Both the position numbers and the translations under genes were made by a program. Below are positions 1-64,000 of a DNA stretch of 64,000 nt, piece after piece. Origin of the DNA: Methanolobus sp. ZRKC5 (lineage in GTDB: Archaea; Halobacteriota; Methanosarcinia; Methanosarcinales; Methanosarcinaceae); contig NZ_CP151792.1 of assembly GCF_038446525.1 (NCBI RefSeq), positions 558,001 to 622,000 of the forward strand. The letters run 5' to 3'. The notes below the pieces were generated by a model. That model saw only the letters and a program-made list of their open reading frames with translations, made no database searches and was not told the origin of the DNA. Positions within the stretch are counted from its first letter, which is position 1. Each line of letters begins with the position of its first letter.

Positions 1-750
1 TATGTTCTGGCAACCTTCTACTTCCAGAACCTCAAAGTCAAATATCTCTGCAAATTCAGCCACTTTTTCATCAAAATTATCTGTATGTAATAATCCAGTT
101 CTGATCTTGGCAACCCGCTTGTATCCAGTAATTTCATTGACCTTTCGAAGCATCTTAATCGTTTTTTCAGGCTTTTCTGGATCAACTCTCATAATCTCCC
201 TCCAGGTGTGTGCAAACATGGGTGTAAACAGAAATGTTCCCTTATCACTGAACTTCTTGAGAGTCGAAAGATATTCACTACAGCCACCCAGAGTAGCACC
301 TACACAATCATCAACTGTCCGTGTGTCATCCTGAAGTATTCTCACAGGACATGATTTTTCAAGATGCTCGAAATCTGTTTTAATCTTATCGAATACGTTT
401 CCACAAAGTCCGTAAAAGAGGAGAATGCCGCTGGAATACTTACTTAGCTTTTCAAGTAATTTGTACACTTCTGTTTTAAGTGTTTTAGGAAGCTCATGCA
501 ATGCAAGCTCAACCATGTACACCATTACAGTATAGCTATGAGGATCATTCTTGTAAGCTTCAGTATCCACCGGAAGTTTGTCGGGAGATAGGAGCTGATA
601 GCTGAGACCTACCTTTTGTAGTTTGGAAGTGAAATCATCCTCCTGCCCATTGGCAACAACCAGTATGTCATCTACTGAAGAATCATTTTCCAGGATGTGA
701 ACAACTTCGTCTTGTAGGATCTTACATGATAGTATTGTCAACAATGGCAT
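1..750 (-). CDS. DUF1638 family protein, 3' end outside the window
   Basis: The reverse strand is open from an ATG at 750 to the window edge, giving 250 codons without a stop. The reading starts MPLLTILSCKILQDEVVHIL and contains LFYGLCGN and a DDCVGATLGG stretch, which I recognise as the DUF1638 pattern. Conserved Cys residues in these two stretches could bind a metal or cofactor; this is inference. DUF1638 genes often lie near corrinoid methyltransferase genes in methanogens (recalled, not checked). An AAGGTAAT stretch just upstream can serve as ribosome binding site. A small membrane protein gene ends about 40 bp upstream, so the two may be co-transcribed. The biochemical function of the family is not established. 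Confidence 0.8.
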   Translation of the reverse strand, partial: MPLLTILSCKILQDEVVHILENDSSVDDILVVANGQEDDFTSKLQKVGLSYQLLSPDKLPVDTEAYKNDPHSYTVMVYMVELALHELPKTLKTEVYKLLEKLSKYSSGILLFYGLCGNVFDKIKTDFEHLEKSCPVRILQDDTRTVDDCVGATLGGCSEYLSTLKKFSDKGTFLFTPMFAHTWREIMRVDPEKPEKTIKMLRKVNEITGYKRVAKIRTGLLHTDNFDEKVAEFAEIFDFEVLEVEGCQNI

Positions 751-791
751 ATTATTACCTTATTCACTATTTGCTATTCATTCTTTTGCAT

Positions 792-947
792 TTACAGATA
801 AACAAAACTTACCGCAAAAGCCGCGACTCCGGAAGGTATCCCAACAAACAGCGAAAAGAAGATCTTATCCTGCAGGACCTGGGTAACAAGTACAGTTACC
901 AATATGAAAATAACAAGACTTATTATCACGATCTTTGCAATTTGCAT
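792..947 (-). CDS. Small two-helix membrane protein (51 aa)
   Basis: A short reverse-strand frame encodes 51 residues. The first hydrophobic segment spans roughly residues 3-22 (rich in I, V and L), a short polar link VLQDKIF follows, and a second hydrophobic segment spans residues 29-51. This fits two transmembrane helices with little outside the membrane. A GTG at 962 in the same frame would add five residues (VWDQQ), and neither start has a strong ribosome binding site. It lies about 40 bp upstream of the DUF1638 gene on the same strand. I do not recognise the family. The strongly hydrophobic, well-formed reading supports coding, but the size makes this tentative. Confidence 0.5.
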   Translation of the reverse strand: MQIAKIVIISLVIFILVTVLVTQVLQDKIFFSLFVGIPSGVAAFAVSFVYL

Positions 948-1073
948 CTGTTGATCCCACACGAACTATTTACACTGGTTTATTAAAAATAGTAGCATTC
1001 TAATAGAATGAGAAGTTGACGCTCTTTAAAAGTACATTTGTTATATAATTTGCAAAAACTCGAAGGTGAGAAC

Positions 1074-1574
1074 GTGGAAAACGACTCTATGGAAAATAAA
1101 CTAATTATCCGGCAGACAAATGAACGTGATATTCCCCTCATTATGGACTTTGTACGGTCACTTGCTGAATTTGAAGGTCTCGGAGAACATGTCCTTTCGA
1201 CGGAAGAAAGTCTTCATACTGCCCTGTTTGGAAAAAGACCGTATGCTGAGGCGATAATAGCTGAGCTTAACGACAAACCTGCAGGCTTCATTATATTCTT
1301 CCATAATTTCTCTTCCTTTGTTGGTAAACCCGGTTTGTATATCGAAGACATATTTGTCTATCCAAAATTCCGCAGTATGGGTGTTGGAAAAGCACTTGTG
1401 CTCCGTTGCGGACAAATTGCAGAAAAACGTAACTGCGGAAGAATAGAGTGGAGTATGCTCGACTGGAATCCTGCAAAAGAGTTCTATGAACACTTTGGTG
1501 CTAAAGTCCAGAAAGAGTGGATCATATACAGGTTGGACGAGCAGGGCATAAAAGACCTTGCAGGAAAGAAGTAA
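1074..1574 (+). CDS. GNAT acetyltransferase, diamine acetyltransferase-like
   Basis: The protein of about 166 residues is a single GNAT domain. The acetyl-CoA binding motif A is visible as VYPKFRSMGVGKAL, preceded by LYIEDIFV, and the C-terminal WNPAKEFYEHFGA stretch is typical. The IIFFHNFSSFVGKPGLYIED arrangement resembles spermidine/spermine and thialysine N-acetyltransferases (SSAT branch), so a small amine is the likely acyl acceptor. The exact substrate cannot be read from the sequence. The start is uncertain. A GGTGAG ribosome binding site lies 3 nt before the GTG at 1074, an ATG at 1089 is a second choice, and the frame is open upstream to 1038. The gene stands alone, with a convergent ABC transporter operon downstream. 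Confidence 0.85.
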   Translation: MENDSMENKLIIRQTNERDIPLIMDFVRSLAEFEGLGEHVLSTEESLHTALFGKRPYAEAIIAELNDKPAGFIIFFHNFSSFVGKPGLYIEDIFVYPKFRSMGVGKALVLRCGQIAEKRNCGRIEWSMLDWNPAKEFYEHFGAKVQKEWIIYRLDEQGIKDLAGKK

Positions 1575-1638
1575 ACGAATTACTTCAATATCCTGCCATC
1601 ATTTTTCAATTATAGGACATTGCTTTTTGTCATGTGAC

Positions 1639-2361
1639 CTATAGTATTTTGCTGAGGAAGGATTGTGTCCGCTCATGCTGGGCATTGGAGAATATTTCAT
1701 CAGGCGTTCCCCGTTCAACTATCATTCCATCATCCATGAAAAGAACTCGGTCACCAACTTCCCTTGCAAATCCCATTTCATGAGTGACAACCACCATTGT
1801 CATGCCTGCCTGTGCCAGATCTTTCATAACACCAAGAACCTCTCCCACCATCTCCGGATCGAGTGCTGATGTTGGTTCATCAAAGAGCATAAGCTTTGGA
1901 TGCATGGCAAGAGCCCTTGCAATTGCAACCCTTTGTTTCTGCCCTCCTGAAAGAGCTGATGGATACACATCTGCCTTGTCTTCAAGACCCACTTTCTTCA
2001 GCAGGTCAAGAGCACGTTTCTCAGCTTTCTCATTTGAGAGTTTCCTGACCTTCATTGGTGCCATGGCAACATTCTGAAGTGTGGTTTTGTGGGGAAAAAG
2101 ATTAAAATGCTGGAATACCATGCCAGCCTCCTCACGTATCCTGTTAATGTTAATATTTTTATCAGTTATCTTTTCATTATCAATGATAATTTCACCTGAT
2201 GTCGGCATTTCCAGAAGGTTAATACACCTGAGGAAAGTACTTTTTCCTGAACCTGAAGGACCTATAACGCAGACTACTTCGCTTTCTTCTATATCCACAG
2301 AGATGCCTTTCAGTACTTCAAGCTCTCCAAATCTCTTGTAAAGGTCTTTAACTTCTATCAC
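1639..2361 (-). CDS. glnQ: Polar amino acid ABC transporter, ATP-binding subunit
   Basis: This is the ATPase of a polar amino acid uptake system of the GlnQ/HisP type, acting on the cytoplasmic face of the membrane. Visible motifs in order are Walker [10 protein letters not shown], the Q-loop region [10 protein letters not shown], the signature [15 protein letters not shown], Walker [14 protein letters not shown] and the switch HEM. The length of about 240 residues matches the family. Ribosome binding site GGAGG at 2372-2376 sits 10 nt before a GTG at 2361, which gives the usual [12 protein letters not shown] start; GTG 2367 and TTG 2370 are alternatives. The start overlaps the end of the permease gene, so the two are probably translationally coupled. 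It is the last gene of the minus-strand binding protein-permease-ATPase order. Confidence 0.93.
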
Positions 2362-3040
2362 TGACACCAAGCCTCCTTTCTGAATATGCGACTACGCGTG
2401 ATATTACGATTGTCAGTATCAGATACATCAATGCCACGGCAATATACACCGGAAAAGCTGCAAATGTCCTGGAAATGTATAACTGTCCGGTCTTTAGCAG
2501 TTCATGCACGCCAATTACAGCGAGAAGTGACGAATCTTTTAAAAGAGCAATGAACTCATTCCCAAGAGGAGGTATTATTCTCCTGAATGCCTGTGGAAGG
2601 ATAATCTCTTTCATTGCCATCCTTTCATTCATACCAAGTGAGCGTGCTGCTTCCATCTGTCCCCTGTCAATGGATTGTATACCTGCACGTACGATCTCTG
2701 CAATATAAGCTCCACTGTTTATACTGCATACAATAATACCGGCAAGTATCGGATCTATCTGCAATGGATTCCCCGTTGCATTTGAATAAAGACCTGGAAT
2801 ACCATAGTAGAATAATAATATCTGTACCAACAGGGGAGTTCCCCTTATAAAATCAATATAAACAATGCTTGGATATCTGAATATTCTTTTTTGGGACAAC
2901 TTGCCAAGGCCGCTGATCGTACCAAGTATCATTCCGAAAAACAGAGAGAAAGATGTTATCTCAATTGTTATCATTGACCCTGCTATCAGGTCAGGTAAGA
3001 CTTTGATGATGTGTTCCAGATATGTAGATAAAAGGGACAA
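2348..3040 (-). CDS. glnP: Polar amino acid ABC transporter, permease subunit
   Basis: The 230-residue integral membrane protein belongs to the His/Glu/Gln/Arg permease family (HisM/GlnP). It has several hydrophobic helices and the cytoplasmic EAA loop, seen as [20 protein letters not shown] followed by [17 protein letters not shown]. The RGTPLLVQI segment is also typical of this family. It would form a homodimeric channel with the GlnQ-like ATPase and receive substrate from the binding lipoprotein encoded upstream. The start is a TTG at 3040, supported by a GAGG ribosome binding site about 8 nt upstream. It overlaps the ATPase gene at its 3' end. The specific amino acid is unknown. Confidence 0.93.
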
Positions 3041-3210
3041 GGATATTACCTCGGTTTTTTGTAAAAATAATCAGTACATTATTCTGAAAGTAGGCACACA
3101 TGAACGACATATAAATATATCGCTACAGATTTTTTCGTTTTTCGGCAGGAGAAAATATAAGAAATAGTGAATATGCAAATGGGAATTGCATATTCAGAAT
3201 ATTAAAGTGT

Positions 3211-4014
3211 TTAGAAATAGTCTCCCATTATCTGGTCGTATGTACCATCTTCCTGAACGTTAGCAAGACCTGCATTGAGCATTTCAAGAAGCTCAGTATT
3301 TCCGTTCTTTACTGCAAAACCATAGGAATCGCTCTGTATATCGTCATCGACAATCTTTATTACACCAGGATTCTGGACCATGTAAGATTTTGTAACTGGC
3401 AGGTCATTTATCATGAAATCTGCACGTCCGCTCTGGATGTTCATAACAATGTCACTAACATGTGCAAGATAAATAATTTCGTCAATTATGCCTTCTGCTT
3501 TGAGTTCATCAGCTTTCAAAGCTCCTGTGGAACCTTGCTGAACTACAGCAACCTTACCCTGAACATCATCCAGGCTCTTGATCTCCTCGTTATCAGCAGC
3601 AACAGCAAGGGAAAGACCTGCATTGATGTATGGTTCACTGAAGTCTACAGATTCTTCTCTTTCTGCAGTAATTGTCATACCAGAGGCTATTAAGTCGATC
3701 TGTCCTGACTGGAGGGCAGGGATAAGTGCATCAAATTCAAGATCCTTCCATTCTATTTCAAAGCCCTGATCCTCTGCAATTGCATTGATAAGGTCCACAT
3801 CAAAACCTATGATCTCATTGCTGTTGTTCGCATCTGCATATTCAAATGGTGGGAAATAAGGTTCTGTTCCTACAATATAAGTTGTTACCTCAGCTGTTTC
3901 TTCAACCATCCCATCATCTGCACTGTCTTTTTCTGTGCTGTCAGCACATCCGGAAACGGCGACTAGTCCTAGCATTAATATTCCTATTATTAAAAAACTC
4001 ATTATTTTCTTCAT
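3211..4014 (-). CDS. glnH: Amino acid-binding lipoprotein of the ABC transporter
   Basis: The protein of 267 residues is an extracellular solute-binding protein family 3 member. A lipoprotein signal peptide covers about residues 1-22, with the lipobox LVAVSGC and Cys22 as expected lipidation site. The binding fold starts at TYIVGTEPYFPPFEY and continues with EIIGFDVDLINAIAE and GMTITAEREESVDFSEPY, all typical of polar amino acid receptors. It is the first gene of the binding protein-permease-ATPase set on the minus strand. A short acidic linker rich in Asp and Glu lies between the lipid anchor and the domain. The signal sequence is almost the same as that of the neighbouring repeat lipoprotein at 4308-4664. 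Confidence 0.92.
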   Translation of the reverse strand: MKKIMSFLIIGILMLGLVAVSGCADSTEKDSADDGMVEETAEVTTYIVGTEPYFPPFEYADANNSNEIIGFDVDLINAIAEDQGFEIEWKDLEFDALIPALQSGQIDLIASGMTITAEREESVDFSEPYINAGLSLAVAADNEEIKSLDDVQGKVAVVQQGSTGALKADELKAEGIIDEIIYLAHVSDIVMNIQSGRADFMINDLPVTKSYMVQNPGVIKIVDDDIQSDSYGFAVKNGNTELLEMLNAGLANVQEDGTYDQIMGDYF

Positions 4015-4307
4015 TATTGATCTTCCCTGGACAATTATCTATATTTTATATAGTAACTATAGACCAATACCCATAATTGAGCAATCAACTTAAGGTTTTC
4101 TATTTTAAGTTCGTAACCTATCAGCAAAAAACAGTATGAATAAGCGGATTTAGTAGTTAAATGAATAAATTTTTATTTTAGAAAATAATTAAAGAGAGGA
4201 AATAAAAAAATACCAAATGAAGAAAAAGATGTTTATCATACATCCTGACAATCACGTGAATTTACATTCAGGAAGACTGCCAGGGCATGATGTTATCTTA
4301 AATGAAT

Positions 4308-4664
4308 TTACTCTGCTGCTGTTTCGTTAGCAACTTCTTCTGCAACTTCTTCTGCAACTTCTTCTGCAACTTCTTCTGCAACTTCTTCTGCAACTTCTTC
4401 TGCAACTTCTTCTGCAGTTTCCTCTGTTGCATCTACATCTTCAGCAACATCTTCTGCTACATCTTCAGCAGTTTCCTCTGCTGCATCTACATCTTCAGCA
4501 ACATCTTCTGCTACATCTTCAGCAGTTTCCTCTGCTGCATCTACATCTTCAGCAACATCTTCTGCTACATCTTCAGCAACATCTTCTGTTGTGTCTGCAC
4601 ATCCTGATACGGCAACAAGTCCAACCATCAGGAAAACCATGAGTAAGCTTAAAAATTTCTTCAT
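4308..4664 (-). CDS. Acidic repeat lipoprotein built from AEDV/AEEV units
   Basis: The protein of 118 residues has a lipoprotein signal peptide (lipobox LVAVSGC at about residues 16-22) followed almost entirely by short repeats. After CADTTEDV come three 18-residue units made of three AEDV and one DAAEET (or DATEET) block, then seven exact AEEV units, then ANETAAE. Nearly half the mature residues are Asp or Glu, so the mature chain is a long, strongly acidic string, probably helical or disordered. The signal peptide closely matches that of the amino acid-binding lipoprotein encoded downstream, which suggests that it arose by partial duplication of that gene. The function is unknown; an extended cell-surface spacer is one possibility. 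Confidence 0.75.
   Translation of the reverse strand: MKKFLSLLMVFLMVGLVAVSGCADTTEDVAEDVAEDVAEDVDAAEETAEDVAEDVAEDVDAAEETAEDVAEDVAEDVDATEETAEEVAEEVAEEVAEEVAEEVAEEVAEEVANETAAE
4332..4415. repeat. 12-bp tandem repeat, 7 copies, inside lipoprotein gene
   Basis: The unit AACTTCTTCTGC (plus strand) is repeated seven times without change and encodes the AEEV repeats of the minus-strand lipoprotein. The perfect copies suggest recent expansion by slippage. The length is a multiple of three, so copy-number change would not shift the frame. Confidence 0.95.
4416..4577. repeat. 54-bp tandem repeat, 3 copies, inside lipoprotein gene
   Basis: Three successive near-identical 54-bp units encode the 18-residue AEDV-AEDV-AEDV-DAAEET blocks. 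They directly adjoin the 12-bp repeat array and are themselves built from 12-bp-like subunits. The last copy differs by an Ala to Thr change. Confidence 0.85.
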
Positions 4665-4839
4665 ATTAAATCTCCAATTACTATATTTCTATAGCCCTAT
4701 ATATTCTATAGACTCCTGCGAATTGACTATAAGTTACTTAAGTTTTTCTATTCATGACGTTTCTTGATATCATATTTTAATACAAAGAACATCGCGGTAA
4801 AGACTAAGAAAAATATTTATCCTCACAAATCCTGATTAC

Positions 4840-5301
4840 ATGCCAATAAGTAAAACCAGTATCAACATGCAAATAAAATGGATAAATGGATCTGATGATT
4901 TCAGTGATGCCTACAAAGTTCGCAGAGATGTTTTTGTAATTGAACAGAACATCGATGAGAATCTTGAACTCGATGAATATGATGTTATATCCCTACATCT
5001 TGTTGTATATAATGATAAAATACCGGTTGCCACAGGAAGGATATTTGAGCATGATGATTCTTTTACTATCGGAAGGATATGTATAATTAAAGAATATCGC
5101 AACCGGAATATTGGAAAATTGCTGATGAAAAATCTTATAGAAAAAACAATTTCAATGGGAGCTAAAGAGCTTCATTTGTCATCACAGCTATATGCTACAG
5201 GTTTCTACAAAAAGTTTGGTTTTAAAGAATATGGAGAGACTTATGATGACGCAGGTATCGAACATATCTCAATGATCCGAAAGACCAGCGGACATAAATA
5301 A
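4840..5301 (+). CDS. GNAT acetyltransferase, ElaA/YjcF-like
   Basis: The protein of 153 residues is a single GNAT domain. The opening YKVRRDVFVIEQNIDENLELDEYD is characteristic of the ElaA/YjcF (COG2153) branch of GNAT acyltransferases. The acetyl-CoA loop is visible as IIKEYRNRNIGKLLM and the end as YATGFYKKFGFKEYGE. The acyl acceptor is unknown. No clear ribosome binding site precedes ATG 4840 or the in-frame ATG at 4867, so the transcript may be leaderless or start at the second ATG. It is a single gene that faces the convergent pdaD gene. Confidence 0.85.
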   Translation: MPISKTSINMQIKWINGSDDFSDAYKVRRDVFVIEQNIDENLELDEYDVISLHLVVYNDKIPVATGRIFEHDDSFTIGRICIIKEYRNRNIGKLLMKNLIEKTISMGAKELHLSSQLYATGFYKKFGFKEYGETYDDAGIEHISMIRKTSGHK

Positions 5302-5331
5302 GAAAATTAAAAAGAATCATTTCAATCCCTT

Positions 5332-5883
5332 TTATTCAATAAAAACCATTGCCGCTATGACTGACGTCCACTTTCCTTCCTTGTCACCATTTGCTGTCTG
5401 ACAATAGTGAGTTGTATCTATTATATGTCCGCTTGCTTTGTAGACCTGTTCTCTTTCATGCCATGCACAGTCAGCATCGAATTCAATTCCCAGAGTAGTT
5501 GCAAGCATTGTTGCCGCCAGATCTTCAGCATACTCTCCTGCTGTGAGTTCATCCTCACCAAAAGTATGGTGTTCAGAGATATAGCCATAGTTATTCTCAT
5601 TTACCGGAACTGCTGTGCCAACAGCTGCTGATATAAGCCTTTGTGTTTCATTCGTCTCATTGCGTGCAAGAACACAATGTACGATCTCTCCTGCAGGCAA
5701 TTGTTCAATTCCTTCATCCCTGGACACCCGTTTGCAATTGGGTGGAAGTATACTGGAAACGGTGACAAGATTGTATTTTTCTATTTTAGCATCGCGCAGT
5801 GCCAATTCAAAAGATGCTAACTTGTCTTTGTGTACACCAACACCTTTAGTCAAAAAACACTTTTTTGGAACCATTTTAATCAT
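5332..5883 (-). CDS. pdaD: Pyruvoyl-dependent arginine decarboxylase
   Basis: This enzyme converts arginine to agmatine, the first step of archaeal polyamine synthesis; agmatine is also needed for tRNA-Ile2 agmatidine modification. The proenzyme cleaves itself between two serines to make a pyruvoyl group. The site is visible as VTVSSILPP, with the Ser pair at residues 43-44. Other family features are the start [19 protein letters not shown], the [12 protein letters not shown] stretch and the [11 protein letters not shown] segment. The length of 183 residues is close to the family norm. Two ATG codons (5883 and 5874) could serve as start. The gene is monocistronic in this window. Confidence 0.93.
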
Positions 5884-6190
5884 CGCTTTATATGTAGTTT
5901 TAATCTGGATTTCAGAGAATTATCGTTTTTCATGCTCTTATGCATAAACTAATCTTATCGATTTCACAATTAATACTGAAAACGTATTCTCGTATAATAA
6001 CATTATGAGTGCTTAAATTTAATTGAAGGCTTAAATTTAATTAAAAAACAATTTTGCAAACATAAGATTTAAAATAAAAATGGAAAATATTTCCCGTGTA
6101 AATTTAATGTAGAATTAAATATGAGATATTTTAAAGTGCAATATAGTCTTTAAAGGATGAATTCATTAATAACTGCGGAGCCAGTCAAAA
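5884..6190. other. AT-rich intergenic region between divergent genes
   Basis: About 300 bp lie between the divergently transcribed pdaD and helicase genes. The stretch is very AT-rich and contains the repeated string GGCTTAAATTTAATT-like near 6012-6045. It must hold both promoters, but I cannot place TATA boxes with confidence. I see no gene in it. Confidence 0.5.
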
Positions 6191-8995
6191 ATGGAAATTT
6201 CCCAACTGATCAGCAAAATAAAATCTTCAAGGAAATATGAAGGACAGATTACCCATATTGAGGACGTGCCCACCAGAGAAGCAGAATACAGGAATATAGA
6301 ACTCAATCCGCTGATCAGATATGCTTTGAACGAAAATGGAATTGAACAACTCTATGCCCATCAGGCTGAAGCAGTTAGCACTGCACGGGAAAAGAAGAAC
6401 ATTGTTCTTTCCACCAGTACTGCCAGTGGCAAATCCTTATGCTACATGCTACCTGTTTTTGAGCGTTTGCTGGAAGAGCCACATGCCACGGCACTTTACA
6501 TATCACCCCTAAATGCCCTTGTAAATGACCAGCTTGACACTTTCAGGAAACTTAGCCACACAATGAGATTGAATGTGAATATCGATAGATTCGTTGGTTC
6601 CATGAGCAAGGCTGAAAAAGATAACGTAAAATACGGAAATACCAAGATAATTTTTACAAATCCCGAAATGCTGCATTTGAGTTTCCTGCAATGGAAACAT
6701 CAATGGAAGCATTTCCTTTCGAATCTCAACTTTATAATCCTGGATGAAAGCCATTCATACAGCGGAGTCATGGGAAGCCATATGGCAAACCTGCTAAGAC
6801 GACTGAACCGTATTTGCGAACACTATGGTTCAAACCCTCAATATATATGTTGCACTGCAACCATCGGAAACCCGGTTGAACATAGCTCATCACTTATAGG
6901 AAAAGATGTCAGCCTGATAGACAATGACAGTTCCGGACAGGGTGCTCAGAAGTTTGTTTTCTGGAATCCTCCACTTTATGTGAAAGCCAGGAACTTCACC
7001 CAGAGAAAAGCCAGCTTCGGGGAAACAGTAGACCTTTTCACAACCTTTGTGCAAAGCGACCTCCAGACAATCGTTTTTGCAAGGTTGAGACAAAAGGTTG
7101 AGAGGATGTACGTCCAGGCAAAGAACACACTTGCCAGCAGAGGAATAGATAAAAAAATCAGCTCTTACAGAGGAGGCTATCACGGTGATGAACGTGAAGC
7201 TATTGAAAAAGAGCTTGCACAGGGAAACATTGAAGGTGTGATATCCACCAACGCTCTTGAACTTGGAATTGACATCGGAGGACTTGATGCCTGTATCATG
7301 GACGGATTCCCGGGAACTATTATGAGTGCAAGACAACAGGCAGGACGAGCAGGTCGTGGAAACCGGGAAAGCATAGTCACCCTTGTTGCAGATTCCAATG
7401 CACTTGACCAGTACTACATGAGAAATCCCGAAGACTTCTTCAGACGAAATTGTGAGGAAGCAGTTATCAATGTCTCGAACCGCTACATACAGGCAGGGCA
7501 TTTGCTCTGTGCTGCAAAGGAGATGCCACTAAGACCTAAGGACAGCGAATATTTCGGTGCTGAGTTTGAGACCATCGTTGAAGTACTTGAAGAAGAAGGA
7601 TTGCTGGAAGGAATTGATGAAAAGAGGTCGCTAGACCCTACTCCACATATGAAAGTTTCCATCCGCGGTATTGACAGTGACAGCTATACTATTATTGACA
7701 AAACAAGCAGAAGACCTCTTGAAAAGAATATAGAGAGACTGCGTGCCTACAGGGAAGCTTTTGAAGGTGCGGTGTACATTAACAAAGGTACTCCTTACTG
7801 TGTTACAAAACAGGACCATGATAAAAGAGAGATACATGTTGAGAAGGCGCAGGATGGCTACTATACTAAATCCCTTGTATCATCGGACATAGTCATCAGA
7901 GAAGTTGTTGAAACAAAAGCTCTGGCAACATTTCCTGACGTAAAGGTAGGGTTTGGGGATGTGGATGTCACCCAGCAGGTTACGGGATATAAAAAAATTC
8001 AGCAGCGTACTGACACTGAGCTTGGACAGTTGTCCCTGGATATGCCGGAATTTAGGTTGGAGACCGAAGCCCTGTGGCTTGAACTACCTTACATGTTCAC
8101 CGAATTGGTAAACGAACACGAACGTGATTTTGCAGGCGGTATACATGCCATTGAACACGCAATTATAGCAATGTACCCGCTGCACCTGCTGGCTGACAGG
8201 AATGATGTAGGTGGTGTTTCCACACCAGAGCATGATGATCTTTCCGGAAAAAGCGGGATATTCGTGTATGACGGACACCCCGGCGGTGTGGGCTATGCTG
8301 AAAGTGGCTACGGTAAAATCGTAGAAATGCTGGAAGTAACCTTAAAGTCTATTGAAAGCTGTCCTTGCATCGAAGGTTGTCCATCGTGTATTCAGTCGCC
8401 AAAATGTGGAAACAACAATAATCCCCTTGACAAGGATGCAGCAATAATCATGCTGAGGAAGATGCTTGGTAAACCTGCCTACATTCCTCAAAAAAGAAAA
8501 TCTCATGCTAAATCTGAAAAACCAGAGAGACGTGCAACCATTGCACCCACACCTACAGAGCGAAAAGACAAACCATTTGACCATTCTGCTGCGCTTAACA
8601 GAGCAAGAAGAAAACTCAGACAACGTGACAGGAAAAGCGCATCTGAATGGGTACAGGAAGGCATTAAAGCCGGAAAAGAGCAGAATGATCAGGAGCTGGC
8701 GTATGAGTGTTTTGAAGCGGCCTTGCAATTGCAGCCTTCTAATGCCACTGCCCTTATGAATAAAGGGATAACCTGTCTTCGTCTTGGTCAGAACCAGATG
8801 GCTTTAACGTGTTTCAACAAACTGATCAGCATGGGCTATGCTAAAAGCGTGGTCTGGAAGCATAAGGGTATTGCCTTGCATCGACTTGGTGATCACAGGG
8901 GAGCTGTCGAGATGTTCGATGAAGCATTAATGGAAAAGCCGGATGATGCAAAGTTACATGAACTCAGGAAGAAAGCGATTAACAAGATGAAATAA
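6191..8995 (+). CDS. DEAD/DEAH helicase with DUF1998 domain and C-terminal TPRs
   Basis: The 934-residue protein is a superfamily 2 helicase of the YprA/MrfA type (COG1205). Walker A STSTASGKS lies at about residues 74-82, motif II is LDESHSY at about 184-190, and motif VI is QQAGRAGRGNRES. A four-Cys cluster (C-x-C-x3-GC-x2-C ... KCG at about residues 723-739) matches the zinc-binding DUF1998 end of MrfA proteins. From about residue 800 a basic linker leads into tetratricopeptide repeats (ECFEAALQLQPSNATALMNKG and later units). In Bacillus MrfA works in DNA repair with MrfB, an exonuclease with a TPR tail. Here the TPR part is on the helicase and no nuclease gene is adjacent. A GGAG site about 10 nt upstream supports the ATG. 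Confidence 0.9.
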   Translation: MEISQLISKIKSSRKYEGQITHIEDVPTREAEYRNIELNPLIRYALNENGIEQLYAHQAEAVSTAREKKNIVLSTSTASGKSLCYMLPVFERLLEEPHATALYISPLNALVNDQLDTFRKLSHTMRLNVNIDRFVGSMSKAEKDNVKYGNTKIIFTNPEMLHLSFLQWKHQWKHFLSNLNFIILDESHSYSGVMGSHMANLLRRLNRICEHYGSNPQYICCTATIGNPVEHSSSLIGKDVSLIDNDSSGQGAQKFVFWNPPLYVKARNFTQRKASFGETVDLFTTFVQSDLQTIVFARLRQKVERMYVQAKNTLASRGIDKKISSYRGGYHGDEREAIEKELAQGNIEGVISTNALELGIDIGGLDACIMDGFPGTIMSARQQAGRAGRGNRESIVTLVADSNALDQYYMRNPEDFFRRNCEEAVINVSNRYIQAGHLLCAAKEMPLRPKDSEYFGAEFETIVEVLEEEGLLEGIDEKRSLDPTPHMKVSIRGIDSDSYTIIDKTSRRPLEKNIERLRAYREAFEGAVYINKGTPYCVTKQDHDKREIHVEKAQDGYYTKSLVSSDIVIREVVETKALATFPDVKVGFGDVDVTQQVTGYKKIQQRTDTELGQLSLDMPEFRLETEALWLELPYMFTELVNEHERDFAGGIHAIEHAIIAMYPLHLLADRNDVGGVSTPEHDDLSGKSGIFVYDGHPGGVGYAESGYGKIVEMLEVTLKSIESCPCIEGCPSCIQSPKCGNNNNPLDKDAAIIMLRKMLGKPAYIPQKRKSHAKSEKPERRATIAPTPTERKDKPFDHSAALNRARRKLRQRDRKSASEWVQEGIKAGKEQNDQELAYECFEAALQLQPSNATALMNKGITCLRLGQNQMALTCFNKLISMGYAKSVVWKHKGIALHRLGDHRGAVEMFDEALMEKPDDAKLHELRKKAINKMK

Positions 8996-9002
8996 AATAT
9001 TT
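8995..9002 (+). repeat. Target site duplication of IS1-like element (left)
   Basis: The octamer AAATATTT lies just before the element and is repeated exactly at 9743-9750 just after it. Duplications of 8-9 bp are typical of the IS1 family. The copy begins at the last base of the helicase stop codon, so that gene is not broken. Confidence 0.85.
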
Positions 9003-9742
9003 GGCATTGTTAATTAAACATAGCTAGTTCTTTATTCCTATATTTCATCAAGAGCAAAACGGAGATTTTTAGCATTTCAAGACTTTTAGTATAACACTTT
9101 GACTTTCTCCTTAGTCTTGCCAGGAAATGCCTAAATATGCTGTTGTATCCTTCAACAGTATATGTTTCTGCTTTTGATCGAGTATGGATGTTTCTGGGGA
9201 CTAACTTGGCATATGCCCTCCAATAATCCGTCATTACTTCCCCAACCTCTTTTGTCTTTAACTTTTTCCAGAGTTTTTGTCCTGTTTTTGTTCCTCTGCT
9301 GCCAAAAGAGCAATCGATGAATTTCTTCCCATATCTATCAACAGCAATCCATATCCAGCAGTAGTTTTTTTATTCCCAATATAAGTATGCATCTCGTCCA
9401 ATTCCACAACAGAAATCTCATTTTCACTTTTTAGATCCTCTAATTCACTACCAAATTTTCGAATCCATTTTTGAACAGAAACATGACTAACGCCCAAAAA
9501 ACGTCCAATTGAACGAAATCCCAACCCCTCCAGATAGAGTTGTAAAGCCTGTCGCTTAACAGATACGGGGCTAGCGGTGGATTTTATATCTACTGAATAG
9601 TTGTATCCACAATCATGGCATTTGTAGCGTTGTCGACCATCAATCCTACCGTTCTTCTTATGACTGGAACTCTTACACTTTGGACAATTCATATATAAAA
9701 AGAGGCCATCATATTATATAACGATGTTTAATTACCAAAGCC
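9003..9742 (-). mobile_element. IS1-family insertion sequence, 740 bp
   Basis: The element is bounded by terminal inverted repeats of about 19 bp (GGCATTGTTAATTAAACAT on the left, with two mismatches to the right end) and by the 8-bp duplication AAATATTT. The size is typical of IS1. It carries a two-part transposase reading on the minus strand and lies immediately downstream of the helicase stop codon. Intact ends and duplication suggest a fairly recent insertion. Confidence 0.9.
9010..9692 (-). CDS. IS1-family transposase read through a -1 frameshift
   Basis: The first frame (9692 to 9258) starts MNCPKCKSSSHKKNGRIDGR with a CxxC zinc ribbon at residues 4-7 and C25/C28, then an HTH (FRSIGRFLGVSHVSVQKW), then ELDEMHTYIGNKK. 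At this point (about 9365-9373) the strand has seven A residues. A -1 slip there continues as NYCWIWIAVDRYGKKFIDCS and runs without stop to AMFN at 9010, giving the standard IS1 DDE domain of about 227 residues in total. Without the slip the frame ends after 144 residues. E. coli IS1 also joins InsA and InsB by a -1 slip at an A-tract, so a programmed event is plausible. A chance frameshift in a dead copy is the alternative. Confidence 0.85.
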
Positions 9743-9750
9743 AAATATTT
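9743..9750 (+). repeat. Target site duplication of IS1-like element (right)
   Basis: This is the exact second copy of AAATATTT, matching 8995-9002. Confidence 0.85.
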
Positions 9751-9846
9751 TTATAAATATTCAGCCCAAAATGTATTTTTCAAAACAATCAGTACTGCCA
9801 TAAAAAGAAAGGTTGAGCCCAAATAACGAGCTCAAAATAGTAAGTA

Positions 9847-10269
9847 TTATTCGACAACTTTAATGTTAAAAGTCAGTGCCTTGCCAGCGAGTGGATGATT
9901 CATGTCAAGTGTGATGGTTTCATCATTGACTTCAGTTATCTTTGCAGGCATCTGCTGACCGTCAGCAGTTCCTACCATTATCATCATTCCTTCGGTGATC
10001 TCTGCATCAGCCTGAAGTAGTGAACTTGGAACTGTCTGCATGAGAGCCGGATTTGCCTCGCCATAGGCTTCACAAGCCTCTACTCTGAACTTCTTCTCTT
10101 CCCCGACTTCCATACCTCTTACAGCTTCCTCGAAACCTGGTATGACCTGCCCTGCACCTACAGTAAATTCAAGAGGTTCGTCATGATTTTCAGAACTATC
10201 AAAAACAGTACCGTCATCAAGTGTGCCGGTATAGTCTATCTTTATTGTATCTCCGTCTTTTATTGCCAA
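9847..10269 (-). CDS. FKBP-type peptidyl-prolyl isomerase, SlyD-like
   Basis: The protein of about 140 residues catalyses cis-trans isomerisation of proline peptide bonds and probably acts as a folding helper in the cytoplasm. The FKBP start IKIDYTGTLDDGTVFDSS is followed by FTVGAGQVIPGFEEAVRGM, then an inserted IF/chaperone domain, then the closing strand DMNHPLAGKALTFNIKVVE, all typical of archaeal short FKBPs and SlyD. A TTG at 10269 gives the usual start LAIKDGDTIKIDY. The upstream extension to 10305 (MGTCFFINRVDI) has no family support. It is a single gene next to the IS1-like element. Confidence 0.9.
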   Translation of the reverse strand: MAIKDGDTIKIDYTGTLDDGTVFDSSENHDEPLEFTVGAGQVIPGFEEAVRGMEVGEEKKFRVEACEAYGEANPALMQTVPSSLLQADAEITEGMMIMVGTADGQQMPAKITEVNDETITLDMNHPLAGKALTFNIKVVE

Positions 10270-10825
10270 AATATCAACTCGGTTTATAAAAAAACAAGTT
10301 CCCACTCATTTTTAGCCATTTGACGGGGGGACATTACTTAGGTGTTTTGGTGATATCCATAATGTCATCTGCTCCATGAAAAGCTCTAAAATACCATAAA
10401 TTATGTGTACAGAATTCCGAAAATACCACTCGTTGTTGCTGACATCTTATTCAATTCTCGAATAGTATTAAAATTATTTTTGTAACTATTCAGCCTGGCA
10501 CGATTTGCCTATTGGTACTGATTTCATCGAAATAGAGATGTCTGCTCACTAACAATCTAACAATCAAAAAAGCAATCAATAGCAACAATCAAAATAAATG
10601 ATCCTAATGAAATTTACGTTTCAACTTTTTGTCAAGATTGTTATTGATAGCGTTTTTATCAGGCTGAATAGTTACTTATTTTTTACATTTAACCCTAATA
10701 TATCTGTAACTACTTGATATTAATTTCAAAGTTAACGGTGCAACATACATGTATATAGTTTAATAATATATATGCCACTGCGATATAAACAGGTGGATTT
10801 ATTCCATTTAATGTAGGTGATATAT
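10270..10825. other. Intergenic region with a MITE and chemoreceptor promoter
   Basis: Apart from the 194-bp MITE at 10482-10675, this 550-bp stretch is AT-rich and shows no coding frame. The part after 10700 must hold the promoter of the chemoreceptor gene; TATA-like strings such as GTTTAATAATATATATG lie at about 10757-10773. Confidence 0.5.
10482..10675. mobile_element. MITE copy 1 (194 bp, subfamily A)
   Basis: A non-coding element that begins GTAACTATTCAGCCTGGCAC and ends with the inverse, AGGCTGAATAGTTAC. It is flanked by an exact 8-bp duplication, TTATTTTT (10474-10481 and 10676-10683). The inside also holds an imperfect inverted repeat based on GATTGTTATTGATAGC. It is essentially identical to copy 4 (63061-63254) and about 89% identical to copies 2 and 3. 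It shares its terminal 15 bp and target duplication length with the IS66-like element at 53599-55220. Confidence 0.93.
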
Positions 10826-12640
10826 TTGAATATACTTGAAAAATTAAACGACATCGGAATGTCAAAAAAACTACTCGGAAGTTATGCATTACTCATTATT
10901 TTTATGCTGCTGGTCGGTTATACAGGATACAGTGGAATTTCAATTGTTAATGAACATTTGGATGAAGTCTTATCAGAGCATGTTGTTTCTGCAGATTCTG
11001 TAATGGAAATGGATCTATCATTATGGATGGCAAGAGATGCAGGCGCATCATATGCATTAGGCGAATCAACCGCAAAAGATGATTTTGTAGAGGCCACACA
11101 AACTTTTGATGAACACACAGGAACTCTGAGTGCATTAAATCTGGACGAAGAGGAAACACAGGATCTGGAAAACATAGTTGCTCTTAGAAATGATTTTGAA
11201 ACTGCCGGACTTACTTTTTTCAAAACTGTAGATGAAGCAGGAATGAGCGAAACCGACATTCGTGTTTCAAATGCCATGGAAAACTATGATGCTGCCGGAG
11301 TAAAGCTTAGTGCAGCTCTTACTGAATTTGAAGAAATGCAAGCCGTGGAAATGGCACAGGCTGAAGTTGAATCAGAGGCAGCATATGCTAGTGCAGTAAG
11401 ATCCATTTTTGGCCTTATTATAATATCTGCTATTCTCGGTTTAGTCATAGGTGTCACTATCTCCAGGTCCATAACGACACGACTGAATGGTTTACTCGAC
11501 GTATCTAACAAGATATCTAATGGTGACCTAACAACAAATATCACTGATACATCTAAAGATGAAATTGGGCAGTTATCCGATTCAGTAGGAATTATGGTCA
11601 GTAATTTGAAATCACTTGTTGGCGAAGTTAAAGAAAGTTCAAAGACTCTTTCGTTCACATCACAGGAAATGGCAGCATCTTCTGAAGAGATATCCGCTAG
11701 CACAACCCAGATATCAACTGCAGTTTCCCAAATTTCAGAGGGAGCTTTGATGCAGTCAAGTAAAATAGAAGACGTTTCCGAAACAATAAGCGATATGAGT
11801 ATAAGTGTACAGGATATCGCTACAAATTCACAAAAAGCAGCTGAGAGTGCAGTTGAATCGAACGACCTGATCCAGAGTCTTGGAGATGTGGCACACGAAC
11901 TTATTCTCAAAATGGACCACATTAAATCTGCTTCAAATGAATCATCTGGTATGATTGATGAACTTAATGAAAAGTCCTCGAGAATTGGAGAGATTGTAAG
12001 CTTTATAACACAAATTGCAGATCAGACGAACCTTCTTGCACTAAATGCAGCCATCGAAGCTGCACGAGCAGGTGAACATGGTCGTGGATTTGCAGTCGTA
12101 GCAGATGAAGTACGCAAACTGGCAGAGGAATCTGCAACATCAGCCAAGCAGATATCAGGTTTGATCGAGGAAATGCAGGAAGGTACTGGAAATGCGGTTG
12201 AATCCATGAAAAAAGGTGGAATAGAAGTTGCAAATGGATCAGAATCCCTTGAAAAAGCAGTGTCTTTGGTTGAAAAAGTGGTTGAATCCGGAAAGCAAAT
12301 AACAGATATGGTCAGTGACATTGCGGCTGCTTCAGAAGAGCAGGCAGCATCCATAGAAGAAACAACTGCTTCTATTGAAGAAGTATCTGCAGTTGCAGAG
12401 CAATCTGCTGCCGGAACCCAGGAGACAATGGCATCTGTAGAAGAACAGACAGCCTCCATGGAAGGACTGGCTCACTCATCCCAGAGCCTGGCAGAAATGG
12501 CGGAACGTTTGCTAGTTGTTGTATCAAAGTTCAAGCTGGACGAAGATGTAGAAACTTTAGTTAAAAACCCTTCTCCCATGGCAAAAATCGCAGATTTTGA
12601 ACCTGAAAATAAGCAAGGTCCCTCCATTGCCGCCATATAA
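10826..12640 (+). CDS. Methyl-accepting chemotaxis protein
   Basis: The chemoreceptor has about 604 residues and a standard layout. A first transmembrane helix ([20 protein letters not shown]) is followed by an extracellular four-helix bundle of about 150 residues rich in Asp and Glu. A second helix ([20 protein letters not shown]), a HAMP domain ([20 protein letters not shown]) and a long signalling coiled coil follow. The signalling tip is [20 protein letters not shown] with [19 protein letters not shown], the site that binds CheA and CheW. The ligand is unknown. AGGTGA at 10815-10820 is a good ribosome binding site for the TTG at 10826; GTG 10817 is an alternative. No other chemotaxis gene is in the window. 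Confidence 0.93.
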
Positions 12641-12677
12641 GAAAGAAAATTAGAGAAGAATAGACTATTAAGCACTT

Positions 12678-12703
12678 GCAGCTCTCCCAAAGAGCTGCTT
12701 TTT
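12678..12703 (+). terminator. Hairpin terminator after the chemoreceptor gene
   Basis: A perfect 8-bp stem GCAGCTCT/AGAGCTGC with loop CCCAA is followed by a run of T, about 40 bp after the stop codon. Confidence 0.75.
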
Positions 12704-12758
12704 ATTTATACCCACTTTTTCTAAAAATAATCTATTTTGTCAGTCAAAACTAATTTTA

Positions 12759-13833
12759 TAGTTATTAACCAAACTATTAATACTAATTGAGTATAACAAT
12801 ACTGTATGGCTAAACCCGAACAAATTCCGATAAAGCATCATCTTTCATCAGAAGAATTGCTTAAACATATTAAGTCATTAGAGAAAGACACACGAGTTCT
12901 ACAACGTTTATATTTTGTTAAACATCGTTATGAAGGAGCTTCTGTTAATGAAGCAGCTAAACTTGTAGGGATATCAAAACCCGTTGCATATCAATGGCAA
13001 GAGCGGTGGAATCAAGACGGATATGAAGGATTAAAGCCTAGGTTTTCAGGAGGATGTCCTTCCAAACTCACTGATGATCAAAAAGAAAAACTAAGGGACA
13101 TGTTACATGAAAGAGATGATTGGTCTACAAAAGAAGTTCAGGAACTCATTTATAATGAATTTAAGGTTCAATACACCATTAAGCAAATACTAGTGATCTT
13201 GAAGAAGTTTGGCATGCATCATGCCAAACCATATGCGCATGATTATCGAAGACCACAAAATGCAGAAGATTGTTTAAAAAAAACTTACCGTTAATCGATG
13301 ATGATTGCGTTATCGGATTTCTTGATGAATCATCTCCCCAAACAACATCAAATACGGTTCGTTTATGGTCTTTCAATAAACCTGCCATCTTCAAAAACAC
13401 AACCAGGATAAAAGCAAACTCCTTCGGTTTTTATGCATTGAATGGTAATTCTGTTATTGATTTCAAAGAACATTCAACCAAGGAGGATGTATGTTCGTTT
13501 TTATCAGCTGTTAAAAACAATAACATGGGAGAGAGAATCGTAATTATTCTCGACAATTTTAGATCACATCGAGCAAAATATACAGTGGAATTTGCACAGG
13601 CAAATGATATTGAATTGGTCTATTTACCTCCATATTCACCCGACTTGAATCCAATCGAATTCATCTGGAAAAGTGTCAAAAGAATTATTTCTCGCAATTT
13701 TGTGAAAGATCTGGATCATATGAAAAATCTGATTGCTGAGGCGTTTATTGATTGTTCATCAAAGATTAGCTTCGCAAGAAAATGGATTGAGACATTTCTG
13801 GATGATAAGTTAAAAATGTTAAGTTAGTAACTA
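12759..13833 (+). mobile_element. IS630-family insertion sequence, about 1.07 kb
   Basis: The ends carry inverted repeats: TAGTTATTAAC on the left and TAGTTACTAAC (read inward) on the right. Each is next to a TA dinucleotide, the target duplicated by the IS630/Tc1-mariner group. The inside encodes a two-frame transposase of this family. End positions are good to within a few bases. Confidence 0.85.
12806..13827 (+). CDS. IS630-family transposase read through a -1 frameshift
   Basis: The first frame (12806-13294) encodes an HTH region, with EAAKLVGISKPVAYQWQERW and the linker GGCPSKLTDDQKEKL. The second frame runs to 13827 and encodes the DDE part: GFLDESSPQ, IILDNFRSHRA and LPPYSPDLNPIEFIWK, giving the Asp-Asp-Glu triad. 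The frames meet at a run of eight A residues near 13276-13283. A -1 slip there gives EDCLKKNLPLIDDDCVIGFL, the expected continuous protein of about 339 residues. Frameshifting at this spot is known for several IS630 elements. Otherwise the element is a dead copy with a single indel. Confidence 0.87.
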
Positions 13834-14048
13834 TAAGTACATATTTTTCATGTAAAACCTTACGTATCAAACATTTTTCCCTTAAAATTAATGCCCTTAT
13901 GCCATACCTGTAGATAATTTATTGATATGGCCTTCATTTTCGCCAGAATAGTATTATATCGCCAAATTATCCAATCCCCGGTAACCAGAATTAGAAAAAA
14001 TTCATACTAATAAAGGACATAATACTATCAAAAAAGATAAAAAAAATA

Positions 14049-15198
14049 GAGAGGATTTCGATATTCCCTCATTTTAGATCATTAAAGTATTCAAACTCAA
14101 TTATATCCTCTCATTTTTTATCATTTTGTTTATTTCTCTTCATTAATCCTTATTTTTAGTATAGCTCCCGCTATCCTAAATTACTCCTTTGGTTTTTAGT
14201 GTCCTCAATTGATGCAGATTAAAACAAAAAGCTGTCATCAACATTTTTGCATTCACTCTTTCTACAGTTGTAACAAGAACCTTTCTGGTTTTAAATATTT
14301 CTTTTGTCACTGCATACACTCTTTCGCAAGGGACTCTTTTCACACTTATTCTTTCATTTCTGAGGATATCCATTATTCCTAAAGGATGTCCTCTTACAGC
14401 TCGTTGCATTGTTGCTGCAAAACCTTTTGCTATTGCTCCAAAATATCCTTTATCTCTATACACCACTTCACCCTTTTCAGACAGATCAACCTGTGAATCG
14501 TGAAGTGATGCAGTTGTTGTCTCAAATCTTCTGATTAGTTCATAATCCTTATCAATAATTGTATGAAGTTTGTATCCAAAGTGAGATTTACCATTTTTCT
14601 TAGTCCAGGTTCCATCTTTGCTTCTTCTTGTTTTCGCATCTTTTCCTCTGAGTACATCTGCTTTTGCATGTCCTGGATCTGAGTGAATAAAAGTTGCATC
14701 CTGGATCATTCCTTTTTTAATCTTCAAACCAAGAGCATCAAGCTGATTCTGCATTTCATCCCACACCGCTTTTTCTTTACCATTGTCGATAATTCTCTTC
14801 CTGAATGACCAGACAGTTGTACTGTCTGGTACATATTCAGGAAATCCCAGGAATTTCCTAAAGGATATCCTGTCAATACACTGCTTTTCAAGCTCAGCAT
14901 CAGAAAGACCATGCCATTGTTGCAGAACAAGCATCTTGAACATTACAATAACATCAGCTTCAGGCCGTCCGCCTGAAGCTGTTCTGTTTATGTACATTGA
15001 CTCCAGAATAGGGCGAAAAGGCTTCCAATCTACTAAATATTCAATTTCAGCAAGCTTATCTCCGACAGATTGGAGACGCTTATATTCTTCATTTAAGGCA
15101 AAATCAGTAAAAGAATCCATAATAGTAAATTTGCTTTGCTATTATTTAAATTTTATTAAATTGTATGAGTATTGATGGTAGTTTATCGAAATCCTCTG
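14049..15198 (-). mobile_element. IS5-family insertion sequence, about 1.15 kb
   Basis: The ends share AGAGGATTTCGATA as an inverted repeat (14050-14063 and 15184-15197), and TA lies outside each end. A full transposase gene is inside. The right end stops only 4 bp before the stop codon of the MtaA-like gene, so the element sits directly downstream of the methyltransferase island. Confidence 0.85.
14176..15120 (-). CDS. IS5-family transposase, intact
   Basis: The protein of 314 residues has the N-terminal region of IS5 transposases (GGRPEADVIVMFKMLVLQQW, with the SDAELEKQCIDRISFRKFLG segment). The DDE residues are IQDATFIHSD, EVVYRDKGYFG and a C-terminal ERVYAVTKEIFKTRKV segment (Y-x2-R-x3-E-like). 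No frameshift or stop is present, so the element may be active. The start MDSFTDFALNEEYKRL is typical of this group. Confidence 0.92.
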   Translation of the reverse strand: MDSFTDFALNEEYKRLQSVGDKLAEIEYLVDWKPFRPILESMYINRTASGGRPEADVIVMFKMLVLQQWHGLSDAELEKQCIDRISFRKFLGFPEYVPDSTTVWSFRKRIIDNGKEKAVWDEMQNQLDALGLKIKKGMIQDATFIHSDPGHAKADVLRGKDAKTRRSKDGTWTKKNGKSHFGYKLHTIIDKDYELIRRFETTTASLHDSQVDLSEKGEVVYRDKGYFGAIAKGFAATMQRAVRGHPLGIMDILRNERISVKRVPCERVYAVTKEIFKTRKVLVTTVERVNAKMLMTAFCFNLHQLRTLKTKGVI

Positions 15199-15202
15199 TA
15201 GT

Positions 15203-16267
15203 CTAAACCACATATTTCAATGTGATGACTCGGGCCATTTTTTCAATATATTCATCCCTTGCCTTGACCATAGCCAGAAGATTCCTCAAAGGCATTTCAG
15301 GAGCTATACCACAGCCAGGAGCAAGTACATCAATATTTGTATCCAAGCATTGGAACGCCTCTTTTCTAACATCTTCTGGTGTCTTTGCATACAGAGTGTC
15401 TGATGTAGAAATATTTCCAATTATTGCTGTATTGTTTCTGTGTGCATAATCAATCACATATTTAAGATCCTTCACATTTTCTTCGATGCTTATAGCACTA
15501 AAACCACACTCAAGTATGTCTGGTATAATACTATCCACTTCCCCACATATGTGAAGTATACTGTGACCTCTTATGCTTTTATTGAACCTGATCAATGCAG
15601 GTTTTATAATTTGCCTGAATGCATCAGGACCTATCAGCTTCGGAGAAGACAGAGCATCTGCGATCACCACTGCATCTGCACCTGAAAGAAGATAGGCATT
15701 GGCACAAATTATGCAGGTATCGATGCATTTTTCGATGATTGTTTTTGCAATTTCAGGTTTCTTTAAAGTCAGCTTCAGAAACAATTTCATCCCGCAAAGA
15801 TAAGAAGCAAGATCAGCAGGACCTTCAATACCTGCAACTAAAGGCACCTGTAATCCCGAATCGTTCTTGAGAAGGGAAATTGCATCCATTACAACAGCTA
15901 TTCTTCCCCGTTCCAGCAGATCAGCGGGTATCTCAAACTCTTCAGGACTTTTCTCAAATGGATGGGTGAGCACTGCTGGTGTTCTTGCCTTTGTGCCTGG
16001 ATCTATCTGACAGCCAAGTGCCTCGCCAATCACCGTCACATCAAATGGAATACGTATGACCTCTAACTTTGCATCCGTGTGTAAGGAAGCTGCTAGTTTT
16101 GCCATTTGTTCCGGATTCCTGTCGGCTTCAGGCCTACAAGCCCCGGAAATGTCCATCAGGTCAAGTATTCCTGCTGTTGTGACCGTGCCTACAAGAGGAG
16201 TATCAACTTTTTTTCCATCAAGTATATCCTGGAATTTTTTTGAGATATTTGATGTTGATTTGCTAAT
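15203..16267 (-). CDS. MtaA/MtbA-like methylcobamide:CoM methyltransferase, AUU start
   Basis: The protein belongs to the uroporphyrinogen decarboxylase (URO-D) fold family and probably moves methyl from a corrinoid protein to coenzyme M. The zinc site is visible as HICGE, with the second Cys in LAPGCGIAPEMP. From the first ATG (16156) the protein has 317 residues and lacks the conserved N-terminal strand. That strand is present upstream in frame (KKFQDILDGKKVDTPLVGTV), but no ATG, GTG or TTG precedes it back to a TAG near 16318. A GGAGG ribosome binding site at 16275-16279 sits 7 nt before an ATT at 16267, which I take as the start (354 codons). It is the last gene of the island and may complete methyl transfer for it. 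Confidence 0.8.
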   Translation of the reverse strand: MSKSTSNISKKFQDILDGKKVDTPLVGTVTTAGILDLMDISGACRPEADRNPEQMAKLAASLHTDAKLEVIRIPFDVTVIGEALGCQIDPGTKARTPAVLTHPFEKSPEEFEIPADLLERGRIAVVMDAISLLKNDSGLQVPLVAGIEGPADLASYLCGMKLFLKLTLKKPEIAKTIIEKCIDTCIICANAYLLSGADAVVIADALSSPKLIGPDAFRQIIKPALIRFNKSIRGHSILHICGEVDSIIPDILECGFSAISIEENVKDLKYVIDYAHRNNTAIIGNISTSDTLYAKTPEDVRKEAFQCLDTNIDVLAPGCGIAPEMPLRNLLAMVKARDEYIEKMARVITLKYVV

Positions 16268-16360
16268 ATAACACCCTCCTTTTAAGCCACATGTAATTCC
16301 GGAATCTGCCTTGTGATCCTAAATGATGTTCTTATGTTCTTCACTTTAATAATGATATGG

Positions 16361-16675
16361 TCATAGGAACTCGATACTGACGCTTCCTGAATCTTTGGCA
16401 AGGTTGCCCGACATGAAACTTGCTTCGATGCAACAGACATGCATCACTGCACAGGGTACAAGACATGTAGAAGAACACCTGGCCTCTTTAGCCTTTTCCA
16501 TTATAAGATTATCTTTTATATCAAAAAGATCCATCATATCTACTTCCAGATGAGATGTCTTTTTGATTTTCTCACATTGAGTATCAATGTCCACAATTAT
16601 CTTTTTACCATCCTTTCTCCCCTTGATGATATGGGTGAATCCGCATATCTTGGAATTGACTTTCACTTCTGTCAT
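16361..16675 (-). CDS. Small Cys-rich protein of the methyltransferase island
   Basis: The protein has 104 residues: MTEVKVNSKICGFTHIIKGR at the start, then a basic and acidic mid part, then a Cys cluster (ARCSSTCLVPCAVMHVCCIE, six Cys within about 20 residues) and a final strand SVSIEFL. The Cys cluster suggests metal or Fe-S binding, or redox handling, but this is inference. I recall similar small proteins next to corrinoid methyltransferase genes in methanogens and acetogens. I cannot name the family with certainty. It lies 15 bp downstream of the activase gene and upstream of the MtaA-like gene, so it belongs to the same operon. Confidence 0.7.
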   Translation of the reverse strand: MTEVKVNSKICGFTHIIKGRKDGKKIIVDIDTQCEKIKKTSHLEVDMMDLFDIKDNLIMEKAKEARCSSTCLVPCAVMHVCCIEASFMSGNLAKDSGSVSIEFL

Positions 16676-16690
16676 TGAGATTCTCCTGGT

Positions 16691-18337
16691 TTATGCCGAA
16701 AGACCTGAAAGTGGTCTTTCGTCCATTATCTTTATTTCCTTGTAGTCAATTGCATGTACCGGACACGCATTTACACATCTCTTGCACGCCGTTCCCAGAC
16801 ATTTCAGGGTATTGTACTCTGCAAAGAGAGCATCATCAGCTTTTATAAATATTGCTTGTTCAGGACATTCTTTTTCACATCTGTGGCACATTATGCATCC
16901 AACCGCCAGTTCTTCAAGAGTGACACCTATGTCCTCTATCACTTCTACCCGACCTGTACCCGTCTCACTGATATCTTTCCGGACTCTTTTCTCAATGACC
17001 GGATCTTCAACGGGATCTGGCAGTTTAGGCAATTTATATACCTTCAAAAGTTTCCGGTATATTTCCATGGACATACCCTCTGTCCAGTATCCTAATTCAC
17101 ATACGTAAAACTTTTTGAAGGTGTCACTGGTTGCCATCATAAGATGATCCGCCTTTATATTTTCTGCTAATTTTATCAACAAATCAAGTTTCACCTTTTC
17201 AAGAACTATATCCCTTGCAAGGGACAAGGACGTGTTTCCAAATTGCACTGTTTTCTTTGTAAAATCCGGACATGATCCTATATTTCTTGCTTTGATAGGA
17301 TCAACATAGGTCCCGGAAGCACCGCTCATATACATGGTTTCAAGGTCTTCATAGGCAATCCCGGATTCATGTATCAGGGTCAACTGAGAAGCCCTTATAG
17401 CACCTATTGCTTTACCTGCTTCTATTATATCCTTTTCTGAAACCTCAATATCGTCACCCAGTATGATCTTCCCGTACTTTAGTTTAGGTGGACTGATTAT
17501 AATCCCTGTTTCGATTGCAAGAGACAATATGGAAATAAGACCGGTGCCTGTGATGCCATCAGGTACGGTATCCGATCCTTCAAGTATCATCCCACTTATC
17601 GGATCTATAAGATGTCCTTTTACAGTTTCCATGTTCTCATCCAGTACAGATATTCTCCAGAAACCATTTTCCAGATTAACATCTGTGATCGCTCCCGGAG
17701 CTGCAAGCATGCCACAACCTATACCCTGTCCTTCTATGGCAGGTCCGGCTGCAGCACTCCCTGTGATGATTCGGCTGCCTATCTTTATGGCCATCTCCGC
17801 GTTCGTTCCATAATCTGTTACAAGAGTTGGTTCTTCCTGTTCGAGAAAATCAGTCTCCACCATCATGGCAAGTGCGTCAGCACCGATCTCATGCTCAATA
17901 GCAGGCGGAACGATAATCTCACAATTCTCAAGGTTTAAAGTTCCATGGAATATATCCATGGCCGGGAATATCCGGCCATCACGTCTTACGTTATCTATGC
18001 CCAGTCTTTTTCGCATGTTTTCCCCTGCATAGGCCAGATCGCGTATCTCCGAATTCTGGAAAAGGGAGAGTTGTATCGGGTTACCACAGACAGCCATCTT
18101 TAATATCTGCGATGGATCTACATTGAATCCGTCAATCATTTTCCCGACAGCATCTATGATGATATTGTGTGCCACATCTTCTCCGATAGATATGGCAAAG
18201 TCAAGATGATCCGTCACATTCCCACCTGGCAACGGATGCTTCATTGTCATTGAAGTCTTAACAATTTCCTTTGTTTCTAGGTCTATCAATTGCGCCCTAA
18301 AGCCGCTGGTTCCCACATCTAATGCTATTCCGTACAT
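16691..18337 (-). CDS. RamA-like corrinoid protein reductive activase
   Basis: The 548-residue protein is an ATP-dependent reductive activator of corrinoid proteins (RACE/RamA type). It returns oxidised Co(II) to the active Co(I) state. An ASKHA-type ATPase fold starts at YGIALDVGTSGFRAQLID and includes TDYGTNAEMAIKIG and GSAAAGPAIEGQGIGCGM. The C-terminus has two ferredoxin-type clusters: CIMCHRCEKECP (about residues 480-491) and CLGTACKRCVNACP (about 510-523). C-terminal clusters are the mark of archaeal RamA; bacterial RACE proteins carry an N-terminal 2Fe-2S domain. The start codon lies one base after the stop of the upstream methyltransferase gene, so the two are probably co-translated. 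It could serve both corrinoid proteins of this window. Confidence 0.93.
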   Translation of the reverse strand: MYGIALDVGTSGFRAQLIDLETKEIVKTSMTMKHPLPGGNVTDHLDFAISIGEDVAHNIIIDAVGKMIDGFNVDPSQILKMAVCGNPIQLSLFQNSEIRDLAYAGENMRKRLGIDNVRRDGRIFPAMDIFHGTLNLENCEIIVPPAIEHEIGADALAMMVETDFLEQEEPTLVTDYGTNAEMAIKIGSRIITGSAAAGPAIEGQGIGCGMLAAPGAITDVNLENGFWRISVLDENMETVKGHLIDPISGMILEGSDTVPDGITGTGLISILSLAIETGIIISPPKLKYGKIILGDDIEVSEKDIIEAGKAIGAIRASQLTLIHESGIAYEDLETMYMSGASGTYVDPIKARNIGSCPDFTKKTVQFGNTSLSLARDIVLEKVKLDLLIKLAENIKADHLMMATSDTFKKFYVCELGYWTEGMSMEIYRKLLKVYKLPKLPDPVEDPVIEKRVRKDISETGTGRVEVIEDIGVTLEELAVGCIMCHRCEKECPEQAIFIKADDALFAEYNTLKCLGTACKRCVNACPVHAIDYKEIKIMDERPLSGLSA

Positions 18338-18338
18338 T

Positions 18339-19463
18339 TTAATTCCCCTGATTAAAATAAGATCTCATTGATTCCCAGAGAATTTCCATCTCTTCCTGAG
18401 GTGTATTCAGTGGTATCTCACATCCGGTGGATAGTATAAATCCCTTATCAGGAGCTGCATCCATACAACTCTTTACTTCGGCAGCGATATTGTCGAACCT
18501 TCCTGAATTGAATGTATAGGGATTGATATTTCCCATCAGGCATATACCTGAATCATTGAAGTCTTTGAAATCCCTGAAACAATATCTTTCACTGCAACCA
18601 ATGTGCTTATGGTTGTGGAGTTTCACGCAATCTACCCCATACTTTTTCCCGAGTGCCTCCACATTTCCGAAGAATAAATTCAAAGCATCGGGTTCAAGAG
18701 CCAGTTCCAGTTCATGGAATGCATGGTTTGCACAGTTATGCGATATTACATAAGCTCCTCTATCCTGTATGTGTGAATATAATTTCTTAGAATACTGAAA
18801 ACCAAATTCCTTTGCCATTTCCAGACTGAAAAGATCAGAAGTGCTGCCGCCGTTCTCAATAAATGCACCGTCTGCGCCTGCATCAAGCATCATATCTGCA
18901 AAGGTTATGCAACTATCAGTAAGGACATCAAGCAGTGCATGAAAATTATCCGGATTCTTCATCATTTCAATGAACATCCTGCTCCCTTCCATTAACTGGG
19001 AAGCAAGCATGAGAGGAGTAAGGAGCGCACCGCTTATGAAAACCTCATCTCCAAGCTCTTTTTTGAGCAAGGATATGGACTCTACAATGGTCTGTACTCT
19101 TTCTGAGCGTTCTATGGCAACCTGATCTATATTCTCATATTCTTTTGCAGACTTTAGAGGAAAACGGACTATTGAAGGATAAGCATCTTTCTTGATGTTT
19201 ATTTTCGCCCCAAAAGCCTCAGCTTCCACTAGCAAACATCCCCATGGAGACATTACATTGTCATGGTGATACATTTCCCTTGCTAATATCTGTGCTCTGG
19301 CAATGCCTTTTGCAGAATAGTAAACATCCTCCATGCTTGCATTCATCTGCTCAAGCACCGCATCACCAGCGCCGAACCACAAATAACCCAGTGGTGTTCT
19401 GTCCACTTCTTTTAATTCAAGAGCGTTGATAAAACGCTCATTTGAAGTCATCTCATCAGGCAT
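18339..19463 (-). CDS. URO-D family methyltransferase (stand-alone)
   Basis: The protein of 374 residues has the URO-D fold, with the start SNERFINALELKEVDRTPLGYLWFG. The zinc ligand motif is VISHNCANHAF, with the second Cys in LSTGCEIPLNTP near the end. It therefore probably activates a thiol or another methyl donor/acceptor for transfer to or from a corrinoid. It is much more divergent than the MtaA-like protein of the same operon, and closer in its ends to the methyltransferase half of the fused protein at 23206-25110. Whether it works on the substrate side or the CoM side is not clear. It lies 12 bp downstream of the chaperonin-like gene. Confidence 0.87.
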   Translation of the reverse strand: MPDEMTSNERFINALELKEVDRTPLGYLWFGAGDAVLEQMNASMEDVYYSAKGIARAQILAREMYHHDNVMSPWGCLLVEAEAFGAKINIKKDAYPSIVRFPLKSAKEYENIDQVAIERSERVQTIVESISLLKKELGDEVFISGALLTPLMLASQLMEGSRMFIEMMKNPDNFHALLDVLTDSCITFADMMLDAGADGAFIENGGSTSDLFSLEMAKEFGFQYSKKLYSHIQDRGAYVISHNCANHAFHELELALEPDALNLFFGNVEALGKKYGVDCVKLHNHKHIGCSERYCFRDFKDFNDSGICLMGNINPYTFNSGRFDNIAAEVKSCMDAAPDKGFILSTGCEIPLNTPQEEMEILWESMRSYFNQGN

Positions 19464-19475
19464 TTAACTCCCCCA

Positions 19476-21110
19476 TCAGGACTTTTTCAATACGATCCTA
19501 TCAATTCTCAACATATTGCTTACAGCCTCGGTAGCCGCGATAATAGCCATTTGTTTAATGCTGAAAGAATCATATACTGGAGGGTTATTGGCAACGACAT
19601 TTCGTGTAAGATCAATTCTGCTGTCGATTCCCTTATTATAGGAATTGAGCATTTTCGTTATCACATCCACTTCATTGAGACCCACGTTTCGTGCGAGTGT
19701 TCTGGGAATCTCTTCAAGGGCGTTTGCATATTCGATAACTGCGAGTTGCTCTTTCCCTTCAATGGTGGAAGAATACTGCCTGAGCATCTGTGAGAGCACA
19801 AATTCGATATCCCCTCCCCCTCTGACAGCAAGAGGATTCTTCAGTATGAATGCAGCATTATTGACTGCATCATCTACTGCTTCCTCGATCTTTTCAAGAC
19901 CATACCTGAAAGGCTCCCATATCATGATCGTGGATATCAGCTGATCACTGACAGAAAGGAAAAGGAAATGCTCCTCGTTTCTTTTTTCGACCTTCGCCTC
20001 ATCGGCAAAACCCAGATCATGAGGGAGTATATCATCCCTGATGGAAAGAATGCTTGCACCTGTTGCCTTTGAGACCATCTCCATATCCCTTATCTTCAGT
20101 TTCTGGAAAAGCAGGATACCATGTTTTGCAAGTGATGCTTCAACAGATTCATCCACATCTCCTTCACAAAATACAAGGTTAGCCCCGGAAGCAATTATCT
20201 TCTGTGACATGGCTTTCAGATTTCGTTCCTGTCCATGGAAGATAAGCCTTGGATCGCCGAGATCATCTATTCTTAGATTGCGCTGGGAATTTATGATCTT
20301 GCTCTCAAATTTCACATTGCCATTAATCATAAGGACGCTTGCATTTTCCAAATGAAAAGGCATGTCAGATCTTGCAGGTCTTTCATCCAGGACCATTCCT
20401 GAAATAGATTCTATAGATGGGGCACCTACCTTTTTTATAACTTTGACATAATCGTTTAGATCTATGTGACCATCACCATAGGTATCCCTGATCTTTGAAA
20501 GTGTCTTCAGAACGATATCAGCTATTATCCGGGCCTGATGGGGTTCAGCCCCTTTACTCAGGCTGGCATTCTCTATGACAGAATGAAGATCACTGTCAGA
20601 ACTTATCCGAATACTCTCATAGTTGAGGATATCGTACACTTTGTTCAGAGCAAGCTGGTATCCTTTTATGATAGTTGTTGGATGCAGGCCATAATCCACG
20701 AGTTTAGCAGCATTCTCGATAAGAGAAGCAGCGATTATCACTGCGGTCTTTGTACCATCACCACATACTCTGTCCATGGACATGGCAAGTTCTTTGAGGG
20801 ATGTGACCACAGGATGTAACACATCGATCTGTTCGATTATGGTCTTTCCGTCACTTGTCAGGTAAACGTCATCTGTAGGACTAATTATTATCTTGCTCGA
20901 TCCACAGGGTCCAAAAGAGGATATAAGTAGATCCTTAATATCCCTGGAAGCATGTAGCATCTCGTATATCAGACCATCTTCTTCAACATCATCCTTGATT
21001 CCAATACGATTGCGCACACTCTGACGCAGAGCATCCATATTATCCAGTGCATTCATAGTGTTCATGTTTCCTGCATTCATATTTCCTGCATATTCCAGTG
21101 AAGTGCTCAT
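19476..21110 (-). CDS. Divergent group II chaperonin (thermosome-like)
   Basis: The protein of 544 residues is full length for a thermosome subunit. ATPase motifs are present but altered compared with the standard thermosome of this window (48815-50434): GPKG becomes GPCG (residues 67-70), LTNDG becomes LTSDG (84-88), and GDGTTSAV becomes GDGTKTAV (117-124). The catalytic Asp region (EEAVDDAVNNAA), the GGGDIE turn and the region EGKEQLAVIEYANALEEIPRTLA are kept. The N-terminus is rich in Met and Asn, and there is no Gly-Met tail. The start ATGA overlaps the stop of the hydantoinase-like gene, which indicates translational coupling. A dedicated folding or assembly machine for the methyltransferase or activase proteins is likely. 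Divergent extra Hsp60 lineages are known in Methanosarcina acetivorans. Confidence 0.88.
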   Translation of the reverse strand: MSTSLEYAGNMNAGNMNTMNALDNMDALRQSVRNRIGIKDDVEEDGLIYEMLHASRDIKDLLISSFGPCGSSKIIISPTDDVYLTSDGKTIIEQIDVLHPVVTSLKELAMSMDRVCGDGTKTAVIIAASLIENAAKLVDYGLHPTTIIKGYQLALNKVYDILNYESIRISSDSDLHSVIENASLSKGAEPHQARIIADIVLKTLSKIRDTYGDGHIDLNDYVKVIKKVGAPSIESISGMVLDERPARSDMPFHLENASVLMINGNVKFESKIINSQRNLRIDDLGDPRLIFHGQERNLKAMSQKIIASGANLVFCEGDVDESVEASLAKHGILLFQKLKIRDMEMVSKATGASILSIRDDILPHDLGFADEAKVEKRNEEHFLFLSVSDQLISTIMIWEPFRYGLEKIEEAVDDAVNNAAFILKNPLAVRGGGDIEFVLSQMLRQYSSTIEGKEQLAVIEYANALEEIPRTLARNVGLNEVDVITKMLNSYNKGIDSRIDLTRNVVANNPPVYDSFSIKQMAIIAATEAVSNMLRIDRIVLKKS

Positions 21111-23041
21111 ATTACCCCCTTAGGGGAACCAACGGCTACCCCTACGATCTTTGTCTCAAGGGGCACTGTTCCAATACTCCCGATATTATTACATTCAAGA
21201 TCGAACCTTACATTATCCATACTTAATCCGTAGCCGGACATATACTCTGAAACTGTGCTGTTGACAAGGGAATTGGCCATGTCAAGAGCACCCTGATAAT
21301 CATCGAACATTTGTCTTCCTTTTTCAGAGAATAACAGATACTGTGAACTGCCCGAGCCTGCTGGCCTTATCAGTACTTCTTCCCTGTAAACCACATTACC
21401 GACAAGGGCACCTACAGCATTACCCACTTCATGGTACTGCGGAAGCCTTATGTCCGCATCAATGAAATATTTCATATCTTTCAAATATGGAGCTACCGGA
21501 GCACCCACCATTACCACGGGGGTCTTTATCGTGAATTTCATTAGTTCTGTGCCGCTCAATATTTTTTCCAGATCTGTTTTCTTCACTTTGTCTGCACAGT
21601 GTGCAATGAGATTGAGTACGATCTCTCTGGCAACATCTTCTTTGAGTTTGGCGCAGAGATCAAAGGGTTCCATAGAAGTGTATTCTGAAAGGATCGAGGC
21701 CCCAAGCATCGATGCACTGGAATCCCATCTTGTATAGGCACCGGTAACATGCAGGACATCGGTCGGGGTGAAGCCCACTTGTTTTACATATCTTTTCTGT
21801 ATGAGCTTTCTCAGGATACCTTCGAACATCAGAGCATGTTTATTTGTCTTAGAGGCAATATCCGATATAGAGGATGGTTCGTCTGTAATTGCATCGAATA
21901 TTTCCATCTCTTCTACCTCAAGTTCAGAGGTTGGCAGGGAATGAGATTTTGCTCCATTGGATATGAAGAATGTTGTTGGCTGGATGATATCGTTCATTAT
22001 GCGACTTGAAATCTTTTCAGCATTCTGCAATTTCCTTACGATGGACGGGAATTCAGTAGCACAAAGACATAGGGGTATGACCCTGTTAGGTCCGATATGC
22101 GCTTTTTCCTTCATCCATACATGACTGTCTCCTCCAATGGCAGAAGTGTTCATTTTAATAGCTTTGACCATTGTATCCCAATCACCGACAACAGCACCGG
22201 AACTGCTGATGGCAGGCATGCCATCAAGGATCATAGAAATATCCGTACTTGTACCTCCAACATCTATGGTCAGGCACTCCTTTAGACCTGCTAGATGTGC
22301 AGCGCCCAGCAGGCTCGCAGCAGGTCCGGAAAAAATGGATTCAACTGGTTTTTTTAGTGCCTCTTCGATCCTGACAAGCGATCCGTCACATCTCATCATC
22401 ATTAAGACCGAATTGATGTTCTTATCCTGCATCACTGACCTTACAGACCTTATGAACTGGTCTATTACCGGAATCAGCTGGGCATTAAGAAGTGCTGTCA
22501 AAGTCCTTTCGTAAGCTCCAAGTTCCATGGAAAGTTCATGTCCGCAAACAACAGGGAGATCTGTCAGCTCCTGGATCATCTCTTTGATCATCAGTTCATG
22601 TTCCGGGTTGCGTACTCCGAAATACGATGATACAGCAAAGGAAGATACCTTGCGTTGATTCATTGTAACAAAATCTTTCACATTCTTCAGGTTGCCCAGT
22701 GGTTCTGCTTCATTTCCATCGGCATCATGACCGCCTTCTATGGAAAGGATATGATCTGTCGGAATTTTTCGGGATATATTATAGCCAATAAGTATGAGAC
22801 CTGCAGGGTACCCTTTATCCTCCAATGTGGTGTTGGTAGCGAGTGTGGTGGATACTGAAGTGAATCTCACATTAGCAAGATATTCGGCTTTAAGGCCATC
22901 AATTGAATTTATTATGCCCTTGATCAGATCAGGGTAAGTAGTAAGCGATTTGTTTGAATCTATTATTGATCCATCTTCAAGATCCATGATTACGGCATCT
23001 GTATATGTGCCGCCAGTATCTATTCCAAGCCCGAGATTCAT
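21107..23041 (-). CDS. Hydantoinase/oxoprolinase A-like ASKHA protein
   Basis: From the ATG at 23041 the protein has about 644 residues. The N-terminal hydantoinase A domain starts NLGLGIDTGGTYTDAVIMDL, and a second phosphate-binding motif TIDVGGTSTDISMILDG follows in the centre. Both are typical of HyuA and of ATP-using activators with the ASKHA fold. A winged-helix-like insertion (AITDEPSSISDIASKTNKHA) lies in the middle. Typical HyuA enzymes open hydantoin or oxoproline rings with ATP and need a HyuB partner. No HyuB gene is here, so a role as ATPase partner of the corrinoid system is possible. GGTGAT 4 nt upstream supports the start; the frame extends upstream to 23119 without family similarity. 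It is translationally coupled to the chaperonin gene. Confidence 0.87.
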   Translation of the reverse strand: MNLGLGIDTGGTYTDAVIMDLEDGSIIDSNKSLTTYPDLIKGIINSIDGLKAEYLANVRFTSVSTTLATNTTLEDKGYPAGLILIGYNISRKIPTDHILSIEGGHDADGNEAEPLGNLKNVKDFVTMNQRKVSSFAVSSYFGVRNPEHELMIKEMIQELTDLPVVCGHELSMELGAYERTLTALLNAQLIPVIDQFIRSVRSVMQDKNINSVLMMMRCDGSLVRIEEALKKPVESIFSGPAASLLGAAHLAGLKECLTIDVGGTSTDISMILDGMPAISSSGAVVGDWDTMVKAIKMNTSAIGGDSHVWMKEKAHIGPNRVIPLCLCATEFPSIVRKLQNAEKISSRIMNDIIQPTTFFISNGAKSHSLPTSELEVEEMEIFDAITDEPSSISDIASKTNKHALMFEGILRKLIQKRYVKQVGFTPTDVLHVTGAYTRWDSSASMLGASILSEYTSMEPFDLCAKLKEDVAREIVLNLIAHCADKVKKTDLEKILSGTELMKFTIKTPVVMVGAPVAPYLKDMKYFIDADIRLPQYHEVGNAVGALVGNVVYREEVLIRPAGSGSSQYLLFSEKGRQMFDDYQGALDMANSLVNSTVSEYMSGYGLSMDNVRFDLECNNIGSIGTVPLETKIVGVAVGSPKGVI

Positions 23042-23170
23042 TGTTATCACCTTTTGTATGGAGGGTTTATGTGGAGGTGGAGTGGTTTGCCTCTTCTGTG
23101 GAGATAGGAGGTTTACCACCCAATGGATATAGACCTCATAAAGTGATTTTTAAATCACGTATGAGAATAA

Positions 23171-23206
23171 AAAAAGGAAAAGCAGGGGGAAGTGATAGTT
23201 CCTGCT
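23171..23206 (-). terminator. Hairpin with T-run inside the operon (attenuator)
   Basis: On the minus strand, AGCAGG (overlapping the stop codon of the fused methyltransferase gene) pairs with CCTGCT after a 14-nt loop, and a T-rich tail follows. It separates the first structural gene from the accessory genes and could lower their expression relative to it. Confidence 0.55.
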
Positions 23207-25110
23207 TATCCGAATATCTTTTTCTGAAGGTCAGGACCCAGTTCCTTTGCTACATCTACCATTGCCTTCACGGTCGAAAGAGGTCCTCCTGGAGGAATCT
23301 CACAACCAGACGTCATTACATACTTGGATTGCAATCCACTCTCCTTGAGTACGGGGAGCACACCTTCAAGCAGATCCTTTGTGTCATCCTTTATCTTCTG
23401 AACACCTGCAGGAGTATTATCCATGAACTCTATCGGATTGAGCTCTCCCATCATACAACATGTATCACCATATTTTGGAATTAGGTCTGCATAGTTCTGT
23501 GAACCCTTGCCTCTTAGCTTTGGATAGTATGCGTAGCTGAACAACTGAGTTCCGAATTTCTTGATCTGTGTGTCAAAGTGTACTGCATCTGCACAGTTGT
23601 GTATCATGTAGGGCTGGTCGTATTTCTTGAATATTGGCAAATGCTGGTCATGTACGAACTTTCCATCGAACTTCCAGTAGTCCTCCTCGCTCATGATCAC
23701 ATTGTTGGACCAGAGGTTATCAATACACAATGCATTACAGGCACTTTCTTCAAAGAACAGTTCAGACACCTGGCAGATGTAATCTGTACATTTCTGGACT
23801 GCTTCAAGTACCACATCAGGATGTGTCTTCATGTCCATCAGGACACGGTCTGCACCCATAAGTTGGGTAAGGGTAAGCAGGGGACCTTCATGGAATCCGA
23901 CAAATGGTGTATCAAGTTCCTTGTTAAGTTTCTCAGTAGCCGCCTTGGAAGCCATTATAAGCTCATAGGCACGAGTACCTTCCTTAACCTCAGGAACTTC
24001 TATACTTTCATATGCCTCAAGGTGTCCTTCGGATGAAGGTGTGTCATCTTCAGGGTACTTGATCTTGCATCCAAAGTCAGCTGATGTTGCAGAAAGGTCG
24101 ATGAGCCCTACGAACATGTCCGTATCCAGATATTTGGATCCCAGGTAAGCACTCTCAACGAACGCATTGATGTCAGTAGCATACTCCTTGTAGTTGACAT
24201 CGGCAAATTTCCTCAAAACTCCACAGGCTAGTGGATATACCGGTAATCTGTCGACCTTTTTATCGCCCAGTGAAGCCAGGGTCCTGTCCATATGGGTCAT
24301 TTCTTCTTTCGTCTTGACAGCTACACTCTCAAAATCTGCAATTATTTGCTTTGCAGTTTCCAGACCTACATCTGTCTTTCCTTTTACCGTCTTTTTAGAC
24401 AGAATCTCTCTGTATTTGACCTTGCCAAGTGAGATTTTCTCCTCGCTCCATCTCTGTTCAGCAGGGGCAAGTTTGCTTACTGCATCCTTTGCCCATTCCG
24501 TAGCTGCAAGGGAATCAGGATGTGTAGAGTCTGCACCAATCTTTTCTGCGAATTCTGGGGAAACAGGTGCTCCTCCTATCATGACTATAAGGGAATCTCT
24601 GATACCTTCCTCCTGCAGCATCTCAATTACCCTTTCCATGTTGGTCATGGTAGTTGTCATTAAGGCACTCATGGAAACCAGGTCTGCTTTCTTCTCCTTC
24701 GCCACTTCAATGAATTTCTCGACTGGCACATCGTGACCCAGATCAATCATATCAAAACCGGATGCGGACATCATTGTCTTGACAAGGTTCTTTCCGATAT
24801 CATGGACATCTCCCTCGATGGTTCCTATAACACCCACGGAACGCTCTGCTCCTGCCTCTACTTTCATATGTGGGGTCAGTATATCCATACCTGCATACAT
24901 GGCACCAGATGCGATGAGCAGGTGTGGCACAAAGGCTTCACCCTTTTCATACTTGTCACTTACAATGATCATTCCTTTTGCAAGTCCGTCCACAATTGCC
25001 TCGTAAGGATCCACTCCGTCTTCAAGGGCTTTTTGTGCAAGTTCTTCTGCAAGGTCGTCGTCACCGTCGACTACAGCTTCCGCTAATTGGTTCAAGATTG
25101 CTGCTTTCAT
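23206..25110 (-). CDS. Fused corrinoid protein and URO-D methyltransferase
   Basis: From the ATG at 25110, with GGAGG 6 nt upstream, the protein has 634 residues. Residues 1-210 form a corrinoid protein of the MtaC/MtbC type. It has a helical cap, then the base-off B12 motif GDVHDIGKNLV (D101, H103, G106), SMSALMTTTM and IGGAPVS. After a linker (about 215-280) comes a URO-D methyltransferase domain with zinc ligands HNCADAV and TSGCEIPPGG. This design matches the MtsD/MtsF/MtsH proteins that use methylated sulfides in Methanosarcina. The substrate here is not proven. It is the first structural gene of the island, preceded by an intergenic region with repeated palindromes, and followed by an intercistronic hairpin. 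Confidence 0.9.
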   Translation of the reverse strand: MKAAILNQLAEAVVDGDDDLAEELAQKALEDGVDPYEAIVDGLAKGMIIVSDKYEKGEAFVPHLLIASGAMYAGMDILTPHMKVEAGAERSVGVIGTIEGDVHDIGKNLVKTMMSASGFDMIDLGHDVPVEKFIEVAKEKKADLVSMSALMTTTMTNMERVIEMLQEEGIRDSLIVMIGGAPVSPEFAEKIGADSTHPDSLAATEWAKDAVSKLAPAEQRWSEEKISLGKVKYREILSKKTVKGKTDVGLETAKQIIADFESVAVKTKEEMTHMDRTLASLGDKKVDRLPVYPLACGVLRKFADVNYKEYATDINAFVESAYLGSKYLDTDMFVGLIDLSATSADFGCKIKYPEDDTPSSEGHLEAYESIEVPEVKEGTRAYELIMASKAATEKLNKELDTPFVGFHEGPLLTLTQLMGADRVLMDMKTHPDVVLEAVQKCTDYICQVSELFFEESACNALCIDNLWSNNVIMSEEDYWKFDGKFVHDQHLPIFKKYDQPYMIHNCADAVHFDTQIKKFGTQLFSYAYYPKLRGKGSQNYADLIPKYGDTCCMMGELNPIEFMDNTPAGVQKIKDDTKDLLEGVLPVLKESGLQSKYVMTSGCEIPPGGPLSTVKAMVDVAKELGPDLQKKIFG

Positions 25111-25460
25111 AATTTTCCTCCAAAAGTTAGATTGGTTTTTACAGTGATCTTTCATTTCTCACTGTTAACAAAGAACAGTATTTTAGTTGAGGTATATATC
25201 ATAACCTCCGGTTATTTATTAACGCCGTTAACATCAAAAACCACACATTATTTTGAGTGGGGTCGTAATCCTATGAATGAACGCCCTATAATTAACGCCG
25301 TTAACAAAGGAACAGAACTCCAATAAGATTAATGACTTTAATCAAATCAATGGCTTTGATCTGATGAATGCAAAAGTAAAACGCATTCATGCAATATATT
25401 TCAAAGTCAAAACAAATAGAATTATTCTGGAGAAAATATCTCCTATATGATTGCCGAATC
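25111..25460 (-). promoter_or_regulatory. Control region of the fused methyltransferase gene
   Basis: This gene-free stretch of 350 bp holds three kinds of signal. A TATA-like string GATATATACC (25191-25200, minus strand) would place transcription start near 25170. The 14-mer TTAACGCCGTTAAC occurs at 25219-25232 and 25292-25305 on the plus strand, with a related GTTAACAAAGAACAG at 25164-25178. The last copy at 25292 also continues into GTTAACAAAGGAACAG. TAACC-TCC-GGTTA lies at 25202-25214. Further upstream, ATGAATGC/GCATTCAT (25364-25390) forms a perfect 8-bp inverted repeat that may end the regulator transcript. All assignments are from pattern only. Confidence 0.6.
25219..25305. promoter_or_regulatory. 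Paired palindromic operator-like sites
   Basis: Two identical copies of TTAACGCCGTTAAC (25219-25232 and 25292-25305) lie 73 bp apart upstream of the TATA-like box. Each is a palindrome with 6-bp arms around one base. The adjacent Msr-like HTH regulator is the obvious candidate to bind them. Confidence 0.6.
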
Positions 25461-26246
25461 TCAGATACCTGTAACTTCTTGTGACATCTTTCTGAAGAAC
25501 TGATACATGTCTTCTCCCCACACCAATGCGTTCATTTCAAAACTCATCATAGCATGATTGTGAAACATGCCGTTCTTATAGAACAAAGTCAATGAGAGGA
25601 ATCTGTCTGTTACTACACTGGATGCAAAACCTATATCGTCTTTGCACACAAAAAGTTCCGTATTTTCCATCCCGAGATAATCCTGCAATTGTTCGAAATA
25701 CTCCGTTTCAAATCTTTCAAACACAGGCTCCGTTATGACGAGTGAAATTCGGACACCTTTTCTGGCAAGTTCAATGTACTTATAGGGATAAGCTGGACTG
25801 AATGAAGAAGAAATTTCCATGATGTATTTTGACTGTACGAGATTTTCAGTGAACCTTTTCGGTAATTCATACATGCGATTAAGTTCCGGCTCAACAACTT
25901 CACAGGAACCCAGTTCTTCTATTCTCTCAAGAAGATATATCGGAATATTTTTAACTTTATGATTTTCCCAGTATTGTTTATTATCTTCGAAGACCATTAA
26001 GATGTGTAAAAGAGGAACCATTTTTTTTACGATCACCTCTCCAAAACTCGAAAGCCTGTAATAATCATTTTCATAAAGTATTATACCCTGATCGATGAGG
26101 ATCTTAATCTGTGTCATCATGGCACTGGAAGTGACATTGAGTGTATTTTTAATCTCATCGATGTTCATAGGTTTTTCTATCAGCAGGATGAGCAGATCTT
26201 TTCTTTTGTCGGATAGAAAGAGAATACCTAACAAAGCTAATTTCAT
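25461..26246 (-). CDS. Msr/FilR1-like winged-helix regulator (DUF1724)
   Basis: The 261-residue protein has an N-terminal winged helix (DLLILLIEKPMNIDEIKNTL, then VTSSAMMTQIKILIDQGII) and a C-terminal DUF1724-type domain (SKYIMEISSSFSPAYPYKYI ... VITEPVFERF). This layout is that of the methyltransferase-specific regulators MsrF, MsrC and MsrG of Methanosarcina, which activate methyl-sulfide methyltransferase genes, and of FilR1. It is encoded directly upstream of the fused corrinoid/methyltransferase gene and overlaps the kinase gene by 4 bp (ATGA), so kinase and regulator are made together. It probably controls the fused gene through the palindromes at 25219-25305. Confidence 0.85.
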   Translation of the reverse strand: MKLALLGILFLSDKRKDLLILLIEKPMNIDEIKNTLNVTSSAMMTQIKILIDQGIILYENDYYRLSSFGEVIVKKMVPLLHILMVFEDNKQYWENHKVKNIPIYLLERIEELGSCEVVEPELNRMYELPKRFTENLVQSKYIMEISSSFSPAYPYKYIELARKGVRISLVITEPVFERFETEYFEQLQDYLGMENTELFVCKDDIGFASSVVTDRFLSLTLFYKNGMFHNHAMMSFEMNALVWGEDMYQFFRKMSQEVTGI

Positions 26247-28795
26247 TTTATCATCTCACGTTTTGACAAATTGTGGGAATCATCTTCCACAATACCCATT
26301 GGAAGCCTTATGTGGAATATAGTTCCTTTACCCTTTTCACTTTCGATCCATATCTCGCCTTTATGTGCAAGGATTATATCCTTACAGATGTACAGACTGG
26401 ATTCAAGTCCCTGATACATTCGACTCAGTGAGTCCTCCACCTGGTAGAATTTCTGGAAGATATGCGGTATAAGGTCTTTCTGTATACCCGGTCCTGTATC
26501 ACTTATCCTCAAGTGTAGATGGTCACCTTCTTCACTTACATCTATGTTTATCCTTCCACCTTCAGGAGTGAATTTGATTGCATTATCTATAAGAATTATC
26601 AATGTTTCCGTTAGTTTGTCCTTATCAGATCTTATTGCCGGCAGCCCATCGGACACATCCACTTCTAAAGTAATTTTTTTCTCATCTATCAGCAGTATCA
26701 GATTCATCACAGCTTCTGATATCAGTTTGTCCACTTGTGTCCTGGAAAAGGTATATTCTATCTTTCCTGCTTGCTCCTGGCTCATATACAGAAGTGAATT
26801 TACCAAGCGTTTTAACCTTGCAGAGTTGAGCAATACGGAATTGATAGCCTTTGCCTGTTGGTCATCAATTGCCTTGATCATCTCATCATCAAGGACACTA
26901 CGCCCTGAGTACTCAGGGCCGTATATCTCTTCCAGCCTTTCTGCAATGAATTCTGTTTTCATCCTGCTGATGGACCTTAGTTCCTCATTTGCCATCTTTA
27001 GTTCATCAGAATATTGCTTTAAGGCATCTTCTATTTGTTTTCTTTGAATGAGGCTCCACATGCCCTGCATCAATAAGGTAAGCTGGCGTAGATCCGATTC
27101 ATTGTATTCCTCTACTTTATTGCCAACACCTGCAACGGCAACTATATGGTCACCATCGATTATCGGGATATTCATGTGCCTTGTAAGTTCCACGTGATCC
27201 CCGGGGTATCCTTTTTTCATAGGATTGGGAAGAGAGTAATCATTTGTTATTATGGGTTCACGCTGCTTTACTGCTTCACCCCACAACCCGGTGGTCTTGA
27301 TAGGATATACGAAATGTTTGTTTTTTATACCACATTCCTTCATGGCACTTTTCGACCAGGAATGCATGATGAGCGCAGTTTCATCAGCATTCATAAATGC
27401 AAGATATCCAAGTGTACTTTCAGTAAGTCTCACAGCTTCTTCCCTTGCAAAATCCGTGATCTCTTTTAAAGAGGCACCGGTCATACTGTTAAGTTTAACA
27501 AGCGCTTCAAGCCTTTCCTCTTCAAGACGACGTTTCCTTTCGGCCCTTTTGCGCTCACGGATGTCTCTGGCGACTGACAAAATGGTTTTTTTCCCGTCAT
27601 AGATTATGAACCGTGCACTGACTTCCAGCGGTATCTTTCTACCATCCTTATGTATCGCCTCTGTCTCATATATCGCTCTTCCATCCGTTTCAATCTCCTT
27701 CATAAGTTTTGATACGCGGTGTACATCTTTTGATGGAATAATGTCTGAAGGATATGCTCTTAACATCTCATTCTTGCTATAACCCAATGTATCTACTACA
27801 GCTTGGTTCACAGCGATTGCTTTCCCATCGAGTTCGCTGATATATATCTGGTCGTTTACATTGTTGAGAATGATCTTGAGTTTTTGTTCAGATTCAAGAG
27901 CGCTGTCTAATACCCTCTTGTTGTTTATTGCGATAGCTGCGAGATTGGCGTTTGCTTTAAGAATATCGAGCTCTTCTTTTGCAGGTTTGTGTGGCTTATG
28001 GAAGTACATTCCGAAAGTCCCAAATATCTCATCATTCGAACTTATTATGGGCTCACAACAACTGGCCCTCAGGCCTGCCTTAGCCGCAAGTTCCTTAAGG
28101 CCTTTCCAGAAAGGATGCTCCATTATGTCTTCTACAACAACCCTTTTCCCTGTGTAAACAGCTGTTGAACAGGAGCCAATGCCGTCACCTATGGGTAGCC
28201 CTTCAATAGCTTTTTTGTAGAAATCTGGAAGATGAGGAGCAATAACATGAATCAGATGTTTCTTTTCCTTGTCCAATAACATGACAAAACTTATTGCTTC
28301 CGGCACAATTTTCCCTGTTGATTTCACCAGACGCATAAGGACCTCATCCAGAGTTGCACCCGAAGCCAGGGATTCAAGAACTTGATTGCGGCAATCAATA
28401 ATTGCTTCCGAGAGCTTTCGCTGACTTATATCCAGGATGATGCCTTCATAATACTGGATATTGCCATCCCCATCCCTTCGAATGATGGTTCTATCATCAA
28501 TGCACCTGGTCTCACCTGATGCTGTCAGTATCCTGTACTCCTGGATGAAATTATCAACATCTGTTTCAGAGTATTCTGTAACTTCTCTACGTACACGTTC
28601 AATGTCATCAGGATGGATAATGTCGTCATGCTTTAATCTACCCGAAAGGAAATCCTCGGGTGAGTATCCAAACTGTCTGACATTCTCTGAGACAAATTCT
28701 ACTGGCCACCCGCTTTCTGGTCTCCATATGAAAATTGTTACAGGGCTGTCATTAATTACTTTTGCAATTTCTGAATTTACGTCGAGCTGTGCCAT
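26243..28795 (-). CDS. MsmS-like PAS-GAF-PAS-GAF sensor kinase
   Basis: The 850-residue protein is soluble. Domains in order: PAS (about 10-130, with EFVSENVRQFGYSPEDFLSG), GAF (about 140-300), PAS (about 305-420), GAF (about 430-600), a helical dimer region and a HATPase domain with N box LIILIDNAIKFTPEGG and G box ISDTGPGIQKDL. The usual SHELRTP histidine box is missing; the corresponding part reads MKTEFIAERLEEIYGPEYSG. The same alternating layout is found in MsmS and RdmS, redox sensors linked to methyl-sulfide genes in Methanosarcina acetivorans. MsmS binds haem by a Cys in its second GAF domain; here that domain has a Cys in AMKECGIKN. It is coupled to the regulator gene by a 4-bp overlap. 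Confidence 0.88.
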   Translation of the reverse strand: MAQLDVNSEIAKVINDSPVTIFIWRPESGWPVEFVSENVRQFGYSPEDFLSGRLKHDDIIHPDDIERVRREVTEYSETDVDNFIQEYRILTASGETRCIDDRTIIRRDGDGNIQYYEGIILDISQRKLSEAIIDCRNQVLESLASGATLDEVLMRLVKSTGKIVPEAISFVMLLDKEKKHLIHVIAPHLPDFYKKAIEGLPIGDGIGSCSTAVYTGKRVVVEDIMEHPFWKGLKELAAKAGLRASCCEPIISSNDEIFGTFGMYFHKPHKPAKEELDILKANANLAAIAINNKRVLDSALESEQKLKIILNNVNDQIYISELDGKAIAVNQAVVDTLGYSKNEMLRAYPSDIIPSKDVHRVSKLMKEIETDGRAIYETEAIHKDGRKIPLEVSARFIIYDGKKTILSVARDIRERKRAERKRRLEEERLEALVKLNSMTGASLKEITDFAREEAVRLTESTLGYLAFMNADETALIMHSWSKSAMKECGIKNKHFVYPIKTTGLWGEAVKQREPIITNDYSLPNPMKKGYPGDHVELTRHMNIPIIDGDHIVAVAGVGNKVEEYNESDLRQLTLLMQGMWSLIQRKQIEDALKQYSDELKMANEELRSISRMKTEFIAERLEEIYGPEYSGRSVLDDEMIKAIDDQQAKAINSVLLNSARLKRLVNSLLYMSQEQAGKIEYTFSRTQVDKLISEAVMNLILLIDEKKITLEVDVSDGLPAIRSDKDKLTETLIILIDNAIKFTPEGGRINIDVSEEGDHLHLRISDTGPGIQKDLIPHIFQKFYQVEDSLSRMYQGLESSLYICKDIILAHKGEIWIESEKGKGTIFHIRLPMGIVEDDSHNLSKREMIK

Positions 28796-29068
28796 TTATT
28801 ACCATCATATAATTGTATCAACTAAATGCTTTGAAATACTTTGGAAATATATCAATTACTTAATGTATAATATATTAAATGGTCAACGGAATACTGTGTA
28901 CTCAATATCGAGCAATATCAATCATTAACACAACATAGTCAAAATTAATGAAAACTTAGTTCAAAGCTCATCCTCTGAGTTGCGCACAAAATAACCGAAA
29001 CGTACATGATTTTTTGCAAAAGCAAGGCTCAAAAAACAATCTACAGGGAACTGCCCAATGTTTTTAAG

Positions 29069-29143
29069 TGGGCCTAACCGGATTCGAACCGGTGATCGCT
29101 CGGTTATGAGCCGAGCGCTCTAACCTGGCTAAGCTACAGGCCC
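29069..29143 (-). tRNA. tRNA with CAT anticodon, probably tRNA-Ile2
   Basis: The minus strand folds into a cloverleaf of 75 nt: acceptor GGGCCTG pairs with TAGGCCC, the anticodon arm is CTCGGCTCATAACCGAG (anticodon CAT), and the T arm is CCGGTTCGAATCCGG. The G1-C72 acceptor and an anticodon stem like that of archaeal tRNA-Ile(GAT) favour tRNA-Ile2, read with agmatidine at C34, over elongator Met. Discriminator base is A. The assignment between Ile2 and Met is not certain. Confidence 0.9.
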
Positions 29144-29165
29144 AGTATGAAAAGAAGATATGAAG

Positions 29166-29238
29166 CGCCGCAAACAGGGCTCGAACCTGTGACATTCTGG
29201 TTAACAGCCAGACACTCTACCAACTGAGTTATTGCGGC
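29166..29238 (-). tRNA. tRNA-Asn (GTT anticodon)
   Basis: The minus strand folds as a 73-nt tRNA with acceptor GCCGCAA pairing with TTGCGGC, anticodon arm CTGGCTGTTAACCAG (anticodon GTT) and T arm ACAGGTTCGAGCCCTGT. It lies 22 bp upstream of the other tRNA, so the two are probably co-transcribed. A TTTAAAAG string about 50 bp upstream may be the TATA box. Confidence 0.95.
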
Positions 29239-29500
29239 CTCAGCATGGCGCTCACGCGCGAATCCTTCTAATGCAGTTATTGCTTTTAAACCTTTTGATT
29301 GCACCTACATTTTCGCCCTGTTTTTTGACAATATATGATGATATCTCATAATGATGATAATTATATATTGTTAGATGTATACGTTCCAGTAGAAATTGAG
29401 GGGTCGAAGTGCCTGATTCATTTATATAAGGTCACACTCGTTGATTACATACGCAATTTATTATAAATAATTATGCAGCATGGTTTCTACAAACCCCGCC

Positions 29501-30517
29501 TTACTGCCCGAGCCGGACGTTAATGAACTCACCGCAATGCGGGCACGTTTGCCTATCGCCCAACTTATTCACTTCAATACCGAACATTTCCCTCTTGATG
29601 AGTAATTCCCCGCATTTAGGACAGAACGTATCTTCATAATCAGTTCCAGCAATATTTCCCAGATACACATAATTAAGGCCTTCTTCCTTGGCAATACTAA
29701 ATGCCATCTCAAGGGTTGCTAGCGGAGTAGAAGGAAGATCCTGTAATTTGTAATAAGGATGAAAACGGGTAAAATGAACAGGAGTATCAGCACCGAGATA
29801 ATCATATATCCACTTTGACATTTCACGAATCTCCTCAGGCGCATCATTGAGCGTTGGTATAACAAGGTTCACGACTTCCACATGCATACCCAGTTCTCTT
29901 GCATACTTTGCAGACTCAAGAACAGGAGCCAATTGTGCACCTGCAATTTCCCTGTAGAACTCTTCCGTAAAAGCTTTTATATCAACCCTGAAAGCATCCA
30001 GATACGGAGCTATCATTTCCAATGCTTCCCTGGTAATGTATCCATTGGTAACATACGCAGTTACCAGCCCCGCCTTTTTTGCCAGTATGGCACAGTCATA
30101 AGTATACTCAAACCAGATAGTTGGCTCATTATAGGTCCAGGCAATGACTTTTGCTCCGGAGCTTACAGCTCTTTCAACAGCCATTTCAGGACTCATTTCA
30201 ATGGCAGTTGCCTCATCTATATCGATCTGTGATATCGTCCAGTTCTGACAGTGTTTACACCTAAAATTACAACCGATGGTCCCAAGGGAATAAGCTAATG
30301 AACCCGGATAAAAATGGAAAAGCGGTTTTTTCTCTATGGGATCCAGTGCCTCGCTTGAAACAACATTATAGTTAAGCGTATAAAGAGTGCCTTCCCTGTT
30401 TTCCCGCACCGCACAGATTCCCCTCTTTCCAGATGATATTTTGCATCTGTGGCTGCAAAGATTGCACCGTACCTTGCCATCATCAAGTTTCTCATAAAGC
30501 ATTGCTTCTTTTATCAT
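29501..30517 (-). CDS. amrS: AmmeMemoRadiSam-type radical SAM enzyme
   Basis: The protein of 338 residues starts from ATG 30517 with AGGGG 6 nt upstream. It has an N-terminal Cys region (VRCNLCSHRCKISSGKRGIC), a radical SAM cluster motif CNFRCKHC, and a C-terminal zinc-ribbon-like pair (FCPKCGE ... TCPHCGE). The sequence WTYNEPTIWFEYTYDCAILA is typical of the AmrS group, which is part of the AMMECR1/Memo system. Its reaction is not established in archaea; the family resembles pyruvate-formate lyase activators. It stands between the tRNA pair and the pilus operon, and does not obviously belong to either. Confidence 0.88.
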   Translation of the reverse strand: MIKEAMLYEKLDDGKVRCNLCSHRCKISSGKRGICAVRENREGTLYTLNYNVVSSEALDPIEKKPLFHFYPGSLAYSLGTIGCNFRCKHCQNWTISQIDIDEATAIEMSPEMAVERAVSSGAKVIAWTYNEPTIWFEYTYDCAILAKKAGLVTAYVTNGYITREALEMIAPYLDAFRVDIKAFTEEFYREIAGAQLAPVLESAKYARELGMHVEVVNLVIPTLNDAPEEIREMSKWIYDYLGADTPVHFTRFHPYYKLQDLPSTPLATLEMAFSIAKEEGLNYVYLGNIAGTDYEDTFCPKCGELLIKREMFGIEVNKLGDRQTCPHCGEFINVRLGQ

Positions 30518-30606
30518 CAAGAACCCCTGATTAAAAATGCGACTTCATCATTGATGAATGTAAGCTTCAAAGCTTCTGCAAAAGAATGCAAAGTATGAAC
30601 TGGTTC

Positions 30607-31503
30607 TCAAACCAGCAGATTCACCCTTGCATCAAAAAGTGTCTTTGTTACATTGAGCTTAATGTCTTCCCCGGCACTGCCTTCAAGGAATAATACAACG
30701 GCAGTATCGTTTGAGGTTATGGAATAATCTGCAGGATCTATGCCCGCATTATCCACCATCGTCAAAAAGAAAGTTTCCCATGAAGACGGATAGGATGTTT
30801 CCATTGTCATAGTCACATCTGTAAAAAGTATGCCATCCCAATATAAAGAATCAGACCCATTCGTCCTGATGTTCAGTTCTTCCACAGAATTACTGCTGAT
30901 ACTTCTCTTTGGACCATTGATGTCTATTACGTTAATATCCATAGTTATATTTGTACCAGTGTCGGTCATTTTTACATCGATCTGAGGTGCAAGGCGCATT
31001 AAAGAATAATCCTTTTGTGAGATTAACAGGGCTCCGTTCTCATACACAAATTGCTGGTCAACAAAATAATTATTATCAGACATATAGCTAACAGATCCCA
31101 GATCCAGAAGCATTGAATCACTGTTGTAAATAAGACCAGGCGTGGTTGCCCGAATATTCATACCAAATTCATCTTCATTTATTGCCAGTCTTCCGCTTGA
31201 TTTGCCGGAACTGAATATAGGCAAAGATCCGCCTCCCATTTTAATGGGTATGCTCACTAAAAGACTTGTAGAAGGCTCAGTCCTGGCATAAGCGGACAGA
31301 ATATCAACTTCATTTTTCATCTCTGCCATATCATAAAAGACATCGTCCATATGAGATTGTTCTGCAGTGGTTTTCCACTCCGGGATATACTGCACATTGA
31401 TAACTGTGATGACAGATACAAATATACCCAGGAGAAGCACAGCAGAGACTACAGTCGAAATAGCATTTTCAGAAGATATCATTATTTTAGTCCTCATTCC
31501 CAT
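30607..31503 (-). CDS. Archaeal pilin-like secreted protein
   Basis: The protein of about 298 residues has a short basic leader and then a hydrophobic helix, SSENAISTVVSAVLLLGIFV, as in archaeal type IV pilins with class III signal peptides. After the helix the chain is mainly beta-like with several N-glycosylation sequons, and it has a Gly/Ser-rich stretch. It matches the general pattern of DUF7289-like proteins in methanogens. It is the last gene of the pilus operon and would be processed by a prepilin peptidase and assembled or held by the ATPase/TadC-like pair upstream. Starts at 31503 and 31497 are both possible. Confidence 0.75.
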   Translation of the reverse strand: MGMRTKIMISSENAISTVVSAVLLLGIFVSVITVINVQYIPEWKTTAEQSHMDDVFYDMAEMKNEVDILSAYARTEPSTSLLVSIPIKMGGGSLPIFSSGKSSGRLAINEDEFGMNIRATTPGLIYNSDSMLLDLGSVSYMSDNNYFVDQQFVYENGALLISQKDYSLMRLAPQIDVKMTDTGTNITMDINVIDINGPKRSISSNSVEELNIRTNGSDSLYWDGILFTDVTMTMETSYPSSWETFFLTMVDNAGIDPADYSITSNDTAVVLFLEGSAGEDIKLNVTKTLFDARVNLLV

Positions 31504-31528
31504 CAACCTTCCTATTTGCCATCACATC

Positions 31529-33310
31529 TTACGGATTTGTCCTTGTGTAGTAGTCTGCAATATCTGCTTCTGACAGTGTAACATTATAGACCTCCACCTC
31601 ATCGAGGTAGCCCCTAAAATAATAATTATTGCTACCGTAGTTCTGTCTGCCAATCCAGAGTTCGTTGTTGTTAGAAGCCAGTGGAACACCATTCATAGAG
31701 TGATCTTCAATGAAAGTGCTATCCTTATAGAAATTCACATTGCTTCCATCAACCACCACTCCTATCTGGTACCATGTGTTGGTTTGCAGGTCCATCCCCG
31801 TGGTTTGAACATAATTTGAACCACTATTGTCCCATTCTAAATACAGTTCTCCACTGCCTGCAAAAAGGTCAAAATTATCCTGGTCATCCATACCCTTTCC
31901 AATTATCGAAACATCATTGTCTGTATTCAGCCTCATCCAGAAAAGGATACTCATATTCTGATCGAAGTCAAGTGAGTCATTGTCACTAACTGCAAGATAA
32001 TCTCCATTTCCATCAAAGCGGATAGCAGTTTCGTTTATAGCGGTATTAGTCCAGTGTGCGTTAATGACCTGTGCATCATTACTCCCAACACCATCGTAAG
32101 CAATTGAACCGGAATTCTCATCGAACTTCCACCTTGATACAGGAGTCAATGAAACATCTTCAACCGGAACCATTTCCGGAACAGAGTCTGCATACAACTG
32201 CAGTATTTCAGCGGAGTCAAGTGCTCTGTCCCACAGTTTTACCTCATCGATGGTCCCTTCAAAGTATCTGTTAGGAGAACTGTCACCCCATCTTCCCATG
32301 GACCACCTATCAGCACCACTATTGAATGTAACTTCTGTTGACTGAGTACCGTTTATTATGCCATTAAGATAGAGTTTCCGGTCTGTGGAAGAATTGAAAA
32401 CTGCAACGACATTATACCATTCTCCATCGTTAACAACATCTCCTTCTATAGTCCTGATCTGAGTGTTTCCTGCCATCAGTCGAACTCTTCCATCTGGACT
32501 CACATATATCCCATAATAAGAATTCGACAAATCAGAGTCTGCCAGGTTGACAACTGCCTGATCAGTTCCTGAATCCGTTGTTTTTAGCCACAAACTAATG
32601 GTAAACGGATAATCATCGACTATACGGTCATTGGTCTCTACATAATCATTGTTACCATCAAATTCCAATGCAGTTCCATTGATACCTGTTGTCCAGCTGG
32701 CCTGGAAAATGTTACCATCATAACCACTAACAGAATCCACAGCAATTGTACCTGAATTCTCATTAAGTTTCCACCATGCAAGGTTTCCACCTGTTGTGGA
32801 GTCATTTGACCCTGATGATCCGGAACCCGAATTCATCCCAATTTCATCGCCAAGGAGTGAGCCGCTCTCTATAACTATATTGGAACTGGTTTGCAGTAGT
32901 ATCGTACCGACATAATCATTTTCATTGATCGTTGTGTTCCACAACGAATCAGTGTCAATTATTATAGTCTCTCCCAGATGCCAGCCATTACTTCCAAGCA
33001 GCTGCACTATCTGAGACGATGAAAGTTCCCTGCGCGTTCCATTGAGGTTCAGGATTATTTTGACATCATTAATATCGATATGCTCCCCACCTGAATGCCT
33101 GATATAGATCGTATCAGCATCCACATCCACCCACCCGTCGATGTTAGCATGCACTTTTTCACCTGCATCCATATAAGAGAACACGAACACGGCAATTATT
33201 GAAAATGCGAGCACAGCTATGGCCGTCATCAGAATCTCTCCGATAATCTCGGAAACTGCATTTTCGTCCCTTACGAATTTATTTATTCGTGCTCTTGTTC
33301 GTATGCACAT
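31529..33310 (-). CDS. Pilin-type protein with two LamG adhesin domains
   Basis: The 593-residue protein starts with a prepilin-like leader (RDENAVSEIIGEILMTAIAV, then a hydrophobic helix) and a DUF1628-type region (WVDVDADTIYIRHSGGEHID). After a Ser/Gly linker come two LamG-like concanavalin folds. The first (about residues 180-380) contains LAWWKLNENSG and GTIDEVKLWDRALDSAEI; the second (about 395-590) contains SRWKFDENSG and GYLDEVEVYNVTLSEADI. LamG domains bind sugars or proteins, so this is likely an adhesive pilin tip or surface subunit. It is encoded directly after the TadC-like membrane gene, 7 bp away. Confidence 0.85.
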   Translation of the reverse strand: MCIRTRARINKFVRDENAVSEIIGEILMTAIAVLAFSIIAVFVFSYMDAGEKVHANIDGWVDVDADTIYIRHSGGEHIDINDVKIILNLNGTRRELSSSQIVQLLGSNGWHLGETIIIDTDSLWNTTINENDYVGTILLQTSSNIVIESGSLLGDEIGMNSGSGSSGSNDSTTGGNLAWWKLNENSGTIAVDSVSGYDGNIFQASWTTGINGTALEFDGNNDYVETNDRIVDDYPFTISLWLKTTDSGTDQAVVNLADSDLSNSYYGIYVSPDGRVRLMAGNTQIRTIEGDVVNDGEWYNVVAVFNSSTDRKLYLNGIINGTQSTEVTFNSGADRWSMGRWGDSSPNRYFEGTIDEVKLWDRALDSAEILQLYADSVPEMVPVEDVSLTPVSRWKFDENSGSIAYDGVGSNDAQVINAHWTNTAINETAIRFDGNGDYLAVSDNDSLDFDQNMSILFWMRLNTDNDVSIIGKGMDDQDNFDLFAGSGELYLEWDNSGSNYVQTTGMDLQTNTWYQIGVVVDGSNVNFYKDSTFIEDHSMNGVPLASNNNELWIGRQNYGSNNYYFRGYLDEVEVYNVTLSEADIADYYTRTNP

Positions 33311-33317
33311 ATTTACC

Positions 33318-35264
33318 TCATATGAAAAATGCGAATAACAGGTAAGCTATAGACATCATGATTATAGAATGCTTGAAACCCGAATGAATATTTCCACTAC
33401 CCATTTTTCCTGCGACAAGTCCGGAACCGAAACCCTGGATCATAGCTGCATGGAAAAATAACAAGGTGTACTTTTCAAGATCAAAATCAACTATAAAAGC
33501 AACCCCTTCAAGCCCACCTTCTGCGGATGCAGGCATAGCCGGCAGGAAGTAGGCTGCAAGAATGTAAACGATGAACAAAAACACCATGAACGATATGTAG
33601 ATTATAAACACATAAACAAACATTTCTGCATTGCGCTCTTTCTTGAGCTGTCTCTGCATATCAGCATCATGTGCTGCTATTGTCAGCACACTTTTGATAT
33701 CACTTGTAGCTTCATTGGCCTTGATGATGAGATTGATTATACGCCTTGTCATATCAGTGCGAATTCTGAATTCAAATTTTTGCAGTGCATCGTCCAGTTT
33801 TGTTCCCCATGATATGTCATTTACAAGACGTTTCACCTCAGAATGCAAAACTCCCATCTTTAGCTGCATACTCATGACAATAGCATCCACAAGAAGAATG
33901 CCAGCTTCGTTAATACTTGCAAGGTTGTAGAGAAAATCCGGAATCGTGGATTCTATCTGCTTTATACGATAACTGCGCACCTCATCGAATATAATAAAAG
34001 GAATCAACATTATTAGCAAAGCGATAAAGAAATAATCATCGATAATACTTATTGTCAGAATATTGAAATTGTTAAAGTATATGAAATTTGCAATATTGAT
34101 GAAATCATTTACCGTGTAAAAGAAATAAGCAACTGACACCGGAATAGTGATGAACAATATATATGAAGGCTTACTTGCAAAAAAGTTGAAAGGATGCAGG
34201 AACTTATCCGCCACTCTGATGAAATGGGAGTAGTATTTGATTATTCTCCTCTTTTGCTCTTCACTTTTATCTCCTTCCTTTATGGGCACATGCAGGAAAT
34301 TATGCAGCTTTTTTTCGACTACATAAAAATCAGGTATTTTGGGGTTATCATTGGTTAGCGAATTAAGAAGCACCAGAAAAAGAACTGTCCCTATTGGGAT
34401 CACAATGTATACTATAAAATTCAGCATACCGGATGCACTCGGATTCATAAGCCCCAGAACCACAAGTATAGTAATTAGGAAAAGAGGACCTGCAACAAAA
34501 GCAGAGATATAAACTTCCGCCAGTACTCCCAGCGTTTCAAAGAATATTTTCTGTTCCTTAGTAGCAGTCAGACGATATTGATCATTTTTTGCCTTGAGAT
34601 AAGAACTGACATCCCCTCCACTTGAGACAATTGATGTAAGACCATCCAGAAAATCCTTGAATTTCTTAGAAGGAGTCCGTTGTCCCGCTCTGTCAATTGC
34701 TTTTAACAGGTCAGTACCATAATACTCCATATCTTTAACCATAAATCCTATTTCTTCTGCAGATGCACCATAGATATGGTAGTTCTCTGCCAGGGATTTC
34801 ATGATATCAAGAAGATTAAGCCCGCCTCCCCGACTCATAGCATAAAGATATGCCGTAGTATGAGGAAGTGATTGATTTATGAGTGTGCTCCGGACATTAG
34901 CCTGCACTTCAGGCAGTGACATAAAAATGTAGTAAGTAAGATAAGCAGCTATTATGAAAAAAACAGCGCCAAGTCCGCAACTTACCAATAAATGAAAATT
35001 ATTTGATATCCAGAGCGGGGTATTTTCAATTCCCAGCATAAATGGCCTGACATCACTTAAAAAGTAATATCCAGCTAATATTCCAACCAGGCCAGCTAAA
35101 AAAGCCATTAAAAGAGAAAAAAAGTATATTTGAGCAATATATTGCTCGATGAGGATTCCCATACCTGCTTTACGCACCATGGACCTCTGCGCTTCATATC
35201 GGTGAATATGTTTTCTTACATAATTACCAAATATCAAATGTGCAGCAGAATCTATGATATTCAT
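33318..35264 (-). CDS. TadC/FlaJ-like pilus platform membrane protein
   Basis: The protein of 648 residues holds two type II secretion F domains (each with the long helical stretch of the family, such as TAYLYAMSRGGGLNLLDIMK and FLYNLASINEAGILLVDAIV) and about nine hydrophobic helices grouped at the start, middle and end. This is the size and layout of archaeal FlaJ/TadC-like inner platform proteins. It would work with the upstream ATPase to assemble the pilins encoded downstream. The stop-to-start distance to the ATPase gene is 9 bp, so they form one operon. Confidence 0.9.
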   Translation of the reverse strand: MNIIDSAAHLIFGNYVRKHIHRYEAQRSMVRKAGMGILIEQYIAQIYFFSLLMAFLAGLVGILAGYYFLSDVRPFMLGIENTPLWISNNFHLLVSCGLGAVFFIIAAYLTYYIFMSLPEVQANVRSTLINQSLPHTTAYLYAMSRGGGLNLLDIMKSLAENYHIYGASAEEIGFMVKDMEYYGTDLLKAIDRAGQRTPSKKFKDFLDGLTSIVSSGGDVSSYLKAKNDQYRLTATKEQKIFFETLGVLAEVYISAFVAGPLFLITILVVLGLMNPSASGMLNFIVYIVIPIGTVLFLVLLNSLTNDNPKIPDFYVVEKKLHNFLHVPIKEGDKSEEQKRRIIKYYSHFIRVADKFLHPFNFFASKPSYILFITIPVSVAYFFYTVNDFINIANFIYFNNFNILTISIIDDYFFIALLIMLIPFIIFDEVRSYRIKQIESTIPDFLYNLASINEAGILLVDAIVMSMQLKMGVLHSEVKRLVNDISWGTKLDDALQKFEFRIRTDMTRRIINLIIKANEATSDIKSVLTIAAHDADMQRQLKKERNAEMFVYVFIIYISFMVFLFIVYILAAYFLPAMPASAEGGLEGVAFIVDFDLEKYTLLFFHAAMIQGFGSGLVAGKMGSGNIHSGFKHSIIMMSIAYLLFAFFI

Positions 35265-35273
35265 TCAAGACAC

Positions 35274-36965
35274 CTACATGCTCTGTTCAATTAGTTCATC
35301 CAGAGTATGGTTTTCAATTGCATCAAGAACATTTTCCGGATTTGCATCATATGCCTGTACAACCAGGGATATGCGTACATAGTCCCTCATTTGTTTCTCG
35401 CAGAGATATTTGAGAATAAGTTCCCTTCTGTTCAGCTCTTCTGATAGTTTATTTCTATCCCAGCCTCTTGAAGTCATGACCTTGTTAAGAGTATATGAAT
35501 CTCCATTGCGAATGAAAGTGTCTGTTAGAGGATCCCATCTGTAGAGCTCATTTATACGTATGTACCCTGTCTTTGTATCTATCCCTGTGAACTCCACAAG
35601 ACTCTGCGTTCTGCGTACCCTCTGGTTATTCACAAAAGTTTGGACCTGTATACTAAGTATATCCAATGATTGAAGCATGACATGCGGTACGTTAAGAGGA
35701 GGACTGTCAAGTCTGTTGACAACGGTCTGCACATCACCTGCATGCATGGTTGAATAGGTTGCATGTCCTGTGGATATGGCCTGGAAAAGTGTCAGTGCCT
35801 CTTCACCTCTGATCTCACCTACAAGTATATATTCAGGTCTTTGTCGCAGAGCTGATCGCAATAGGTCATACATGGAAACCTCGCCAGCACTATTGACATT
35901 CAACGGTTTACGTGTGACACCTGCAATCCAGTTGTCATGGTGCAATGTCACTTCTCGTGTATCTTCTATAGATACGACCTTTGAGAGCGGAGGTATGAAA
36001 AGAGAAACTGCATTTAGAAGGGATGTTTTACCGGATGCTGTGCCTCCTGCAAATATAGCACAATCACCATTTTCAATGGCAAGCCAGTAATAAGCCATCA
36101 TTTCAATGCTACAGGTTTTGTAGTTAATAAGATCTATAGGGGTGATCGGATCGCCCCTGAATTTCCTGATAGTAAAGGAACTTCCCCTGGTAGTGATCTC
36201 TTTACCAAGAGTTGCCTGTAAACGGGAACCATCGGGAAGGGTTGCATCCACCATAGGCTCGCTTACTGAAATATGCTTGCCACTTTTCTGACAAAGTTTT
36301 ATTACAAGAGAATTAATCTCCTCTTCACCAAAAGAAACGTTTGTTTTAATGTTACGATACTTGTTGTGGTACATGAAAATGGGTATGTTTATACCATCGC
36401 AGGAAATATCTTCTATATTAGGGTCAAGCATTAGTGAATTTATGCGGTCATGACCCAGAAAATTACGCTTCAGGTAATAGAGAATACGATAAGTAGAAGC
36501 TATTTTAATATTTGCATGATAGCGATTAAAAAGTAAGGATGCTTGTTCCATCAGTACTGTTTCTTTATCCCTCGAAGAATTTACCCCACCAATACTCAGA
36601 ATATCCTGCAGGTCATCATAAACTCTTTCAAGAATATCTTTTTCGTATAACGTAAGCATTGGCTCAGCAACATAGTAAAGATATACATTCCCTTTCACAA
36701 GGATCGAAATAAAAGAATATGGCTCATTTACCCAATATCGCTCAACTTCTTTGAACCCATCGGGAATTTCAAAATCTACAAGTAAACCATGTAATTCAGG
36801 ATCATAATCAGGGAATTTATTTCGGGGATGCCTTAACTGGTGAAGTCCGGACTTGATGCGGTCTAATAATTGAGAAAGTTTTGCAGGGTTTCCTGTATTT
36901 GACCCGGATACCATACCAGGGCTGGTTTCTTCTGCACCTTTGACTTCAGATTCCGGACCTATCAT
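35274..36965 (-). CDS. Type IV pilus assembly ATPase (TadA/FlaI/GspE type)
   Basis: The 563-residue protein is a secretion ATPase. It has an N-terminal region of about 190 residues, then SLMLDPNIEDISCDGINIPI and LPDGSRLQATLG, followed by Walker A FAGGTASGKTSLLNA (about residues 305-319), VSIEDTREV, and the Walker B/Asp box YILVGEIRGEEALTLFQAI, with TGHATYSTMHAG as His box. Such ATPases power archaeal pili and archaella. The absence of fla accessory genes and the presence of LamG and pilin genes nearby favour a pilus. A TATA-like TTTATATAG lies about 20 bp upstream of the ATG, so this is the first gene of the operon. Confidence 0.93.
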   Translation of the reverse strand: MIGPESEVKGAEETSPGMVSGSNTGNPAKLSQLLDRIKSGLHQLRHPRNKFPDYDPELHGLLVDFEIPDGFKEVERYWVNEPYSFISILVKGNVYLYYVAEPMLTLYEKDILERVYDDLQDILSIGGVNSSRDKETVLMEQASLLFNRYHANIKIASTYRILYYLKRNFLGHDRINSLMLDPNIEDISCDGINIPIFMYHNKYRNIKTNVSFGEEEINSLVIKLCQKSGKHISVSEPMVDATLPDGSRLQATLGKEITTRGSSFTIRKFRGDPITPIDLINYKTCSIEMMAYYWLAIENGDCAIFAGGTASGKTSLLNAVSLFIPPLSKVVSIEDTREVTLHHDNWIAGVTRKPLNVNSAGEVSMYDLLRSALRQRPEYILVGEIRGEEALTLFQAISTGHATYSTMHAGDVQTVVNRLDSPPLNVPHVMLQSLDILSIQVQTFVNNQRVRRTQSLVEFTGIDTKTGYIRINELYRWDPLTDTFIRNGDSYTLNKVMTSRGWDRNKLSEELNRRELILKYLCEKQMRDYVRISLVVQAYDANPENVLDAIENHTLDELIEQSM

Positions 36966-37263
36966 CGATTATTATATAGATATATCTATATAAAAACCCT
37001 TTGTTATTTTACTTATATAATAGTGGTTCAGAGTAGTTAGTTCTAAAATGCAATCAGATATGAAAAAAGAAGGGACATAATAATCCCATGATCAGTTTAT
37101 TTCAGGTATATAGGCTCATAGGGAAGTTTCCTGAGAAAATATTTTATATCATATTAATACTACAGTATATTATAAATAAAAGAATATATAATAACCATCT
37201 CAAATTATGTGTTAAATTTCATTCACCAACAACTCACATAAAGGAATTATACTTAGAGGAAAA
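36966..37263. other. Intergenic region between divergent operons
   Basis: About 300 bp of AT-rich DNA separates the pilus operon from the 7TM kinase gene. It must contain both promoters. A short plus-strand reading from 37088 has no coding character and overlaps the kinase start. Confidence 0.5.
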
Positions 37264-39156
37264 ATGGACCTTACGCAACTACACATGGTTAGCTTATCGA
37301 TGGTAGTATCATCGCTCTTAGCTATCTTCCTTTCTTTCCATGCATGGAAACGCAGGTATAACGAAGCGTTCCTCCCCATGTCATTTCTAATGGTGTCTGT
37401 TGCTGTTTGGTCTTTTAGCTATGGACTGGAACTGATATCCGTAAGCCTTACACAAATAAAGATACTTACAGTAATATATTATACTGGCATTACTACAATT
37501 CCTGTTTTCTGGCTTATTTTTGCAGCACGGTATTCAGGCAATGACAATTGGCTAACACCACTCAACATAAAGCTCTTGTTCATAGTCCCGGTTTTGTCTG
37601 TGACAATGCTCGCTACAAATAATGTGCACCATCTTTTTTTAACATCTGTCGAACTTTTGTCCTCTAATGGTTTCGCATTCATTCAATCACAGTTCGGTCT
37701 CTTTTGGTGGCTACATTCCGTTTATTCGTACTTTGCTCTGACATTGGGCTTTTTTATGTTGACTAGCATGTTCTTTAAAGTGCTAGGATCAGACCGCTTG
37801 CCAATTGTTATATTTTTGGCGGGATGGATATTTCCCATTGTTGCAAACGTTCTCTACTTGATAGGTTTACGTCCTCTCGGATTTATTGATCTTACACCTC
37901 TGGCACTTGTATGCACCATCATCATATTTTCAATAGGTATTGTCACAACAAAACTTTTTGATATAACACCTTTTGCTTTTGATGTTATGTTCAATCATAT
38001 CCCTGATGGGATATTCGTTCTTGACTCAACTGCAAAGATGATCAATGCTAACAAGCCGGCCCGCAAACTGCTGGAACTAGGAACAAAACCAAAGTCTAGT
38101 AATGATTTCGATTCTAGGGATCCTGTTCATTATAACGAGATATTCTCCAAAACTGATGATAAGATATACATTAGCATTAAAGAAAAAATATATTACAGGA
38201 CAAATACTCCAATTATTAATTCCAGAGGAAAGCAGCTTGGAAGCCTGATCATGATGCGTGACATCACTGAGCGCATGCGGGCTGAGGAGGCGCTGAAAAA
38301 GCACAAAGTTCATCTGGAAGAACTTGTAGCCAGCCGCACAGCAGATCTTAGGAAAAGCAACGAAGAGCTGCTGCAGGAGATTAACGAACACAAACGAACA
38401 GAAGCTGAGCTTTTAAAAGCAAAAGAAGCCGCCGAATCTGCTAACAGAGCCAAGTCAGAATTCCTTGCTATCATGAGTCATGAGCTTCGAACCCCAATGA
38501 ACGGGATTATCGGCTTTACAGGGCTGCTGCTTGAAAAAGAACAGGATGAGAAGCAACGACATTATACAAAGTTGATTCAGAAAGCTGGAACATCACTATT
38601 GAGAATTATCAACGACATACTTGACTTCTCGAAGATAGAGGCAGGCAAACTAGAACTGGAGACGTTTGATTTTAGTATCCAGAAACTATTCGGAGATCAT
38701 TTCAATACTATGTCCTTACATGCGAATTCAAAGGGCCTGAGACTATCCTGCAACATTGGAACGGATGTCCCCTCGCTGTTGCGTGGGGACCAGGGTCGTC
38801 TTCTCCAGATTCTGACCAACCTGACTGAAAATGCCATTAAATTCACCTCCAAGGGCGAGGTGACAATCAACGTATCAGTAGAATCCCAATACGATGATGC
38901 AGTCTTGCTTCGCTTTTCAGTATGTGACACCGGCATCGGTATTCCCGTGGAAAAGACCCGTATGGTATTTGATAAATTCACCCAGGCAGACACCTCAAAC
39001 ACCCGCAAATTCGGGGGCACCGGCTTGGGGCTGGCTATTTCCAAACAACTGGTTAACCTGATGGATGGAGAGATAGGCGTGAACAGCGAGGTTGGTAAGG
39101 GTTCTGAGTTCTGGTTCACCGCACGGCTGGAAAAACAGCCCATGCAAGGCAGGTAG
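37264..39156 (+). CDS. 7TM membrane histidine kinase with PAS domain
   Basis: The protein of 630 residues starts with an N-terminal 7TM sensor module (histidine kinase N_7TM type, about 1-240). A PAS domain (about 245-345) and a long coiled coil ([20 protein letters not shown] onward) follow. The HisKA H box is [19 protein letters not shown], and the ATPase domain has N box [14 protein letters not shown] and G box [13 protein letters not shown] ... [14 protein letters not shown]. It resembles bacterial hybrid kinases more than typical archaeal ones. The 3' end runs into a broken receiver domain in another frame (39157-39274), which suggests that the gene was once longer. AGAGG lies 4 nt before the ATG. 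Confidence 0.9.
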
Positions 39157-39274
39157 ATACATCGGACAAAGATTATTTGCTTCAAAAGTGAAATACTGTC
39201 TAAAAATCATACTGGTTGAGGGCAACATCGGTAATCAGACACTAGCCCTGCGTATGTTACAAATTACCCCTTAA
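39157..39274 (+). pseudogene. Decayed receiver-domain remnant of the hybrid kinase
   Basis: Just after the kinase stop, the +1 frame reads CLKIILVEGNIGNQTLALRM before stopping at 39274. This matches the first strand and helix of response-regulator receiver domains (normally KILLVEDN..NQ), but the acidic pocket has Gly in place of Asp and the remaining two-thirds of the domain is gone. It shows that the kinase once had a C-terminal receiver and lost it by frameshift and truncation. Confidence 0.65.
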
Positions 39275-39348
39275 CCCAGCCATTTCAAGCATCATATTAA
39301 ATAGAAATTGGAAATCGGTTTTCTACAGAACCGGTTTATTGTCTACTT

Positions 39349-41614
39349 CTATAAATCTGAATGTTGACTTATTTTATTGGTCAGATTTTCGTTTGTTACA
39401 TCGTGAGAGAGTCCTATCATCACATCCTGACCTTTCCATTTACCTTTAGTGAACCTTAGAACTACTAGAATAAGTGATTTATCTTTAGCCATTAGTGGAA
39501 AGGTAAAATAAGAAACTTTTTCTTCTATTATATCAAAAAATGTTTTTGCAGCTGCCAAGTACCGTTTATGAGGTATAATTGAAATTATGTTAATACCCAA
39601 AAGCTCTTCTGTCGAATATCCTAATCTTGTTGAAACTGCTAAGTTGTACTTGATAATGCATCCTTCTAGATCGACTATAATTAAGAAATCATCTAATGCT
39701 TCAAAAATACCCTGGAGATCATTATTATCATTTTTGAGTTCTATTTCGTAAATCGCACGATTAATGAACCCCCCTATTTGAGAAGCAATATTTTCAAGAG
39801 AGTTATGGGAATCGTTTGAAATCTCATTTTGGCTGTGAGACATGAGTTTAAGCATGGCAATAACGTCGTCTCCGCATTTCACCGGGACAAGTGCTGTAAT
39901 ATTTAATTTTTCATTGGGTGATTCTGTAGCAGTCATAACACATATTTCTGAATGGTTTTTGTAGATGGGTTTTCCCATCATGACCAGTTTTGTTAATAAA
40001 GAGTTTGAATCGTAATGTGATACTTTCGCTACATATTCAGAAGATAATCCCTTATATGCTACAATATCCAGATTGCCTGTAAAGGTATCAACAACATACA
40101 GACAACCAGAATCGAATGGATCTATCTGGAGAGTCAGTTCCAGCAACTGCCCATAGGTCTCCTGCAGATTGTCAGTTAAAGCAAGAACATTTCCAAGTTC
40201 GCATTGAAATTGCAAAAATTTATTTGATTGCTTACTACTGGTGATGTCAACAATGATACCTTGAATGAAATAGATCTCATCCTCATCACGTTGAATAAAG
40301 GTTCTTTCATTAACCCAGCGTACTTCGCCAGATTTTGTAAGAATTCTGTATTCATGGTTGAAAGTTGATTGCGTTGATTCTATAAACTTAGTGGATCTGG
40401 TTTGAACTTTTATTAAATCATCGGGATGGATTATATCTCCATAAAGAAGTGTGCCTGATATGAATTCATCTGATGAATAACCAAATTGCCTGATGTTTTC
40501 AGATACGAATTCCACTGGCCAATTGTGCTCCACTTTCCATAAAAAAACAACCAGAGGGCTACTGTTCACAATATTGCCAAGTGCTTGCTGCATTTCATTT
40601 GAATGCCTCAGTTCATTTGTATATTTTTTGAGAGCTTCTTCAGAATTCTTGCGTTCAGTAATATCGCGGACAAAAGCAAAAAGATATTGAATATCTTCAA
40701 ATTCCAGATAACTTAGTGAAATTTCTACAGGAAAACTTCTTCCATGTTTTGTGTAATGTATTGATTCCATTTGGAATGAACCATGTTTTTTTACCTTATT
40801 CCACAGTTCATTCCACTTGTTCTCTGGAAAATCATGGCTGATATCAAAGACCTTCATTGAAAGCAGTTCTTCCAGAGAATAATCATAATTCGTAACTATT
40901 CAGCCTACCACAATTAGCCTATTGATACTGATTTAATCAAAACGGAGATGTTTGCTCACTAACAACCTAAGAATCAAAAAAGCAATCAATGGCAACAATC
41001 AAAATTAATGATCCTAATAAAATGTAGGTCTCAACTTTTTGTCAAGATTGCTATTGATAGTGTTTTTATCAGGCTGAATAGTTACCATAATTCTTACATA
41101 CAGCCTCATTGACAAACATGAAACTAGCATCTGGAGCTATCCAGAAAGCTGGCTCCATACTGTGATTTATTGAATATTGTGTGAGACGTAAATTTTTTTC
41201 TGCTTCTTTACGCTTGGTAATGTTACGACTAAAAGTAAAAACATACTCCATGCCATCAAACTGTAAATGATTATAAGTAATCTCTACAGGGATCATTTGA
41301 CCTGTTTTTGAAACATGAACAGTTTCTACTGTCCCAATCTGTGATTTTTTCATTTTGTTCCAATGCCCTTCCCACATATCCTCCGAAAAATACGGATCTA
41401 TATCAAAGACTTTCATTGAAAACAGTTCTTCCATAGAATAACTTAATTCTCTACAAAATGCTTTATTGACGTATAAAAAACTGGCATCTGGGGCTATCCA
41501 TGAAATGGAATCTATACAATTCTCAATTGAATATTTTGAAAGGAGTAAATCGTTTTCAAAATACTTATGTCCTGTGATATACGTTTCAAACCCACTGGAA
41601 TCCATTTTTACCAC
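39349..41614 (-). pseudogene. PAS/GAF sensor gene interrupted by a MITE
   Basis: Two pieces (41614 to 41069 and 40857 to 39349) are parts of one gene. The first encodes two PAS units; the second resumes inside the second PAS and continues with PAS, GAF and PAS domains. Removing the MITE (40892-41085) and one copy of the 8-bp duplication restores the frame as CKNYDYSLEELLSMKVFDIS, giving a single reading of 687 residues. No kinase domain is visible at the C-terminus, so the original protein was a sensor or signal-transfer protein without HATPase. One PAS (VEFVSENIRQFGYSSDEFIS) closely resembles the first PAS of the MsmS-like kinase. The gene is divergent from the methyltransferase pair at 42268-44051. 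Confidence 0.88.
40892..41085. mobile_element. MITE copy 2 (194 bp, subfamily B), inside a sensor gene
   Basis: The element starts GTAACTATTCAGCCTACCAC and ends AGGCTGAATAGTTAC. The duplication CATAATTC is at 40884-40891 and 41086-41093. The sequence appears identical to copy 3 (62855-63048). It ends the upstream piece of the sensor gene at a TGA within its own terminal repeat. Confidence 0.95.
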
Positions 41615-42267
41615 CTACATTATATATAAGAAATATATGACAGTTCCTATATTAAATATACACTGCATTTGCTATATGAATATAGAAATGCAAATTTTTA
41701 AAAAGGAATTACACCCAATGTTGCCCATAGTGAAATAATTGATTCAGCTATTTTTTGCTCAAAACCAGCATTTTGTGCTAATTTAAGAGTTTTTCGACCA
41801 GAAATTATATATCTATTTTTGACAGGCAAAAAATTTATGTTTTTAATAGATGTAATAGTTTTCAATTCCATTTATTTCTATAACACTGTTTACTATTTTT
41901 CTAAAAAAAACACATATAAATAGTTTATTATCGCTGTTTGTTATTCCAAGATTTTTATAAAGGCTGTGCATGTTGTTTAGACTACTTATAAATAAATACA
42001 ATAGAACTAATCTATTTTTTTATATTTGGTTTATCGAGCATTTGCAAAATAGTGATATTTAAAGCGTTCGGTATAAAAATGCTACGAAGATTTTATATAA
42101 TAGATTTTGAAGACGTTTTTATGTGGACACAAAGGGAGCTAAAAAGCATACCTAATAATTAACTCCTGTAAAATCAAAAAAATGGTTTTGTCCTAGAAAC
42201 GAACATCGCAACAACAAGACAAACAATGACAGATCAATTAAATCGAACAAGATGGAGGAGAACATTG
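41615..42267. other. Long intergenic region upstream of methyltransferase pair
   Basis: This stretch of about 650 bp is very AT-rich. It holds one short possible gene on the minus strand (41698-41871). A TATA-like GTATAAAA lies at 42071-42078, which would give a leader of about 170 nt before the methyltransferase start at 42268. Long leaders are common for methyltransferase transcripts of Methanosarcina. I see no RNA fold that I can name. Confidence 0.45.
41698..41871 (-). CDS. Possible small protein of 57 aa, unknown
   Basis: A minus-strand frame with ATG encodes 57 residues starting MELKTITSIKNINFLPVKNR and ending SLWATLGVIPF. The middle part GRKTLKLAQNAGFEQKIAES looks like a regular amphipathic helix. 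No ribosome binding site is seen and no family is recognised. It may be a real small gene or a remnant of a longer one. Confidence 0.3.
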   Translation of the reverse strand: MELKTITSIKNINFLPVKNRYIISGRKTLKLAQNAGFEQKIAESIISLWATLGVIPF

Positions 42268-43344
42268 ATGACACAGAGAATGACACCACCTGAACGAATG
42301 ATGGCGGTGATGACCGGACAAAAACCCGACCGTGTACCAGTAGTTCCTTTTGTTCTGGGATATTCTGCACAGATCACGGGCATATCTCTTGGTGATTTCT
42401 ATGCGGATGGGGATAAATGTTTTGAAGCTCAGTTCGCTTCAATGCGCTTGCATGGTTATGAACAGACTCCGATGTATGGGTACGCATCAATGGGAGCTCT
42501 GGAATTTGGTGGCGAAATAGAGTATCCTTATGGAAAAGGTCAGGGAGCTCCATTTGTCAAGAAGCATCCCGTTAATAATCTTGAGGACATCGAAAAACTT
42601 GAAGTACCGGATTTTAATAAGGAATTACCTGGTGCATATAAGCAAGCTGATAAATTAGCTTCCAGATGCGCTGAACTTGGTATGCCTGTTTCTATACAGG
42701 TAGGCAGTACCTTTACTGCAGCTTCAGTTATCGCAGATACATCCGAATTTGTTAGTTGGATCATCATGGAACCTAAGACTGTACACTTACTACTCGATAA
42801 AGTATGTGATATGCTCATTAATGCTATAGATTACTTTGCAGACAAATATGGTGCAGAAAATCTGCTTCCCTTCGATGGTGGGCCTTCTGAATCCAATACA
42901 ATGATATCGGCTGATATGTTTGCTGAATTCGCATATCCTTACATGAAAAGAATCCACACTCATTTGAAAGAACTAGGAGTGAATTCTGTACTTATGCATC
43001 CATGTTCTGACCAAAACAAAAACATCCCCTACTATGTTAAATTAAGGAACGAGATGGGATGGTTTGGAAAATATATTTGGCTCTTTGGTCCGGAAACACC
43101 CGTAAAGACCCAGGTAGAAGCATTCGGCGACCATGACGTCGTATGTGGTAACATCGATCCATCACTCTTCATTACTGAATCATACAAGGATTTACTGGAA
43201 ATATGCAGACAGAACATAGTTGAAGGAATGAATTCCCCTTCAGGCTATATTCTGGCTGCAGGTTGTGAATTCCCTCCCAACGCAGCACCTATTAAATTAA
43301 TGGCCATGTTGGATGCTGCAGAAAAATATGGGAGATATGACTAA
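42268..43344 (+). CDS. URO-D family methyltransferase paired with corrinoid protein
   Basis: The protein of 358 residues starts at ATG 42268 with GGAGGAG 7 nt upstream; the open frame extends to 42226 without support. It has the URO-D family start MTPPERMMAVMTGQKPDRVP, a metal site MHPCSDQNKN (H-x-C-like) and AAGCEFPPNAAP near the end, as in methylcobamide methyltransferases. The neighbouring gene encodes its likely corrinoid partner. It may act on the substrate side (as CmuA- and MtsA-like proteins do) or on the CoM side. The substrate is unknown. No activase gene is next to it, so the RamA-like protein of the 15-29 kb island could serve it. Confidence 0.87.
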   Translation: MTQRMTPPERMMAVMTGQKPDRVPVVPFVLGYSAQITGISLGDFYADGDKCFEAQFASMRLHGYEQTPMYGYASMGALEFGGEIEYPYGKGQGAPFVKKHPVNNLEDIEKLEVPDFNKELPGAYKQADKLASRCAELGMPVSIQVGSTFTAASVIADTSEFVSWIIMEPKTVHLLLDKVCDMLINAIDYFADKYGAENLLPFDGGPSESNTMISADMFAEFAYPYMKRIHTHLKELGVNSVLMHPCSDQNKNIPYYVKLRNEMGWFGKYIWLFGPETPVKTQVEAFGDHDVVCGNIDPSLFITESYKDLLEICRQNIVEGMNSPSGYILAAGCEFPPNAAPIKLMAMLDAAEKYGRYD

Positions 43345-43400
43345 ATGATCAGTAAAATCCAATTTTTATTTTTGGATTAAACTACTATTGGAGGTCAAAT

Positions 43401-44051
43401 ATGTCAAACCAGGAAATCTTAAACAAACTCCGGGATACAATTGTAATTCAGGACATAAAAGGCTGCGTGGCAGCTGCAAAAGAAGCCCTTGAAGCAGGCA
43501 TCAGTGCTTTTACTGCCATAAATGAGGGTCTTGCAGCAGGCATGAAGATCGTCGGTGATAAGTATGAATTAGGAGAACTCTACCTCCCCCACATCATGAT
43601 CTCTGCAAAAGCCATGGACGGTGCAATGGAAATACTCACCCCTGAACTTGAAAAAGACAAGACGACTGAAAGTGTTGGAACTGCTATCACTTTTGTACAG
43701 CAAGGAGACATCCATGAGATTGGCCATCGCCTGGTCTCAATAATGCTGAGTGTAAACGGTTTCAATATAGTCGATCTTGGTGTGGACGTTCCAAACGAAA
43801 CCATCATTGATGAGATCAACAAGCTCAATGATGGTAAGATACTTCTTGTGGGCTCTGCACTCATGACAACATCAATGCAGGGTCAGAAAGATACCATGGA
43901 AGCAATTGAAGAAGAAGGACTGCGGGATTCGGTGAAGATCATGTTTGGTGGAGCACCGGTTTCTGAAAACTGGATCAAAGAGATTGGAGCTGATGCAACA
44001 GCAAAGAACGCAGCGGATGCTGCTCGTATTGCAATAAAAATTATGAACTAA
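43401..44051 (+). CDS. Corrinoid protein (MtaC/MtbC family)
   Basis: The 216-residue protein carries the methyl group on cobalt between two methyltransferases. It has the helical cap (about residues 1-85, with INEGLAAGMKIVGDKYELGE), then the B12 motif GDIHEIGHRL (D103, H105, G108), GSALMTTSM and MFGGAPVSENW. GGAGG 7 nt upstream supports the start. It lies 56 bp after the methyltransferase gene in the same direction, so the two form a pair, with a hairpin terminator about 57 bp after its stop. Confidence 0.93.
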   Translation: MSNQEILNKLRDTIVIQDIKGCVAAAKEALEAGISAFTAINEGLAAGMKIVGDKYELGELYLPHIMISAKAMDGAMEILTPELEKDKTTESVGTAITFVQQGDIHEIGHRLVSIMLSVNGFNIVDLGVDVPNETIIDEINKLNDGKILLVGSALMTTSMQGQKDTMEAIEEEGLRDSVKIMFGGAPVSENWIKEIGADATAKNAADAARIAIKIMN

Positions 44052-44378
44052 ATATCTGTGGCATTGTAGAAAATCTTATTCTCAATTGATTCTGAAATAA
44101 ATATTAAGCGGGTACTCAACTCCACAAAATGAGTTACCCGTGCTTTTATTAATACGCAGGATATTTCGCTTTTGTAGAAAAACTACTTTTCATTTTATTC
44201 GAACATAATAATTTAAAAAGGATAAATCCCCTGAGTGTTGCTTACCACAAAAAACAAAAAGGGGTGATTGTGTTCATGCCAGATCGGAAATCTGAATTCC
44301 CATTAAAATTTTGTTTAATGGCATGACTACAAACACTTAAATTTCTTGATACAATACTAGCTGCATCATAAAAATAGC
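44052..44378. other. Intergenic region between convergent genes
   Basis: This stretch of 327 bp holds the terminator at 44108-44147 and otherwise AT-rich DNA. I see no gene. It separates the plus-strand corrinoid gene from the minus-strand PfkB gene. Confidence 0.6.
44108..44147 (+). terminator. Hairpin terminator after the corrinoid protein gene
   Basis: CGGGTACTCA and TGAGTTACCCG form an imperfect stem around an 11-nt loop, followed by TGCTTTTATT. It ends the methyltransferase-corrinoid transcript. Confidence 0.7.
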
Positions 44379-45278
44379 TTATATACTTTCAGGAAACTTA
44401 CCAAAATTCTGCTCATATCTTGCCTTCATGACATCCCACGTAGGAAGGTCAGTCTGACAACCAATGTTCTGAACAGCAAAAGAAGCAACCGTTGATCCTA
44501 TCTTACCACAAGATTCCAGCGAGTAGCCACGTGTGTATGCAAGAAGGAATCCTGCTCTGTAAGCATCACCTGCACCGGTGGGGTCAAGAGCTTTTACAGT
44601 AACCACAGGAATCGTGATTTCCTTGCCACTGTTGTATATCTTACTGCCACTGGCATCATAGGTGACAACAACAGTCTCGATCATACTGAGAATATCCTCA
44701 AATGACTTACCAGTCATATCACAAACACGCTCTATTTCATGCCTGTTTGTAAAAAGGATGTTAGTATTTTCAAGTATACTTTCAAGGTTTTCTTTTGAAT
44801 ACGTCACGAGATCCTGCCCTGGATCAAAAGAGACAAAACCAGCTTTTTTAGCTATCTTTGCATTATATGCGGAATCAGATGTTGCAAGATGTACAAAATC
44901 AACTTTATGCGGGTCTAATTCTTTGAGCTTTACAGATGCTCCCCAGTGGAAATATGTACTTTGCTGATGGTCCCGGTCAGTAAATACAAAAGCCCGGGTG
45001 CTCTTCTCTTCAGGGAACCTATATAGTAAGGATAGATCAACACCGTGCTTTTCAAGTTCAGCCTCATAGCCTGATGATGCAAAATCTCCGCCAACTGCTG
45101 AGATCAACTGTGCATCGCCACCAAGTATGGCAATTGCAATGGCAATATTAGCAGCTCCACCTCCATAATACTGATTATAATTGATTATGGGGTGTGATTC
45201 ATTGTGAACTGCGATATTCTCAACATCAAAGAGCAGGTCTATGGCAGCATGTCCTACAACGGTGATCGTTCTATCCAT
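44379..45278 (-). CDS. PfkB-family sugar/nucleoside kinase
   Basis: The protein of 299 residues belongs to the PfkB (ribokinase) family. Signature 1 is YYGGGAANIAIAIAILGGDA and signature 2 is DPTGAGDAYRAGFLLAYTRG with the catalytic Asp. The family uses ATP to phosphorylate sugars or nucleosides; the archaeal relatives of this size often act on nucleosides (MJ0406 type), but the substrate is not fixed by sequence. It is followed at 15 bp upstream by the UPF0212 gene on the same strand; the two are probably co-transcribed. Confidence 0.9.
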   Translation of the reverse strand: MDRTITVVGHAAIDLLFDVENIAVHNESHPIINYNQYYGGGAANIAIAIAILGGDAQLISAVGGDFASSGYEAELEKHGVDLSLLYRFPEEKSTRAFVFTDRDHQQSTYFHWGASVKLKELDPHKVDFVHLATSDSAYNAKIAKKAGFVSFDPGQDLVTYSKENLESILENTNILFTNRHEIERVCDMTGKSFEDILSMIETVVVTYDASGSKIYNSGKEITIPVVTVKALDPTGAGDAYRAGFLLAYTRGYSLESCGKIGSTVASFAVQNIGCQTDLPTWDVMKARYEQNFGKFPESI

Positions 45279-45292
45279 GTCTGATACGTCCC

Positions 45293-45634
45293 TTATTCGA
45301 ATTCACCGACATCCACTACATCAAGAGGAACATCCCTTAATGCTTTTCCAATTACTGATTTTGCAATTCTTGCGGCATGTTCGGGGCTTTCTGCATCAAA
45401 CACTTTCATTTCAAGAACGAGACCTACAATAGCAGTATTTGCAGCTAAAAATACACTGCTAAAGGGTTCTTCACATGCAGGACAGAATGTTGTTCCTACA
45501 TCCACCTCAACGTAGTCAAGTTGAGGATTGAGGCGTTTCCCTGCCTCAGAAATTGCAACGCCTATTGCGTCATCTGATGATTTTACATCTCTTACCAACC
45601 AGGCAGCTTCAAGTGTAACATGATAATTTGACAT
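45293..45634 (-). CDS. UPF0212 (DUF555) family protein
   Basis: The 113-residue protein matches the well-conserved archaeal family UPF0212/DUF555 along its whole length, starting [17 protein letters not shown]. It contains FCPACEEPF, a CxxC pair that may bind zinc, and ends [17 protein letters not shown]. Its function is unknown. It lies between the DUF357 and PfkB genes on the same strand in what looks like a conserved archaeal housekeeping block. Confidence 0.92.
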
Positions 45635-45682
45635 TAGATATCTCCAGTTTATACTTCATTTCTTCTTCAAATAAATCTATAT

Positions 45683-45964
45683 TCATATAGTAAATAACAC
45701 GTCGTCATCAACATCGAAAAGACCAAGTCTTGCTCCCGCATCAAGCCATGCATGCCCATAACTAAAGCAGACAAGCGCATTGACAGGATCATCACACTTA
45801 ACAAAGTGAAGACCGTCATTATAGTATGAGCTTGCCATATTATGATAGTCACTGGCAGCTTTATACATATGAGATTGAGGTATTGGGGCAAATTTCGCCT
45901 TTTCAAGTGCTTCCCTTAATAGTCTTTCATATCTCTTAACTTTTTCATTCAGGTCAGCAGCCAT
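45683..45964 (-). CDS. DUF357 family helical protein
   Basis: The 93-residue protein matches archaeal DUF357: an N-terminal helix (LNEKVKRYERLLREALEKAK) and a second part with YHNMASSYYNDGLHFVKCDD and ALVCFSYGHAWLDAGARLGLF. The fold is a small helix bundle; function is not known. It lies 32 bp downstream of the HerA-like gene on the same strand. Confidence 0.9.
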   Translation of the reverse strand: MAADLNEKVKRYERLLREALEKAKFAPIPQSHMYKAASDYHNMASSYYNDGLHFVKCDDPVNALVCFSYGHAWLDAGARLGLFDVDDDVLFTI

Positions 45965-45996
45965 GTTATACTTGCCTCAACAGTGCTCATAGTTAA

Positions 45997-47784
45997 TTAT
46001 CTGTTCGCCCCAAACAACTTCTTGAATAATTTGCCTCCGCCTTCACTTTCATTCTCGACCGTAGGTTTCCTGGAAGGTTGCCTCTTTGGAGGTGGAGCGA
46101 TATTAGAAGTCGGCTCAGGCATATTTACAACTGGTAGATCTATAATTGGCACATCTACAACCGGCACATCCATCATAATCTCCGGTTCAGGTACACTCGC
46201 CGAAGTTTGAAGCTCTGGCATCGGTCTACGAACAGGAGCCGGTCGTGATGCCTCGTGTTTCTCAGCAAGCATTTCTGCTGGTGGAGGAGGAGTCACCGTT
46301 CTTGCCGCCTTTAGCACGTTTACGGACTCACCACCATGCTTTGACTTTCTGATCCTGATGTCCACAAGCACAGGTCTTTCTATCTCATTACTAACCAGCA
46401 TGGCAACCCCCGGCGGCAGACGCATGAGCTCTTCCTCTACATAGGAAGTAACTCCTTCAAGACCCTTGCTTATAGCCTTGAGGTCATTGGGGTTTGTGAC
46501 TTTCATGATGACCTGAGTACCGCACTGTGAAAGTACGTTCTTATCTATCCTCGCAGGCCTCTGGGAAATTACCATCATACCAAGACCGAATTTTCGTCCT
46601 TCGGACGCTATTGTCCTGAGAATATCAGTACTTGTGGTCTTACTAAATCCTTTTTCAGGGGCATAGTTATGAGCTTCTTCTACAACAAGCATTCCCGGTG
46701 GAATCCGATTCAGCTTGCGTGCCTCAAAAAGACTGGTACACAAACTTGCAACTATCATGCTTTGCAATTCAGGTGTAACTCCCTTGAAATCAATGACGGA
46801 TGCTTTTCCCTTCTGGAACAATTCCTCAATAGACGTCGGATTAGGAGAGAGTATGCCTGTGTCTCTTATCTGTTCAAGAACACTTATCACATTCCACTTG
46901 GCTTTGCTCTTATCGTTACCAACTTCAAATATTATATCTTCAATAGTGTAAGTTTCCATTTCGGAACGTATTTTTTGTATTGCTTCATACAATATTCCAG
47001 TGTGTGTGGTTGAAAAATTATCAGGGAAGATAGAGGTTAGGTCTTTGACCGTGAGATTCATCCCATTCAACCTGAAAAGATCATCTACATCCGGATTTAA
47101 GGATTTGCTTGCGGGTGTGTATACCTTGATCTTGGATCCATACCCTTTAGGAGCTACGCCAAAGCGTGAAAAATCCTCTTTTGCAGCCTCTCCGGGAACT
47201 TTTAAGGAAGAGTACTCACTGTGCGGGTCTATAATAAGGAGCGGAATATTCTGATCAAGCAACTCTTCAAGCAGAACTGAAGCTGTATAGGATTTACCGC
47301 TGCCGGTCTTTGCCAGTATACTGCAGTGTTTCTGTACAAGGCTGTTGACACTAAGTTGCACTTTGATATTCGTTCCTTCAAGCAGACCGATATTCATTTC
47401 ATTGCCTGTAAGTCCAAGCACAGACCTTGTTAGCCCTTCATCAGCTGAAAATATAGGACTTCCCGGACTGAATGGTATTACAGGTGACCTGAGCATTCCA
47501 GTCTCATCCCTTGAACCAATTATCATGACCTCAGCGACTATCTTGTCATCACTTTTGTCCGCACGTTGTCCTTTCATTGCCTCTTCAATAGAAAATGAAT
47601 CACTGTATCTCTTGATTGCCATTACCTGACCAAGAACCCATGTGTGATCTTTCTCATCTGAAGAAGCATCATGCCAGACTTTAACATATGCGCCCCTGTA
47701 CACTTTTGAGCTATCAAAAACCATTACTTTGAACTCAAAGGTTCCGGTTTCTCCAAAAATTATGCCTACTGAACCTCTTACCAT
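45997..47784 (-). CDS. herA: HerA-like DNA translocase/helicase
   Basis: The protein of 595 residues has the HAS-barrel (MVRGSVGIIFGETGTFEFKV) and the FtsK/VirD4-like ATPase domain: Walker A LAKTGSGKSYTASVLLEELL, Walker B region MLVVEEAHNYAPEKG, and ILRTIASEGRKFGLGMMVIS with the downstream QRPARIDKNVLSQCGTQ. HerA works with NurA and Mre11-Rad50 in DNA end resection in many archaea. No nurA, mre11 or rad50 gene is adjacent here, so this may be the DUF87 paralog outside that operon. The C-terminus has a low-complexity Pro-rich tail of about 90 residues with the VPVVDVPIIDLPVVNMP repeat. Confidence 0.88.
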   Translation of the reverse strand: MVRGSVGIIFGETGTFEFKVMVFDSSKVYRGAYVKVWHDASSDEKDHTWVLGQVMAIKRYSDSFSIEEAMKGQRADKSDDKIVAEVMIIGSRDETGMLRSPVIPFSPGSPIFSADEGLTRSVLGLTGNEMNIGLLEGTNIKVQLSVNSLVQKHCSILAKTGSGKSYTASVLLEELLDQNIPLLIIDPHSEYSSLKVPGEAAKEDFSRFGVAPKGYGSKIKVYTPASKSLNPDVDDLFRLNGMNLTVKDLTSIFPDNFSTTHTGILYEAIQKIRSEMETYTIEDIIFEVGNDKSKAKWNVISVLEQIRDTGILSPNPTSIEELFQKGKASVIDFKGVTPELQSMIVASLCTSLFEARKLNRIPPGMLVVEEAHNYAPEKGFSKTTSTDILRTIASEGRKFGLGMMVISQRPARIDKNVLSQCGTQVIMKVTNPNDLKAISKGLEGVTSYVEEELMRLPPGVAMLVSNEIERPVLVDIRIRKSKHGGESVNVLKAARTVTPPPPAEMLAEKHEASRPAPVRRPMPELQTSASVPEPEIMMDVPVVDVPIIDLPVVNMPEPTSNIAPPPKRQPSRKPTVENESEGGGKLFKKLFGANR

Positions 47785-47846
47785 TTTTCATCCCTCAATT
47801 TCATGGTCTTTTCTTTTATGTTTATTATGTATTATTATATCTTCCC

Positions 47847-48650
47847 TCAGTCATCAAGTTCATCCAATATTTCCTGTGGTGCACCTAAGAGCTTGACAAA
47901 TGCTTCAGCTTCTATAAAATGAAGTGATGCAGGGACAACAAGTATGTGCAATGGTTCACCAAAGTCTTCCTCCTGAAGATGACGCACATATCCGGCCTTG
48001 ACAATAGGTTCATCAGAACCTGCCCTGGCAATACCAACAGCAATGGCATTTTCCATAACCCCTTCTCCCCGCCTCTTCTCGATCTCAAGGAGAAGTCCTA
48101 ATGCCTGATTAACCGTCATATAACCCTTGTCCTTGTCTATATCCAGAAAGATCAGGGTGTGCATATCGTGTTCCTTGTTAAGCTTAATAGTATCGTACGG
48201 TGTTTCGGAAATTATAGTATTTCCACGGATACTGGTATATGGGTGAGGTACGGTGGATGCTTTTCCGAATCGATAATTCTGCAGACCGGAAAGACCACAG
48301 ATAGCTGAAGCAATAGATGAGCCATGTATGAGTCGTGTATTAATGTCCATATCCTTTGCACGAAGGCGCAGGTCAACATGGGTCGTAGAGACCATGGTAT
48401 CCCCGCCTGTAAGGAAGACGACATTCTTTTCCTGCGCCTCAGCAAGCCAGTTAGGAGATATCTCCACATCTTCCCTGGAAAGCACATGGATTGGTTTGCA
48501 ATAGAGCGTTTCAAGTTCTTCTATAGTACTACCCATCAAACGGGAGGTATAGAATTCTGCAAATACCATATCAGCATTTTTTATAGCTTCGAGTCCTTTC
48601 AGGGAGATATCATTCTTATCAAAAAGGCCAAGTCCTATGAAAGTAAGCAT
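47847..48650 (-). CDS. dphB: Diphthine synthase
   Basis: The protein of 267 residues methylates the modified histidine of elongation factor 2 during diphthamide synthesis, using SAM. It starts MLTFIGLGLFDKNDISLKGL and has VFLTGGDTMVSTTHVDLRLRA and HGSSIASAICGLSGLQNYRF, all typical of DphB/Dph5. ATG 48650 gives the usual start; a TTG three codons upstream (48659) is in frame but not needed. It is divergent from the thermosome gene, about 165 bp away. Confidence 0.94.
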   Translation of the reverse strand: MLTFIGLGLFDKNDISLKGLEAIKNADMVFAEFYTSRLMGSTIEELETLYCKPIHVLSREDVEISPNWLAEAQEKNVVFLTGGDTMVSTTHVDLRLRAKDMDINTRLIHGSSIASAICGLSGLQNYRFGKASTVPHPYTSIRGNTIISETPYDTIKLNKEHDMHTLIFLDIDKDKGYMTVNQALGLLLEIEKRRGEGVMENAIAVGIARAGSDEPIVKAGYVRHLQEEDFGEPLHILVVPASLHFIEAEAFVKLLGAPQEILDELDD

Positions 48651-48730
48651 AGTCCGCAAATATGCCTTTATGGGTTAAATGCTTTAAGAACGATAATAGA
48701 ATGATAGCAAACAAAGGCAAGACTCGCAAT

Positions 48731-48806
48731 GTTTTTATAGAACTACATACAGTTAGTTTCACTCATACATTATACTGATAAATTAAATTCATATATTATT
48801 GGAGGT
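48731..48806 (+). promoter_or_regulatory. Thermosome promoter and ribosome binding site
   Basis: A TATA-like TTTTTATAG lies at 48731-48739, about 80 bp upstream of the start codon, and GGAGG at 48802-48806 is 8 nt before it. Position of transcription start would be near 48762. Confidence 0.5.
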
Positions 48807-48814
48807 CCTAAGTC

Positions 48815-50434
48815 ATGGCAGGATATGGCAATCAGCCTATAATCATTGTTGATCCAAGTAAACAGCGCACTACAGGAAAAGATGCATTGTCAATGAACAT
48901 CGCTTCTGCAAAAGCAGTTGCAAGTATTGTGAAAACCACCCTTGGTCCTAAAGGTATGGACAAGATGATGGTTAACATTATGGGTGACATAACCCTCACA
49001 AACGATGGTGCAACCATCCTTGATGAAATGGATATCGAACACCCTACTGCAAAAATGATCGTGGAGATCGCCAAAACCCAGGAAAAGATTGCTGGTGACG
49101 GAACAACCAGCGCAGTGGTCATGGCAGGTGCCCTACTTGATAAGGCACAGAAGCTCATAGAGACAGGCGTTCATCCAATAGTTCTTGTTAAAGGTTACAC
49201 GATGGCAACCGAGAAGGCTCTAAGTATTCTCAATGATTATGCCATCACAGTAGATAAGACAGACAGCGAAATGCTTGAGAAAATAGCAAACACCTCCATC
49301 ACAGGGAAAGCTTCAGAGATGGCAGGGGAACAACTTGCAAAGATATGCGTGGATGCTATCTATGCTATCGAATATGAAGGCAAGGTCAATGTTGATGAGG
49401 ACATTGTAATGGTAAAGGAAGTAGGTGGCACAATCCACGATACTGAACTCATTAACGGCATAGCAATTAGAAAAGAGGCACTGCATACCGAAATGCCACG
49501 CCGCATAGAAAATGCTAAGATACTCCTTATTGATACTGATCTCACATTTGCCCAGACAAGTACAAAATCCAAGCTTCTGGTTGATAGTGCTGAGCAGTTA
49601 GCTGATTTCAAGGAGCAGGAAAAAGCAAACTTCATGGAACAGATTCAGAAGATAATTGATACTGGAGCAAATGCAGTATTCTGTTCTAAGAAGATAGATG
49701 ATTATGCACTTCATTTCTTCAAAGAAGCAAATATGTATGCTACAAGGCGTTTAAGGGATGAGGATATGACCGTTCTTTCATATTCAACCGGTGCAACCCT
49801 TGTAAGAAATGTCAACGAGATGACAGCTGATGACCTTGGATATGCTGGACTTATTGAGCAGGAAGATGAGCATGAAGAGAAGACCTACATAAAGGGATTC
49901 AAAGAGGCAAGAACCATGACCATTCTCGTAAAGGGTGGCTCAGAGCATGTCACGGACAATATTGAACGTGTTTTCGATGATGCATTGCACGTAGTAGCGG
50001 CAGTGTATGAAGATGGAAAGATAGTACCTGGTGGTGGCGCATCTGAGATAGAGGTGGCACAGGCATTAAAAACCTATGCAGCATCTGTCGAAGGACGTGA
50101 ACAGCTTGCAATAGTGGCATTTGCAGAAGCTATTGAAGAACTCCCAAGAACTATTGCAGAAAACTGTGGTTTTGATGTTATTGACACACTTATAAACCTG
50201 CGTGCAAAACATGGAACTATGAAAAATGCAGGTCTTGACATTGAGACCGGTGATGTTGTAGATATGCTTGAAAGAGGTATCGTAGACCCACTCAGAGTAA
50301 AGACACAGGCCATCAAATCAGCATCAGAATCAGCAGTATTGGTTCTGCGTGTTGATGACATGCTCCGCGCAAGAGAGCAGGCCATGATGGATGTAGCTCC
50401 AGAGCACAACATCCACAATTACGACATGAGCTGA
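48815..50434 (+). CDS. thsA: Thermosome (group II chaperonin) subunit
   Basis: This is a standard archaeal chaperonin subunit of 539 residues that forms a double-ring ATP-driven folding chamber. All core motifs are intact: TTLGPKGMDKMM, ITLTNDGATIL, AGDGTTSAVV, the catalytic Asp in IERVFDDALHVV, and VPGGGASEIE. The C-terminus ends HNIHNYDMS rather than in a Gly-Met repeat. It is monocistronic, with a strong ribosome binding site and a hairpin terminator. Comparison with the divergent chaperonin at 19476-21110 shows how far the latter has moved. Confidence 0.96.
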   Translation: MAGYGNQPIIIVDPSKQRTTGKDALSMNIASAKAVASIVKTTLGPKGMDKMMVNIMGDITLTNDGATILDEMDIEHPTAKMIVEIAKTQEKIAGDGTTSAVVMAGALLDKAQKLIETGVHPIVLVKGYTMATEKALSILNDYAITVDKTDSEMLEKIANTSITGKASEMAGEQLAKICVDAIYAIEYEGKVNVDEDIVMVKEVGGTIHDTELINGIAIRKEALHTEMPRRIENAKILLIDTDLTFAQTSTKSKLLVDSAEQLADFKEQEKANFMEQIQKIIDTGANAVFCSKKIDDYALHFFKEANMYATRRLRDEDMTVLSYSTGATLVRNVNEMTADDLGYAGLIEQEDEHEEKTYIKGFKEARTMTILVKGGSEHVTDNIERVFDDALHVVAAVYEDGKIVPGGGASEIEVAQALKTYAASVEGREQLAIVAFAEAIEELPRTIAENCGFDVIDTLINLRAKHGTMKNAGLDIETGDVVDMLERGIVDPLRVKTQAIKSASESAVLVLRVDDMLRAREQAMMDVAPEHNIHNYDMS

Positions 50435-50441
50435 ATGATGT

Positions 50442-50475
50442 AAAAGAGGGTTTAACCTCTTTTCACCTTTCTTTT
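50442..50475 (+). terminator. Hairpin terminator after the thermosome gene
   Basis: AAAAGAGG pairs with CCTCTTTT around the loop GTTTAA, followed by a T/C-rich run (50464-50477). It lies 8 bp after the stop codon. Confidence 0.8.
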
Positions 50476-50685
50476 TTATTGCTTTTTTAATCATTTTAAT
50501 TTGTTGTTTAGACCTTATCCCTGAAACTTGTTTTTGATTCACTACTGAAAAAACGATTTTTAATAACCGGGCATACTTTAGTGTTCTACCATAGTTTAAT
50601 CAGAGATTACATATTGAGATGATTAATCATTATATATAACAGAAACGTTTATATCCAATGGATAACTTGTATATCATGATAAACC

Positions 50686-50805
50686 ATGACAGAAAACTAC
50701 TACAACAACAACATAGACCTCACTAAGTTTGCCACGATACTGACCTCACTTGCAGTAACAATGATAGCATATTATTCACTCTTCAATTATCATGGCATGA
50801 TCTAA
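50686..50805 (+). CDS. Microprotein of 39 aa, paralog of 53465-53569
   Basis: The frame encodes a polar start, MTENYYNNNIDLTKFATILT, then a single hydrophobic helix to the end (SLAVTMIAYYSLFNYHGMI). It has a paralog of 34 residues at 53465 with the same start, and upstream regions of the two also match (ACTTGTATATCATGATAAA just before the ATG). A TATA-like GTTTATATCC lies about 35 bp upstream, so the leader is very short and the transcript may be nearly leaderless. The conservation of protein, promoter and a following ATGGCA/TGCCAT inverted repeat argues for a real gene. Function unknown; a small membrane protein is likely. Confidence 0.7.
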   Translation: MTENYYNNNIDLTKFATILTSLAVTMIAYYSLFNYHGMI

Positions 50806-51085
50806 GGTTCTGCCATAATAACTATTATCTTTCCTCCGATGCTTTTCTGTTTTTAATATTTCTTGTCAATTTAAAAATAAATTTACTCCATAGTTCCACA
50901 TATGCAGTGATAATTTAAATAAATTAGTTACAATCAAGTAAAAAAATATAACTTACTATGCATCTGCTTTATTCAATAGTTTCCAGTCTAAATGTGCAAT
51001 GTTTAGAAAAAAATAGACTATGTGAGTATTTTTAAATAAATAATGAAGACATTATTTATATATGTAAATATAATATTCAACTTGA
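50806..51085. other. AT-rich intergenic region before the surface protein gene
   Basis: About 280 bp with long A and T runs. TATTTATATATG near 51051-51062 is a plausible TATA element for the surface protein gene. I see no further gene. Confidence 0.5.
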
Positions 51086-53326
51086 ATGTCATCCTTAAAA
51101 TGCATCATGTTGGAAAAATATCGAGTTCCAGCCATTATATTCTTGTCATTAATTTTACTATCAACATCTGCCACTGCATCATCCTGGCATGTGGAAACAG
51201 TTGACAACAATAGCATTGTTGGATACTACACTTCCCTTGCATTTGATTCAGCAGACAGACCAGCAATAAGTTATTACGATAGCACAAATGGAAATCTTCA
51301 ATATGCTTTTTATGACAGCAACCAATGGATCATTGAAACAATTGATAACAATGAATCTGTTGGATACTACACTTCCCTTGCATTTGACCTGGCAGATAAA
51401 CCAGCAATAAGTTATTACGATAACAATAATGGAGACCTCAAATATGCTTATTACGATGGCAACCAATGGAAAATGCAGATTGTTGATAGCGTAGACAATG
51501 TTGGAAGATACACATCTCTTGCATTTGACTGCTCAAATAATCCAGCAATAAGTTACCATGATGACACAAACGGGACTCTCAAATATGCCCATTACGATGA
51601 TAATGGATGGCAGATTGATATAATAGACAATGGTGGTGATGTTGGACTATACACTTCGCTGGCATTTGACCTGACAGATAAGCCAGCAATAAGTTATGAG
51701 GACAACACGAACTATAGCCTCAAATATGCTTATTATGATAACAACACATGGAATGTGAATACAATTGACAGCAATGGCTACGTTGGACAATATACATCCC
51801 TTGGATTTGATTCTGAAAATAAACCAGCAATAAGCTATCTTGATGCTGGTGTTAACAACCATCTCAAATTTGCTTATTACGATGGCAGCCAATGAAATGT
51901 AGAAACAATAGACAACAGCGGATACGTTGGACAATACACATCTCTTGCATTTGATTTGCAAGATAAACCAGCAATAAGCTATTACGATGTCACTAACAGA
52001 GATCTTAAGTATACCTATTACAATGGCAACAGATGGAAGACTGAAACAGTTGATAGCATTGGTGATGTCGGACGATACACATCCCTTGCTTTTAATTCGA
52101 CAGATGAAGTAGCCATTAGTTATTACGACAGTACCGAGATGACACTCAAATATGCCACTGTTTTGAAGCCAGGTTTTCTTTCAGTCAATTCTTCCATACC
52201 AGATGCTATAATATATGTAGATGAAGCTAAACAGGCCATCCAGACCAACACAACTCTGGTACTTGAAGTCGGAACATACAACATAACTGTGGTAAAAGAT
52301 TTCTATGAAACACCTGCATATCAGATGGTCACTATTAATGGATCCAATCCTGCAATAGAATTTTCAATGGTACCAATCTTACCTGAAGCTGATTACACAA
52401 CAAATACAACATCAGGAATTGCACCGCTAAATGTTGCATTCACAGATCAATCTACAGATGGCCCAACTATGTGGAACCTGTCATTTGGTGATGGACAATG
52501 GTGTAATACAACGGATGAATCAGCAGTTAGTACCACACATGAATACACCAATTCCGGAATATATACTGCAACACTTACTGTTAGTGCAAGGGGATTATCT
52601 AACAGCACATCGACAACAATTACAGTGAATTCACCTCCCTCACCAATTCCATCGAATAGTAACTCCGAAAGCTCTGAACAAACTGCTCCAGACCAAAAAG
52701 AAAAAGTCATGGAAACCACGACCTCATCAATAATAAGAGTTAATAACGGTGCTGAAGTTGAATTTAATTTCTCTGAGAGTAATACACCAATTACAGGAAT
52801 AACCTTTGATTCAAAGAACAACAAAGGCCTTGTTATGGCCAGAGTAGATGTACTCAAAGATACACCTGATGGAGTATTTTCCCCTCCAGGCACTTCTTAT
52901 AAGCTCATAAGTATAAATGTAGGAAATGAAGGTACAATCTCGACAGACAGTGCTGACAATATCAACATCCATTTCAGGGTCAGTAAGGAATGGGCAGCGG
53001 TGAATAAAATGGATACATCCACAATACGCATGACAAGATATCATGATGATCAATGGGATGACCTTCCAACCATCCATGTCGATGAAGATGATGAATTGAT
53101 ATACCTCACCACCCAAACACCTGGCTTTTCAATCTTTAGTATTGTAGGCTTTAAAGCTGGGGAAAGGATAGGAGATGAAGAAATGATGTTGTCAACGTCT
53201 GAATATACTCAAGAACCTGAACCAGAAACAGAGAATATGGAAGTTCGTACTACCCCAGGATTTACAATTATTACAGGGATTGTCATCGTATTTATTGCAG
53301 CCCTTAGGAACAGAAAACAGAAATGA
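51086..53326 (+). pseudogene. Beta-propeller surface protein with one in-frame UGA
   Basis: The frame is open from 51086 to 53326 apart from one TGA at 51893-51895. After a signal peptide (VPAIIFLSLILLSTSATASS) come seven repeats of about 45 residues with the core YTSLAFD ... PAISYYD ... LKYAYYDGNQW, suiting a seven-bladed propeller. A PEGA domain (AIIYVDEAKQAI), a PKD domain (FTDQSTDGPTMWNLSFGDGQ), a PGF-pre-PGF domain, and a C-terminal PGF-CTERM signal (TTPGFTIITGIVIVF, then RNRKQK) follow. The TGA stands where the other repeats have a Trp codon (GNQW), so a TGG to TGA change is likely. The PGF signal implies archaeosortase processing and attachment to the cell surface. Confidence 0.85.
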
Positions 53327-53464
53327 GAGTAGATAGTTAACCGTCCTTTCATTACTTATCCACATACATTCTTTTAGAGATCACTCACATATAATGAATG
53401 ATTAATCATGACATATAACCCATACACTTATATAGAGTGATGCACTTGTATATCATGATAAATC

Positions 53465-53569
53465 ATGACAGAACACTACTACAACAACAATATAGATCTA
53501 ACGAAATTTGCCACGATGCTGACCGGACTTGCTGCTACAATGATGGTATATTATTCCCTCATGGCATGA
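53465..53569 (+). CDS. Microprotein of 34 aa, paralog of 50686-50805
   Basis: The frame starts MTEHYYNNNIDLTKFATMLT, continues with the hydrophobic GLAATMMVYYSL and ends in MA. Compared with the first copy it lacks a short stretch near the end. The promoter is also duplicated: ATGATTAATCAT-like palindrome, TATA-like CTTATATAG and ACTTGTATATCATGATAAA. The two copies flank the surface protein gene. The IS66-like element begins only 30 bp downstream. Confidence 0.65.
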   Translation: MTEHYYNNNIDLTKFATMLTGLAATMMVYYSLMA

Positions 53570-53598
53570 TCAAAGTATCTGCCATGAGAAGTTTTTAT

Positions 53599-55220
53599 GT
53601 AACTATTCAGCCTAGCTCACTTCCATCAAGCTGATTTCTTCATCCACGATCAATTCTGCAACTTTGGAACAAATGAATTGCCATAAAATATTGCACTAAT
53701 TGCATCGATAACAGATTCAGAATTCTTATTAACAGTAGACACGTATCCTCTTATACGGCAGAAATTTTTTGCACCCTGTTCACTGCGGAAAGTACCTGAT
53801 ATCTTCTGCTGTACTTTCGTCATTCTGATATCTCTTTCAGCCTGATTGTTATCAAACGGAACGTTTTGGTCGTACATAAATCGTAAGATATCCTCTTTAT
53901 GGCCAATAAACCTATCCAGCAAATTCTTTACCGTGGTCTGCTTCTTACGTCCTCGTTTTTTAGACCGCACATTTGATTCCGGATCAGGAGGATTTTCATT
54001 CACTCCTAAACAAGTTATGTGATCATAATCCTCACTGAACCTTTGAATTAGCTCAGTATCTAAAAGATCATTATCAACATGATGTTTAATGCATATCAAG
54101 AGATCACTCATTATCTTTGGCCACTGTTGATCCCTGTTTTCGGAAGCTCCAGTTAACTCTCGTAATAAATGTGCATTACATAATGAATGTTGACATTCAT
54201 ATTTGTTGTACGGTTTCCAAAAATCATGTGTTGCAACACCAGTGTAACCTGGTAATATGCCCATAGCATCCATTGCTTCTGAGCCCCTTTTGCGATGTGC
54301 AAAATAATAGGTCAGTTTGTCTGTACCTGCCACATGAAGCCAATTACGAACTGCATTTATTCTCATTCCTGTTTCATCCAGATTGATGACAGGAGATTCT
54401 TTCAGGAGATGTTTCACTGTATTTTCAAAAGCTCCAAGCTTCTCAAAACAACTACGTTCCGTGTTCACCAAAGTAGCAGGACTTATCTTGCATCCCAAAA
54501 TATCAGAGAACAACTTGGTAACACGCTGATAAGGAAGTAATTGGTAAGTGTGCAAATAAACTGCAAATGACTTAACTCGATGACCGTATTGAGTCGGCTG
54601 AGTTACACCATCTGGAAAAAGAGCTTTGTTTACATGAGAACATTTGGGACATGTTTTAATCTCGCAACGATGTTCAATGCAATTGATAGTTATAGGAGGA
54701 ATGTCAAAGACCTGTCTTCTTTCATAGTCAGAGGGAACAGAAGCTAACGATCTCCCACAATTGACGCATTGATTAACAGGATGAACAATAACTTCATCCG
54801 GATCATCATTTATTCTTAATGTAGTACCAGGATGACCGTTTTGACCACCTACATGCTTATTGGTCTTTTTTCTTTGACTTTTAACGGTTGGTTTATTCCG
54901 TGCATAAGAATCAGTAGAAGGTGGTTTGCTACTGTTGCGACTATTCTTTTCAAGCATTTCTTCCAAATGCCTGACACGCTCTTCAAGTTGTGCAATTTGG
55001 AGAGATTGATGTTCAATTATCCCAAGTAATCGAGTTACAAGTTCTACTACTGCTTCTGGACCAGCTTCATAAACTGCAAGTATTTCTTCGCGGTCTATAC
55101 AAATCCCCTCAGATTGATAGACGTTTTTTATGATATTTTACTGAATATTTTTTAACACATAGAATGAAGCCATAGTATATTGTTTTTTGCATCATTAAAA
55201 CAGTCAGGCTGAATAGTTAC
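53599..55220 (-). mobile_element. IS66-like insertion sequence, 1622 bp
   Basis: The element starts GTAACTATTCAGCCTAGCTC and ends with the inverse AGGCTGAATAGTTAC. It is flanked by the exact 8-bp duplication GTTTTTAT (53591-53598 and 55221-55228), as for the IS66 family. It carries only the transposase gene, without the small tnpA and tnpB genes of larger IS66 members, as in the ISBst12 group. Its terminal 15 bp are the same as those of the four 194-bp MITEs of this window. Confidence 0.94.
53650..55098 (-). CDS. IS66-family transposase, single gene type
   Basis: The protein shows a leucine-zipper-like start (AVVELVTRLLGIIEHQSLQI), the KNSRNSSKPPSTDS signature, a zinc region (NQCVNCGRSL ... 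IKTCPKCSH), and the catalytic domain with INLDETGMRI, GVATHDFWKPY and the Glu region VPFDNNQAERDIRM. Starting at the TTG 54966 the product has 438 residues, but the conserved zipper lies upstream in frame. The only choices there are non-standard: ATA at 55098, 7 nt after GAGGGG, or ATT at 55104. I therefore extend the gene to 55098. No frameshift or stop is present, so the element may be active. Confidence 0.85.
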   Translation of the reverse strand: MDREEILAVYEAGPEAVVELVTRLLGIIEHQSLQIAQLEERVRHLEEMLEKNSRNSSKPPSTDSYARNKPTVKSQRKKTNKHVGGQNGHPGTTLRINDDPDEVIVHPVNQCVNCGRSLASVPSDYERRQVFDIPPITINCIEHRCEIKTCPKCSHVNKALFPDGVTQPTQYGHRVKSFAVYLHTYQLLPYQRVTKLFSDILGCKISPATLVNTERSCFEKLGAFENTVKHLLKESPVINLDETGMRINAVRNWLHVAGTDKLTYYFAHRKRGSEAMDAMGILPGYTGVATHDFWKPYNKYECQHSLCNAHLLRELTGASENRDQQWPKIMSDLLICIKHHVDNDLLDTELIQRFSEDYDHITCLGVNENPPDPESNVRSKKRGRKKQTTVKNLLDRFIGHKEDILRFMYDQNVPFDNNQAERDIRMTKVQQKISGTFRSEQGAKNFCRIRGYVSTVNKNSESVIDAISAIFYGNSFVPKLQN

Positions 55221-55303
55221 GTTTTTATTAACATTGTTATTGAAATACAATCGTTTTTCTTTCAATCATACTTTTATATTTGCAAGTCAAAATTTTTATA
55301 GGA

Positions 55304-55906
55304 CTAAATTTCATCATCTGATAAACCATAGAAATTCTTATAATCCTCAATAGCTTTCCTTGCCTGTTTTGGATATCGTTCAAACATACAGCTGAGGAAC
55401 TCATCTCTGGATGTGAATTCCTTCATTCTGTTTATAATGCTTGTTGCATACTGTTTCGAAAGGGTATTTCCTTTCTGTATCTCAAAAGTCAGGCAGAGTG
55501 CATCCTGAGGAAAATACTTCCTGCGAATGTATGGTGCAACAGAACCCAGAAGCACATCATGATCAAGCCTGCTGAATGCCGGCACACCTACACGGTCCAG
55601 CCTTTCAGCCCCTGTGAGTTTTCCAATATTTTGCGCAGAATAAGAGTGAATTTCAATATAGACTTCAGGTTTGAGTTCTTCCACAGCCTCTATTATAGGC
55701 ATCCCGATTTCAGTAAAATAGTTATCATCCAGTGTAGAGACATAGTTACCTTTATTCACAAGAGGAATAACTGCCAGAGTTCCCTTCTTGGGAGCTTCTA
55801 TGTTCTCAAGGATGTCTGAAGTATCCTTCCATTCTTTCCCGTGCAGACCTGCCACAAACAACCTGACAGGTTTTCCTTCCCCAAGTATACGGTATGACAT
55901 GTTCAT
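55304..55906 (-). CDS. DUF2119 family protein
   Basis: The 200-residue protein matches the methanogen family DUF2119. It contains RLFVAGLHGKEWKDTSDILE, GTLAVIPLVNKGNYVSTLDD and VYIEIHSYSAQN. HGKE and EIHSY recall the zinc-binding HxxE and H motifs of carboxypeptidase-like deacylases (succinylglutamate desuccinylase type), so a hydrolase is possible; this is inference. It ends with EDYKNFYGLSDDEI. It lies 52 bp downstream of the TlyA-like gene on the same strand. Confidence 0.85.
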   Translation of the reverse strand: MNMSYRILGEGKPVRLFVAGLHGKEWKDTSDILENIEAPKKGTLAVIPLVNKGNYVSTLDDNYFTEIGMPIIEAVEELKPEVYIEIHSYSAQNIGKLTGAERLDRVGVPAFSRLDHDVLLGSVAPYIRRKYFPQDALCLTFEIQKGNTLSKQYATSIINRMKEFTSRDEFLSCMFERYPKQARKAIEDYKNFYGLSDDEI

Positions 55907-55958
55907 CTCAATTTAATCTTTATTTTAACCTTAAATTCATCTCCCAGTCTTACCCGGA

Positions 55959-56618
55959 TTACACAACTTTCTGTGCAATGATATATATCTCCTGCTTTTC
56001 AGATTCCAGAACCTCGATGATTTTCAGTCCCATTGCTTCTGCCTTTGCAAGAATAGGTTTGCTGTTCTTCTGCTTTCCCATCTTGATTACCTGAAGCAGT
56101 TTCCCTTTATCCCTCAATAGTGGCAACACCCTTTCAAGAGCTGCCAGAGAATCCAGAGGTTCAAGTGTCATATCACTGAGTATCACATCGACCTTTTCAG
56201 GTGACATCTTTTCCAGTGGAACCTTAAATACATCTCCGAACATGACAGAAATATTTTCTTTTTCATCGACTACTTTTTCGAGTTCCGTGCTGAAATCCCT
56301 GCTGAATTCCACACCTTTAACAGAAGATGCTATCTCAGATGCCAGCATCAAAAATCCTCCTGCACTTGAACCAAGGTCCAGTACCCGGTCACCCTTTTCG
56401 ATCAGACCTGTGGCATCCTGTATCTTTTTGAGTTTGAAATAACCCCGGGGCATATCAAGCCCTTCCTCCACATCAACCTCAGCATCTGCACTGATATCCC
56501 TGGAAGGTTTTTTTACAATGGTATTGTCTACTTTGATATTGCCATTAAGTATAGCGGTTTTTGCCCTGCCCCTCGACTTGAAATAGCCCATTTCCACAAG
56601 GTATGCATCCAGTCTCAT
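55959..56618 (-). CDS. TlyA-like rRNA methyltransferase (S4 plus FtsJ fold)
   Basis: The protein of 219 residues has an N-terminal S4 RNA-binding domain (MRLDAYLVEMGYFKSRGRAK, TAILNGNIKVDNTIVKKPS) and an FtsJ-type SAM methyltransferase domain (GDRVLDLGSSAGGFLMLASE, VILSDMTLEPLDSL, GKLLQVIKMGKQKNSK). This combination is found in TlyA-type 2'-O-methyltransferases of rRNA and in archaeal relatives. The RNA target cannot be read from the sequence. ATG 56618 gives the standard S4 start. Confidence 0.88.
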   Translation of the reverse strand: MRLDAYLVEMGYFKSRGRAKTAILNGNIKVDNTIVKKPSRDISADAEVDVEEGLDMPRGYFKLKKIQDATGLIEKGDRVLDLGSSAGGFLMLASEIASSVKGVEFSRDFSTELEKVVDEKENISVMFGDVFKVPLEKMSPEKVDVILSDMTLEPLDSLAALERVLPLLRDKGKLLQVIKMGKQKNSKPILAKAEAMGLKIIEVLESEKQEIYIIAQKVV

Positions 56619-56714
56619 GATTCAACTAATAAGGAACTGTACTATTTATATTATCAGTTCCAAATTACATGCTCAAGTTGTAGTTATTTAAAATCCAGCT
56701 TTCAGGAATAGATA

Positions 56715-57635
56715 ATGATAAAGCGATTCAACTCCCTTTTCCCCCTGTGGGCAATTATTTTCTCAATAATAGCCTTTGCCTACCCATCTGTATTTTCCCC
56801 TTATAAAAATGCCATAACTCCTCTGCTTGGGATTGTAATGTTTGGAATGGGAATCACACTTTCAGCAAACGATTTTCTACTTGTTCTCAAAAGACCTCGT
56901 GTTATAGCCCTTGGAACTGCCATGCAGTACATACTCATGCCACTCATTGCCTTCATCATTTCTTATCTGCTTAATCTCCCGATTGAGATCATGGCAGGAA
57001 TGGTACTGCTGGGATCCTGTCCCGGAGGTACAGCTTCAAATGTCATCTGTTACCTTGCAAAGGGAGACGTGGCACTTTCAATAACACTTACCTCTGTTTC
57101 CACATTACTGGCTTTCTTCCTGACACCTGCACTTACATGGCTTTATATCGGGCAGGCAGTACCGGTAGAAGTAGGGAACATGATGCTGAGCATTGTAAAG
57201 ATAGTACTTGTCCCGGTAGCGCTTGGAGTCATCATTAATACGCTCTTCGATAAACATATTGAAAGATTCAGGCATGCTTTCCCGGCATTGTCAGTAGCCA
57301 CAATCGTGTTTATCATTGCTATTATCATTGCCCTGAATAAAGAGAATATCCTTGTTGCCGGAAAACTTGTAATGATTGCAGTTATCCTCCATAATGGATT
57401 TGGATTTGCAAGCGGTTATTTCATTTCAAAAACACTGGGACTTGATGAGAAGGATGCAAGAACCCTGGCAATAGAAGTCGGGATGCAGAATTCAGGATTG
57501 AGTGTGGCTCTTGCAGCTAAGTATTTCACACCCCTTGCAGCTCTTCCCGGTGCTTTATTCAGTATCTGGCATAACATCATGGGCTCTGCACTGGCTGCAT
57601 ACTGGTCATCCAAAGAGGACAAAAATGGTTTATAG
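56715..57635 (+). CDS. BASS-family sodium-dependent transporter
   Basis: The protein of 306 residues has nine to ten hydrophobic helices and the signature of bile acid:sodium symporters (ALTPLLGIVMFGMGITLSAN, MVLLGSCPGGTASNVICYLA, and VGMQNSGLSVALAAKYFTPL). In prokaryotes the family moves various organic anions with Na+ (for example pantoate or pyruvate-like acids); the substrate here is unknown. It lies just before the HAD phosphatase gene, 11 bp apart, so the two are probably co-transcribed. Confidence 0.92.
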   Translation: MIKRFNSLFPLWAIIFSIIAFAYPSVFSPYKNAITPLLGIVMFGMGITLSANDFLLVLKRPRVIALGTAMQYILMPLIAFIISYLLNLPIEIMAGMVLLGSCPGGTASNVICYLAKGDVALSITLTSVSTLLAFFLTPALTWLYIGQAVPVEVGNMMLSIVKIVLVPVALGVIINTLFDKHIERFRHAFPALSVATIVFIIAIIIALNKENILVAGKLVMIAVILHNGFGFASGYFISKTLGLDEKDARTLAIEVGMQNSGLSVALAAKYFTPLAALPGALFSIWHNIMGSALAAYWSSKEDKNGL

Positions 57636-57646
57636 AATGCTGACCG

Positions 57647-58345
57647 ATGCTTTCTCCCAATGGTGATGATTTGTTAAAGGCAGTAATATTCGATATGGAT
57701 GGTGTGCTTGTGGATTCAATGTCATATCATGCGGAAGCGGTCCAGCATATCTTTGATGAGATAGGCGTGGAAATGGATCAACAGGATATCTTTGAAAGAG
57801 AAGGAGAAAGAACCGTGGACATCGTTGCATTCCTGCTCGATAAAGGGACTGGTAATGCATCAAATTATGACATATCAGATATTGTGGAGAGATATATTTC
57901 CGAGTTTAACAGGATAGTGGAGCTTAAGGTCTTTGACGGCATGCAGGAATGCCTTAATGTCCTGAAGGAGAAATTTGACCTTGCTGTTGTGTCGGGTTCC
58001 GACAAACCAATTGTTAATGACATTATCAGCTCCCAGTACCCAGGGATATTTAAAGGGATTGTAACTGCCGATGATGTGGAACGTGGAAAGCCGGAACCTG
58101 ACCCATATCTCAAAGCAGTGGAAATGCTTGGAATTTCCAGTCATGAAGGTATTGTAATAGAAAATGCCCCCATGGGTGTGGAGGCTGCGAAAAAGGCAGG
58201 CTTGTGTTGTGTAGCAATACCAACCTACCTTGACCCGGAAAAATTCCAGCAGGCGGATATGGTCATAAAAGACCACACACACCTTGTAGAGTTCCTGCGA
58301 AAGCTTGATCCCTCATACAACTGTCTTCAGTTGCCAAAATCATAA
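57647..58345 (+). CDS. HAD-superfamily phosphatase, phosphoglucomutase-like
   Basis: The protein of 232 residues has motif I FDMDGVLVDS, motif II VVSGSDKP, Lys and motif III in RGKPEPDPYLKAVEML, and IVIENAPMGVEAAKKAG. This is the subfamily IA pattern of phosphoglycolate phosphatases and beta-phosphoglucomutases. Substrate is unknown. ATG 57647 is the listed start. A TTG at 57671 with GGTGATG just upstream would also fit and begins right before the first strand. It follows the BASS transporter gene, and its 3' end overlaps the convergent flavin oxidoreductase gene by 19 bp. Confidence 0.9.
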   Translation: MLSPNGDDLLKAVIFDMDGVLVDSMSYHAEAVQHIFDEIGVEMDQQDIFEREGERTVDIVAFLLDKGTGNASNYDISDIVERYISEFNRIVELKVFDGMQECLNVLKEKFDLAVVSGSDKPIVNDIISSQYPGIFKGIVTADDVERGKPEPDPYLKAVEMLGISSHEGIVIENAPMGVEAAKKAGLCCVAIPTYLDPEKFQQADMVIKDHTHLVEFLRKLDPSYNCLQLPKS

Positions 58346-59418
58346 TTGCATTTTATGCCGCTCTCATCAGAACACAGGTTGCAGGATACACATTTTGCAA
58401 TCTCTGTTTCACCATTCCTTATTTTTGCAACAAGGTCAGGTTCACATATGAGCGACCTGCACAGGGATACCATATCTGCATACTCTTCTGCAAGCATCTG
58501 CTCCATAACAGCCTTAGAACGTATGCCACCTACTACTATAACCGGCACATCCACAGCTTCCTTTATCATTTTTGAGTAGTTCCTGTAATATGCCTCGTCC
58601 TCAGGTCTGTCTACTTTTGTCCTGAACATCTCCTGCCCGGCTTCAACAATACCGCCACTTACCTCAATGGCACACACACCATTTGCAGCCAGTATCTTTG
58701 CTATTTCAACACATTCAGGAGCATCGAGGACGTTTTTCTTGCCTTTTGGGAATCCATCGGTAGCATTCAATTTGACAAGGATCGGAAAATCATCTCCAAT
58801 CATCTCATGTATTCTTGTGATGATATCCAGGATTACCTGTGTCCTTTTTTCTGTTGAGCCACCCCACCTGTCTTTGCGTCTGTTTGTGTAGGGAGAAATA
58901 AAATTACTGAGCAAAAAACCGTGGGCACAGTGTAATTGTACACCATCAAAACCTGCTTCCTTTGCCCTTCTTGCAGCATTGGCAAAGTCCTCTATTGTCT
59001 CAAGAACTTCTTCCTCTGTCATTTCCTCGGGAGTTACACCGTTTCTTTTATTTGTAACGGCTGAAGGTGCAAGCATAATTGGAGTTTTGGCACTTAACAT
59101 GGTCTGCCTGCCACCATGCATGATCTGTACTACGATCTTGCTCCCATGCTCGTGAACCCTGGAAACTATCTTCTTGTAAGGTTCTATGAACCTGTCATCA
59201 TAGATTCCCTGCTGAAGGCGGTCACTTTTACCTTTAGGATTGACGTATGCATATCCTGTGATGATAAGCCCTACATCATTACGTGCAAGCTCTTCGTAAA
59301 GCTCACCCAGTCTTTCAGTTGGGGTGCCATCAGGCTCTGCCATCCACTCATGGGTAGCCGAGCGTACAAAACGATTTGGAACATCCATATTCCCAAGTTC
59401 TATCGGTTCGAACAACAT
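58327..59418 (-). CDS. Old yellow enzyme-family flavin oxidoreductase
   Basis: The protein of 363 residues is an NADH:flavin oxidoreductase of the OYE family. It has the FMN-barrel start LFEPIELGNMDVPNRFVRSA, KIVVQIMHGGRQ, AGFDGVQLHCAHGFLLSNFI (catalytic His pair), and SPYTNRRKDRWGGSTEKR. The C-terminus has CVSCNLCSDESGIKC, a Cys cluster that may bind a 4Fe-4S centre, as in the longer 2,4-dienoyl-CoA reductase group, but the second flavin domain of that group is missing. The electron acceptor is unknown. Confidence 0.92.
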   Translation of the reverse strand: MLFEPIELGNMDVPNRFVRSATHEWMAEPDGTPTERLGELYEELARNDVGLIITGYAYVNPKGKSDRLQQGIYDDRFIEPYKKIVSRVHEHGSKIVVQIMHGGRQTMLSAKTPIMLAPSAVTNKRNGVTPEEMTEEEVLETIEDFANAARRAKEAGFDGVQLHCAHGFLLSNFISPYTNRRKDRWGGSTEKRTQVILDIITRIHEMIGDDFPILVKLNATDGFPKGKKNVLDAPECVEIAKILAANGVCAIEVSGGIVEAGQEMFRTKVDRPEDEAYYRNYSKMIKEAVDVPVIVVGGIRSKAVMEQMLAEEYADMVSLCRSLICEPDLVAKIRNGETEIAKCVSCNLCSDESGIKCNYDFGN

Positions 59419-59460
59419 GTAGGAATATTGATGTCAGTGGCTTATATGCTTTTCTTAGCC

Positions 59461-60171
59461 TCATGCAGACTTATACTTTGCTTCATCCAGCTCTTCCTTT
59501 AGGGCTTCGTTGTTCACCCTGTAGACAAGCATTGATGTAAATAACAGCGCAAAGGCCAACATATTGACCATAAGTGTGAGACGTAGTGAAGTGCCTTCAA
59601 GCCCTCCACCACTACCCCCATATGAAGAGCCACCGAACATCAGAGGGTGAGCTGAACGCCATAAACGTATGGAAAAGAAACTCAGCGGAACAGAGAGAAA
59701 TCCAACTATTCCAAAGACAGCTGCAAGACGTGCTCTCTTTTCCGGTTCTTCAAGTGCCTGACGAAGCATCAGGTAAGCAAGATAAACTAGGAAGAGTGCA
59801 AGAGATGTCGTGAGTCGAGGTTCCCATACCCAATACCATCCCCATGTGGCTTTTGCCCATATGGATCCCGTTGCAAGTACAAGAAAAGCAAACACAACTC
59901 CAACTTCTGCGGCGGAGTGAGCAACAATATCCCATTTCCTGCTGTTTGCCTTAAGCTGCATTATACTGGCAATAAAAACCACTGTGAATGACAGGTATGC
60001 CACCATTGCAATTGACAGGTGGAAATAGAAGATCTTAAAACTACTGTCAAGCACCTCACCGGCATTTCCCTTCATCTGGGGCACATAAAAAAAGACCATC
60101 CATATGGCAATTAGCATAACAGGGAATGTGATGGCTGCAATTATTCTCTCTTTTTTCCTGTCAATGAGCAT
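59461..60171 (-). CDS. ccmC: Cytochrome c biogenesis protein CcmC
   Basis: The 236-residue membrane protein has six or so helices and the tryptophan-rich haem-handling motif WGWYWVWEPR. It is the CcmC part of the system I cytochrome c maturation pathway that moves haem to the outside of the membrane. It is the last gene of the order HTH regulator, molybdoenzyme, ccmA, ccmB, ccmC, all on the minus strand. Methanosarcinaceae with cytochromes use such genes for c-type multihaem cytochromes. Confidence 0.93.
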   Translation of the reverse strand: MLIDRKKERIIAAITFPVMLIAIWMVFFYVPQMKGNAGEVLDSSFKIFYFHLSIAMVAYLSFTVVFIASIMQLKANSRKWDIVAHSAAEVGVVFAFLVLATGSIWAKATWGWYWVWEPRLTTSLALFLVYLAYLMLRQALEEPEKRARLAAVFGIVGFLSVPLSFFSIRLWRSAHPLMFGGSSYGGSGGGLEGTSLRLTLMVNMLAFALLFTSMLVYRVNNEALKEELDEAKYKSA

Positions 60172-60249
60172 GATTGTTCCTCTGCCTTATTAAAACTCCT
60201 GGTTTAAATGCTTTTCATACATCCTGTATTCCAGTCTGAACTGATAGTT

Positions 60250-60924
60250 TCAGTCCATTATGGTATATTCAAACACAAGCTGGCCGACAACAAAGAAGAT
60301 GAGATCATATACCAGAAGCAATCGTATTTCTGAACCTATATTTCCGATATCTCCATCCACAAGTACTTTTCCTGTTGCCATTACCGCAGGAATTATAACC
60401 GGGATGATAAGAGGAAGCAGAAGCACAGGGAGCATTATTTCCCTTGCCCTTGTGCTGGCCGAGAGTGCTGATAACAGAGTTCCCACACTCACAAAACCAA
60501 AGGTTCCCAGGAAGATAACTATTGCAAGTCCCAGAATACCAGTTATATTGTAGTTGAAAAGTACAATGAAAATAGGGATTGTGAGTAACTCAACCATGAA
60601 CATTAGTATTGCACTTGATATTGTCTTTCCAATATAGATAGAGCTTCTGTCAATGGGTGAGAGTTTCAAACCTTCAAGACATCCGTTTTCCATCTCACCT
60701 GCAAAGGAACGTGAAAGTCCCAGAGTGCCTGCAAAGGTGAAAGCTATCCAGAGCACACCCGGAGCGAGTTTTGCAATGATTTCCTGCTGGCTTAAAAGGT
60801 CACCAAATGAGATGCTGAAAATAACAATGACTACCAGTGAGAATATAAGCATGGAATTTAGCATCTGCTTTGTGCGAAACTCCGACTTCAGGTCTTTTGC
60901 TGCAATATAGAGGCTTTTCATCAT
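60250..60924 (-). CDS. ccmB: Haem exporter permease CcmB
   Basis: The 224-residue membrane protein matches CcmB: YIAAKDLKSEFRTKQMLNSM at the start, SLGDLLSQQ-like IFSISFGDLLSQQEII, and FAGTLGLSRSFAGEMENGCL, with about six helices. It forms an ABC complex with the CcmA ATPase encoded 22 bp upstream and with CcmC. The TGA stop is directly followed in frame by 18 more codons before TAA; read-through is not supported by any other sign. Confidence 0.92.
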   Translation of the reverse strand: MMKSLYIAAKDLKSEFRTKQMLNSMLIFSLVVIVIFSISFGDLLSQQEIIAKLAPGVLWIAFTFAGTLGLSRSFAGEMENGCLEGLKLSPIDRSSIYIGKTISSAILMFMVELLTIPIFIVLFNYNITGILGLAIVIFLGTFGFVSVGTLLSALSASTRAREIMLPVLLLPLIIPVIIPAVMATGKVLVDGDIGNIGSEIRLLLVYDLIFFVVGQLVFEYTIMD

Positions 60925-60946
60925 CTATCCCACCAATCCTGCTATC

Positions 60947-61693
60947 CTAAAAGTTGCTGGTACCCTCGACGTCCATATCCTTTTCGACTATGGAAAGATA
61001 CTCTTCCCTAAACTCTGCTACACTTGCAACATCTTTTTTTAATTTATCGAAACGTAGCTCTCCTCTGTCCATAATGAGCATGCGGTCACATAACTCAAAA
61101 GCTCTTTCAATATTATGGGTAATCATTATCCGGGTTACATCTGAATTTCCAGTATTCATGAGGACACGTTCAAAATTTGCAGCCGCATGCTGGTCAAGAC
61201 CAGTGTAGGGTTCATCCATCAGCAGAATTTCAGGACGATGTAACAGGGCTCGTGCAATTGAAAGCCTCTGTTTCATTCCCCGTGAAAATGAGCCGGCTCT
61301 CTCGTCAGCACGCTGAAGGAGATTGACACTCTTCAGGATCTCGTCAATCCTTTCATCGATCATACTTTTTTCAATACCGTACATACGTGAGAAAAAAATC
61401 AGATTTTCCCTTGCTGTAAGCTCATCATAGAGATATGTTTCGTGGGAAATTGCGCCTATCATCCCCCTGATTTTAGAAGGGTCTTTTTTGTTGTCAATCC
61501 CATTGATCAGCACATTTCCCCTGGTAGGTTCAATAATTGTGGATATCACCTTAAGAAGAGTGGTCTTCCCTGCACCGTTTGGACCAAATATGGCAACAAA
61601 TTCACCTTTTCCAATCTCAAGGTGAATATTATTCAGTGCCTTTCTATGACCAAAGCTCTTCGAAAGACCGTTTATTGAGATGATACTATCCAT
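60947..61693 (-). CDS. ccmA: ABC transporter ATPase CcmA-like
   Basis: The 248-residue ATPase has Walker A FGPNGAGKTTLLKVISTI, signature FSRGMKQRLSIARAL, Walker B EILLMDEPYTGLDQ and switch ITHNIERA. It is placed next to the CcmB-like permease, so it is the CcmA part of the haem maturation complex rather than a general exporter ATPase. It lies 87 bp downstream of the molybdoenzyme gene. Confidence 0.92.
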   Translation of the reverse strand: MDSIISINGLSKSFGHRKALNNIHLEIGKGEFVAIFGPNGAGKTTLLKVISTIIEPTRGNVLINGIDNKKDPSKIRGMIGAISHETYLYDELTARENLIFFSRMYGIEKSMIDERIDEILKSVNLLQRADERAGSFSRGMKQRLSIARALLHRPEILLMDEPYTGLDQHAAANFERVLMNTGNSDVTRIMITHNIERAFELCDRMLIMDRGELRFDKLKKDVASVAEFREEYLSIVEKDMDVEGTSNF

Positions 61694-61780
61694 TGGAGCT
61701 ATATTTATGGCTTATGTAGATTAACGTTTTGTCCTGAAAATAATTATTCAGAAAGAAAAATGAAAAAGATGATACAATTA

Positions 61781-62455
61781 TCATCTCTCAAAGGCAGGTC
61801 CGCCAACATCTGCATTATTACTATATCCCACACTTTCCCAGTAACCTTTGTAGGGTTCATCAGTGACCTCAATGGCTGTTATCCATTTGGCCCATTTGTA
61901 ACCATATTTTACTTCTGCAACGAGCTGAAGAGGAAATCCCCTGTCTGCAGGCAATACGATATCATTGAGCTCATAAGCCAGCATAATGTCGTTTACCACA
62001 AGGTAATCAAGTTCAAGTCCTGTGGAGTAGCCATCAGCTGAATAAAAAATAACGGTGGTTGCACTACTATCGATGCCGGTTTCATTAAACAGCGTATTCA
62101 AAGTCACACCTGTCCATTTCGCATCGAATCCCCAACCCTCAACGCAATCCATACGCACGAATCTTGTTTCTGAAGGATAAGCAACTAACTGGTCATAGGT
62201 AAAATTAAGAGGTTCGTCTACCAGTCCATAGACACGGAGTTCATACGTGTCCTGATCTATGTACTGGGTACCTTCAATGCCATTGTTACGTTGCTTTGAG
62301 ATGGGAGTGAGTTCCATCCCCTCAAACTCCGTTGCTTCTCCAGAAATATTGATCTCTTCCCGAGAGTCCTCCAGACAACCAGATGTAAGCATAAATAAGA
62401 AGAAAATGGAAATGGATGAAATTAATACAACTCTTGAAGCCATCCTATCAATCAT
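61781..62455 (-). CDS. Sulfite oxidase/YedY-like molybdopterin lipoprotein
   Basis: The protein of 224 residues has a lipoprotein signal (lipobox MLTSGC, Cys at about residue 27) and a single oxidoreductase molybdopterin-binding domain. The cofactor region shows FVRMDCVEGWGFDAKWTGVT, with the Cys that binds molybdenum, then LELDYLVVNDIMLAYEL and LPADRGFPLQLVAEVKYGYK. It is therefore a small YedY/SuoX-type oxidoreductase on the outer face of the membrane. GGAGG 7 nt upstream supports ATG 62455. It is encoded between an HTH regulator and ccmABC, so a c-type cytochrome may be its electron partner. Confidence 0.88.
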   Translation of the reverse strand: MIDRMASRVVLISSISIFFLFMLTSGCLEDSREEINISGEATEFEGMELTPISKQRNNGIEGTQYIDQDTYELRVYGLVDEPLNFTYDQLVAYPSETRFVRMDCVEGWGFDAKWTGVTLNTLFNETGIDSSATTVIFYSADGYSTGLELDYLVVNDIMLAYELNDIVLPADRGFPLQLVAEVKYGYKWAKWITAIEVTDEPYKGYWESVGYSNNADVGGPAFER

Positions 62456-62473
62456 CTGGCAACCTCCTGCCTA

Positions 62474-62770
62474 TTAGATATTAGCCAAAAGTTCAAGCCC
62501 TTTGTCACTTAAAAAATACTTGTCTTCGCTGATATTCAGAAACTCCCCGTTTATCAGGAATTCAGTATGGTACTTAAAGACTTTCTCATCAAGTCCTGAA
62601 CTTTCAAGAAGGTTCGCCTTTGTGGCTCCAAAAGCCCCTATTTCTTTTATGAGTTGTCTTCTTACCGGATGTGAAGCTGCTTTATGTATTACCTCATGCT
62701 CAGCTTTTACACGTTCCCTTTCAGAAGGTCTTGCAATTATCAAATCATCTAATTCATCGTCATCCAGCAT
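62474..62770 (-). CDS. Winged-helix transcriptional regulator
   Basis: The 98-residue protein has one winged-helix domain of the ArsR type: AASHPVRRQLIKEIGAFGAT, KANLLESSGLDEKVFKYHTE and FLINGEFLNISEDKYFLSDK. An acidic segment lies before it (MLDDDELDDL). It is the first gene of the order HTH, molybdoenzyme, ccmA, ccmB, ccmC and may control the operon. GGAG is present about 6 nt upstream of the start. Confidence 0.85.
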   Translation of the reverse strand: MLDDDELDDLIIARPSERERVKAEHEVIHKAASHPVRRQLIKEIGAFGATKANLLESSGLDEKVFKYHTEFLINGEFLNISEDKYFLSDKGLELLANI

Positions 62771-62854
62771 TGTCCAACTCCTCCTAAAATTAACTATAAA
62801 AGTACAATATTAAAAGTATTGTGCCAGATGGAACTGAAAATAAAAGAATAAAAT

Positions 62855-63048
62855 GTAACTATTCAGCCTACCACAATTAGCCTATTGATACTGATTTAAT
62901 CAAAACGGAGATGTTTGCTCACTAACAACCTAAGAATCAAAAAAGCAATCAATGGCAACAATCAAAATTAATGATCCTAATAAAATGTAGGTCTCAACTT
63001 TTTGTCAAGATTGCTATTGATAGTGTTTTTATCAGGCTGAATAGTTAC
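62855..63048. mobile_element. MITE copy 3 (194 bp, subfamily B)
   Basis: The element starts GTAACTATTCAGCCTACCAC and ends AGGCTGAATAGTTAC. It is flanked by AATAAAAT (62847-62854 and 63049-63056). It looks identical to copy 2 inside the sensor gene, and only 12 bp separate it from copy 4. Confidence 0.95.
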
Positions 63049-63060
63049 AATAAAATTAAG

Positions 63061-63254
63061 GTAACTATTCAGCCTGGCACGATTTGCCTATTGGTACTGA
63101 TTTCATCGAAATAGAGATGTCTGCTCACTAACAATCTAACAATCAAAAAAGCAATCAATAGCAACAATCAAAATAAATGATCCTAATGAAATTTACGTTT
63201 CAACTTTTTGTCAAGATTGTTATTGATAGCGTTTTTATCAGGCTGAATAGTTAC
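63061..63254. mobile_element. MITE copy 4 (194 bp, subfamily A)
   Basis: The element starts GTAACTATTCAGCCTGGCAC and ends AGGCTGAATAGTTAC, with duplication AAATTAAG at 63053-63060 and 63255-63262. It matches copy 1 almost perfectly. Its left duplication overlaps the right duplication of copy 3 by 4 bp. Confidence 0.95.
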
Positions 63255-63389
63255 AAATTAAGATTAAAAATAAAATTGGATGCTTGCTTTCTTTAAAGAA
63301 AATATAAATGCTGGCGTGTTGAAAGCAAACAAGTTATTAATGCAAGAAGATGCATTTATCTGAGGGGATCGTTGTTACCAGCATCCATA

Positions 63390-63737
63390 TTAATGTGATA
63401 AAGCCACTGATCTATCTGTATTAGAAACATGTGCAAACTCCATTTCAGGGTGCTTATGTGACTCTTTTATTATTAAACCAGGATCTGCAGGCAAGAATGT
63501 GAGTTTTCCGTCCTTGTACCTCATTGGAGAACCAATAGCTTTGTAATATTCATTCTTAAGGCTCTGTATTGCAGCTATCACTGTTTCATTATCATACTTA
63601 GAGTTACCAAGATTTGCAAATGCTACCCCCAGCAACACATTGTTTGCGTGCAGGGCAAGATGCAGATGCCATGTATCCTTGTTAACGAATTCATGGATTT
63701 TAATATCCATAACCATATTGCTTTCATTTTCCCTCAA
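63390..63737 (-). CDS. Hypothetical protein of 115 aa
   Basis: The minus-strand gene starts at TTG 63737 with GGAGA about 9 nt upstream. The protein has a strand-rich first half (DIKIHEFVNKDTWHLHLALH, NNVLLGVAFANLG) and a helical part (NETVIAAIQSLKNEYYKAIG), ending in a polar tail with several His. No signal peptide or membrane helix is visible. I do not recognise the family. Confidence 0.6.
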   Translation of the reverse strand: MRENESNMVMDIKIHEFVNKDTWHLHLALHANNVLLGVAFANLGNSKYDNETVIAAIQSLKNEYYKAIGSPMRYKDGKLTFLPADPGLIIKESHKHPEMEFAHVSNTDRSVALSH

Positions 63738-63872
63738 AATAACAATCTCCTTATATTGACTGTAATTGAAAGAAATTGTGAACTTATATATAAGGAGTTT
63801 GTATGTATTTTTAGAAAGATGTACACGAATAGAATCAACGTGTACTTAATACGGAACTTTATGTTCATAAGC

Positions 63873-64000
63873 TCATTCGAACAGGCTCACAGGTACGACT
63901 TTACCATGGTTAGCATTCCTTTTCAAATACACTTGATAATTATCAGAATCTACTTCGAAAATAAATACGTATTCTGTTTTAAAGTAAGCCCAATATTGTG
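63873..64000 (-). CDS. 3' end of an unknown gene, start outside the window
   Basis: The minus strand is open from the window edge to a TGA at 63873-63875. The visible 41 residues include AYFKTEYVFIFEVDSDNYQV and end with VVPVSLFE. Regular strand-like composition suggests coding, but with so little sequence the call is weak. Confidence 0.4.
   Translation of the reverse strand, partial: QYWAYFKTEYVFIFEVDSDNYQVYLKRNANHGKVVPVSLFE

Follow-up and report, generated by a model that had tools for sequence, protein, structure and literature searches.

A divergent group II chaperonin encoded beside fused Mts methyltransferases in a probable mtsD operon of Methanolobus

Group II chaperonins are usually viewed as generalists, and the occurrence of a divergent member of this family inside a methyltransferase gene island of Methanolobus sp. 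ZRKC5 raises two questions: to which methyl-transfer system does the island belong, and what might a chaperonin do within it? Mts enzymes contribute to methane production from dimethyl sulfide in marine sediments. Here, we examine the island within a stretch of 64,000 nucleotides (hereafter, the window; contig NZ_CP151792.1), using whole-genome searches of 186 related genomes and, for the chaperonin clade, a wider search of 393 genomes of the phylum.

Gene content and identity of the island

Profile searches and gene calls recovered all nine minus-strand genes at the coordinates and in the families that an earlier, sequence-only reading of this DNA had assigned to them (Table 1). The kinase and regulator genes overlap by 4 bp, as do the hydantoinase-like and chaperonin genes (ATGA), which bears out the coupling described in that reading; the chaperonin gene is separated from the second URO-D gene by ~12 bp and the latter from the RamA gene by 1 bp. 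Chance adjacency is ruled out because gene order is kept across ~50 loci.

Table 1. Features of the island, listed in the direction of transcription.
Feature	Coordinates	Strand	Basis
PAS/GAF sensor kinase, RdmS/MsmS type	26243..28795	-	Pfam PAS, GAF, HATPase_c; no HisKA
Msr/FilR1-type transcriptional regulator	25461..26246	-	FilR1_middle, E=3e-37
Palindrome TTAACGCCGTTAA, two copies	25219-25231, 25292-25304	.	Putative operator of fused gene
Predicted mtsD: fused corrinoid (N-terminal) and zinc-type URO-D methyltransferase (C-terminal), 634 aa	23206..25110	-	pyl_corrinoid above cut-off; URO-D
Terminator-like hairpin (GCAGG..CCTGC) and T-tract directly after mtsD	23161..23205	-	Sequence
Hydantoinase-A-like ASKHA ATPase, 644 aa, without HyuB partner	21107..23041	-	Hydant_A_N and first half of Hydantoinase_A
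Divergent group II chaperonin, 544 aa	19476..21110	-	Cpn60_TCP1, 386 bits; start overlaps preceding stop (ATGA)
Second URO-D methyltransferase, MtaA/CmuA-like, HxC..GC zinc motif	18339..19463	-	URO-D, 216 bits; HNC and TGCE motifs
RamA-type reductive activase of corrinoid proteins	16691..18337	-	TIGR04270, 758 bits (cut-off 500)
Cys-rich DUF6951 protein	16361..16675	-	PF22263, 80.7 bits
MtaA-type methylcobamide:CoM methyltransferase	15203..16264	-	NF040654 MtaA_Meth, 402.5 bits (cut-off 400)

The most likely start of the fused protein is 25110, where GGAGG precedes the ATG, and not 25155. It scores 220 bits against the pyl_corrinoid profile (cut-off 215) in its N-terminal corrinoid domain and carries zinc HxC..C ligands in its C-terminal URO-D domain; the motifs DVHDIG, HxC and GC are invariant in an alignment of 54 relatives. 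The protein is 80% identical to the mtsD-position protein, located at 1.019 Mb, of a genome presumed to be that of Methanosarcina acetivorans (G148) and 56% identical to the mtsF-position protein of the same genome. For Methanolobus MtsD, identities of 78–81% have been published (PMC10762971). MtsD- and MtsF-type proteins, which are 53–55% identical, are parted by a deep split in the tree, and the fused protein groups with MtsD rather than with MtsF. By these sequence comparisons, it is orthologous to MtsD and keeps its cobalamin and zinc motifs intact, and a methylated sulfur compound is therefore a likely substrate, as had been suggested from the sequence.

The sensor kinase, which is 55–56% identical to the kinases at the mtsD- and mtsH-position loci of G148, has an HATPase_c domain and no HisKA match, and thus falls into the RdmS/MsmS type (MA_type 2) as defined from kinases without an H-box, RdmS (MA0863) and MsmS (PMC11784639). 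The regulator is 59% identical to that at the mtsD locus of G148. Because the fused protein, kinase and regulator all match their counterparts at this locus, the island is an mtsD operon, most likely one for dimethyl sulfide. Upstream of the fused gene, the two copies of TTAACGCCGTTAA are the sole matches in the window (0.04 expected) and in the entire genome; other species also carry the motif upstream of their fused genes. A search of six genomes showed that it is not restricted to mts loci in all cases. The 164-bp gap between the fused and hydantoinase-like genes opens with the terminator-like hairpin and T-tract, and a T-run of at least five lies within 40 nt of the fused-gene stop at 18 of 29 loci. 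No riboswitch or other known RNA was found in the operon, only two tRNAs being detected in the window.

Among the remaining genes, the second URO-D methyltransferase occurs at the island position only in most Methanolobus copies, and a DUF6951 gene lies near the chaperonin at 23 of 54 loci. The RamA-type protein combines a RACo-type ASKHA domain with a C-terminal Fe-S domain and exceeds its curated cut-off. The MtaA frame is open for ~35 codons upstream of 16156, to ~16264, a segment without ATG, GTG or TTG, and MtaA_Meth profile positions 1–32 fall upstream of the first ATG.

The nine-gene island is thus real, but it is no new methyl-transfer system. The sequence-only reading had placed the pairing of chaperonin and hydantoinase-like ATPase outside the known Mts systems, a claim that the data do not support: in G148, the same chaperonin flanks mtsD and mtsF, and a hydantoinase-like gene also flanks mtsD (not mtsF).

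The chaperonin and its genomic partners

The description of the chaperonin as divergent is correct. It falls below the curated NCBI cut-offs for archaeal thermosome subunits (NCBIfam alpha, 336 vs 450 bits; arch, 332 vs 671 bits), and the genome encodes three ordinary thermosome genes in addition. Its clade is 43–95% identical internally and ~32% identical to ordinary thermosomes. The Cpn60_TCP1 domain and a thermosome fold (AF2 model, pLDDT 84, TM ~0.85 to Mm-cpn) place it among group II chaperonins; a segment for a putative lid protrusion appears in the alignment, with residues 271–284 modelled at pLDDT <50. All 54 clade members aligned have the ATP loop GDGTK in place of the GDGTT of thermosomes, and a second new lysine replaces alanine after the DG. 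ATPase activity might differ as a result of these changes at the nucleotide site. The C-terminal GGM tail is absent from the clade. Invariant positions are the KG-motif Lys and the ATP-site Asp residues, among them the catalytic Asp in the intermediate domain (aligned with D386 of Mm-cpn); dN/dS is 0.10–0.14. Judged from these features, the protein is a divergent group II chaperonin that looks ATPase-competent and is under purifying selection.

The clade is confined to Methanosarcinaceae, being absent from other families among the 393 genomes of the phylum. Within the 186 related genomes, a fused protein is encoded in every one of the 47 that carry the chaperonin, and the chaperonin never occurs alone, in line with the earlier proposal that it belongs with the fused corrinoid enzyme. 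Nearly all copies (58 of 60) lie within 6 kb of a fused gene, the remaining two being at contig ends. The converse possibility, that some genomes with fused genes lack the chaperonin, was rejected for most cases, which are contig breaks inside the chaperonin gene: in three seemingly chaperonin-free, 99%-complete genomes, the contigs break 48–75 aa into it, probably because of near-identical copies. At least three fused genes have no adjoining chaperonin in contiguous sequence (68% mtsH-position copies in G148 and G080, and a second copy in G090); each of these genomes has a chaperonin elsewhere.

Copies within one genome are mostly 93–99.6% identical and cluster together. In G148, two extra chaperonins, one next to mtsD and one next to mtsF, share 97% identity, compared with 55% for MtsD and MtsF themselves, and four genomes (G154, G157, G158 and G168) each have a broken copy alongside an intact one, with no case of both being broken. 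One interchangeable chaperonin type therefore appears to serve MtsD and MtsF alike. The chaperonin gene also follows the fused gene at mtsF loci, where it has no hydantoinase-like neighbour; the fused protein is therefore the constant partner of the chaperonin. The mtsF–mtaCB2 stretch, which behaves as a single cluster when HdrED is depleted (PMC11619418), includes the chaperonin gene, judging by gene order in G148.

The hydantoinase-like protein is less operon-specific than the chaperonin, and its family is far broader than the operon. Its start at 23041 agrees with that of relatives, both ASKHA ATP motifs (GIDTGGTYTD and DVGGTSTD) are conserved, and its AF2 model (pLDDT 84) matches acetone/acetophenone carboxylase and N-methylhydantoinase. 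The Hydantoinase_A match covers profile positions 1–144 of 291 rather than the full domain, and Pfam searches gave neither a RACo_C_ter match nor an Fe-S domain. A true hydantoinase was rejected on the absence of HyuB: no partner was found, the single HyuB in the genome lying inside an unrelated fused protein. Its paralogs are spread over 104 of the 186 genomes, many of which encode no fused protein; they often lie at other methyltransferase loci, such as those for methanol, and also at loci lacking a methyltransferase. A conserved neighbourhood of chaperonin, HyuA-like and fused genes thus stands for its chaperonin half and is weakened for its hydantoinase half by these scattered paralogs, contrary to the expectation that both were specific to the operon.

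A proposed maturation role and its alternatives

We favour, with a probability of about 0.6, an mtsD operon for dimethyl sulfide methanogenesis with built-in maturation genes, in which the chaperonin folds or assembles the fused Mts protein; from its strict co-occurrence with this enzyme, it is probably a dedicated folding or assembly helper. The kinase and Msr regulator would sense conditions and turn on mtsD, perhaps via the twin palindromes, and the fused protein would be produced in bulk while the terminator-like element holds the downstream helpers at a lower level. The chaperonin would then enclose and fold or assemble the large two-domain protein, a single type acting on both MtsD and MtsF; the hydantoinase-like ATPase would probably aid cofactor loading or conformational release, RamA would reduce Co(II) to Co(I), and the MtaA-like proteins would hand methyl groups to coenzyme M. 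MtsF/CmtA has reportedly been studied in recombinant form; this would point to at least partial folding in the absence of the chaperonin. A more specific scheme, which we hold to be doubtful, casts the chaperonin as a chamber in which a cobamide enzyme matures: apo-Mts would be caged, the ASKHA ATPase would bring in or position the corrinoid, and the pair of new lysines would retune the ATP cycle for cofactor insertion. If true, this group II chaperonin would be dedicated to a single family of cofactor-bearing enzymes.

Alternatively, the chaperonin and hydantoinase-like ATPase might act with RamA as a repair machine that remodels inactivated or corrinoid-free fused enzyme, not as an aid to first folding. 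ASKHA ATPases are known to reactivate cobalamin enzymes (RamA/RACo, EutA and DdrA), RamA is encoded in the operon, and in Methanolobus translation of the chaperonin is coupled to that of the hydantoinase-like gene. We nevertheless regard repair as unlikely, given that no hydantoinase-like gene adjoins the chaperonin at mtsF loci, that the hydantoinase-like model resembles hydantoinases and carboxylases and not RACo, and that RamA, to our knowledge, works in methylamine and methanol systems without such a chaperonin.

More doubtful still is an extra thermosome subunit for thiol, sulfide or other stress that joins ordinary thermosomes and is merely co-regulated with mts. All studied archaeal group II subunits form hexadecamers and may mix (PMC5220055), and three ordinary subunits are available in this genome; a general stress role, however, does not predict strict co-presence with fused Mts proteins and absence elsewhere, and the clade lacks the GGM tail and departs at invariant thermosome ATP-site positions. 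That the client is another operon product (the hydantoinase-like ATPase, RamA or the second URO-D protein) is very unlikely: the ATGA coupling is kept at all 12 loci L038–L049, but at many loci the chaperonin lacks these neighbours, whereas the fused gene never fails to accompany it, and hydantoinase-like genes do well in chaperonin-free genomes. A chaperonin that has lost folding activity and acts as a scaffold or storage cage for Mts enzymes, to which the new lysines at the phosphate-binding loops and the missing GGM tail might point, is scarcely credible in view of the invariant ATP-site Asp residues and KG-motif Lys and of purifying selection.

Comparison with known systems

The MtsD, MtsF and MtsH systems of M. 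acetivorans agree with that of Methanolobus in domain order, motifs, regulators and kinase type, with the chaperonin likewise beside the mtsD- and mtsF-position genes; the Methanolobus operon adds RamA, DUF6951, the second URO-D protein, MtaA and the tight coupling of chaperonin and hydantoinase-like genes. Fold and both ATP motifs are common to the hydantoinase-like protein and the ASKHA subunits of HyuA and of acetophenone and acetone carboxylases, from which it differs in having no HyuB and half of the Hydantoinase_A profile; nor is it a second RamA, the activase encoded by the operon itself.

Five group II subunits are reported for M. acetivorans, subunits 4 and 5 forming a cluster (Maeder et al. 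2005; PMC6420498), and this pair fits the clade members of G148. A set of five subunits was described from one species only (PMC6420498), whereas the clade found here occurs in 47 species and is tied to mts loci. The accessible literature yielded no stated role for subunits 4 and 5 and no mention of a link between a chaperonin and mts genes, with the original works on these subunits, on MtsDFH genetics and on CmtA lying outside that search. The tie to fused Mts enzymes gives subunits 4 and 5 a specific candidate client, testable in a genetically tractable methanogen, and, if the proposed role is true, would bear on efforts to express Mts enzymes.

A precedent is MmoG, a divergent chaperonin encoded in the soluble methane monooxygenase operon and proposed to fold the enzyme (PMC9324122); in both cases, the gene of a divergent chaperonin accompanies that of a single catabolic C1 metalloenzyme. 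Whereas MmoG is a bacterial, GroEL-like (group I) protein, the chaperonin of Methanolobus is archaeal and belongs to group II; if the proposed role is true, it would be an archaeal group II counterpart of such operon-encoded chaperonins.

Identity and layout of the operon

The fused corrinoid and URO-D methyltransferase, in which the DVHDIG cobalamin motif and the HxC and GC zinc motifs are invariant, is 80% identical to a protein encoded at 1.019 Mb in the presumed Methanosarcina acetivorans C2A genome (G148) and 56% identical to one at 5.41 Mb, positions that we take to fit mtsD (MA0859) and mtsF (MA4384), respectively. On sequence grounds, the operon is the mtsD operon. In seven Methanolobus genomes mtsD shows 78–81% identity (PMC10762971); its product prefers DMS as a substrate (PMC7374477), and saltmarsh incubations in which Methanolobus dominated were enriched in the gene (PMC10689795). 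The operon kinase, in which a domain search found no HisKA domain, resembles RdmS/MsmS, kinases without an H-box (PMC11784639). The new variant of corrinoid methyl transfer proposed in the sequence-only reading was not borne out, the system being the known Mts; its new part, with priority uncertain, appears to be a dedicated chaperonin.

The nine genes listed in that reading were all recovered, but three starts were revised: the fused protein to 25110, the hydantoinase-like protein to 23041, and MtaA to a site further upstream. In the upstream frame of mtaA, AGGAGG lies 7 nt 5′ of an in-frame ATT; either MtaA starts at ATT, or its start codon was mutated beside the IS5 element. The source genome is a single contig of 3.05 Mb. 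The tRNA pair may mark an insertion point for mts islands.

Features of the mtsD operon, its surroundings and related loci
Feature	Position	Strand	Remark
Operon	window 15203-28795	minus	PAS/GAF kinase; FilR1/Msr regulator; fused corrinoid + URO-D; hydantoinase-A-like; group II chaperonin; URO-D; RamA; DUF6951; MtaA
MtaA upstream frame	window 16157-16264		open, without ATG, GTG or TTG
IS5-type transposase	window 14176-15120		immediately downstream of mtaA
IS5-type copies, 100% identical	L114:13004-13948; L117:16029-16973		loci of the same genome
Twin TTAACGCCGTTAA palindromes	window 25219-25304		upstream of mtsD; sole two copies in genome
Two tRNA genes	window 29069-29238		immediately upstream of operon
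Ordinary thermosome subunit	window 48815-50434	plus	one of three; unlinked to operon
CobW/COG0523-like GTPase	L081:11475-12578; L083:7429-8532		3′ of chaperonin at both mts loci of presumed M. acetivorans

The chaperonin and its linkage to fused genes

Among 186 genomes of the order, the chaperonin occurs in 47 and the fused protein in 53; all 47 fall among the 53, and no member of the chaperonin clade was found in any of these genomes lacking the fused gene. Because relatives are not independent, the Fisher value for this co-occurrence is not to be taken at face value. For 58 of the 60 chaperonin copies a fused gene is no more than 6 kb away; the remaining two are on contigs that begin at the hydantoinase-like gene. 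Six of the 53 genomes gave no chaperonin match: in three (G161, G166, G170) contigs end 48–75 residues into the chaperonin, two (G122, G175) are 70% and 60% complete, and in G123 the fused genes sit at contig ends. The expectation that both helper genes always accompany methyltransferases holds for the chaperonin and is weakened for the hydantoinase-like gene, some paralogs of which occupy loci without one.

Clade members are 43–95% identical to the window protein (ordinary thermosomes, ~32%), and a clade-profile search of 393 genomes of the phylum confined them to Methanosarcinaceae. The AF2 model (pLDDT 84) has a TM of ~0.85 to Mm-cpn. Across 54 sequences the ATP-site Asp residues are invariant, GDGTK replaces GDGTT in all, and DGK (53 sequences) or DGR (one) stands in place of the DGA motif; the C-terminal GGM tail is absent. 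A dN/dS of 0.10–0.14 indicates purifying selection. Between Methanolobus and M. acetivorans, chaperonin identity is 47%, despite 80% for the fused enzyme.

At mtsD-type and mtsF-type loci of one genome, chaperonin copies are 93–99.6% identical and cluster in the tree (G148, G155, G160, G080), and the fused proteins are 53–55% identical and form two deep groups. Two chaperonins depart from this pattern: an additional one in G081 (88%) and a divergent third one in G160 (55.7%). Broken copies occur at mtsF-type loci in G154 and G157 and at mtsD-type loci in G158 and G168, each with an intact copy elsewhere. The simplest reading is that the copies would be interchangeable helpers and that a genome must keep one or more of them. 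Frameshifted or remnant copies stand at L126, L125, L090 and L091, whose host genomes retain another intact copy. The CobW/COG0523-like GTPase, which the window operon lacks, has a homolog at 22 of the 54 chaperonin loci.

Expression signals and the hydantoinase-like protein

Directly 3′ of mtsD are a hairpin and T-tract, which would hold the helpers at a lower level than the enzyme; a T-run lies within 40 nt of the fused-gene stop in 18/29 loci. The TTAACGCCGTTAA palindrome recurs 5′ of fused genes in several genera and is a candidate Msr operator; other species carry GATCAAAGSCTTTGATC dyads at a similar position. In presumed M. acetivorans mtsF lies on one side of the chaperonin gene and mtaCB2 on the other, which places it within MA4384–MA4394, a range that responds jointly to HdrED depletion (PMC11619418).

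At mtsD loci the hydantoinase-like gene immediately precedes that of the chaperonin, and in Methanolobus the two share a conserved 4-bp overlap; they are not neighbours at mtsF loci. Of the 186 genomes, 104 carry close paralogs of the hydantoinase-like gene. In two genomes examined, several adjoin corrinoid genes (e.g. mtaC) and others no methyltransferase. Paralogs at L115, L117, L118 and L120 lie near genes for methanol and other corrinoid methyltransferases, which hints at a broader part in methylotrophy, and those at L116 (G000, 2.69–2.71 Mb), L121 (G148, 4.33–4.34 Mb) and L114 lie at loci without a corrinoid methyltransferase. Both ASKHA phosphate motifs are present, just half of the Hydantoinase_A domain is matched, and no HyuB partner was found in the genome. 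By fold, the protein comes closest to acetophenone and acetone carboxylase subunits and N-methylhydantoinase; it perhaps acts in corrinoid loading or release.

Comparison with MmoG

MmoG, the proposed folding helper of soluble methane monooxygenase, has its gene together with those of that enzyme (PMC9324122). The present chaperonin resembles MmoG, being encoded beside its presumed client, the fused Mts enzyme, but it is a group II, archaeal protein.

Follow-up and report, generated by a model that had tools for sequence, protein, structure and literature searches.

Our analyses show that a divergent group II chaperonin of Methanolobus sp. ZRKC5, which we call CHAP, has a strongly supported link to a fused corrinoid/URO-D methyltransferase, and that the co-occurrence of the two genes is effectively perfect. 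We propose that CHAP is probably a dedicated chaperonin for the neighbouring methyltransferase, MtsD at this locus and MtsF at others, a reading that draws on gene context and sequence comparison. The methyltransferase would then be the client, its folding or corrinoid loading the assisted step, and rings the assembled form of CHAP. Since RamA, the HydA-like protein and the stand-alone URO-D protein are encoded in the same locus, each of them could also be a client.

CHAP is encoded by an intact open reading frame of 544 amino acids (positions 19476-21110, minus strand) in the stretch of 64,000 nucleotides that we analysed, hereafter the window, which belongs to a single-contig genome of 3.05 Mb. 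Its assignment rests on the Cpn60_TCP1 profile, on phylogeny and on the signature C116-GDGTK121-T. The match covers the whole profile (PF00118, positions 1-489 of 490, E=3.6e-115), so that CHAP is full-length; a previous interpretation made from the sequence alone had likewise described the overall length as kept. Its scores fall under the thermosome cut-offs, with 336 versus 450 bits for the alpha family, 329 versus 400 for the beta family and 332 versus 671 for TIGR02339. Three further group II chaperonins are encoded in the genome, all of ordinary thermosome type. The thermosome subunit of the window (48815-50434, plus strand), an ordinary one by family cut-offs and tree that lies outside the system and served for comparison only, clears both the alpha and beta cut-offs. 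A scan of genome contigs for CHAP matched three Methanolobus loci, and the family extends to 47 Methanosarcinaceae genomes and at least 10 genera, with orthologs 42-95% identical to CHAP and thermosomes 31-34% identical, leaving a clean gap between the two. The gene is under purifying selection, as indicated by dN/dS values of 0.10-0.14 against three relatives, similar to those of its operon partners.

Phylogenetic analysis under the LG+C20 model included 44 CHAP sequences, 32 thermosomes and two proteins from the metagenome-assembled genomes (MAGs) G454 and G332, whose affiliation to the Archaeoglobaceae is our inference. All 44 CHAP lie on one side of a branch with support 99, and a branch with support 100 splits CHAP from all sampled thermosomes, those of the same species included. 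CHAP and the two Archaeoglobaceae proteins are joined with an SH-aLRT value of 100, a grouping in which long branches meet and which rests on synteny and on shared Cys and Lys residues as much as on the tree. Two divergent chaperonins of genome G148, located at its mtsD and mtsF loci, fall inside the CHAP clade. The chaperonin genes of this genome comprise five of group II and a single one of group I, the complement reported for Methanosarcina acetivorans (PMC6420498, PMC5220055); it most likely represents that species, and its divergent copies would be Hsp60-4 and Hsp60-5. The sequence-only reading had taken CHAP for a specialised lineage, to be doubted if a tree placed it among ordinary thermosome paralogs in a housekeeping context. 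On the above identification, CHAP instead forms one clade with Hsp60-4 and Hsp60-5, and its context is not a housekeeping one. We thus rejected a housekeeping thermosome paralog, given a position in the tree outside the thermosomes and a patchy distribution.

The genomic link was surveyed in 185 genomes of the order and in a 392-genome sample of the phylum. In the order, both genes occur in 47 genomes, CHAP alone in none, the methyltransferase alone in five and neither in 133 (Fisher 1.1e-38, a value that ignores shared ancestry); with 47 of 185 genomes, CHAP does not have a housekeeping distribution. Presence and absence of the two genes agree in the six genera that hold both kinds of genome. 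In the five methyltransferase-only genomes, the contig of each methyltransferase copy ends 0-2991 bp further downstream. The only informative exceptions among them are the near-complete G165 and G169, in which four of five contigs break within the CHAP gene, leaving its first 59-75 residues as fragments that share 80-83% identity with the M. acetivorans-type copy, and the fifth, a short contig of G169, stops ahead of it. These breaks are the expected assembly collapse of near-identical CHAP copies. We therefore rejected the methyltransferase-without-chaperonin genomes as counter-examples, all of them being cases of contig ends and four contigs breaking inside the chaperonin gene. Of the 34 genomes with the methyltransferase in the phylum sample, all except G165 and G169 were also found to encode CHAP or its distant form (32 genomes). 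A third outside match (G259, locus L129) was rejected as CHAP because it is an ordinary thermosome with GDGTT. In draft Methanosarcina genomes and MAGs, mts loci are systematically truncated within CHAP copies, and surveys of mtsD and mtsF neighbourhoods may miss genes.

The window locus, entirely on the minus strand, starts with a PAS/GAF sensor histidine kinase (26243-28795), conserved upstream according to domain search and comparison of loci, and a FilR1-family (Msr-like) transcription regulator (25461-26246), conserved upstream of the fused methyltransferase. There follow the methyltransferase itself (23206-25155), the proposed client, which combines a corrinoid protein with a URO-D-type methyltransferase of the MtsD/CmtA type (Pfam B12-binding_2, B12-binding and URO-D), and a HydA-like protein with an ASKHA fold, of the hydantoinase/acetone-carboxylase beta family (21107-23119). 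Downstream of CHAP are a stand-alone URO-D family methyltransferase, similar to MtaA/MtbA and under the family cut-offs (18339-19463), a RamA-type ATP-dependent corrinoid reductive activase (16691-18337; TIGR04270, E=4.7e-228, 758 bits for a cut-off of 500), the small Cys-rich protein DUF6951 (16361-16675) and an MtaA methylcobamide:CoM methyltransferase (15203-16156; NF040654, 402 bits for a cut-off of 400). The end of the HydA-like gene, with its stop codon, and the beginning of CHAP share 4 bp (ATGA), as in most Methanolobus, and the URO-D gene begins 12 bp downstream of CHAP and is separated by 1 bp from that of RamA. The fused methyltransferase is 78-80% identical to MtsD-locus proteins of Methanosarcina and about 80% to that of G148 (by inference M. 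acetivorans). It belongs to the family of MtsD, MtsF and MtsH (CmtA, CmtB and CmtC), in which MtsD prefers dimethyl sulfide and MtsF methanethiol (PMC7374477). An IS transposase gene (14176-15120) lies directly downstream of mtaA and flanks the locus.

In the 58 loci compared, the one partner that stays constant is the fused methyltransferase, whereas RamA, MtaA, URO-D and DUF6951 are variable; CHAP adjoins the methyltransferase, or is a few genes away from it, in nearly every locus examined. Methanosarcina and a related genus possess a second locus type, in which a reversed regulator is followed by an MtsF-type methyltransferase, a small ORF and CHAP, and, beyond CHAP, by corrinoid-protein and further methyltransferase-region genes, with HydA more distant. 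In G148, this type fits the mtsF-mtaCB2 region described as MA4384-MA4396, of which the cluster MA4384(mtsF)-MA4394 responds jointly to HdrED depletion (PMC11619418). The mtsH loci of G148 and G080 (L123 and L124) have no adjoining CHAP, and the mtsD locus of G158 (L130) retains only a CHAP remnant, with an intact copy elsewhere in the genome. Adjacency is thus not required for each methyltransferase gene, and one CHAP copy per genome seems to be enough. In the Archaeoglobaceae pair (G454, locus L127; G332, locus L128), an MtsD-type gene is followed 8-12 bp downstream by a CHAP relative, the methyltransferases being 54-57% identical to that of the window and the chaperonins 33-36% identical to CHAP. 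G332, which is 96% complete, yielded no MCR match, implying that the partnership tracks the methyltransferase and not methanogenesis. We rejected a link to methanogenesis in general for this reason and because Methanolobus lacking the fused methyltransferase are also devoid of CHAP.

The sharing of an operon with RamA and the HydA-like ATPase in many species, together with the 4-bp overlap between HydA and CHAP, is also what would be seen if CHAP acted with these two proteins in corrinoid (re)activation, remodelling a cobalt-oxidised methyltransferase instead of folding it. The ASKHA fold of the HydA-like protein includes, among its many structural matches, a weak one to the corrinoid reactivation complex 4c1n, but the best are to acetone carboxylase and hydantoinase ATPases. 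Moreover, both Archaeoglobaceae loci lack HydA and carry RamA on the other strand, and yet the adjacency of methyltransferase and chaperonin persists. To our knowledge, methylamine systems, which also use RamA, have no chaperonin partner. RamA is the known activator of these systems (PMC7374477). All this makes a reactivation role unlikely.

A distinctive feature of CHAP lies in its nucleotide loop. In an alignment of the 44 Methanosarcinaceae CHAP, the two distant members and 32 thermosomes, Lys121 is a Lys in 46 of 46 sequences (as GDGTK in the 44, and also in both distant members) and a Thr (GDGTT) in 32 of 32 thermosomes, and Cys116, just ahead of the motif, is found in 45 of 46 (43 of the 44 and both distant members), the thermosomes having V or A. 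As judged from this alignment, C-GDGTK-T is the diagnostic signature of the clade, as opposed to (V/A)-GDGTT-(T/S) in thermosomes. Lys121 replaces a residue that we take, by homology with GroEL, to be the phosphate-contacting Thr of the loop. The sequence-only reading had inferred an altered ATP loop from the motifs GPCG, LTSDG and GDGTKTAV. All three exist in the CHAP ORF, and the loop is indeed altered in that the change from GDGTT to GDGTK is fixed in the clade, but the main argument, GPCG, does not hold: the third residue of GPxG in the 44 CHAP is K (21), R (12), C (7), W (2), S (1) or, in one case, another residue, and K, R, S or L in thermosomes. We rejected GPCG as a defining change, its Cys being a species-level variant at a position that varies in both groups. 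The Ser of LTSDG is likewise not fixed (S in 31, N in 12, T in one), and this motif is only partly diagnostic. The differing tail noticed in the same reading corresponds to the missing GGM-type C-terminal tail, and its Met/Asn-rich N-terminal stretch is real, though limited to the closest Methanolobus, other CHAP having unrelated N-termini. That reading had also described the catalytic Asp region as kept, in agreement with the presence of the catalytic pair D87 and D414, the nucleotide-sensing K186 and the Mg-binding D118 in 44 of 44 Methanosarcinaceae CHAP. Since none of these residues is lost in the window protein, nor its GGG loop, we expect it to be capable of ATP hydrolysis, the phosphates facing one more positive charge, and the slow-cycling or scaffold-like chaperonin suggested earlier is not indicated for it; such a nature is plausible only for the Archaeoglobaceae members. 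These keep the Cys and the Lys (CGDGVKTA and CRDGVKTA) and the equivalent of D118, and have Lys at D87, Ser or Asn at D414 and Gly at K186. ATP hydrolysis appears from these predictions to have been lost in that branch and, both catalytic Asp being missing, may be dispensable there.

Rings of CHAP that hydrolyse ATP slowly or not at all might hold the methyltransferase and its partners together as a complex, and two observations agree with such a structural scaffold, namely that the distant members keep the partner gene without equivalents of D87, D414 and K186, and that the Lys in the nucleotide loop is fixed. Nevertheless, all 44 Methanosarcinaceae CHAP retain the hydrolysis residues and an apical domain with a lid, so that we hold this role to be quite unlikely. 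The AlphaFold2 model of CHAP (pLDDT 84.8) matches Mm-cpn and the thermosome with Z about 38 over about 477-500 residues. The predicted fold is a full group II one, with equatorial, intermediate and apical domains, the latter including the lid insertion, plus an additional N-terminal helix (residues 19-36). When pairs are matched for equatorial identity, apical conservation in CHAP exceeds that in thermosomes by 3-11 points in five of five bins, a comparison of non-independent pairs which is suggestive only and would fit a restricted client set.

CHAP copies from the mtsD and mtsF loci of the same genome are 88-97% identical, against 54-55% between MtsD and MtsF, and group by genome in the tree. 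This shows concerted evolution of CHAP within genomes and fits with gene conversion that would keep one interchangeable pool of subunits, which may serve both MtsD and MtsF. Homogenised copies are expected for subunits of one complex and, as archaeal chaperonin rings can be hetero-oligomeric, CHAP might mix into thermosome rings and shift their client range during methylsulfide use. We find this improbable, since an identity of ~32% to thermosomes, a different N-terminus and the missing GGM tail make co-assembly less likely. It is very doubtful that CHAP is a stress or general thermosome paralog merely carried by a mobile methylsulfide-utilisation island, as its patchiness inside genera and the flanking IS transposase might suggest, because passive hitchhiking would leave orphans, of which the 185 genomes contain none, and because the linkage holds across families, varied operon layouts and one MCR-less archaeon.

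If CHAP is indeed the dedicated chaperonin of the fused methyltransferase, it would form a thermosome-like double ring with a built-in lid, whose client-adapted apical domain would bind the two-module chain made up of a helical cap, a B12-binding Rossmann domain and a URO-D barrel. ATP-driven closure of the lid would then let the methyltransferase fold and/or take up its corrinoid, and RamA would reductively activate it after this step. In the Archaeoglobaceae, the chaperonin would at most bind nucleotide and might work, without hydrolysis, as a holdase or as a scaffold for assembly; the missing catalytic Asp speaks against ATP-driven folding being the function of CHAP in all its members. More speculatively, CHAP could represent a client-specific branch of group II chaperonins, dating back at least to the gene pair shared by Methanosarcinaceae and Archaeoglobaceae, that loads or protects the corrinoid of one family of B12 enzymes, with an ATP cycle altered by the Lys loop and independent of hydrolysis in Archaeoglobaceae.

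The usual view of group II chaperonins is that of general folding machines. CHAP shares with the thermosome and Mm-cpn the complete three-domain fold with an apical lid, the catalytic Asp pair, the GGG loop and the sensor Lys, but differs by its low identity (31-34%), its signature, its modelled N-terminal helical extension, the lack of a GGM tail and its non-housekeeping distribution. A precedent is MmoG, a GroEL-like protein from the operons of soluble methane monooxygenase, proposed to be an enzyme-specific chaperonin (PMC9324122). MmoG is likewise a divergent chaperonin whose gene lies with those of one cofactor-containing enzyme, its presumed client; unlike CHAP, it is a bacterial group I relative of unrelated origin without a built-in lid. 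To this our analysis adds a group II chaperonin in a proposed relationship of the same enzyme-specific kind, together with a signature, a distribution and a candidate client. The five-subunit set has been considered unique to M. acetivorans, and its subunits 4 and 5 were placed in a cluster with human CCT6 (PMC6420498). Hsp60-4 and Hsp60-5, known as divergent paralogs, share (by inference from G148) the clade and signature of CHAP and belong to a family of at least 10 genera tied to mts genes. The literature that we searched, which did not cover some key papers, so that an earlier notice is possible, contained neither a chaperonin-methyltransferase link nor a function for Hsp60-4 and Hsp60-5, nor a reason for five subunits in M. 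acetivorans. From our results, methylsulfide methyltransferases appear to account for two of the five; because the divergence of these two subunits tracks specialisation, their use as models of human CCT6 is questionable. CHAP and the methyltransferase offer a genetically testable chaperonin-client pair in a tractable archaeon, a dedicated chaperonin may explain the difficulty of producing active fused methyltransferases, and the Archaeoglobaceae forms constitute a natural test of chaperonin service without ATP hydrolysis.

Several minor observations concern neighbouring genes. The true start of the HydA-like protein is probably an internal ATG (M27); hydantoinase_A models cover only its first half, and its structural model shows an acetone carboxylase beta-like ASKHA fold, in which a stretch at about residues 400-450 resembles a winged helix. 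The Cys run of DUF6951 (CxxxCxxxCxxxxxCC), conserved in orthologs and encoded after RamA, is perhaps a metal or cluster site linked to corrinoid activation. The mtaA frame is open for ~33 codons ahead of the first ATG, GTG or TTG, with an AGGAGG-like site near 16280, and the starts of its orthologs vary too, which would be compatible with a non-canonical start or with start loss. Broken chaperonin copies are found beside mtsF- or mtsD-type loci in G154 (L125), G157 (L095) and G167 (L094), and in G160 and G173 (L083/L084) a divergent chaperonin copy lies upstream of its methyltransferase.
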